Virus record (IMG/VR): IMGVR_UViG_3300048011_000648
Coordinates: 1-27,000 of that record
Length of the DNA stretch: 27,000 nucleotides
Strand: one strand, 5' to 3'
Origin: a virus
The position numbers were made by a program, and so were the translations under genes. The notes beneath the pieces were generated by a model. That model did no database searches, was not told where the DNA came from, and worked only from the letters and a program-made list of their open reading frames with translations. Within the stretch, counting starts at the first letter, position 1. Each line of letters starts with the position of its first letter. Below, in pieces: positions 1 through 27,000 of the stretch.

Positions 1-399
1 TGGGTTTGAACGTGGCTCCTCAGAAATCGGCTCCTCTCTAAGAAGCTTTTTGTATGCAAGTGAACAAATAGTCTTAGACTTATGAGATAGCTCCCATAAT
101 TTAGCCCTACCGTACTTTTCTCCTCCAGGCCTCCACTCCTTGATTAAACCCTTGTTAACCATGTCAAAGAAACGCTTTTTATCCCAAGACATTGTGTTTC
201 CGTAGTAATTAAAATCTTCTTTTCTGAAGTAAGGCATGTCATAGAGATATAGTAACATATCTAGCTCCATAGCACTAAGCTCATACTTTCGCTTGATGTA
301 ATATTGCACCACTCTAAGATACTTGAGGAAGTTGTGCTCACGCTCTCTGTGTTGTTTTTTTACAGTTTTATGCGAGCCTCTTTTGTATGTTTTAATCAT
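1..399 (-). CDS. Winged-helix (MarR-like) regulator, partial
   Basis: This gene starts at the ATG at 399-397 and reads leftward for 133 codons with no stop, so its 3' end lies outside the window. The N-terminus (about residues 1-30) is very basic and includes KKQHREREHNFLKYLR. A segment of helical character follows (YELSAMELDMLLYLYD, about 39-54), then SWDKKRFFDMVNKGLIKEW, which reads like a recognition helix and the start of a wing, then GRAKLWELSHKSK. This helix-turn-helix plus wing order fits MarR-like winged-helix DNA-binding proteins found in many marine phages. It is the only gene on this strand and diverges from the large rightward operon, with a -7 box of its own at 420-427. I infer a transcription regulator, perhaps of the divergent operon. 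The family call is by pattern only and the target is unknown. Confidence 0.7.
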   Translation of the reverse strand, partial: MIKTYKRGSHKTVKKQHREREHNFLKYLRVVQYYIKRKYELSAMELDMLLYLYDMPYFRKEDFNYYGNTMSWDKKRFFDMVNKGLIKEWRPGGEKYGRAKLWELSHKSKTICSLAYKKLLREEPISEEPRSNP

Positions 400-419
400 C
401 TATTGGATTGAATTTATAG

Positions 420-427
420 CAAAAATA
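420..427 (-). promoter_or_regulatory. Bacteroidetes-type -7 box, leftward promoter
   Basis: Read on the minus strand the bases are TATTTTTG followed by C, matching TAnnTTTG. The box ends 20 bases before the ATG of the winged-helix gene. No TTG was found 17-23 bases upstream. It lies only 17 bases from the opposite-strand box at 445-452, so the two promoters overlap. Confidence 0.55.
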
Positions 428-444
428 CGAAAAACATTTTTTGG

Positions 445-452
445 TATCTTTG
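445..452 (+). promoter_or_regulatory. Bacteroidetes-type -7 box for the small-protein operon
   Basis: The bases are TATCTTTG followed by C, an exact TAnnTTTG match, 18 bases before the ATG at 471. No TTG lies 17-23 bases upstream. It would drive the rightward operon that begins at 471. The same TATCTTTGC string recurs before the gene at 5316, which supports a real promoter. Confidence 0.65.
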
Positions 453-470
453 CTGTATTACAATCTAGCT

Positions 471-632
471 ATGGCAAGAGAGAAGAAAAAACGAAAAGGA
501 AATAAGATTTGCGCATCGGGTATAGCTTGGGCAAAAAGAACTTTTGACACATATCCATCAGCATATGCGAATATGGCTGCAAGCAAATACTGTAAAGACC
601 CTAACTATGCAAAAAAAAGTAAAAAAAAGTAA
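471..632 (+). CDS. Small basic Cys-pair protein (53 aa), first gene of late operon
   Basis: The ATG at 471 was chosen because the longer reading frame would begin with a TTG inside the promoter. The protein has 53 residues, 16 of them Lys or Arg and only three acidic. Basic tails at both ends flank a conserved-looking core, WAKRTFDTYPSAYANMAAS (residues 20-38), bracketed by Cys14 and Cys41 (YCKDPNYAKK). I know this core pattern from small uncharacterised proteins of other phages, and no function is established to my knowledge. It opens the rightward operon just after the 445 box, and its end overlaps the next gene by 26 bases across two runs of eight A. Binding to nucleic acid or a metal is a guess from composition. 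Confidence 0.75.
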   Translation: MAREKKKRKGNKICASGIAWAKRTFDTYPSAYANMAASKYCKDPNYAKKSKKK

Positions 633-735
633 AAAGCTTTCTCCATCGCAAATGAAGATAGCTAGACTAGCTCCACCGTTTGATAAGATAACAGGAGCAG
701 ATTTCAAAAAATTAAGAAAAAATAAAAAAGGATAA
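607..735 (+). CDS. Small Lys-rich protein (42 aa)
   Basis: The ATG at 607 gives a 42-residue protein. A Lys-rich head (QKKVKKSKK) is followed by LSPSQMKIARLAPPFDKIT (residues 11-29) and GADFKKLRKNKKG. Thirteen residues are Lys and two are Arg. The core (LSPSQMKIAR, FDKITGADF.KLR) recurs, from memory, in small phage proteins of unknown role. The gene begins inside the previous one in a +1 frame, so the two share 26 bases with two A8 runs. The next gene starts two bases after its stop. Real status is supported by that tiling and by the non-repetitive core. An in-frame ATG further upstream exists but would lie deep within the previous gene. Confidence 0.65.
   Translation: MQKKVKKSKKLSPSQMKIARLAPPFDKITGADFKKLRKNKKG
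611..628 (+). repeat. Tandem A8GT units in the gene overlap
   Basis: Eight A, GT, eight A, GT: two direct copies of a 10-base unit covering 611-630. The unit encodes the Lys-rich tail of the upstream gene in one frame and the Lys-rich head of the downstream gene in another. Runs of eight A are classic slippage sites for polymerase and ribosome. Confidence 0.7.
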
Positions 736-737
736 TC

Positions 738-824
738 ATGCCATACGGAGGAAAAATCAAGTACACGCTTAAGTCAAAGAAGAAAAAGAAAACAGCTGCT
801 AAGAAAAAAGCTAAAAAGAAATAA
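738..824 (+). CDS. Tiny protamine-like protein (28 aa, half lysine)
   Basis: This 28-residue gene fits exactly between neighbours: two bases after the stop at 735 and two bases before the ATG at 827. It begins MPYGGKIKYTLKSK and ends with lysine runs and KKTAAKKKAKKK. Fourteen of 28 residues are lysine and none is acidic. This resembles the tails of histone H1-like proteins and protamines, which neutralise DNA charge. The start MPYGGK is reminiscent of other short phage proteins. Given its size, the evidence that it is translated is the exact tiling in the operon and the ATG context. Function is not known; binding to packaged DNA is an inference. Confidence 0.6.
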   Translation: MPYGGKIKYTLKSKKKKKTAAKKKAKKK

Positions 825-826
825 TT

Positions 827-1144
827 ATGCCAGATTACGAAAAATACGGATTCAGAAACACTGTTGTTGATAGACTTATTAATAGACCTGTTTTTAATGC
901 AAATAAAATGCCTACTAAAAGAGTTGCTCAAGCAAGAAACTTAGAACAGGAGGAGAATCTAAGGAGTTTCTCTCAAACCTTAAATGTACCTGTATCAGAG
1001 ACAAGAACGAATCTTGGCGATAATAGCGTTATGACATATGCAACTGGAGTAGTTGGTTCTGGCATAAAAGCCCTGTTAAAGTTAGCTGGAAAAAATTTAG
1101 CCAAAAAAGCAGCTGCAAAAGGAGCTTCAAAAGTAATGGAATAA
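827..1144 (+). CDS. Hypothetical protein, 105 aa
   Basis: I do not recognise this protein. The first half is polar with several Arg and Asn residues (YEKYGFRNTVVDRLINRPVF). The C-terminal third (about residues 66-105) is rich in Gly, Ala and Lys: GVVGSGIKALLKLAGKNLAK, followed by an alanine-lysine stretch. That stretch could form an amphipathic helix able to lie on a membrane or pack in a virion, but it has no clear transmembrane segment. The stop shares a base with the next start (TAATG at 1142-1146), implying coupled translation. Its place in the basic small-protein run suggests a virion or DNA-associated role, which is unproven. Confidence 0.7.
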   Translation: MPDYEKYGFRNTVVDRLINRPVFNANKMPTKRVAQARNLEQEENLRSFSQTLNVPVSETRTNLGDNSVMTYATGVVGSGIKALLKLAGKNLAKKAAAKGASKVME

Positions 1145-1494
1145 TGGATAAAGAATATAACAACATAGGATTTAAGAATAGTGATATAAGTTACATTACA
1201 TCAAAAAGTTCGTATAGTCTCAAAAACAGAATGACTAGAAATGGGCATGTGAATAAAACAAAATATAGAAGAGAAGTTATATCTACAAACCCAGATGGTT
1301 CTTCTGCAAGCAGAACAAAACTGAAAAATAAAAACGAAAAGAGTACTTCTGTTTATAAGCAAATAAACATTACGCCTGAAGGTGGTACTGTTTTAAAAAA
1401 TAGAAATGAAAGAAGCTCTGAGAGAAATATATCAAGAAGAGCTGCTGAAAGAAAAATAAAAAGACTTCAGCGCAGACAACGGAGAATGTTATAA
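1144..1494 (+). CDS. Basic hypothetical protein, 116 aa
   Basis: I do not recognise this protein. It is Arg/Lys-rich and low in hydrophobic residues. The C-terminus (about residues 88-116) is strongly basic and probably helical: RNISRRAAERKIKRLQRRQR. The middle holds two similar short stretches, ASRTKLKNKNEKS and GTVLKNRNERS, a possible small internal repeat. The start overlaps the upstream stop by one base and the stop overlaps the next start by one base, both as TAATG. Composition suggests a disordered, nucleic-acid-binding protein. No catalytic motif is visible. Confidence 0.7.
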   Translation: MDKEYNNIGFKNSDISYITSKSSYSLKNRMTRNGHVNKTKYRREVISTNPDGSSASRTKLKNKNEKSTSVYKQINITPEGGTVLKNRNERSSERNISRRAAERKIKRLQRRQRRML

Positions 1495-1748
1495 TGGGTG
1501 AACTTAAAAAATGGCGTGAAGAAAAATGGGTGAGAATAGGAGCCGATGGCTCTATCCTTGGGGCGTGTGGAACGAGCAAGGACAAGAAGAATCCAGACAG
1601 ATGTCTTCCACTAAAGAAAGCAAAAAGCATGAGCAAGTCCGAAAGAGCTGCAACTGCAAGAAAAAAGAAAAGGGAGGGCAGAAAAGGAAAAACTGTTGTT
1701 TCGAATACGAAAGCGGGAAAAGTAACTAAAAAATTTACAAAAAGATAA
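1494..1748 (+). CDS. Small basic Cys-pair protein (84 aa)
   Basis: The order of elements is W-x4-WVRIGADGSILGACGTSK (residues 7-29), then NPDRCLPLKKAKSMSKSERA, then a Lys/Arg-rich tail with KGKTVVSNTK. Cys25 and Cys37 lie in the core. The pattern W-V-x-I, CGTSK, P-x-x-C-x-P, K-x-x-S-M-S-K-S-E-R is one I know from small proteins in many phages and some large DNA viruses, without an established function. It overlaps both neighbours by one base as TAATG. The Cys pair and basic tail suggest a metal-stabilised nucleic-acid-binding protein, but that is inference. Confidence 0.75.
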   Translation: MGELKKWREEKWVRIGADGSILGACGTSKDKKNPDRCLPLKKAKSMSKSERAATARKKKREGRKGKTVVSNTKAGKVTKKFTKR

Positions 1749-2749
1749 TGGCAAACATAAGTTTATATCAATTGGATACCGCAATAGACGGTTTAGACAA
1801 AGTTATAGGGACTGATGGAACTACAGGAGCAGACCAAGGCAAGACCAAAAACTTTACCGTATCTGCTCTTGGAGCGCATATACTACATACTAGTACGCTT
1901 ACTGGGGGAACCAATGTAAATGGAAACCTAACAATTGAACAAGACCAAGCTGACGCCACGCTAACGATAATTTCAGACACAAGCAACATAACTCCTGGCG
2001 GAGAGCAACACAATCCATCTATACACTTTATACAAGATGGAGGAGCTCAAAATGCAGCTATAGGATTTAATATTATTGATGATACGGCTGGCGGGACTAT
2101 AGATGGAGCAGGAAACAGATTCTGGATTGTAAATTCTATGGAAGACAATCTTGGTGAAGGCGGTATTACCTTTGGAACAATAAACCAAGATGGATGGGAG
2201 AACGCTATAGCTAGGTTTATGATTCGTGGGGACGGGAAGGGATTGTTTGGTCATCCAAATGAAAACTACACAGGTAGCTTCGACTCTATGTTTGAAGTGT
2301 ATGACGATAGAACTGAAAACACAACTACTGATTTTTCAATGTCAGTTTATGGTTTAGTAGATGTTGCAGAGTATCCACCAGCTCAGGGAGCAGGAGGTAT
2401 TGTAAGTAGAATAAGAGTTTTAGACGGAGATACTGACAGTGGGGTATTCTCAATAGGACTTGTACCAGGGACAAACTCTTCGGAGATTATCACAAGCACC
2501 CCACTTGCTTTTTATGCTAATTCAGACATGAATACTCATAGTGCCACTGGATTTTCTGGCAATATAGGAACAAACGGAAATTGGAATATAAGCGACACTT
2601 TTTCTGCAACGCCACCATCTGAATTATCAGTTAAGGGAGATGTGGAAGTTACAGAGAGTGCTAACGGAGTGATATTAAAATCACCAAACGGAACTAGATA
2701 TAGAATTACAGTAGATGATTCGGGTAATTTAACAACTACAAGCTTATAA
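1748..2749 (+). CDS. Tail fibre / virion structural protein A
   Basis: The protein has 333 residues. Its N-terminus reads ISLYQLDT then DKVIGTDG then KNFTVSALG, within about residues 4-42. A closely similar start occurs in the protein encoded at 5316, so this looks like a shared virion-anchoring module. The middle is Gly-, Asn- and Thr-rich beta-type sequence typical of fibre shafts. The C-terminus (about 292-333) reads GDVEVTESANGVILKSPNG and ends YRITVDDSGNLTTTSL, a pattern known from phage fibre tips. It is embedded among small basic proteins and coupled to the one before by TAATG. A role in adsorption is inferred. No enzymatic motif is visible. Confidence 0.75.
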   Translation: MANISLYQLDTAIDGLDKVIGTDGTTGADQGKTKNFTVSALGAHILHTSTLTGGTNVNGNLTIEQDQADATLTIISDTSNITPGGEQHNPSIHFIQDGGAQNAAIGFNIIDDTAGGTIDGAGNRFWIVNSMEDNLGEGGITFGTINQDGWENAIARFMIRGDGKGLFGHPNENYTGSFDSMFEVYDDRTENTTTDFSMSVYGLVDVAEYPPAQGAGGIVSRIRVLDGDTDSGVFSIGLVPGTNSSEIITSTPLAFYANSDMNTHSATGFSGNIGTNGNWNISDTFSATPPSELSVKGDVEVTESANGVILKSPNGTRYRITVDDSGNLTTTSL

Positions 2750-2750
2750 T

Positions 2751-3041
2751 ATGGCAGATAAAAGTAAAATGGCGTGTAACAAGCCAAGACCTTCAGACAG
2801 AGCTGGAAAGAAAAAAATGGTTAAAGCCTGCCAAGGTGGAAAGGAAAAACTAATTCATTTTGGTGCGAAAGGCTATGGACATAACTACTCAGCTGCTGCT
2901 AGAAAGTCATTCAAAGCACGTCATAAATGTTCAAGTGCTACTAATAAACTAACTGCTCGTTATTGGGCTTGTAAGAATTTGTGGGCAGGTAAAGGCGGAA
3001 GCACCAAGTCTTCTCCAAAATCAAAAAGAGGTAAATACTAA
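2751..3041 (+). CDS. Small basic four-Cys protein (96 aa)
   Basis: The visible motif order is KPRPSDRAGKKKMVKAC, then LIHFGAKGYGHNYS (residues 34-47), then RKSFKARHKC (51-60), then LTARYWACKNLW (67-78), then a Lys/Ser tail. Cysteines are at 9, 27, 60 and 74. The R-x-S-F-x-A-R-H-x-C ... A-R-Y-W-x-C-x-x-W pattern is, from memory, widespread in phage proteins of unknown function and also in large DNA viruses. Four cysteines plus His36, His44 and His58 would allow a zinc site. The gene begins one base after the fibre gene's stop. I am sure of the family pattern but not of the function. Confidence 0.8.
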   Translation: MADKSKMACNKPRPSDRAGKKKMVKACQGGKEKLIHFGAKGYGHNYSAAARKSFKARHKCSSATNKLTARYWACKNLWAGKGGSTKSSPKSKRGKY

Positions 3042-3053
3042 AAACACACAATT

Positions 3054-3743
3054 ATGCCACCAGGAGATAAAAAGAAAAAACAAACAAATCAACAAACAAG
3101 CTCTAACATTCAAACAGCATTGTCTAACACTGCGTTAAGTTTTTTTAAAAGCGATAGTAGGAAAAATCCATATCTATCAAGTAGATTTAATACAGGTAAT
3201 GTCAATGTTTTTAACCCAATGAAAAACCAGGGACCGACACAAACAGGGTATACCTACTCTGTAAATGACGGTACAGGAACATCTAGAAGAGGTCAAAACA
3301 CCCATTATAATGAAGCTAAGTACAGACAAGACCAATCTCTAAAAAATTATTTTGGAGGTCCTAAAAAGTATGTAAAGGGTGCGGAAAAAGGAGCTAAAAG
3401 AGCAGCTTCTATTTCTTCTAATTTACAGAAAAGTATGTATGAGGCTTCTAAGCTTTTAGCTCAAGGAAGAGAAGAGGAAGCTGATTCTTTAGCGCAATCT
3501 GCTAAGAAAACAGCTTTTTATGAGCAATCAAAAGGTGGGTTTGGAGCTTCTGATGTGGCTAGATTACAAAACAGAAGCATAACTCGTATATCTGACGCAT
3601 ACTTTAATAATAGAACTAGCCAGCAAATAAGAAACTTGACTAAAGGTGTTTCTAAATTAACTTCTACTGCTAAAATTACTGCTCCTGACGCAAAAGAAAT
3701 AAACGCTTCTTTAAGAAGTTTAACATCTAGAAAGAGAAATTAA
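3054..3743 (+). CDS. Hypothetical virion-associated protein, 229 aa
   Basis: I do not recognise this protein. The N-terminus is Lys/Gln/Thr-rich (DKKKKQTNQQTSS), followed by a low-complexity region rich in Asn, Gly, Thr and Tyr up to about residue 90. From about 100 on it turns helical and alanine/lysine-rich (KGAEKGAKRAASISS). The C-terminal part (about 165-229) has a regular Ser/Thr/Leu pattern ending RSLTSRKRN. It has no signal peptide or membrane segment. Twelve bases separate it from the upstream gene and one base from the next. A disordered head plus helical tail would fit an injected or internal virion protein, but nothing shows this directly. Confidence 0.65.
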   Translation: MPPGDKKKKQTNQQTSSNIQTALSNTALSFFKSDSRKNPYLSSRFNTGNVNVFNPMKNQGPTQTGYTYSVNDGTGTSRRGQNTHYNEAKYRQDQSLKNYFGGPKKYVKGAEKGAKRAASISSNLQKSMYEASKLLAQGREEEADSLAQSAKKTAFYEQSKGGFGASDVARLQNRSITRISDAYFNNRTSQQIRNLTKGVSKLTSTAKITAPDAKEINASLRSLTSRKRN

Positions 3744-3744
3744 C

Positions 3745-3846
3745 ATGGGAAAATTTTTCGTAAATTTGGGACTTAAGATACAGGCTTTATGGAAGAAGTT
3801 TGTAGTAGGATACAATAAATGTATCGAAAAACTAAAGATAAAGTAA
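3745..3846 (+). CDS. Cationic amphipathic peptide (33 aa)
   Basis: This short gene tiles exactly between neighbours, starting one base after a stop and ending one base before the next ATG. The peptide begins MGKFFVNLGLKIQALWKKF and ends YNKCIEKLKIK. Hydrophobic residues fall at 4, 8, 12, 15, 19, 23, 27 and 30, a helical i+3/i+4 pattern along one face, with lysines at 3, 11, 17, 18, 25 and 29 elsewhere. There are eight lysines and one glutamate. This is the form of a membrane-active or coat-binding helix. It lies 0.4 kb upstream of the lysis genes. Function is unknown; lysis aid or virion peptide are both possible. Confidence 0.55.
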   Translation: MGKFFVNLGLKIQALWKKFVVGYNKCIEKLKIK

Positions 3847-3847
3847 A

Positions 3848-4003
3848 ATGGCTGATAAAGGACTAGGCGATACTATAGAGAGATTCACTACAGCTACTGG
3901 TGTGAAAAAGGTTGCTGAAACTATTTCAAAGAAAATGGGTAAACCTTGTGGTTGCGGAGAAAGACGTGACACACTTAACAGAATGTTTCCATATAAAAAA
4001 TAA
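3848..4003 (+). CDS. Small CxC protein (51 aa)
   Basis: The protein reads GLGDTIERFTTATGVKKVAE, then KPCGCGERRDTLNRMFPYKK. Cys34 and Cys36 form a CGC motif. I recall the combination of G-D-T-I-x-x-x-T-x-x-T-G-V-K-K, CGC-x-x-R and LN-x-x-F-P-Y from small proteins in diverse phages, with no established role. The gene starts one base after the previous stop, and its own stop shares a base with the next ATG (TAATG at 4001-4005). The CxC motif could bind a metal, alone or as a dimer, but that is a guess. Confidence 0.7.
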   Translation: MADKGLGDTIERFTTATGVKKVAETISKKMGKPCGCGERRDTLNRMFPYKK

Positions 4004-4248
4004 TGTTAAGTAGAACCGCTAAATATTACCGTGATAATCCTAAGGCTAGAAAAAAGCATAGGAAAACCTCTGCGAAGGCTCAGAAGAAAAAAGAAGCTGT
4101 TCGCAAAAGAGTTGAATGTAATTTATTTAATAGAAAAAACAAAAAGTCGAAAAAAGGAGATAAATTAGATTGCTCACACAAAGGCGGACGTTTGGTTCTG
4201 GAATCACAGAAGAAAAACAGAGCTAGAGGGGGTGGAAAAAAGAGATAA
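4003..4248 (+). CDS. Small basic Cys-pair protein (81 aa)
   Basis: By count 32 of the 81 residues are Lys or Arg and six are acidic. It opens with SRTAKYYRDNPKARKKHRK, continues through a long basic stretch to VECNLFNRKNKKSKKGDK, then LDCSHKGGRLVLESQKKNRA (residues 55-74) and a Gly/Lys tail. Cys39, Cys57 and His59 are the candidate metal ligands. The pattern Y-Y-R-x-N-P, E-x-N-x-x-N-R, G-D-K-x-D-x-S-H, K-x-N-R-x-R is one I know from many phages and some giant viruses; the function is not settled. It is joined to both neighbours by one-base TAATG overlaps. Nucleic-acid binding is likely from charge alone. Confidence 0.8.
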   Translation: MLSRTAKYYRDNPKARKKHRKTSAKAQKKKEAVRKRVECNLFNRKNKKSKKGDKLDCSHKGGRLVLESQKKNRARGGGKKR

Positions 4249-4430
4249 TGGATTTGGATAGTAAAATATCATTTTTTGCAGGATACGTATTTACGGCGGT
4301 ATCATCAATAAGCATTTTAGGGATAGTTCAGGCTGCTTTAATTGGTTTTGTTGGTGGTTTTTTTGGTCTTTTAGGAAAAGAGCTATATTATAGCTTAAAA
4401 GACAAAATTAAAAATGAGAAAGATAAATAA
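4248..4430 (+). CDS. Small membrane protein, holin-like
   Basis: This 60-residue protein has one long or two short transmembrane segments between about residues 8 and 42, the last part reading IVQAALIGFVGGFFGLLGKE, and a charged C-terminus ending KDKIKNEKDK. Small size, hydrophobic core and basic tail fit a holin. It lies directly before the endolysin, which starts 17 bases inside it, a typical lysis-cassette arrangement. It could also be an antiholin or spanin-associated protein, because a second membrane protein follows the endolysin. It is coupled to the upstream gene by TAATG. Confidence 0.6.
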   Translation: MDLDSKISFFAGYVFTAVSSISILGIVQAALIGFVGGFFGLLGKELYYSLKDKIKNEKDK

Positions 4431-4821
4431 AATAATTGTTCACTGCTCTGCAACACCAGAGGGGAGAAACGTATCTGCAGCTACTATTGATAAGTGGCAC
4501 AAGGAAAGAGGTTGGTCAGGTATTGGTTACCACTATGTAGTTAAACTAGACGGCTCTATTGAGTATGGTAGAATGGTGGATAAGGTTGGAGCTCATTGTA
4601 AAGGACACAACAAGTCATCTATTGGAATTTGCTACATAGGGGGTTGTGATTCTGACATGAAAGCCAAAGACACTAGAACACCTCAGCAGATAGCTAGTAT
4701 GCTAGAACTTATCAGAATATTAAAGAAACTGCATCCAGGCGTAGAGGTGTTTGGACATAGAGATTTCTCTACTAAAGAGTGCCCAAGCTTTGATGCTAAA
4801 AACGAATATTGCAATGCCTAA
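4414..4821 (+). CDS. N-acetylmuramoyl-L-alanine amidase (T7 lysozyme type endolysin)
   Basis: This 135-residue Amidase_2 protein should cleave the bond between N-acetylmuramic acid and L-alanine in peptidoglycan to lyse the host. The start IIVHCSATPEG supplies the first zinc ligand, His10. Tyr39 lies in GYHYVVKLDGS. HRDFSTKECPSFD supplies zinc ligands His115 and Cys123, with Lys121 beside them. These correspond to His17, Tyr46, His122, Lys128 and Cys130 of T7 lysozyme with a constant offset of seven. All catalytic positions are present. It has no signal peptide, so it needs a holin to reach the wall; membrane proteins flank it on both sides. Its start overlaps the upstream gene by 17 bases and its end overlaps the next by 8. 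Confidence 0.95.
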   Translation: MRKINKIIVHCSATPEGRNVSAATIDKWHKERGWSGIGYHYVVKLDGSIEYGRMVDKVGAHCKGHNKSSIGICYIGGCDSDMKAKDTRTPQQIASMLELIRILKKLHPGVEVFGHRDFSTKECPSFDAKNEYCNA

Positions 4822-5260
4822 GAAAAAATTTAAAGACACTAAAGTAGGTCAGTTTATACTTAAAAAGCTGCCTGGGTTTGTTGGAGATGTTTTGCCAGAC
4901 AAAGGTGTTTTGGGCGTTGTGAAGAATCTTATAGATAATGACCCAGAGGTAAGCCCAGAAGAAAAAGCTAAAATGCACGACGAGCTTGTTGAGCTTTATA
5001 GCCTTGAGGTTGCAGATAGGGACTCCGCAAGAAAGCGTGAAGTTGAAAAAGCAAAGACAGGAGGGTTTGACCTTATGTTCAACCTTACTGGCATTATAGG
5101 CCTTTTTGCTTTTGCTTTTATTATATACGCTATTGTATACCTTGAGGTTCCAGAAAACAACAAAGAAGTCTGGATACATCTTATTGGGATATGTGAGGGA
5201 ATTGTCCTTAGTATATTTGGGTATTTCTACGGGAGTGCAGTTCGGAATAATAAGGACTAG
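4814..5260 (+). CDS. Membrane protein, second holin candidate
   Basis: The ATG at 4814 is preferred; an earlier in-frame ATG at 4751 would overlap the endolysin by 71 bases and add residues unlike the family. From 4814 the protein has 148 residues. The N-terminal half is soluble and helical (LPGFVGDVLPDKGVLGVVKN, then SPEEKAKMHDELVELY and DRDSARKREVEKAK). Two hydrophobic segments follow at about 88-110 and 119-140, before a short charged end. This layout matches phage proteins annotated as holins of the three-helix type. It overlaps the endolysin end by eight bases. It could act as holin, antiholin or virion membrane protein. Confidence 0.65.
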   Translation: MPKKKFKDTKVGQFILKKLPGFVGDVLPDKGVLGVVKNLIDNDPEVSPEEKAKMHDELVELYSLEVADRDSARKREVEKAKTGGFDLMFNLTGIIGLFAFAFIIYAIVYLEVPENNKEVWIHLIGICEGIVLSIFGYFYGSAVRNNKD

Positions 5261-5287
5261 CTTAAATTTTTGCTTTTATTAAAATAT

Positions 5288-5295
5288 TATCTTTG
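5288..5295 (+). promoter_or_regulatory. Bacteroidetes-type -7 box for the fibre operon
   Basis: The bases are TATCTTTG followed by C, identical to the box at 445. It lies 20 bases before the ATG at 5316 in a 55-base gap. A TTTTTG at 5267-5272 lies upstream, but the gap of 15 bases is shorter than the usual 17-23. It would give the fibre genes their own transcript. Confidence 0.65.
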
Positions 5296-5315
5296 CATAA
5301 AAGTACTCAACATTT

Positions 5316-5984
5316 ATGGCAAGAATAAGCACATATGCTTTAGATACCAATGTAACCAAGAACGATAAGGTAATTGGAACGGACTCGGCGGGTCTAGTAA
5401 CAAAAAACTTTAGTCTCACTGATATATCGGCAATAGCCAATCAAGAGATTACTGTAGCTGGACAATTAACTTATCAATTCAAGACTAGTATTTCGGAGGG
5501 CTCATTAACTGGTCCAAGTGATGGAACTGGTTTTTCATCTCTTAGTAGTTTTAGACTAAGTGAAGTTGATGTTCCAGGCCACAATGTAGAGAACTTTTTA
5601 CAAGAGTATAAAAACAAAAGAGTCTTACTAGTAGATATATCCGATAAAGATAAATATGGAATATACGACGTTGTTAGTGTTCAGGAAGACCAAAACAACT
5701 CTAATTACTATCTTTTTACTTTGGATTATCATGGAGGAAATGGAAGTCTTGTTTTAGACAATTATTATGTATTCGCATTATACTCTCAAGACGCAACATA
5801 TAAGCACAGCCAAACAAGCGCAAGTACTACTTGGGATGTTGTGCATAACTTAAACAAGTTCCCATCTGTTTCAGTTACTCTTTCTACAGGAAAGCAGGGG
5901 CAAGCAGATATTACATTCATAAACAAAAACAGATTAACAATAAATTTTTCAGCAGCAAAAAGCGGTTCTGCATACCTAAACTAA
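5316..5984 (+). CDS. Tail fibre / adsorption protein B
   Basis: The protein has 222 residues. Residues 1-35 (ISTYALDT, DKVIGTD, TKNFSLTDI) match the start of the fibre protein at 1748, pointing to a common virion-docking module. The centre is mixed beta sequence. The last 60 residues read HSQTSASTTWDVVHNLNKFP, then PSVSVTLSTG, TFINKNRLTINFS and GSAYLN. That is a pattern I know from C-terminal domains of phage fibre and baseplate proteins (H-x-Q-x-x-x-S-x-x-W-x-V-x-H-N-L-x-x-x-P). It is the first gene after the 5288 promoter, and six bases separate it from the next fibre gene. Confidence 0.75.
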   Translation: MARISTYALDTNVTKNDKVIGTDSAGLVTKNFSLTDISAIANQEITVAGQLTYQFKTSISEGSLTGPSDGTGFSSLSSFRLSEVDVPGHNVENFLQEYKNKRVLLVDISDKDKYGIYDVVSVQEDQNNSNYYLFTLDYHGGNGSLVLDNYYVFALYSQDATYKHSQTSASTTWDVVHNLNKFPSVSVTLSTGKQGQADITFINKNRLTINFSAAKSGSAYLN

Positions 5985-5990
5985 AAAACT

Positions 5991-7508
5991 ATGGCTATTC
6001 CTTTTTTAAATCACTTAGACCTCAATCAAAACGAGCTAAGAAATTCATCACTACACAACACAGAGGCTACTGACATTACATCACCAGTATCTGGTCAGAT
6101 TATATTTGACAACGGGACGGGAGTAAATAAGTTAAAATATTACGACGGAAGTAACTGGCTTGCTTTGAGTGGAGACTATTCGCACCCTTCTCATACTGCT
6201 CTTACAATAGACCTTGACGCCACTGGCGCTTCGGTTATAAGCACCATTGATTTTACAAGTGATGGTCTTGGCCATGTGACTTCTGCAACTGCAACAACTA
6301 GAACTTTAGCATTAAGTGATTTAGGTTACACGGGCGCAACAGACGCAAATAACTACGTTCACCCTAATCACACAGGCCATGTTACGTCTACAGGAGATGG
6401 GGCGACAGTGCTAACTGTATCTGCAATTACAGGTCAAACCGAAGAAACAAATAGTACCAACTTAAACTTAACTGATGAGTTTGTTATGAATCTTGGAGGT
6501 TCTATTAAAAAATTAGACCTTTCTGTGTTGCAAAGCTATTTTCAAAACAATCTTTCATTTACTACTGATACAAACACAGATACTCTTCAAACTATCTCTT
6601 CAGATAGTTCAAATGCAGACAGGTATATTACTTCTGTAGCAAATGCCACAGGAGCTCAGGAAGGACTATCTCATAGTACACTTACATATAACCCAAGTAC
6701 AGAAACACTTAATGTAACTAATTTAGTTGTTTCTGGAACCTCAACTACAATTAACACTGAAGAGATTAACCTTGCTGATAATATTATTCTTTTAAATAGT
6801 AATTATGCAGGGGCAAGTCCAACTGAAAATGCTGGTATTGAAGTTGAAAGAGGTACTAATGATGATAATGTAAGTTTAGTTTGGAATGAAAGCTCTAATA
6901 GATGGACATTCACAAACGACGGAACTAATTTTTATAACATTCCAATCTCTTCAGAGTACGATAACTTTAACTTTAGCGTTAGTGATGGAACTAACACACA
7001 AGAAGTAGGCGATGGAGGCACTTTAACCTTTGCTCAAGGAGGCGGACTAACTGTTGCTGTTTCTGGGGACGATACAGTTACATATACTCACGCAGATACA
7101 TCTGCTCAGAGCTCTGTAGATAACTCAGGAAGAACATATATTCAAGACATTGCGCTTGATGATTACGGGCACATTACAAGTATTACATCTGCTACAGAAA
7201 CTGTAACAAATACAGATACTCAGTTAGAAACAAAAGAAGCTGATATTGATGTTTCAAACTCTACATTTATATCTAATAAAAGAGCTACTATAAACCATGC
7301 TCTTAACTCTGAAAATGTAGTTGTACAAATGTATGATAAGGTTACAGGACAAGTTGTTCATGCTGACGTCGAGCACACAAGCAACGGCAGTTCTATAAGT
7401 AAAAATCATGTAAGAATCGAGTTTGGAGTTGTTCCAGCTAACGATATTAGAGTAATTATGATTGACGCTAAAGACGGCGCAGCATCAGTTACTCCATCTT
7501 ACTCATAA
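5991..7508 (+). CDS. Tail fibre protein C
   Basis: This 505-residue protein is rich in Thr, Ser, Asn and Asp, as fibre shafts are. The N-terminus reads FLNHLDLNQNELRN, then SPVSGQIIFDNGTGVNKLKYY, a common way for phage fibres to start. Two related stretches, DGLGHVTSATATTRTL and DDYGHITSITSATETV, are copies of a short fibre repeat. A central block reads INLADNIILLNS, then PTENAGIEVERGTNDDN, then WNESSNRWTFTNDG, a known fibre motif. The C-terminal 80 residues (INHALNSENVVVQMYDKVTG, PANDIRVIMIDAK) form a domain related in style to the end of the previous protein. A role in host binding is inferred. Confidence 0.75.
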   Translation: MAIPFLNHLDLNQNELRNSSLHNTEATDITSPVSGQIIFDNGTGVNKLKYYDGSNWLALSGDYSHPSHTALTIDLDATGASVISTIDFTSDGLGHVTSATATTRTLALSDLGYTGATDANNYVHPNHTGHVTSTGDGATVLTVSAITGQTEETNSTNLNLTDEFVMNLGGSIKKLDLSVLQSYFQNNLSFTTDTNTDTLQTISSDSSNADRYITSVANATGAQEGLSHSTLTYNPSTETLNVTNLVVSGTSTTINTEEINLADNIILLNSNYAGASPTENAGIEVERGTNDDNVSLVWNESSNRWTFTNDGTNFYNIPISSEYDNFNFSVSDGTNTQEVGDGGTLTFAQGGGLTVAVSGDDTVTYTHADTSAQSSVDNSGRTYIQDIALDDYGHITSITSATETVTNTDTQLETKEADIDVSNSTFISNKRATINHALNSENVVVQMYDKVTGQVVHADVEHTSNGSSISKNHVRIEFGVVPANDIRVIMIDAKDGAASVTPSYS

Positions 7509-7522
7509 TAATTAAATAAAAT

Positions 7523-10500
7523 ATGGCCAAGAAGTTTTTAAGCGACATAGAGCTTGATGCAGGATTAGTAGATGTAAATGGTAATACAGGTACATCTGGC
7601 CAGATACTTTCATCTACAGGAACAGGTGTTGATTGGATAAGCCAAGATGACATAACAGCTGGACAAGTTGACAAGGCTCTTTCACTTACGTTACAAGTAA
7701 AAAACACAGAGTCTGTGGCACTAACAAAAGGACAAGTTGTTTGTGCAGCTCCTACCGCTACACCACCGTCTGGAAATGTCATTGAAGTAAAACTTGCAGA
7801 TAACAACGGTACAGATAGTATGCCAGTTATCGGTATTTTAAACGAAGGTTTGGACGCAGCAGGTGGTGCAAATGATGAAGGCGAAGCTATTATGTTTGGC
7901 CGTATTTCTGGTATAGATACATCCGCGTTTTCTGTAGGCGATGAAGTTTTTGTTTCAGATACGCCTGGTGGGTTAACCGCCACCAAACCAACTGGAGTAA
8001 AATACATTCAGAAGGTTGGAGTTATAATGCGTGATGACGCTTCCAATGGTACAATAGAAGTATTTGGTGCAGGAAGAACAAACGACGTTCCAACCCCATT
8101 GTATATAGACCACGCCAATCAACGTTTAGGAATTAGAAAAACATCCCCAAGCTCAGAGCTTCACATAAACAACGACTCTGCATTACCACAATTAACATTG
8201 TCTAATGCGCCAGCTACTGGATATGGAGGTGGTGGTAAAATTATAATTGAAGGAGGTACTAACGACTTTGTTTACGGTTCAATAGAGTTTGAAAATGGAG
8301 GTAGTAGAGACGCTAGATTCGCCTATTCTGCAGCGTCCAGAGAAATGTCTTTCAGAGTAAACGAAAGAGGTATATCTGGTCAAGGATACTTTAGGTTTTA
8401 TAACGAAACTATTGAAATTGCAGAGATAAATGCATCGGGAATATACGGAAACGTATTCTACGACCAAGGAAACTCAGGTTACTATGTAAATCCTGCTTCA
8501 ACTGGAAATTCATTCAATGCTTTAGGGTACGCACATATACGTGGAGGAATCACTACAGACGGAAGTGCAAGAAGTTACACATGGAGAGCGTTAGATAATA
8601 CTGCAAGTTCTAGCACTAGATATCAGAAGATAGCCAGAATAACAAGTAGTCAATCATCTAGATTTATTATAGAGCTTGCTGGAAGAAGCACCTCTTATGA
8701 TGATGTGTCGTTACCAGCAATGGGATATATTGTTGGTCAATTAAATAACGATAACAACTACGACTTAGTGTTTTACAACCACAGTGGTGAAGACACGGTT
8801 GTTGATGAAGTAGGACAGGTGGACGTTAGCACAACGGCTACTGATATATATATAAAGGTTTCTTTTTTTTCAGAAGTAACAGCTCATGCTCATATAAGTG
8901 ATGGGACTATTGCTGTAGACAGCACAAGTGCTGGAAGCACAGAACCTAGTGATTATATAGCTGCAACAAATATAACAGTATGGAATAGTAGAAACGACGG
9001 TTCTGGCTCAGGTCTTGATGCTGATTTGTTAGACGGTAACCACGCCTCAGACTTTGCATCATCATCACACAACCACGACGGAGATTATGTTGAGCTCACG
9101 GGAGATACAATGTCTGGACCGCTAATTATTGATGAAAGCGACACTACAGATAAGTGGTTGTTTAGAGTTGATAATAACGGAAGCAACTTTTCAGGATTCT
9201 GGTCGGCGTCTCAAGATATTCAGTTGTATTTAAGAGATGATGCTGGAAATGTAAGAGTTCAGTTGAGACCAGATGCAAGAAGCCTTTTCTATGATGGTTT
9301 AGAGGCTGCAAACCTATACGATTCTGACAACACCTCATATTACGTAAACCCAGCATCAACTTCAAATTTACAAGAGTTAGAAATATTAAGAAACTCAAGT
9401 AACTATACAGTTAATTTAACTGATGCTCATGATAGAGCAGGGTTGATGATTAAATCATCTACTAACTTTGATAGTAAACTTGCGTTTAGTTCTGGAGCAA
9501 ACTCTATACAATATATACAAGCTTTAAATAATGCTCACACAACAGGAAGAGATATTGGAATTAACCCATTCGGCGGCAATGTCGGTATCGGAACTACTAG
9601 TCCTGGCGCTAGATTGCACGTATCATCTGGAACGGCTAATGAAGATTGTGTTGTTATAATAGAATCTGATACTGATAATAACGATGAAACCTCTAACCCC
9701 AGACTAGAATTAAGACAAGATGCAGGCGGAGTTGTTGGAAGATTAGGCTACAGAAATAATACTAATAGCTTAGAGCTTATAAACCAATACGCGGAAGCCT
9801 TATATTTAGGCACTAGCAATACTACAGATTTAACAATACTTAGTAACGGCAAAGTCGGGATTGGAACAACTAGTCCAAACCAAAAACTAACTATAAAAGG
9901 CACAGACCAATACGTCGCGGCTGAACAGACAAATTATGTTTGGGGAGGCACAACCACCATAGGCGTAAGAATGGGTACTGATGCTACTGCGGGTTTATTA
10001 GATTTCAGGCGCTGGACTGGGTCAGCCACTACTCACGGGACTGCTTTAATCACTCAAGCTAATTTAGACGGTGGTTATGGTCTTGATTTTAGAGTAGATA
10101 CTAAATCATCAAACACTGTGGCTACGACTAGCAGAATGTTTTTAAGTGCATCTGGAGAAGTCGGGATTGGGACTACGAGTCCAAGTCAAAAACTACACGT
10201 TTCAAGTGGCGACCAATCAACGGCAAGAATAAGATTATCTAATACAAACACATCCAGCGGAGGCGATAATATAGAGTTAGTAGCTGGAGTGCACAATGTT
10301 ACCCAAGATGGATTTAGTATATACAACGCTTCAGGTGGTGTAACTCAATTTGTTATCCAAGGAGGTGGTAACGTTGGTATTGGTAAAGAGGCTCCTTCTG
10401 AGGCTTTAGACGTAGACGGAAGCATAACATCTAACGCTACTATATGGACAGGGTATGACGCTGGAGTTACTAACTCTATTTCATGTTCTGGTTGGTTTAG

Positions 10501-11818
10501 AAGTTCTGGAAGCACTGGCTGGTATAATGCAACCTATGGTGGTGGAATATACATGGTTGACTCAACTTGGGTTAGAGCATATAATAATAAGAAGTTTTTT
10601 GCGGATAACACTATAGAATCTAATTCAGGAATGTATGCTCCTATATTCTATGACAGAAATAACACTGGGTATTTTTTTAACGGAGATGCTTCTAAAGACA
10701 ATGTAGATTTAGTTACAGGTTCAAATTACGCTATTAACGTTTTAGGAACCATCTCAGGAGGCCATAGAAAACATGGAAACTTAGAAACTCCTGAAATGCA
10801 ATTTAGTGTTGGTGGAAGCACTGACCTTAACTGGAAAAAGCTTTTTGATGTTGTTACAGGCGACGCTAGCTACTCTGGATGGGGTGCTGAAATAGAAATA
10901 ACAGACTTTAGCGGAAACTTTGGTAGCGCAACGTATTCAGGTGGAGAGCTTTATAAAGGAGCGCTAAGTATATATCACTGGGGAGGGACAGGAACCACAC
11001 CAGAAACTCCATACGCAAATATACCTTATGCTCTACGAAATAATGTAAGGTGGTACAAAATACAAGAATCTGGTCAAAACAGATATCAACTTCAAGTTAA
11101 ATCTGTAGGAAACTATCAACAGTTATACATAAAAGTTAAGCCAGGAATTGGAAATCAGGTTGCTGATATTATATCATATGCTAATGATACAAATGGAGCG
11201 ACTTCTGGGGGAACTGCGTATACCTCAACTCAAGCCGTCAACTTTAATCACGAATTTGCAGGGGGTATTTGGACGAACGATGGTCGAATTATAGGTTGGA
11301 AAAATGCTTATGGAAGTCCATATTTATCAAGTTACTACGGGTCTATATTTACAAGTACAAGTTTTTATGTTGGTTCGCCATTTTCTACGACTACCCAACT
11401 TTATGCTGGCCCTGTTTCTGGGACTATTTACTATGATAGGAACAATACCACCTATTATGTGGACCCAAACAGCACTGGAGATTCTATCCGTGTTGCTGGT
11501 GATGTTGTAGCATATTACTCTTCGGATAAAAGGCTTAAGGATAACATCAAGCCAATAGAGAACGCATTAGACAAAGTTAAGGCAATAAGCGGGGTTACAT
11601 TTGAATGGAATGAAAAGTCACACAAGACCACAGGCAAAAAAGATGTAGGGGTTGTTGCTCAAGAAATAGAAGCTGTTCTTCCAGAACTTGTAGAGACAAG
11701 AACTAACGGATATAAGGCTGTAGATTATCAAAAACTAACAGCTGTACTTATTGAATCTGTAAAAGAGCTTACGGCTAAGGTTGAAGCTTTAGAGAATAAG
11801 CAATGTAATTGTAAATAG
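7523..11818 (+). CDS. Long tail fibre with S74 intramolecular chaperone
   Basis: This protein has 1431 residues. It starts with a fibre-type head (SDIELDAGLVDVNGNTGTSG), then a long modular shaft. The shaft has four VGIG(TTSP)-type units at about residues 687, 778, 880 and 951, four FYD-NNT-YYVNP units near 320, 606, 1050 and 1311, and a GLDADLLDGNHASDF segment. The last 98 residues are a Peptidase_S74 intramolecular chaperone: SSDKRLKDNIKPIENALDKV at 1333-1352, then GVVAQEIEAVLPELV, DYQKLTAVLIESVKELTAKV and a CNCK end. The family folds the fibre trimer, then cleaves itself off, by analogy before Ser1334; the S-D-x-R-L-K motif is intact. Only A-rich sequence precedes the ATG. It would be the main receptor-binding fibre. 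Confidence 0.9.
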   Translation: MAKKFLSDIELDAGLVDVNGNTGTSGQILSSTGTGVDWISQDDITAGQVDKALSLTLQVKNTESVALTKGQVVCAAPTATPPSGNVIEVKLADNNGTDSMPVIGILNEGLDAAGGANDEGEAIMFGRISGIDTSAFSVGDEVFVSDTPGGLTATKPTGVKYIQKVGVIMRDDASNGTIEVFGAGRTNDVPTPLYIDHANQRLGIRKTSPSSELHINNDSALPQLTLSNAPATGYGGGGKIIIEGGTNDFVYGSIEFENGGSRDARFAYSAASREMSFRVNERGISGQGYFRFYNETIEIAEINASGIYGNVFYDQGNSGYYVNPASTGNSFNALGYAHIRGGITTDGSARSYTWRALDNTASSSTRYQKIARITSSQSSRFIIELAGRSTSYDDVSLPAMGYIVGQLNNDNNYDLVFYNHSGEDTVVDEVGQVDVSTTATDIYIKVSFFSEVTAHAHISDGTIAVDSTSAGSTEPSDYIAATNITVWNSRNDGSGSGLDADLLDGNHASDFASSSHNHDGDYVELTGDTMSGPLIIDESDTTDKWLFRVDNNGSNFSGFWSASQDIQLYLRDDAGNVRVQLRPDARSLFYDGLEAANLYDSDNTSYYVNPASTSNLQELEILRNSSNYTVNLTDAHDRAGLMIKSSTNFDSKLAFSSGANSIQYIQALNNAHTTGRDIGINPFGGNVGIGTTSPGARLHVSSGTANEDCVVIIESDTDNNDETSNPRLELRQDAGGVVGRLGYRNNTNSLELINQYAEALYLGTSNTTDLTILSNGKVGIGTTSPNQKLTIKGTDQYVAAEQTNYVWGGTTTIGVRMGTDATAGLLDFRRWTGSATTHGTALITQANLDGGYGLDFRVDTKSSNTVATTSRMFLSASGEVGIGTTSPSQKLHVSSGDQSTARIRLSNTNTSSGGDNIELVAGVHNVTQDGFSIYNASGGVTQFVIQGGGNVGIGKEAPSEALDVDGSITSNATIWTGYDAGVTNSISCSGWFRSSGSTGWYNATYGGGIYMVDSTWVRAYNNKKFFADNTIESNSGMYAPIFYDRNNTGYFFNGDASKDNVDLVTGSNYAINVLGTISGGHRKHGNLETPEMQFSVGGSTDLNWKKLFDVVTGDASYSGWGAEIEITDFSGNFGSATYSGGELYKGALSIYHWGGTGTTPETPYANIPYALRNNVRWYKIQESGQNRYQLQVKSVGNYQQLYIKVKPGIGNQVADIISYANDTNGATSGGTAYTSTQAVNFNHEFAGGIWTNDGRIIGWKNAYGSPYLSSYYGSIFTSTSFYVGSPFSTTTQLYAGPVSGTIYYDRNNTTYYVDPNSTGDSIRVAGDVVAYYSSDKRLKDNIKPIENALDKVKAISGVTFEWNEKSHKTTGKKDVGVVAQEIEAVLPELVETRTNGYKAVDYQKLTAVLIESVKELTAKVEALENKQCNCK
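8462..11490 (+). repeat. Four dispersed FYD..NT.YYVNP..ST coding repeats
   Basis: Four related units occur within the long fibre: YDQGNSGYYVNPASTG (near residue 320), YDSDNTSYYVNPASTS (606), YDRNNTGYFFNGDASK (1050) and YDRNNTTYYVDPNSTG (1311). The third has lost most of the NPAST end. Such units mark boundaries between exchangeable shaft modules. Confidence 0.75.
9578..10399 (+). repeat. Four VGIG-type fibre repeats
   Basis: Units start at 9581, 9854, 10160 and 10373: VGIGTTSPGARLHV, VGIGTTSPNQKLTI, VGIGTTSPSQKLHV and the divergent VGIGKEAPSEALDV. The spacings are uneven, so they separate segments of different length. The first three remain similar at DNA level. This repeat is common in fibre and surface proteins that carry S74 chaperones. 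Confidence 0.8.
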
Positions 11819-11820
11819 TT

Positions 11821-12378
11821 ATGGCAGTACCAGCAAGCGGACCGTTATCTTTAAGGGGAATAAGAGCGGAAGTTACTTATAGCGACTACACGCAACTAAG
11901 TTCTATTGTAAACATAAGTTTATCAGATGTATCTACTGGGGTTAATGGAACTTTGAACACTTCAAGTTTAAGACCTGATGGTAACACACCTCATAAGATG
12001 AGTGAATGGCGTAGTTATGACCACGATTATTCAGCAACAACCGCTCCAAGTGTTTCAACTGGAATATGTGGTTGGAATAGTACAAATAACTGGATAGACG
12101 CTTTTGGAAGCGTAAGTAGTGATGGTGGAGCAACTATAACACAAAGAGGGTTTGTATACTCAACGTCCAACACATCGCCAACAACAGGTAACTCTGCTAT
12201 GAGGTCTGTTAGTGGAACAACAGGTATTATGAGTGCTACTATATACGTGATTCAAACTTCATCATCATATAATATGTATGTTAGAGCTTTTGCTACAAAT
12301 AGCGTTGGGACAAGTTATGGAGTAACTAGAACTGTAACTATACCAGCGGGTAGTGGTGGTGGGTTTATTAGTCCTTAA
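11821..12378 (+). CDS. Virion protein with C-terminal fibronectin-like domain
   Basis: The N-terminal part (about residues 1-68) reads GPLSLRGIRAEVTYSDYTQL, then ISLSDVST, then PHKMSEWRSYDHDYS, a pattern I know from short structural proteins of marine phages. The C-terminal part (about 72-178) reads ITQRGFVYSTSNTSP, then YNMYVRAFATNSVGTSYG. That is the style of fibronectin type III-like domains in Bacteroidetes surface proteins (G-x-V-Y-S-T ... Y-x-V-R-A-x-A-x-N-S-x-G-x-x-Y-G). It ends with a glycine-rich tail. It follows the long fibre by two bases and closes the receptor block. It may bind sugars or surface proteins of the host; no binding partner can be read from the sequence. Confidence 0.75.
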   Translation: MAVPASGPLSLRGIRAEVTYSDYTQLSSIVNISLSDVSTGVNGTLNTSSLRPDGNTPHKMSEWRSYDHDYSATTAPSVSTGICGWNSTNNWIDAFGSVSSDGGATITQRGFVYSTSNTSPTTGNSAMRSVSGTTGIMSATIYVIQTSSSYNMYVRAFATNSVGTSYGVTRTVTIPAGSGGGFISP

Positions 12379-12389
12379 TAAAAAATTAG

Positions 12390-12397
12390 TATATTTG
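12390..12397 (+). promoter_or_regulatory. Bacteroidetes-type -7 box for the terminase-portal run
   Basis: The bases are TATATTTG followed by C, 19 bases before the ATG at 12417, in the 38-base gap after the fibre block. No TTG lies 17-23 bases upstream. Confidence 0.6.
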
Positions 12398-12416
12398 CAA
12401 TATAAATATTTAAGTT

Positions 12417-12788
12417 ATGAATATATCATATGAATGGAAGATTACGGCTTTGAAGAAAGCGCCATCACTAGACGAATTGTCAGATGTAATCACTCACGTA
12501 AGATTTGACTATACTGGAACCGATGCTGATTCTGGTGAGTCCTACACATTTAGTGGCGCATGCCCTATATTACCTCCAGACCCTAATGTATTTACTCCTC
12601 TAACAGAGGTTTTAGAATCTGATGTAATTTTATGGGCACAAGCAAACCACCCAACAGACCACATGAATTATATTATTGAGAAAAACATCTCAGACAAAAT
12701 CACTCCTAAAAATGAGGAGGTAAGTGTTGATGAGGTCTCTTGGTTGACATCTCTAGAGGAGCAGGTCGATGAAGAAGAAACAGAATAA
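12417..12788 (+). CDS. Conserved phage protein, 123 aa
   Basis: The sequence begins ISYEWKITALKKAPSLDELS, continues THVRFDYTGTDADSG, then FSGACPILPPDP, FTPLTEVLESDVILWAQANH and PTDHMNYII, and ends in a very acidic tail (EEQVDEEETE). I recall the core (Y-x-W-x-I, V-x-F-x-Y-x-G-T-D-x-x-S-G, V-I-x-W-x-x-x-N-H-P-T-x-H-M) from small proteins encoded near fibre genes in other phages, but its role is not known to me. It is the first gene after the 12390 box and follows the fibre block, so a fibre-assembly or adsorption role is plausible. It has no signal peptide or membrane segment. Confidence 0.7.
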   Translation: MNISYEWKITALKKAPSLDELSDVITHVRFDYTGTDADSGESYTFSGACPILPPDPNVFTPLTEVLESDVILWAQANHPTDHMNYIIEKNISDKITPKNEEVSVDEVSWLTSLEEQVDEEETE

Positions 12789-12812
12789 CAGTAATAATTA
12801 AAATTAAATAAA

Positions 12813-13091
12813 ATGACAAAATCAGTTAAGGACATTCCTGTCCAAGCAACAATTCAAGTCGACGAAAAAATTATAAACAGTATTCGTCAAATCAGACAAG
12901 TTCAATCCAACATACAAATGGAGGTTGGAGCTATGGAGGCTCAAAAACACATAGCACTTCACAAGCTACATGAAGAAGGTGAAAAGTTACAATCTATTAT
13001 GGTTGAGCTCGAAAAAGAGCACGGCAAGGGAAGTATCAACTTAGACACTGGAGAGCTTACTCTTGATTCACCTGATAATGGAAATTCGTAA
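12813..13091 (+). CDS. Coiled-coil hypothetical protein, 92 aa
   Basis: I do not recognise a named family. The middle (about residues 20-68) is a long helix with spaced hydrophobic residues, likely a coiled coil (IRQIRQVQSNIQMEV, then KLHEEGEKLQSIMVELEKEH). It ends GKGSINLDTGELTLD, a tail seen in other small phage proteins. The ATG follows AAATTAAATAAA with no Shine-Dalgarno sequence. Its last 14 bases overlap the next gene. Oligomer formation is the only property the sequence supports. Confidence 0.65.
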   Translation: MTKSVKDIPVQATIQVDEKIINSIRQIRQVQSNIQMEVGAMEAQKHIALHKLHEEGEKLQSIMVELEKEHGKGSINLDTGELTLDSPDNGNS

Positions 13092-13302
13092 GATATCAAT
13101 AGGAGCAGACTACAAGGGTAGCGCTATGCATTACATCTTAGGACAAGATGTTTTGAATGGAAGCCATGCTATTCATCTTATTGATTTTAATAAAGAAAAA
13201 GAATCTTATCTTATATATATAGAAAAAGATAATGAGGTTTTTCTTTGGAAGGAATTTAACAAGAACATACCTGTATCCATAGAGTACAACATTTATTTTT
13301 AA
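13078..13302 (+). CDS. Conserved small protein, 74 aa
   Basis: The ATG at 13078 was chosen over an upstream TTG at 13063 because the protein then begins MEIRKISIGADYKGSAMHY, a natural start. It continues LGQDVLNGSHAIHLID, SYLIYIEKDNEVFLWKEFN and IPVSIEYNIYF. The pattern suggests a small beta-rich domain. I have seen similar sequences in flavobacterial phages but know no function. It overlaps the upstream gene by 14 bases and abuts the next, whose ATG immediately follows its stop. Confidence 0.65.
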   Translation: MEIRKISIGADYKGSAMHYILGQDVLNGSHAIHLIDFNKEKESYLIYIEKDNEVFLWKEFNKNIPVSIEYNIYF

Positions 13303-13860
13303 ATGAAATCACCGTATTACTTCATCATTAAACCTGTTGGAGATGAATACGTGAACGAGGTCGATATAGCTGGGAAAAAGATAATTGTAAATTCAAGTGT
13401 AGAAGACCACAAGCACGTAAATCGTCTTGGAGAAATAGTGCATATCCCTGGCAGATATAAAGGAAGTATATCGGTTGGGGATATCGTCATTGTACACCAT
13501 AATATATTCAGGATTTACTATGACATGAAGGGTAGGCCTAAAAAGTCACCAAACTTCTTCAAAGACGGTCTTTATTTTATTGATGAAAGTCAGTTTTATC
13601 TTTATCATAATGGAGATAGATGGAACTCTGTAGACAACTTCTGCTTTGTTAAACCTATCGACAAAGAAAATTCGTATCTTTATGAGGAGGGAGAAGAACT
13701 AAATACAGGCGTTTTGGTTTATGGTAATGAGAATCTGAGCAAACTAGGCGTTAGCGAGGGAGACAAAATAAACTTTACAAAAAACAGCGAATATCGTTTT
13801 GACGTAGATGGAAATATTGTGTATAGAATGAGGACAAATGATATATGCACATTATTATAG
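13303..13860 (+). CDS. Possible two-lobed GroES-like (co-chaperonin) protein
   Basis: The protein has 185 residues. Two stretches look like GroES barrels. The first (about residues 24-70) has LGEIVHIPG, then ISVGDIVIVHHNIFR, comparable to GEV-x-x-x-G ... VGD-x-V-I-F. The second (about 136-185) has GVLVYGNEN, then LGVSEGDKINFTKN, then YRMRTNDICTLL, like the VGD-x-V-x-F ... M-x-x-x-D-I-x-x-I end of GroES. Phages such as T4 encode a co-chaperonin that helps the host GroEL fold capsid protein. The gene sits just upstream of the terminase genes. Overall identity to GroES is low by eye, so this is a moderate call, with an unrelated beta-barrel structural protein as the alternative. Confidence 0.45.
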   Translation: MKSPYYFIIKPVGDEYVNEVDIAGKKIIVNSSVEDHKHVNRLGEIVHIPGRYKGSISVGDIVIVHHNIFRIYYDMKGRPKKSPNFFKDGLYFIDESQFYLYHNGDRWNSVDNFCFVKPIDKENSYLYEEGEELNTGVLVYGNENLSKLGVSEGDKINFTKNSEYRFDVDGNIVYRMRTNDICTLL

Positions 13861-13861
13861 T

Positions 13862-14140
13862 ATGAGCAATATAATAGAAATAAAAGAAAGAATTATTCAG
13901 GCTGGGCACGAGGCTGTAAAACAACTAATCAAGGTTGCTGAAGAGGAGATTATAAAACCAGACCCAGATGATGAGTTGGCAGCTGACAGATTAAAAAATG
14001 CAGCAGCCACAAAAAAACTAGCAATATTCGACGCTTTCGAGATTCTAAATCGAATTGAAAACGAAAAGAATATGCTAGAAAACCCAGAAGAGGAAAAGAA
14101 AAACTTAACAGGAGGATTTGCAGAAAGAAGGTCTAAATAA
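13862..14140 (+). CDS. terS: Probable terminase small subunit
   Basis: The ATG at 13862, one base after the previous stop, gives 92 residues; an upstream in-frame start would sit inside the previous gene. The protein is helical: IIEIKERIIQAGHEAVKQLI, then KVAEEEIIKPDPDDELAADR, then NAAATKKLAIFDAFEILNRI. It ends in a charged tail, ERRSK. It lies immediately before the large terminase subunit, in the place where small terminase subunits usually are, and small helical proteins of this style precede the large subunit in related phages. No classical helix-turn-helix is obvious, so DNA recognition is not shown. Its end overlaps the large-subunit frame by 23 bases. Confidence 0.55.
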   Translation: MSNIIEIKERIIQAGHEAVKQLIKVAEEEIIKPDPDDELAADRLKNAAATKKLAIFDAFEILNRIENEKNMLENPEEEKKNLTGGFAERRSK

Positions 14141-16367
14141 TGATTTATGCGTAGTTTTAAAGGACTTTATACCGTCTAAGGTATTGATATCTAGAAACAG
14201 AAAAAAGTCTTTTAAATATGGTTATGACGCAGATTTAGACATGATTGTGATATCCAGGGACGGCATGGTTGGTGATGTTGTTCGTATCAATAGCCTAAAC
14301 ATAGCACTTCCAAAAAAACCAAAAGAAGTATACAGAAGGTCATCTGAAAAAAAAGACCAATATTGGGAAGCTTCCGAGTATCCAAAAGCACTTAAACCAT
14401 TGCAGACCATATTTCAATGGAATGAAATGAATAAGGATTTCAAGGAGACTTGGGTTCCTTATATCGAGAATGAGTTTGACAGAAGGGAGAATGGGTTTTG
14501 GTTTATGAACAACGGAAAACCCGTGTACATAACTGGTACACACTACATGTACTTGCAGTGGACAAAGATTGATGTGGGTAGGCCAGAATACAGGGAATCA
14601 AACAGAATATTCTTTATATATTGGGAAGCGTGTAAAGCAGATGATAGATGTTACGGAATGTGCTATTTAAAAAACAGACGTTCTGGTTTTTCGTTTATGT
14701 CTTCTGCTGAAATAGTTAATCAAGCAACAATAACGTCAGACTCTAGGTTTGGAATACTATCCAAAACAGGTAGTGATGCTAAAAAAATGTTTACAGATAA
14801 GGTTGTGCCTATATCAGTGAACTACCCATTCTTTTTCAAGCCAATACAAGACGGGATGGATAGACCAAAGTCAGAGCTTGCTTACAGAGTTCCAGCTTCT
14901 AAACTCACTAGGAAATCTATATCAAACACCAGCGTCACAAATGACCTGCAAGGATTAGATACTACTATCGACTGGAAAAACACAGGGGACAATAGTTATG
15001 ATGGGGAAAAATTAGCTTTATTAGTGCATGATGAAAGTGGTAAGTGGGAGAAACCTGACAACATCTTAAATAACTGGCGTGTAACAAAAACTTGTTTGCG
15101 TTTAGGTAGTAGGGTTATAGGTAAGTGTCTTATGGGCTCTACTTCTAACGCCTTAGACAAAGGAGGGGAAAACTTTAAAAAACTATATTACGATTCAGAC
15201 CCAACCACAAGAAATTCAAATGGACAGACAAAAAGCGGGCTGTATAACCTATTTATCCCGATGGAGTGGAACATGGAGGGTTTTATTGATATGTATGGTC
15301 AGCCTGTTTTAGATTCTCCGAAATTACCAAAAGTTAGTACCAATGGTGATTACATTCACCAAGGGGCATTAGAATATTGGCAAAACGAGGTAGATAGTCT
15401 TAAAAACGACCCTGATGCGCTAAACGAATATTATAGACAGTTCCCTAGAACAGAGTCTCATGCTTTTCGAGATGAATCTAAAAACACCATATTTAACCTA
15501 ACTAGAATATATGAGCAAATAGACTACAATGATTCTTTTGCTATAAAGTCCACAGTGTCAAGAGGTAACTTTCATTGGAGAAATGGACAAAGAGATACCG
15601 AAGTTGTATTCAGCCCAGAAACCAAAGGAAGGTTTTTCTTGTCATGGATTCCTAGCAAGGATTTAATGAATAATGTAACAGAAAAGAACGGTAGGAAATA
15701 TCCTGGTAATGCACACATGGGTTCTTTTGGTTGCGACTCCTATGATATATCTGGAACTGTAAACGGAGGAGGTTCTAAGGGGTCTTTACATGGAATGACT
15801 AAGTTTCACATGGAAGATGGTCCAACAAATATGTTTTTTTTAGAATACATATCAAGACCTCAAACTGCTGAGTTATTCTACGAAGATGTATTGATGGCTT
15901 TACATTTTTATGGTATGCCGATACTTGTGGAAAATAACAAGCCAAGGTTGTTGTATTATTTAAAAGAAAGAGGATATAGAGCGTTTTCTTTAAATAGACC
16001 AGATAAACACAAAAACGTTTTATCTAAAGCAGAGCGAGAGTTAGGAGGTATTCCGTCATCGTCTGCCGTAATCTCTGTTCACGCAGAAAGCATAGAAAGT
16101 TATATAGAAAACCATGTGGGAGTACTTAGAGACCAAGCAAATATGGATTTTGGAAGCTGTGGTAATATGTTTTTCAACAGGACTTTGCTTGATTGGGCTA
16201 ACTATGACATCAACAATAGAACAAGGTTTGATGCCACTGTAAGTTCTGGGTTTGCTATTATGGCAAATCAGTCACGCAAGAATATAGGACAAGAAAAACG
16301 TAATCAAATAAATATTAACTTTGCAAGATACAGTAACAAAGGTTTTGTTAGTGAAATTATTAAATAA
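14118..16367 (+). CDS. terL: Terminase large subunit (ATPase-nuclease)
   Basis: This 749-residue protein is the DNA-packaging motor that pumps DNA through the portal and cuts it. A head region (DFIPSKVLISRNRKKSF, then RINSLNIALPKKP) precedes the ATPase. The P-loop position reads YLKNRRSGFSFMSSAEIVN from residue 183: it keeps the Arg and Gly but has Phe191 where GK[ST] has lysine. Walker B with its glutamate is LALLVHDESGKW (Asp305, Glu306). The nuclease part begins at FGCDSYDISG (Asp540), followed by MPILVENNKP and LLDWANYD. No ATG exists in frame before 14241; the likeliest start is the TTG at 14118, two bases after a GGAGG. The portal starts two bases after its stop. The subunit call is strong, the exact start is not. 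Confidence 0.88.
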   Translation: MQKEGLNNDLCVVLKDFIPSKVLISRNRKKSFKYGYDADLDMIVISRDGMVGDVVRINSLNIALPKKPKEVYRRSSEKKDQYWEASEYPKALKPLQTIFQWNEMNKDFKETWVPYIENEFDRRENGFWFMNNGKPVYITGTHYMYLQWTKIDVGRPEYRESNRIFFIYWEACKADDRCYGMCYLKNRRSGFSFMSSAEIVNQATITSDSRFGILSKTGSDAKKMFTDKVVPISVNYPFFFKPIQDGMDRPKSELAYRVPASKLTRKSISNTSVTNDLQGLDTTIDWKNTGDNSYDGEKLALLVHDESGKWEKPDNILNNWRVTKTCLRLGSRVIGKCLMGSTSNALDKGGENFKKLYYDSDPTTRNSNGQTKSGLYNLFIPMEWNMEGFIDMYGQPVLDSPKLPKVSTNGDYIHQGALEYWQNEVDSLKNDPDALNEYYRQFPRTESHAFRDESKNTIFNLTRIYEQIDYNDSFAIKSTVSRGNFHWRNGQRDTEVVFSPETKGRFFLSWIPSKDLMNNVTEKNGRKYPGNAHMGSFGCDSYDISGTVNGGGSKGSLHGMTKFHMEDGPTNMFFLEYISRPQTAELFYEDVLMALHFYGMPILVENNKPRLLYYLKERGYRAFSLNRPDKHKNVLSKAERELGGIPSSSAVISVHAESIESYIENHVGVLRDQANMDFGSCGNMFFNRTLLDWANYDINNRTRFDATVSSGFAIMANQSRKNIGQEKRNQININFARYSNKGFVSEIIK

Positions 16368-16369
16368 AT

Positions 16370-18844
16370 ATGATAAATAAGCCAAGATTCAATTCGGGTA
16401 GTGGTTTTCCTAATCAATTTGTTCCAGACATCGAGAAGGACACATATGAGTATGGACTTCGAGTAGGTCATGCTATTGAGTCTGAGTGGTTTTCAAGAGA
16501 CTACGGCAGTAGCATGTATGGTGAAATCCGTTCTGAGTTTTTATCCAGACGTTTGTATGCTAGAGGAGAACAGCCAGTAGATAAATATAAAAATGAATTA
16601 GCCGTAAATGGCGACCTATCTTACCTCAACCTAGATTGGACACCTGTTCCGATTATTCCAAAGTTTGTTGATGTTGTTGTAAACGGTATATCTAACAGGC
16701 TTTTAGATGTTAAGGTAGAGGCAATAGACGACCTTTCTTCTATGAAGAGAGAGTATTTTAAACAGGAGGTTGCTGCTGATATGATATCTAAACCAATCTT
16801 GTCTGAAATAAAAAACACAACTGGCGTAGATGTATTTAACTTCCCTGAGGACCAACTTCCTGAATCAGAGGAAGAGCTGAGCTTATACATGAAACTTAAA
16901 TATAAGCAAGGCGTTGAGGTTGCAGAGGAATCAGCTATAACAACGATACTAGAACTAAACAGCTACGATGAAATAAAAAGACGTATAGATGAGGATAATG
17001 TTGTTTTGGGTATATCTGCAGTAAAACATTCTTTTGACCCACACGATGGAGTGAGAGTAGAGTATGTTGACCCTGTGAACTTTGTATATTCGCCAACAGA
17101 AGACCCCTACTTTAATGATTGTTATTATTTCGGAGAGGTCAAATCCGTACACGTTACAGAACTAAAAAAAATAAATCCTGGATTGACTCAAGAAGATATT
17201 GAGGAAATATCTAAGTTAGCCAGTAGGTTTGATGGTTATAGAAGTACACAAAATATGCAAACACAAAGTGGTTTAGACAAATCAAATGTGTCTCTACTAT
17301 ATTTTTGTTACAAAACAGATAGAGAAGTTGTATATAAAGTAAAAAAGAATGCAAATGGTGGTGAAAAACCACTAAAGAAAAATAATTCATTCAACCCTCC
17401 AAAAACGGAGCAAGCTAGATTTAAAAAAGTATCTAGAAGAATAGATGTTTGGTATGAAGGAGTTTTGGTTTTAGGAACAAACCACTTAATCAAGTGGGAG
17501 CTTATGCAGAATATGGTTAGACCAAAATCTGCTTTTCAAAAAGCCTTGCCACCATATATTGTTTCAGCTATTAAAATGTCAAAAGGAAACATAGATTCTT
17601 TGGTTAAAAGAATGATACCTTTTGCAGACCAAATACAGCTCACTCATTTGAAGCTTCAACAAGTAGTTGCTAAAATGATACCAGATGGTGTATTTATTGA
17701 TGCTGATGGATTAAATAGTGTTGACTTGGGTAATGGAGCGTCCTATAACCCTTCTGAAGCTTTATCAATGTACTTCCAAACAGGTAGTGTTATTGGTAGA
17801 AGCTATACAGAAGACGGTGACTTTAATAACGCTAGAGTGCCGATTCAAGAGCTTACAAGTAGCGGCTCTAACGCTAAGATAGCTAGTCTTATCAATATGT
17901 ACAATTATCAGCTGAACATGATTAGAGCTGTGACAGGTATTAATGAGGCTAGAGATGGGAGTAATCCAGACCAATATGCTTTGGTTGGAATACAAAAGCT
18001 TGCTGCACTAAACAGCAATACCGCAACAAGACATGTTGTTTTATCTGGTATATCAATCACAAAAAAACTAGCAGAGGCTTTATCTTATAGAATATCTGAC
18101 ATACTTCAATATTCTGATTTTGCTGAGGATTTTGCTAAAATGATTGGAAAAAACAATTTCGAGATAGTAAGCGAGATAATGTCGTTGCACCTACATGATT
18201 TTGGTATATTCATAGAAATAGAGCCAGATGAAGAGGAAAAACAAAAACTAGAGCAAAATATTCAACAATCTATTCAAGCTGGTCAAATAGGACTAGAAGA
18301 TGCTATAGATATTAGAGATGTCAAAAATGCAACCTTAGCTAATTCTTTACTCAAGATAAGAAAAATAAGGAGAGAGAAGAGGGAGATGGAGAAACAGAAA
18401 CAAGCTATCCAGATGCAAACTGAGTCTAATACTCAATCTGCACAAGCAGCTTCACAGTCTAGAATGCAAGAAGAGCAAATGAAGATGCAGGCGGACGCTC
18501 AAATGCAGCAAATGAAAGCTGAGCTTGAGATGCAAAGAATGAAAGCTCAGATGCAAATAGATGCTGAGATTCTTAAGATGAAGCATCAGTTTGAAATAGA
18601 ATTAAAGCAAATGGAAGCTGAGCTATACAAAGGTAGAGAAGAATATAAAGAGGATAGAAAAGATAAAAGAACTGACAAGCAAGCTTCTCAACAAAGTAAA
18701 CTAATACGGCAGAGAAAAGAAAATCTACCTCCAGTTGATTTTGAAGATGAAGGAGCTGCGAGTCAAATATTAAAAAACATACAGTCTATGCCAGGTCAAC
18801 AACCTAGTGGCATGTCGCCTATGATGGGTCAAGAAAATGTATAG
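16370..18844 (+). CDS. Portal protein
   Basis: At 824 residues this is a large portal protein, the twelve-subunit ring at the capsid vertex through which DNA passes. Its position directly after the large terminase and before scaffold and capsid is the standard place. The body (about 1-610) mixes helices and beta strands, including the portal-type stretch IPKFVDVVVNGISNRLLDVK near residue 90-115. The C-terminal part (about 620-770) is a Glu-, Gln-, Met- and Lys-rich coiled coil (QMKAELEMQRMKAQMQIDAE), ending in a flexible PGQQPSGMSPMMGQ tail. Large portals with such tails occur in podoviruses of Bacteroidetes. The call rests on order, size and style. Confidence 0.82.
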   Translation: MINKPRFNSGSGFPNQFVPDIEKDTYEYGLRVGHAIESEWFSRDYGSSMYGEIRSEFLSRRLYARGEQPVDKYKNELAVNGDLSYLNLDWTPVPIIPKFVDVVVNGISNRLLDVKVEAIDDLSSMKREYFKQEVAADMISKPILSEIKNTTGVDVFNFPEDQLPESEEELSLYMKLKYKQGVEVAEESAITTILELNSYDEIKRRIDEDNVVLGISAVKHSFDPHDGVRVEYVDPVNFVYSPTEDPYFNDCYYFGEVKSVHVTELKKINPGLTQEDIEEISKLASRFDGYRSTQNMQTQSGLDKSNVSLLYFCYKTDREVVYKVKKNANGGEKPLKKNNSFNPPKTEQARFKKVSRRIDVWYEGVLVLGTNHLIKWELMQNMVRPKSAFQKALPPYIVSAIKMSKGNIDSLVKRMIPFADQIQLTHLKLQQVVAKMIPDGVFIDADGLNSVDLGNGASYNPSEALSMYFQTGSVIGRSYTEDGDFNNARVPIQELTSSGSNAKIASLINMYNYQLNMIRAVTGINEARDGSNPDQYALVGIQKLAALNSNTATRHVVLSGISITKKLAEALSYRISDILQYSDFAEDFAKMIGKNNFEIVSEIMSLHLHDFGIFIEIEPDEEEKQKLEQNIQQSIQAGQIGLEDAIDIRDVKNATLANSLLKIRKIRREKREMEKQKQAIQMQTESNTQSAQAASQSRMQEEQMKMQADAQMQQMKAELEMQRMKAQMQIDAEILKMKHQFEIELKQMEAELYKGREEYKEDRKDKRTDKQASQQSKLIRQRKENLPPVDFEDEGAASQILKNIQSMPGQQPSGMSPMMGQENV

Positions 18845-18854
18845 TTTTTTTAAG

Positions 18855-18862
18855 TAATTTTG
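18855..18862 (+). promoter_or_regulatory. Bacteroidetes-type -7 box for scaffold and capsid
   Basis: The bases are TAATTTTG followed by C, 26 bases before the ATG at 18889, in the 44-base gap after the portal. No TTG lies 17-23 bases upstream. It would let the capsid genes be made in larger amounts than the terminase and portal. Confidence 0.55.
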
Positions 18863-18888
18863 CAGTATAAATTTAAATTTAATCTATT

Positions 18889-20064
18889 ATGAGTGACGTA
18901 AATCAAGATGTTGACTTTAAAGTTGACCTATCCAAACCTCCTGTAAAAAAGGGAGAAGAAGATAAAAAAGAGCAAGAAACTGCCGAAGTCGAAAGTGAAA
19001 ACACGCCAAACTCGGAAGTTCAAGAAGAAAAAGCTCCTGAGCAACAGCCAGAAGCTGAAGAAAATATTAAAGCAGCGGGGGAATCCGCTGCTGAAAAAGA
19101 AGCCGAAGAACCTCAACAAGAATCCGAGGTAAAGGTTTCTAAACAAGAAATAATTGCTGAGTTCCTAACTAGTAAATACAGTATGGGGCTTGAGGAATTA
19201 GAAGACGTTCTTTCAAATAAAGACAAAAATAAACAAGAGCTTCCTGAGGAGGTTGAAAAGTATTTGCAGTACAAAAACGATACTAAGCGTGGCTTAAAAG
19301 ATTTTGTAAAAGCAAACGAAGATGTTTCTGAATATGAAGAAACAACTATACTGCGTGAATACTACAAGCAATCAAATCCTGAGCTTGACGATTCTGATAT
19401 CGATTATTTGATAGAGGATAAGTTCACTGTAGACGAAAACACTGATACAGAGAAAGATGTCAAGAGGAAGAGTCTTGATAAAAAGCAAGAGCTACATAAA
19501 GCTAAGCAGTATTTTGAGCAGATGAGGGATAAGTACAAAGCACCACTTGAGTCAAGTACGGATGCACTACCCGAAGATGTTAAAGAAGCTGTTGAGTTTT
19601 ATCAGCAATACAATGATGAGTCTACAAAACAACAAGAGGCTGCTTCTAAACAAAGAGATATCTTTCAGAAGAAGACATCAGAGTTTTTTAACGATAAGTT
19701 CGAAGGTTTTGAATTTAATTTAGGCGGTAAAAAACTTAGTTTTAAGCCAAAAGATGTTAATGAAGTTGTAAAACAACAATCAGATTTAAACAATTTTATT
19801 AGCAGACATTTGGATAGTGAAGGCAACTTGAGTGACCCAAAGAGATATCATGCTGCTCTTAACATGGCTATGAACCCAGAAACTTATGCTAAGTTCTTTT
19901 ATGAGCAAGGCAAGGCAGATGCGGTAAATGAAGTTGTTAAGGATGGGAAAAATATCAAAATGGATGTACGTTCAAATGTTGATTCATCGAAACCTGGGAC
20001 TAAATTTAAAGTCGTCAATGACGGAACTAACCTTGGTCGTGGGCTTAAAATAAGAAAAAAATAA
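18889..20064 (+). CDS. Capsid scaffolding protein
   Basis: The protein has 391 residues and no recognisable catalytic motif. The first 95 residues are very rich in Glu, Lys and Ala and likely disordered (EEKAPEQQPEAEENIKAAGE). The middle is helical and charged (KQELHKAKQYFEQMRDKYKA). The C-terminus ends in a basic segment, NLGRGLKIRKK. An acidic, helical protein with a basic coat-binding C-terminus, immediately before the major capsid gene, is the usual picture of a scaffold that templates the procapsid and then leaves. No protease domain is visible in this protein or next to it, so removal may be by exit rather than digestion. The ATG follows an A/T-rich leader without a Shine-Dalgarno sequence. 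Confidence 0.75.
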   Translation: MSDVNQDVDFKVDLSKPPVKKGEEDKKEQETAEVESENTPNSEVQEEKAPEQQPEAEENIKAAGESAAEKEAEEPQQESEVKVSKQEIIAEFLTSKYSMGLEELEDVLSNKDKNKQELPEEVEKYLQYKNDTKRGLKDFVKANEDVSEYEETTILREYYKQSNPELDDSDIDYLIEDKFTVDENTDTEKDVKRKSLDKKQELHKAKQYFEQMRDKYKAPLESSTDALPEDVKEAVEFYQQYNDESTKQQEAASKQRDIFQKKTSEFFNDKFEGFEFNLGGKKLSFKPKDVNEVVKQQSDLNNFISRHLDSEGNLSDPKRYHAALNMAMNPETYAKFFYEQGKADAVNEVVKDGKNIKMDVRSNVDSSKPGTKFKVVNDGTNLGRGLKIRKK

Positions 20065-20090
20065 TTTTAAAACCTTAAACATTTTACAAA

Positions 20091-21497
20091 ATGGCACAAT
20101 CAATTAATTTTGACGGAGCTGGAACTGGCACAGTAACAATTGGCGGTTCTACTTCACTAACACCTGCACCTGGCAAGTCTTTGCAAAACAGCAACTACTT
20201 GACTAATGCACAATATGACTTTGCTCAGCAATATCTACCTGATTTATATGAGCAAGAATTCGAGCGTTACGGAAATCGTTCTGTAGCTTCTTTCTTGCGT
20301 ATGGTAGGAGCTGAGATTCCTTCTTCTTCTGACTTAATCAAGTGGAGTGAGCAAGGAAGACTACACGTACAAGCTACTGGTTCAGTTACAGACGCATCTA
20401 ATATTGCGGTAACAGGACATAGCTTCCGTACAAACCAGACTATTATTATCTCTGGACCAAACGGTGTTCAAGCAAAAGCTCTTATTACAGATGCTTCTGC
20501 TGCTGACAGCATCGAAGTTGCTTTGTATCAAAACTTCAGCTTAGTAGAAGTTGCTTCAGGAGGAGACGTTTTATATACTGCAGATGACGCCGTAACAATC
20601 TTCGTCTATGGTTCTGAATTCCGTAAAGGAGAGAATGGCATGGATGGTTCTCTTGAAGCTGATTTCGAAGCTAAAGAAAACAACCCAATCATCATCAAAG
20701 ACAAATACGAAGTATCTGGTTCTGAAATGGCACACGTTGGGTGGGTAGAAGTATCTACTGAAAACGGAGCTTCTGGATACCTTTGGTATTTGAAATCAGA
20801 AAGCGAAACTCGCTTACGTTTCGAGGATTACCTTGAAACTTCAATGATTGAAGGTGAGCCTGCTGGAACTGGTTCTGGTGTAGCGGCACTTTCTGTTGAC
20901 TACAAAGGAACTAAAGGTCTTTTCTTCGAAGTATCAGAAAGCGGTAACGTTTCTTCTGGTACTATTGATTCTAGAGAAGATTTAGAAGCTTTAGCTAAAG
21001 TTCTTGATAAAGAAGGAGCTATTCAAGAAAACGTAATCTTTGCTAATCGTGCAACATCTTTTGATATTGACAAAGTATTAGCTGCTCAAAACAACTCTGG
21101 AGCTTCTACAGCTTCTTACGGTTTGTTTGATAACGATGAAGATATGGCCCTAAACCTTGGGTTTACAGGATTCCGTATCGGATATGACTTCTATAAGTCT
21201 GACTGGAAATATCTAAACGATGCTACTACTCGTGGTAATATCGGTGGTATTGATGGTATCGTTGTACCTGCTGGTACTACTACAGTATACGACCAAGTAC
21301 TTGGAGAGAACGCTAAGAGACCATTCTTACACGTTCGTTACCGAGTATCTCCAACTGAAGACAGAAAATACAAGTCTTGGGTTGTTGGTTCTGCTGGAGG
21401 AGCTATGACTAGCGATAAAGATAATATGGAAGTTCACTTCTTGTCAGAGCGTGCGCTTTGTACAATGGGAGCTAACAACTTTATCTTGATGCAATAA
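20091..21497 (+). CDS. Major capsid protein
   Basis: The protein has 468 residues. The N-terminal part holds YLPDLYEQEFERYGNRSVAS, then FLRMVGAEIPSSSDLIKWSE and QGRLHVQATG, a pattern I associate with HK97-fold major capsid proteins of Bacteroidetes phages. The last residues (FLSERALCTMGANNFILMQ) are typical of the end of such proteins. Codon use differs from neighbours: by my count 11 of 17 arginine codons are CGT, whereas AGA dominates elsewhere, and TTC is favoured over TTT. This is the usual sign of very high expression. It lies directly after the scaffold and is followed at once by a hairpin terminator, fitting the most abundant virion protein. Confidence 0.85.
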   Translation: MAQSINFDGAGTGTVTIGGSTSLTPAPGKSLQNSNYLTNAQYDFAQQYLPDLYEQEFERYGNRSVASFLRMVGAEIPSSSDLIKWSEQGRLHVQATGSVTDASNIAVTGHSFRTNQTIIISGPNGVQAKALITDASAADSIEVALYQNFSLVEVASGGDVLYTADDAVTIFVYGSEFRKGENGMDGSLEADFEAKENNPIIIKDKYEVSGSEMAHVGWVEVSTENGASGYLWYLKSESETRLRFEDYLETSMIEGEPAGTGSGVAALSVDYKGTKGLFFEVSESGNVSSGTIDSREDLEALAKVLDKEGAIQENVIFANRATSFDIDKVLAAQNNSGASTASYGLFDNDEDMALNLGFTGFRIGYDFYKSDWKYLNDATTRGNIGGIDGIVVPAGTTTVYDQVLGENAKRPFLHVRYRVSPTEDRKYKSWVVGSAGGAMTSDKDNMEVHFLSERALCTMGANNFILMQ

Positions 21498-21508
21498 TCA
21501 TTATAGGA

Positions 21509-21544
21509 GAGGGGGGCATATAATTGCCCCTCATCTTCTTTTTT
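21509..21544 (+). terminator. Intrinsic terminator after the capsid gene
   Basis: GAGGGGGGCA (21509-21518) can pair with TGCCCCTC (21525-21532) around a TATAAT loop, with two unpaired or bulged G in the left arm. A T-rich stretch (ATCTTCTTTTTT) follows. It lies 12 bases after the capsid stop codon. Confidence 0.8.
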
Positions 21545-21568
21545 AAATCAAATTAAATTATAAATAAA

Positions 21569-22342
21569 ATGGCAACAAAAACTGCAAAAAGTTTTGGGTA
21601 TAACTCAATATTACCCGACCTAGAACAAAAGAATAGAGTATTTATATTAACTGGAAATAAATCTCCTATTCGAATGATGATTCCTGTAAAACACACAGGA
21701 AGAAAACCTCTCACATATTTTGACGGAAAACTAAATAGAGCATTAAGGTATGCTACTAATCAAATCACTCCTTTTGTGGATGAGCAAGATGGGGTAGTTA
21801 CTTTAGAGCCTATTACATTTGAAAACGGAACGCTAATCGTTCCAGATTGGAATGTAAACCTTCAGAAGTTCTTACTTATACATCCTTTATATGGGAAGAA
21901 GTTTACAGAGCTAGATAAGGAAAAGAATGCTTCTGTAGAAGTAGAAGGCTTATATTCCGAGCTAGATGCTCAAATATCTGCTAAAAACCTTGATATCAAC
22001 GACCTAGAGGCTATTGCTCGCGTTGTAATGAAAGGAAATGTTTCTGCTTTAACCTCATCAGAGCTAAGACGTGATATGATTCTTTGGGCTAAGAAAAATC
22101 CTGGAGAGTTTATGAATTTAGTAGATGATGAAAACCTTAAGCTAAGAAACTTAGCGGTAAGAGCTGTAGAAATGGGAATATTACACATCAAGGGAGATAA
22201 TAGAACTGTTACATGGGCAGATGACAAGAAAAATAAGATTATGGTTGCTCCATTCGGGGAGAACGTATACGGAGCTCTTGCCATGTTCTTTAAGACAGAC
22301 GAAGGTCTTGATGTTTTACAAAACATTACAAACAAATTGTAA
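21569..22342 (+). CDS. Conserved capsid-associated protein, 257 aa
   Basis: I have no named family. The N-terminus reads SFGYNSILPDLEQKNRVFIL, then KSPIRMMIPVKHTGRKPLTYF, RALRYATNQITPFVDEQDGV and LEPITFENGTLIVPD. The C-terminal half is helical: LDINDLEAIARVVMKG, then LRRDMILWAKKNPGEFMNLV. Proteins with this N-terminal pattern follow the capsid gene in other marine phages as I recall. It lies between two terminators and no TAnnTTTG box precedes it, so it is probably transcribed by readthrough past the capsid terminator. Candidate roles are head completion, decoration or an adaptor. The ATG follows AAATTATAAATAAA. Confidence 0.6.
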   Translation: MATKTAKSFGYNSILPDLEQKNRVFILTGNKSPIRMMIPVKHTGRKPLTYFDGKLNRALRYATNQITPFVDEQDGVVTLEPITFENGTLIVPDWNVNLQKFLLIHPLYGKKFTELDKEKNASVEVEGLYSELDAQISAKNLDINDLEAIARVVMKGNVSALTSSELRRDMILWAKKNPGEFMNLVDDENLKLRNLAVRAVEMGILHIKGDNRTVTWADDKKNKIMVAPFGENVYGALAMFFKTDEGLDVLQNITNKL

Positions 22343-22364
22343 TTACATTGTATACACCGTGAAA

Positions 22365-22400
22365 GGGAGAGGGGTCACAAATTGTGACCTCTTTTTTTTT
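22365..22400 (+). terminator. Intrinsic terminator abutting the next promoter
   Basis: GGTCACAA (22373-22380) pairs with TTGTGACC (22382-22389), and the stem extends outward through G-T and A-T pairs with AGAGG and TCTTT. A run of ten T follows (22392-22400 and on). It lies 23 bases after the upstream stop codon. The T run ends one base before the -7 box at 22402. Confidence 0.85.
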
Positions 22401-22401
22401 G

Positions 22402-22409
22402 TACTTTTG
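22402..22409 (+). promoter_or_regulatory. Bacteroidetes-type promoter with both boxes
   Basis: The -7 box is TACTTTTG, 15 bases before the ATG at 22425. A TTG at 22382-22384 lies 17 bases upstream, matching TTG-N17-23-TAnnTTTG as described for Flavobacterium. That TTG is part of the right arm of the preceding terminator, so promoter and terminator share bases. Confidence 0.65.
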
Positions 22410-22424
22410 TAGAAAATATATCCT

Positions 22425-23171
22425 ATGATAAATAGTGTAAGAAATACTGTTATGTTTTTGCTGAACAAAGATAACAGAGGATATGTGTCCCCATCTGAGT
22501 TTGATTATTTTGCAAAACAAGCGCAGCTTGAGATATTTGAGTCATATTTTAATGATTACTCAAAAGCCGTTGCCCTTCAAAACACAAGGAAAAAAGCTTT
22601 GAATTATGGAGACACGGTTCAGCATATTCAAAACAAGATAGATAAGTTTTACGCAAATGCTACTTTGACGTACAATGACCAATCTAACCCATCTATAGGG
22701 GAGGAACAGGATTATTTTTCACTTCCCGATAACCTTTATAAGTTAATTAATGTTACTTATGGAGGGGGATTTGGCACAGAGACAACAATGGGTGGTGGTA
22801 GAATTGTTCAGCCAGTCGCTCCACATAAGTTTGATATGATTGTGAACAGCAATCTTACACAGCCAACAGTAACATACCCTGTTTATGTTCGCTCTGGAGA
22901 CAATATTTATGTAAGGCCACTTTCTATTCAGTCTGCTGTTCAGGCCAATTACATTAGGAAACCAGAAGACCCGCATTGGGGATATAACACAATTAGCTCT
23001 GACCCTGTTTACAATCTTGACAGCTCTGTGAACTTTGAAATATCAGAGGAGGAAGAGACGGAGTTAGTAATAAAGATATGCAAGTATGCTGGTCTTAGTA
23101 TTAGAGAGGCTGATATTGTTCAGATTACAGCGCAGCAGGAGCAGTTAGAGTACACCAAACAAAATTCGTAA
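22425..23171 (+). CDS. Head-tail connector / ring protein (putative)
   Basis: The protein has 248 residues. The N-terminal helices read VRNTVMFLLNKDNRGYVSPS, then FDYFAKQAQLEIFESYFNDY, the style of adaptor and ring proteins that dock under the portal in podoviruses. A beta-rich middle follows (YFSLPDNLYKLINVTYGG, then YPVYVRSGDNIYVRPLSIQS), then an acidic helical C-terminus (EEEETELVIKICKYAG). Its place after the capsid genes and before the giant structural gene supports a connector role. It is the first gene after the 22402 promoter, and its stop is three bases before the next ATG. No database family can be named with certainty. Confidence 0.6.
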   Translation: MINSVRNTVMFLLNKDNRGYVSPSEFDYFAKQAQLEIFESYFNDYSKAVALQNTRKKALNYGDTVQHIQNKIDKFYANATLTYNDQSNPSIGEEQDYFSLPDNLYKLINVTYGGGFGTETTMGGGRIVQPVAPHKFDMIVNSNLTQPTVTYPVYVRSGDNIYVRPLSIQSAVQANYIRKPEDPHWGYNTISSDPVYNLDSSVNFEISEEEETELVIKICKYAGLSIREADIVQITAQQEQLEYTKQNS

Positions 23172-23174
23172 CGT

Positions 23175-24062
23175 ATGCCAATAATCGGAACACCTATAGA
23201 CCAAAGAGAATACTACCAAAATAGCGGTGACAACCCAACTTATGACAACTGGGGTACATATCAGTACTTGCTTTTACAGGACGTCATCAATAATTTTTTA
23301 CTGACATATGTTGGAGACGACAAGGTTATAAACAAAATTGACAGAAATGAAGTTGTTTTTCATGCTAAGCGTGGACTTCAAGAATTACACTATGACGCTT
23401 TAAGAGAAATACGCGGGTTTGAAGCAGAGCTTCCTGACAACCTTAAGATGCACCTGCCACACGACTTTGTAAGCCCTGTAAAGATATCTTACGTTGGTGA
23501 TGATGGTACGACTAGACAGATACCGCAAAACTACAACACAGCGACTCCTACGAGTTATTTACAAGACAACAGTGCTCAGAAAAACATCCTAATGGATAAC
23601 AATGATAACGCCTTAACAGGCACTCCAATCATTGAAACAAACTGGGTTAACAAGTCTGACAAAGGTGTTGTTGAGCCCGACACCAACCTTCTGGGTCAGC
23701 GTTACGGGATGGACACTGCCTCAGCTAATCACAACGGTAGCTATGTGCTAGATAAAAACCAAGGGTTTATACTTTTTAGCTCCGACTTGTCTGGAAAGAA
23801 TATTGTTATCGAATATGTCTCTGATGGAATGTATGGTCTTGCAGATAATGAAATAAAAGTCCATAAATTAGCAGAGACCTTTATGTATGACTACTTAGTG
23901 TCTAGCATATTGAAGCAAAAGTTTGGAGTACAAGAATACATTGTACGAAGAGCTCAAAAACAAGCTTCAGCGTCATTGAGAAATACAAAGATTCGATTAA
24001 ATTCTATAAAACTAGGCGAACTCACTCAGATTCTACGAGGAAGAGACAAGTGGATAAAGTAG
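23175..24062 (+). CDS. Connector / tail-accessory structural protein
   Basis: The protein has 295 residues. The N-terminus holds YQYLLLQDVINNFLLTYVGD, then NEVVFHAKRGLQELHYDALR, then HLPHDFVSPVKISYVGDDG. I know this pattern (DIINNF-x-L-x-YVGDDK, F-H-A-K-R-G-L-Q-E-L-x-Y-D) from structural proteins of many marine and Bacteroidetes phages. The middle is Asn/Asp/Thr-rich loop sequence. The C-terminus is helical and basic (VRRAQKQASASLRNTKIRLN). A tail-accessory or neck role is inferred from family and place. It lies three bases after the previous stop and one base before the giant gene. Confidence 0.65.
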   Translation: MPIIGTPIDQREYYQNSGDNPTYDNWGTYQYLLLQDVINNFLLTYVGDDKVINKIDRNEVVFHAKRGLQELHYDALREIRGFEAELPDNLKMHLPHDFVSPVKISYVGDDGTTRQIPQNYNTATPTSYLQDNSAQKNILMDNNDNALTGTPIIETNWVNKSDKGVVEPDTNLLGQRYGMDTASANHNGSYVLDKNQGFILFSSDLSGKNIVIEYVSDGMYGLADNEIKVHKLAETFMYDYLVSSILKQKFGVQEYIVRRAQKQASASLRNTKIRLNSIKLGELTQILRGRDKWIK

Positions 24063-24063
24063 T

Positions 24064-27000
24064 ATGAAGATTAAAAATACATTTAATACTGGTAAAATGA
24101 ATAAAGACGTCGATGAACGTCTTATTCCTAATGGCGAGTTTATTGACGCAAGTAATATCCGTGTTTTAAATACAGCTGGTTCTGATGCTGGCGCTATTGA
24201 AAACGAAAAAGGAAATGTAAAGTTAACAAACCTAGCACTATCCAATAATCCAGAATGTATTGGCTCGATAGCTGATGAAGCTGAAGAAAAAATATATTGG
24301 TTTATCGTTAATGATGACGGATTTTCATACATATACGAATATGACAGAACAAACCAAATAGTTTCAAGGGTTTTAGCAGACGAAAGAATAGGAGATGAGC
24401 AGGTTTTGGGGTTTAACAAAGACTACAAAATTACGGGTATAAATATATTCTACAATATTCCAAAGAAAGAAAAGCTTCTTGTTTTTACAGATGACTTAAA
24501 CCATCCAAGATGCGTTAATATAAACAGAGCTAAGGGGTATGGTCTAAATAACTTTTACGAAGAAGATATTAATCTTTATAAAAAACCCCCATACGAAGCA
24601 CCTACGGTTGTTCCTACAAATAGCCTGCAGGTTCAAGAAAATACTGTAAAAGAGCGTTTCTTTGCCTTTGCCTACAGATATAAATATTTAGACGGAGAGT
24701 TTTCCGCCCTTTCTTCATTCAGCAACTATCAGTTCGTCCCTAGCGACTTTGAGCTTGACTTCAACACTCTTGTTAATGAGGGTATGGTAAATGTATTTAA
24801 CTCTTATCAGATAAAATACAATACAGGAGACAAGAGGGTAACTGATATACAGATTTGTTTCAAAACAAGTAATGATAGTAATATTTACATAGCTGAAAGT
24901 ATAAACAAAAAAGACTCATCATTTCTTAATAACGCAACAAAAACATTTGTTTTTATAAACAAAAAAATATACAAACAGCTACCTCCAGATGAGGTTACAA
25001 GAATATTTGATAATGTGCCATTAAAAGCACAAGCTCAAGACATTATAGAGGATAGAGTTGTATTTGGAAATTACACCATACAATATGACCTCAAAGAAAA
25101 TGAATCGGATGAGGACTTTATAAGGATTAGTTATAGCTCTTCTCTTGACGCTCAGTCTCAGGATGGAAATGAATTAACATCATCTTTTCCATCTACAACT
25201 CAAATGACTATTGATTTAACAGATGTTGAATTAAAAGAAGGGTATACTTTGTTCTTTAACCCGTCATTAGAGTCTGCTGAAGCTGGAACTTCTCCCGATG
25301 AATATTTTGGTGGTGAATACGAAGGAACTAATGCAGTAGTTTTATCTCAAACATATTCTTCTGTAAGTGATTTTGCTGCTTCTGACGACCTTACGACACT
25401 TCTAGCTGCAGCCTCAAATAACTTTGAAGCTATAGTGACAACTACTCCACCGCCTGACAATATATCGGCTCAGTATGGAGATTTTGCCCTTGCCTCTTCA
25501 ACATCGACATCAATTACTATATCTGCGCCAACAATAACGCATACAATAGATGATACTCCTGGCATACCAGATGATGACGTTACATCTGATGAGGTGGAAA
25601 CATTTACATATAACGAGACTAATTCTGTAGCCGCATTAAAAGAAAAAACATCAAACTCATCTATAAAAAGTCTCAAGAGTTATGAGGTTGGATTGGTATA
25701 CTTAGATAAACATGGGAGATATTCTTCTGTTATACCATCAATAAGTGAGGTAGGAAAAAGCAACGAGGTATTTGTTTCTGTTGAGAACTCTGTTACTCTA
25801 AACTCATTCAAAGTCGAGGTAAATAGTAAACCTCCTTATTGGGCAGACAGATATAAGTTTTTTGTAAAAGCAGCTAAATCAGAGCATTACAATATATACG
25901 CAACTGTATTTTATGAGGAAAATTTATTTAGATGGATTCTTTTAGAAGGAGGAAATCTAGGTAAAGTAGAGAAAGGAGATTTTATAATATGTAAAGCAGA
26001 TGACGATGGTCCATTGCAGAGAGAGGTCAAAGTAAAGGTTTTAGATGTTACAACTAAAAATGCAGCAGATAATGTGCCAGATGATGGCTCTGAGGGCTGG
26101 ATAAATGGAAATGTGGATGCAGACAACAATCCAATTGTAGAACTTCCTGGAACATATATGAAAATAAAGCCTATTGGTTTTACAATGGATTACAATCCAT
26201 ACAACTTCCAGACATATCACAGAAACAAGTATGTGAAATCATTTAAATCAGGAAGAACGATGGTTGCATATGTTCCTTCAGAACCTGAGACAGATAACAG
26301 GGGGATTGGAGCGTATTACGAAAATAATCAATGGAATTACCTGGAGTTTCAGCCAGGCTCAAGAATTAAATTAAAATTTGAGCATTGGGAAGGAATGGAT
26401 TCCAATAACGATGATTACAGATACTACGAAAAAGAATTTTTAGTTGGGGGCAGTTATGAGACTGATGATGACGGAAGCGCTTTTGAAAAATGGTGGGATG
26501 CTGAAACAGAATGGTATTACGATGCAGCATCAAACTGGTGGCTTGAACCCACAGAGCAATTTAGAGTAAGATTTAACAATAGAGGCTCTTTTGCTGGTGG
26601 AAATTTTAGACAAAATATACGATTAGAAGCAAGAGGGGTTTTCAAAGGTTATTTTGAGTCTGCAAGACTTATTGGAGATATAAAACTACAACTTACAAGC
26701 GGTGTGACTATTTTTGAAACCGTTCAAAAGGAAGATGATAGCGAGGTTTTCTATGAAACAGAGCAGACGTTTAAAATTGAAAATGGACTTCACAAAGGAA
26801 ATGAACAAGACCAAACAGCTACAGACCCAGCCATTTGTTCTTTATCTTACTTTAATTGTTTTGCATATGAAAATGGAGCCGAAAGTATAAGTGTAAGAGA
26901 CGATAGATTTGCTTACAGATTAGGATATGATTACAGACCTAACATAATTCTACAGCAAGGTTACAAAGAATTGAACGTTACTCACGGTCTTATACACAGT
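24064..27000 (+). CDS. Very large tail / muzzle-like structural protein, partial
   Basis: From the ATG at 24064 the frame is open for 979 codons to the window edge, so the C-terminus is missing. It begins NTFNTGKMNKDVDERLIPNG, then EFIDASNIRVLN, then GAIENEKGNV. I know this N-terminal pattern (MNKD-x-D-x-RL-x-PNGEY-x-DA-x-N) from giant virion proteins of marine and crAss-like phages, in the latter assigned to the muzzle that closes the tail. Beta-strand-rich segments with regular Tyr, Trp and Phe spacing follow, including FFAFAYRYKYLDGEFSALSS and AYVPSEPETDNRGIGAYY. A Thr/Ser/Pro-rich low-complexity stretch lies near 25450-25600. It is translated from the same run as the two connector genes. 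Role in the tail is inferred. Confidence 0.75.
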   Translation, partial: MKIKNTFNTGKMNKDVDERLIPNGEFIDASNIRVLNTAGSDAGAIENEKGNVKLTNLALSNNPECIGSIADEAEEKIYWFIVNDDGFSYIYEYDRTNQIVSRVLADERIGDEQVLGFNKDYKITGINIFYNIPKKEKLLVFTDDLNHPRCVNINRAKGYGLNNFYEEDINLYKKPPYEAPTVVPTNSLQVQENTVKERFFAFAYRYKYLDGEFSALSSFSNYQFVPSDFELDFNTLVNEGMVNVFNSYQIKYNTGDKRVTDIQICFKTSNDSNIYIAESINKKDSSFLNNATKTFVFINKKIYKQLPPDEVTRIFDNVPLKAQAQDIIEDRVVFGNYTIQYDLKENESDEDFIRISYSSSLDAQSQDGNELTSSFPSTTQMTIDLTDVELKEGYTLFFNPSLESAEAGTSPDEYFGGEYEGTNAVVLSQTYSSVSDFAASDDLTTLLAAASNNFEAIVTTTPPPDNISAQYGDFALASSTSTSITISAPTITHTIDDTPGIPDDDVTSDEVETFTYNETNSVAALKEKTSNSSIKSLKSYEVGLVYLDKHGRYSSVIPSISEVGKSNEVFVSVENSVTLNSFKVEVNSKPPYWADRYKFFVKAAKSEHYNIYATVFYEENLFRWILLEGGNLGKVEKGDFIICKADDDGPLQREVKVKVLDVTTKNAADNVPDDGSEGWINGNVDADNNPIVELPGTYMKIKPIGFTMDYNPYNFQTYHRNKYVKSFKSGRTMVAYVPSEPETDNRGIGAYYENNQWNYLEFQPGSRIKLKFEHWEGMDSNNDDYRYYEKEFLVGGSYETDDDGSAFEKWWDAETEWYYDAASNWWLEPTEQFRVRFNNRGSFAGGNFRQNIRLEARGVFKGYFESARLIGDIKLQLTSGVTIFETVQKEDDSEVFYETEQTFKIENGLHKGNEQDQTATDPAICSLSYFNCFAYENGAESISVRDDRFAYRLGYDYRPNIILQQGYKELNVTHGLIHS

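Follow-up and report, generated by a model that had tools for sequence, protein, structure and literature searches.

Analysis of a 27,000-nucleotide stretch of viral DNA (the window) indicated that a run of small basic genes probably encodes a modular, co-inherited set of cationic procapsid-interior proteins, comprising g1, g6 and g8 and probably g2, g11 and g12, which would stay with the packaged DNA in the manner of the T4 internal proteins. These kit proteins are probably inside the head with the DNA because several of their families recur next to one another in hundreds of unrelated viruses and, elsewhere, as fusions to proteins that build the head. The source virus is a podovirus-type phage of a Bacteroidota bacterium. 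Its eleven small open reading frames, all on the plus strand, tile positions 471–4248, with one fibre-like gene (g7) inside the run:

445–452, plus strand: possible promoter of the run, TATCTTTG, matching TAnnTTTG, 18 bases before the g1 start
471–632, plus strand: g1, 53 residues, 16 Lys/Arg; PSAYAN family, PHROG 27331 (1.1e-22)
607–735, plus strand: g2, 42 residues, 15 Lys/Arg; 'KIARLAPPFDKITGADF' family
738–824, plus strand: g3, 28 residues, 14 (half) Lys/Arg; close relatives only
827–1144, plus strand: g4, 105 residues, 17 Lys/Arg; close relatives only
1144–1494, plus strand: g5, 116 residues, 30 Lys/Arg; close relatives only
1494–1748, plus strand: g6, 84 residues, 28 Lys/Arg; 'W.REKWVRI...CG...CLP' family, PHROG 23735 (5.3e-27)
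1748–2749, plus strand: g7, 333 residues, acidic, fibre-like; splits the run and lies outside the kit
2751–3041, plus strand: g8, 96 residues, 26 Lys/Arg; DUF5754/Tlr6F-like domain, PHROG 7595
3054–3743, plus strand: g9, 229 residues, 39 Lys/Arg; close relatives only
3745–3846, plus strand: g10, 33 residues, 8 Lys/Arg; 'WIQ..W.KF' family, near g11 in other phages
3848–4003, plus strand: g11, 51 residues, 12 Lys/Arg; 'GLGDT...CGC..R...LN..FPY' family
4003–4248, plus strand: g12, 81 residues, 32 (40%) Lys/Arg; 'KYYrDNPkArkK...RVE.N..NR...GD..D.SH' family, PHROG 6437 (3.8e-17)
4248–4430, plus strand: small membrane (TM) protein heading the lysis genes, predicted from sequence; no family match
4414–4821, plus strand: N-acetylmuramoyl-L-alanine amidase (endolysin), PHROG 822 (6.4e-62)
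4814–5260, plus strand: putative holin-like or membrane protein ending the lysis cassette, assigned from sequence
20091–21497, plus strand: virion structural protein, PHROG 13704 (1.4e-97), and probably the major capsid protein (MCP)

A sequence-only reading had described these eleven genes as tiling with gaps of zero to twelve bases. The run is present and its largest gap is 12 bases, but the description was incomplete, as several neighbours share one base and g1 and g2 overlap by 26. The four Lys/Arg counts given in that reading (16/53, 15/42, 14/28 and 32/81) are exact, and its placement of the run with fibre and lysis genes also holds: g7 lies inside, and the TM protein, amidase and holin-like genes follow directly in the same direction. 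Lys/Arg content is 24–50% in nine of the eleven proteins, 16% in g4 and 17% in g9, compared with 4–16% in the other 18 window genes counted. The run is upstream of the virion structural gene at 20091–21497 and in the same orientation; we infer that the product of that gene is probably the MCP of the phage. TAnnTTTG is the consensus of the Bacteroidota −7 element, although the promoter call at 445–452 is weak because the motif shows no enrichment across the window (44 seen versus 34.6 expected). A search for a sigma-70 promoter gave nothing convincing.

The genes of the run are real rather than chance open reading frames, since dN/dS values against close relatives are low: 0.04 for g1, 0.05 for g12, 0.06 for g8 and g11, 0.07 for g6, within 0.04–0.10 for g3, 0.20 for g2 and 0.29–0.33 for g4, g9 and g10. 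For g5, the sole copy for comparison is identical. Strong purifying selection thus acts on g1, g6, g8, g11 and g12. Seven of the eleven families (g1, g2, g6, g8, g10, g11 and g12) recur beyond close relatives. An eleven-member kit, as first proposed, was ruled out, as g3, g4, g5 and g9 are restricted to close relatives and fall outside it. The kit families are virus-restricted and nearly missing from cellular genomes, with one match in 84,980 genomes and none found in a search of plasmids. The recurrent families have net charges of approximately +12 to +30 per 100 residues, with approximately +22 to +30 in those of g1, g2, g6, g8, g12 and DUF6321 (PF19846), a frequent g1/g6 neighbour or fusion partner in other phages that, unlike in those kit-bearing phages, is missing from this window.

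Co-occurrence was counted over 395 viral contig clusters. Both g1 and g6 are found in 303 of these, on the same strand in all 303 and no more than 1.5 kb apart in 302, where random placement predicts 99.5. The g8–g11 and g12–g11 pairs are likewise clustered (49/59 versus 12.6 expected and 27/37 versus 7.6 expected, respectively), and g11 and g10 lie within 1.5 kb of each other in 22 of 22 cases. Three or more kit families fall inside 5 kb in 292 of the 395, compared with control loci around thyX, where any kit family was found in 7 of 80 and two or more in 2 of 80. In the unrelated Pelagibacter phage HTVC106P, g6, g1, g2 and g8 are packed in approximately 1.2 kb. The culturable Flavobacterium phage elemoA has free g8 and g12 genes. 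The proposal that the genes form a co-inherited kit therefore withstood a test for scattered occurrence: the families cluster beyond chance, on one strand, in unrelated viruses.

These clusters occur in the head modules of unrelated lineages. Where the nearest large neighbour is recognised, it usually encodes MCP, maturation protease, terminase, portal or GroEL. A SAR11-type MCP is at most 3 kb from the kit in 76 of 80 clusters; for a P-SCSP2-type scaffold the count is 19 of 20. In Prochlorococcus phage P-SCSP2 itself, g1, a g6-like gene and DUF6321 are located between scaffold and MCP.

A second line of evidence comes from fusions. Domains related to g1, g6 and g8 occur joined to one another, to prohead proteases and to a portal; two or more kit domains are present in 39 proteins. 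The relative L359 combines Peptidase_S78, DUF6321, g6 and g1; L347 combines Peptidase_S78_2, g6 and g1 with a zeta-toxin-like domain; and an Aeromonas 2L372X protein joins Peptidase_S78_2 to g8. In Gp125 of ICP1, the predicted capsid protease (PMC9040626, PMC7567579), the g8 domain (65 bits at 184–261) follows S78_2 at 36–160. The domains of g8, g6 and g1 are thus carried on one polypeptide with S78/S78_2 (XkdF) prohead proteases, whereas in the source phage they are free-standing. Cyanophage CL131 gp012 consists of Phage_portal_3, g8 (70 bits at 523–604), InPase and MuF, and this portal was detected by LC-MS/MS in purified virions (PMC6293099). It is the only protein with a kit domain for which a virion report was found; in the papers searched, no kit protein that stands alone had been detected in virions by mass spectrometry. 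A domain fused to a protease or portal is thereby placed in the procapsid, but neither its staying there nor DNA binding follows from this.

The internal proteins of T4 are basic, are present at approximately 360 copies each and are targeted by short N-terminal peptides (PMC9026906). IPI–IPIII and the kit proteins are alike in being small, basic, encoded late and head-interior (as proposed for the kit), but no sequence relation between them was seen. Some kit relatives begin with a similar capsid-targeting (CTS-like) peptide, such as MKNYFDFLKE, MKTFKQYLDE or MKSFTDYLNE. Among 232 kit ORFs that are extended at the N-terminus, 7 start this way, compared with 39 of 10,000 other ORFs (Fisher p 7e-5), and shuffling predicts 0.17. 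This sample of seven is small, and three of its members have a near-identical N-terminus. Inspection of the translations revealed no CTS-like peptide, and hence no N-terminal CTS ending in a protease site, in the window's own proteins. The earlier suggestion of a procapsid-interior location thus gains indirect support, good at the level of families, from head modules, protease and portal fusions and T4-like capsid-targeting N-termini.

A mechanism is proposed where small cationic domains are incorporated into the procapsid interior and then kept there with the packaged DNA. Podoviruses such as the source phage would make the kit late as separate small proteins, whereas myoviruses and certain siphoviruses would string these domains like beads along longer polypeptides that also contain the maturation protease, portal or CTS-bearing core-type proteins. 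The free-standing proteins of the source phage would be packaged. From charge only, we infer that their Lys/Arg-rich surfaces bind DNA, and the kit could help condense the DNA or neutralise its charge, or exit with it at ejection. Neither Pfam, NCBIfam nor PDB sequence or fold searches returned a nucleic-acid-binding (HU-, histone- or protamine-like) family, a PDB search by sequence profile gave no match, and searches of single window proteins against Pfam, NCBIfam and PHROGs gave no function. Neither g8 (best E 2.8) nor g1–g6 matched a solved fold; therefore DNA contact cannot be deduced from structure. Two further candidates were rejected as not significant: a motif-level similarity between g2 and EF-hand-like proteins encoded at the equivalent position in other phages ('DANKDGKISREDF', P-SCSP2 gp20; i-E 2.7), and a similarity between g12 and the HNH-like C-terminal domain of proteins from T4-like contigs (E 1).

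The domains could instead be procapsid assembly core components or loading adaptors, which bind scaffold, coat or portal and serve as interchangeable tags for loading the prohead with protease and enzymes, with DNA contact incidental. The shuffling of the domains onto proteases, a portal with InPase and MuF, and a zeta-toxin-like domain would fit such a role, as would the position of clusters beside scaffold genes in P-SCSP2-type phages and a C-terminal RGCG.VM.NRRK-like motif, resembling a docking tag, that is common to several proteins of one genome. We nevertheless consider this rather unlikely, as a net charge of approximately +22 to +30 per 100 residues is more in keeping with DNA neutralisation than with a scaffold adaptor, and many kit clusters occur in phages that lack any fusion.

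It is distinctly unlikely that the proteins are effectors that are packaged and then injected for DNA protection or host takeover, like T4 IPI and Alt. T4 internal proteins are indeed ejected, with IPI countering restriction (PMC9026906), and the CTS-like kit relatives adjoin CTS-bearing DUF6267 and nucleotidyltransferase-like proteins; however, the kit families are conserved among unrelated phages whose hosts differ widely, unlike the T4 internal proteins, which are not highly conserved (PMC9026906), and such extreme conservation (dN/dS 0.04–0.07) is unlike that of arms-race proteins. A role outside the virion, in which late small proteins act in the cell on ribosomes, RNA or the host nucleoid, or aid lysis, could reflect the contact of the run with lysis genes in the source phage and HTVC106P, but is highly improbable given that other lineages place the kit between scaffold and MCP, or between MCP and head-completion genes, and given that kit domains are fused to procapsid proteases and to a portal detected in virions.

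The reading of the kit as cationic proteins of the head interior also bears on two families without a settled role. The sequence-only reading had recognised cores shared by unrelated phages and large DNA viruses, with function unsettled, and these correspond to DUF5754/Tlr6F and DUF5872. The g8 protein is a distant member of DUF5754/Tlr6F (PF19058): 9 of 46 aligned g8-family members match the model (best 6.3e-15), whereas the window's own g8 is sub-threshold, at 19.3 bits against a Pfam gathering score of 27.4. Similarly, g1 and g6 are, through fusion relatives, distant members of DUF5872 (PF19197), with g1 resembling the N-terminal part (about positions 1–48) and g6 the second part. The model scores above cut-off over the g1 and g6 stretches in L359, L389, L397, L347 and L336, and the window's g1 and g6 alone matched no Pfam family, DUF5872 included, at E up to 1. 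One model thus spans both, whereas here the halves are separate genes.

The clusters and fusions, above all those with prohead proteases and the virion-detected portal, give both families a concrete place, the procapsid interior, and a testable role. They also predict that many abundant marine phages hold an internal set of cationic proteins, which tend to escape gene callers and trypsin-based virion proteomics, trypsin being destructive to proteins so rich in Lys/Arg. It is a doubtful extension, though a conceivable one, that tailed phages share with eukaryotic polinton-like and giant viruses a single ancient, modular and cationic system of the capsid interior, made up of DUF5754/Tlr6F, DUF5872 and their partners. 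This would amount to a general viral nucleoid or procapsid-core kit across two virus realms, and would explain the wide conservation of Tlr6F. Tlr6F is known from polinton-like viruses, virophages and Megavirales; it is described as conserved in almost every polinton-like virus, in many giant viruses and in some phages, and as lacking any apparent function (PMC4642659). The g8 domain is also embedded in PHROG 220 (minor head protein and DNA pilot). It is predicted to form a beta hairpin followed by two helices, and its fold matches include NCLDV proteins of Tunisvirus (E 1.3e-3) and Chloriridovirus (E 0.014, prob 1.0).

Re-analysis of the window confirmed the run of small genes, with exact lysine and arginine counts, that a sequence-only reading had described. 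Eleven small open reading frames and one fibre-like frame (g7, 1748-2749) lie in tiling order as g1 to g12, and neighbouring genes also overlap, several by 1 base and g1/g2 by 26. The run is followed by genes for a small membrane protein, then an amidase, then a holin-like product, and the terminase, portal and structural genes lie downstream on the same strand.

Features of the window
471-4248 (+), run of eleven small genes and one fibre-like gene
420-427 (-) and 445-452 (+), divergent pair of TAnnTTTG motifs
5288-5295 (+), TAnnTTTG motif
12390-12397 (+), TAnnTTTG motif
13303-13860, GroES-like co-chaperonin gene inside the head module

The source of this 27-kb virus record is, judging by its sequence, a podovirus of Bacteroidota; the terminase shares 64% identity with its counterpart in an uncultured podovirus and ~43% with those of Flavobacterium elemo phages. 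The TAnnTTTG sites, 18-20 bases 5′ of gene starts, are consistent with Bacteroidota-type promoters, the motif being without window-wide enrichment.

The frames of the run are true genes, as indicated by dN/dS (codon substitution) against close relatives: 0.04 for g1, 0.05 for g12, 0.06 for g8 and g11, 0.07 for g6, 0.10 for g3 and 0.20 for g2, with looser constraint on g4 (0.30) and g9 (0.33); g5 had no diverged relative for comparison. Lysine plus arginine make up 24-50% of residues in nine of the eleven small genes (g4, 16%; g9, 17%) and 4-16% in 18 other window genes counted.

The same reading had suggested a co-inherited kit of small cationic proteins as a hypothesis. Co-inheritance is borne out for the conserved genes, and does not extend to g3, g4, g5 and g9, which occur in close relatives only. 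IMG/VR scans listed relatives of g1, g6 and g8, numbering more than 460 apiece as a lower bound, and 226 of g12; for each gene the 80 best were retained. In 395 contig clusters, defined by shared sequence rather than phylogeny and drawn from the loci that best match the seeds, same-strand clustering of pairs of kit families far exceeds that under uniform placement, which is a simple model. The association persists in lineages differing in capsid, portal and terminase type; any kit family occurs in 7 of 80 control loci chosen by thymidylate synthase ThyX. Among unrelated phages, Pelagibacter phage HTVC106P carries g6-like, g1, g2 and g8 genes within ~1.2 kb, Prochlorococcus phage P-SCSP2 has g1, g6-like and DUF6321-like genes flanked by the scaffold and major capsid genes, and g1 and g6 also occur together in phages C75C1 and 023Pt.

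Kit families and matching PHROGs
g1, PHROG 27331
g6, PHROG 23735
g8, PHROG 7595 and a stretch of PHROG 220 (‘minor head protein and DNA pilot’)
g12, PHROG 6437

Of the large genes nearest kit clusters, most of those recognised encode a major head protein, a head maturation protease, a large terminase, a portal or GroEL. A SAR11-type major capsid gene lies within 3 kb of kit genes in 76 of 80 clusters, and a P-SCSP2-type capsid gene and scaffold do so in 19 of 19 and 19 of 20, respectively. In related phages GroEL is often adjacent to kit clusters, making up 8 of 110 neighbours.

Kit domains are also fused to head proteins, and 39 proteins carry at least two kit domains on one polypeptide. Peptidase_S78_2 (XkdF-type prohead protease) is joined to g6, g1 and a zeta-toxin-like domain in a 988-aa protein (viral locus L347, 8324-11287), a candidate head-packaged toxin, and to g8 in Aeromonas phage 2L372X gp101 and in ICP1 Gp125 (65 bits, after the peptidase), a predicted capsid protease (PMC9040626, PMC7567579). 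Another locus (L359) combines Peptidase_S78 (E 5e-4, slightly below the cut-off) with DUF6321, g6 and g1. The 1393-aa portal gp012 of cyanophage CL131 (L570, 8800-12981) contains Phage_portal_3, g8 (70 bits), InPase and MuF domains, and is among the proteins detected by LC-MS/MS of purified virions (PMC6293099); this fusion is the one direct piece of virion evidence for the kit, none having been found for a free kit protein.

Several kit proteins of T4-like contigs start with MK.[YF]...[FL][LI].E peptides resembling the T4 capsid-targeting sequence (CTS). Such N-termini occur in 7 of 232 kit frames with an N-terminal extension versus 39 of 10,000 other frames (Fisher p 7e-5), and shuffling gives 0.17 expected. 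CTS-like peptides are also found on neighbouring proteins in these contigs; rows of adjacent CTS-like proteins, including DUF6267 and nucleotidyltransferase-like proteins, lie beside kit genes at L358 2689-10285 and L124 70-3513. The internal proteins of T4, which are small and basic, number ~360 copies each and are directed to the prohead by peptides of this kind (PMC9026906). The window's kit proteins lack a CTS-like N-terminus.

Co-inheritance, head-module position, protease and portal fusions, targeting peptides in some relatives and strong constraint together make it fairly probable that the conserved kit consists of cationic head-interior proteins acting on DNA, a variant of known internal head proteins. 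The rival explanations are that they serve as assembly adaptors, are ejected as effectors or have non-virion roles. Head-module position and the fusions argue for the capsid interior, which we consider likely as the location of the conserved proteins; the earlier proposal of this role is supported, as probable, for these genes and not for all eleven. In the head-interior model, the free kit proteins of the window phage would sit inside its head and would act on DNA through their charge, and the chances that condensation is their main job are evenly balanced.

Kit families are nearly virus-restricted: one relative of the g6 query was found among 84,980 genomes outside viruses, and plasmids yielded no g6 or g8 relatives. 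The g8 family is a distant member of DUF5754, whose model matches 9 of 46 members of the g8 family (best 6e-15); window g8 alone scores under the Pfam cut-off. DUF5754 is Tlr6F, reported without an assigned function from polinton-like viruses, virophages and Megavirales (PMC4642659, PMC12220804). g1 and g6 map to parts of DUF5872, and a haptophyte giant virus is annotated with both DUF5872 and DUF5754 (PMC12085832). Tlr6F/DUF5754 and DUF5872 gain a testable place from this analysis. The predicted g8 model (pLDDT 79, pTM 0.68), in which a beta hairpin precedes two helices, matched no solved fold; the viral models that it did match include XkdF, ICP1 ORF125, two eukaryotic-virus proteins and a 1393-aa viral protein equal in length to the CL131 portal. 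A g1-g6 model (pLDDT 81, pTM 0.50) matched no solved structure.

At some loci, g1, g6 and other small proteins encoded by a single genome have one C-terminal motif in common, resembling RGCG.VM.NRRK or RG.GAA.KG and suggestive of a shared docking tag. Kit genes also adjoin genes for short basic proteins that bear a canonical EF-hand-like loop; window g2 may be such a protein whose loop has degenerated, the homology not being significant. Small proteins made up of KKSKGG-type repeats, with no family assigned, are likewise adjacent.

Small-protein features at other viral loci
Shared C-terminal motif: L093 (e.g. 9887-10210, 10213-10530), L084, L088, L051/L081, L313
EF-hand-like: L009 5168-5293; L382 10550-10750; L055 3190-3372; L462 5676-5798
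KKSKGG-type repeats: L081 1780-1992; L066 10682-10951; L069 6872-7075

Deposited records miss some kit genes, such as g1 in phage 023Pt (L011, 4996-5339) and g8 in Roseobacter phage SIO1, where it is unannotated at 24065-24298.
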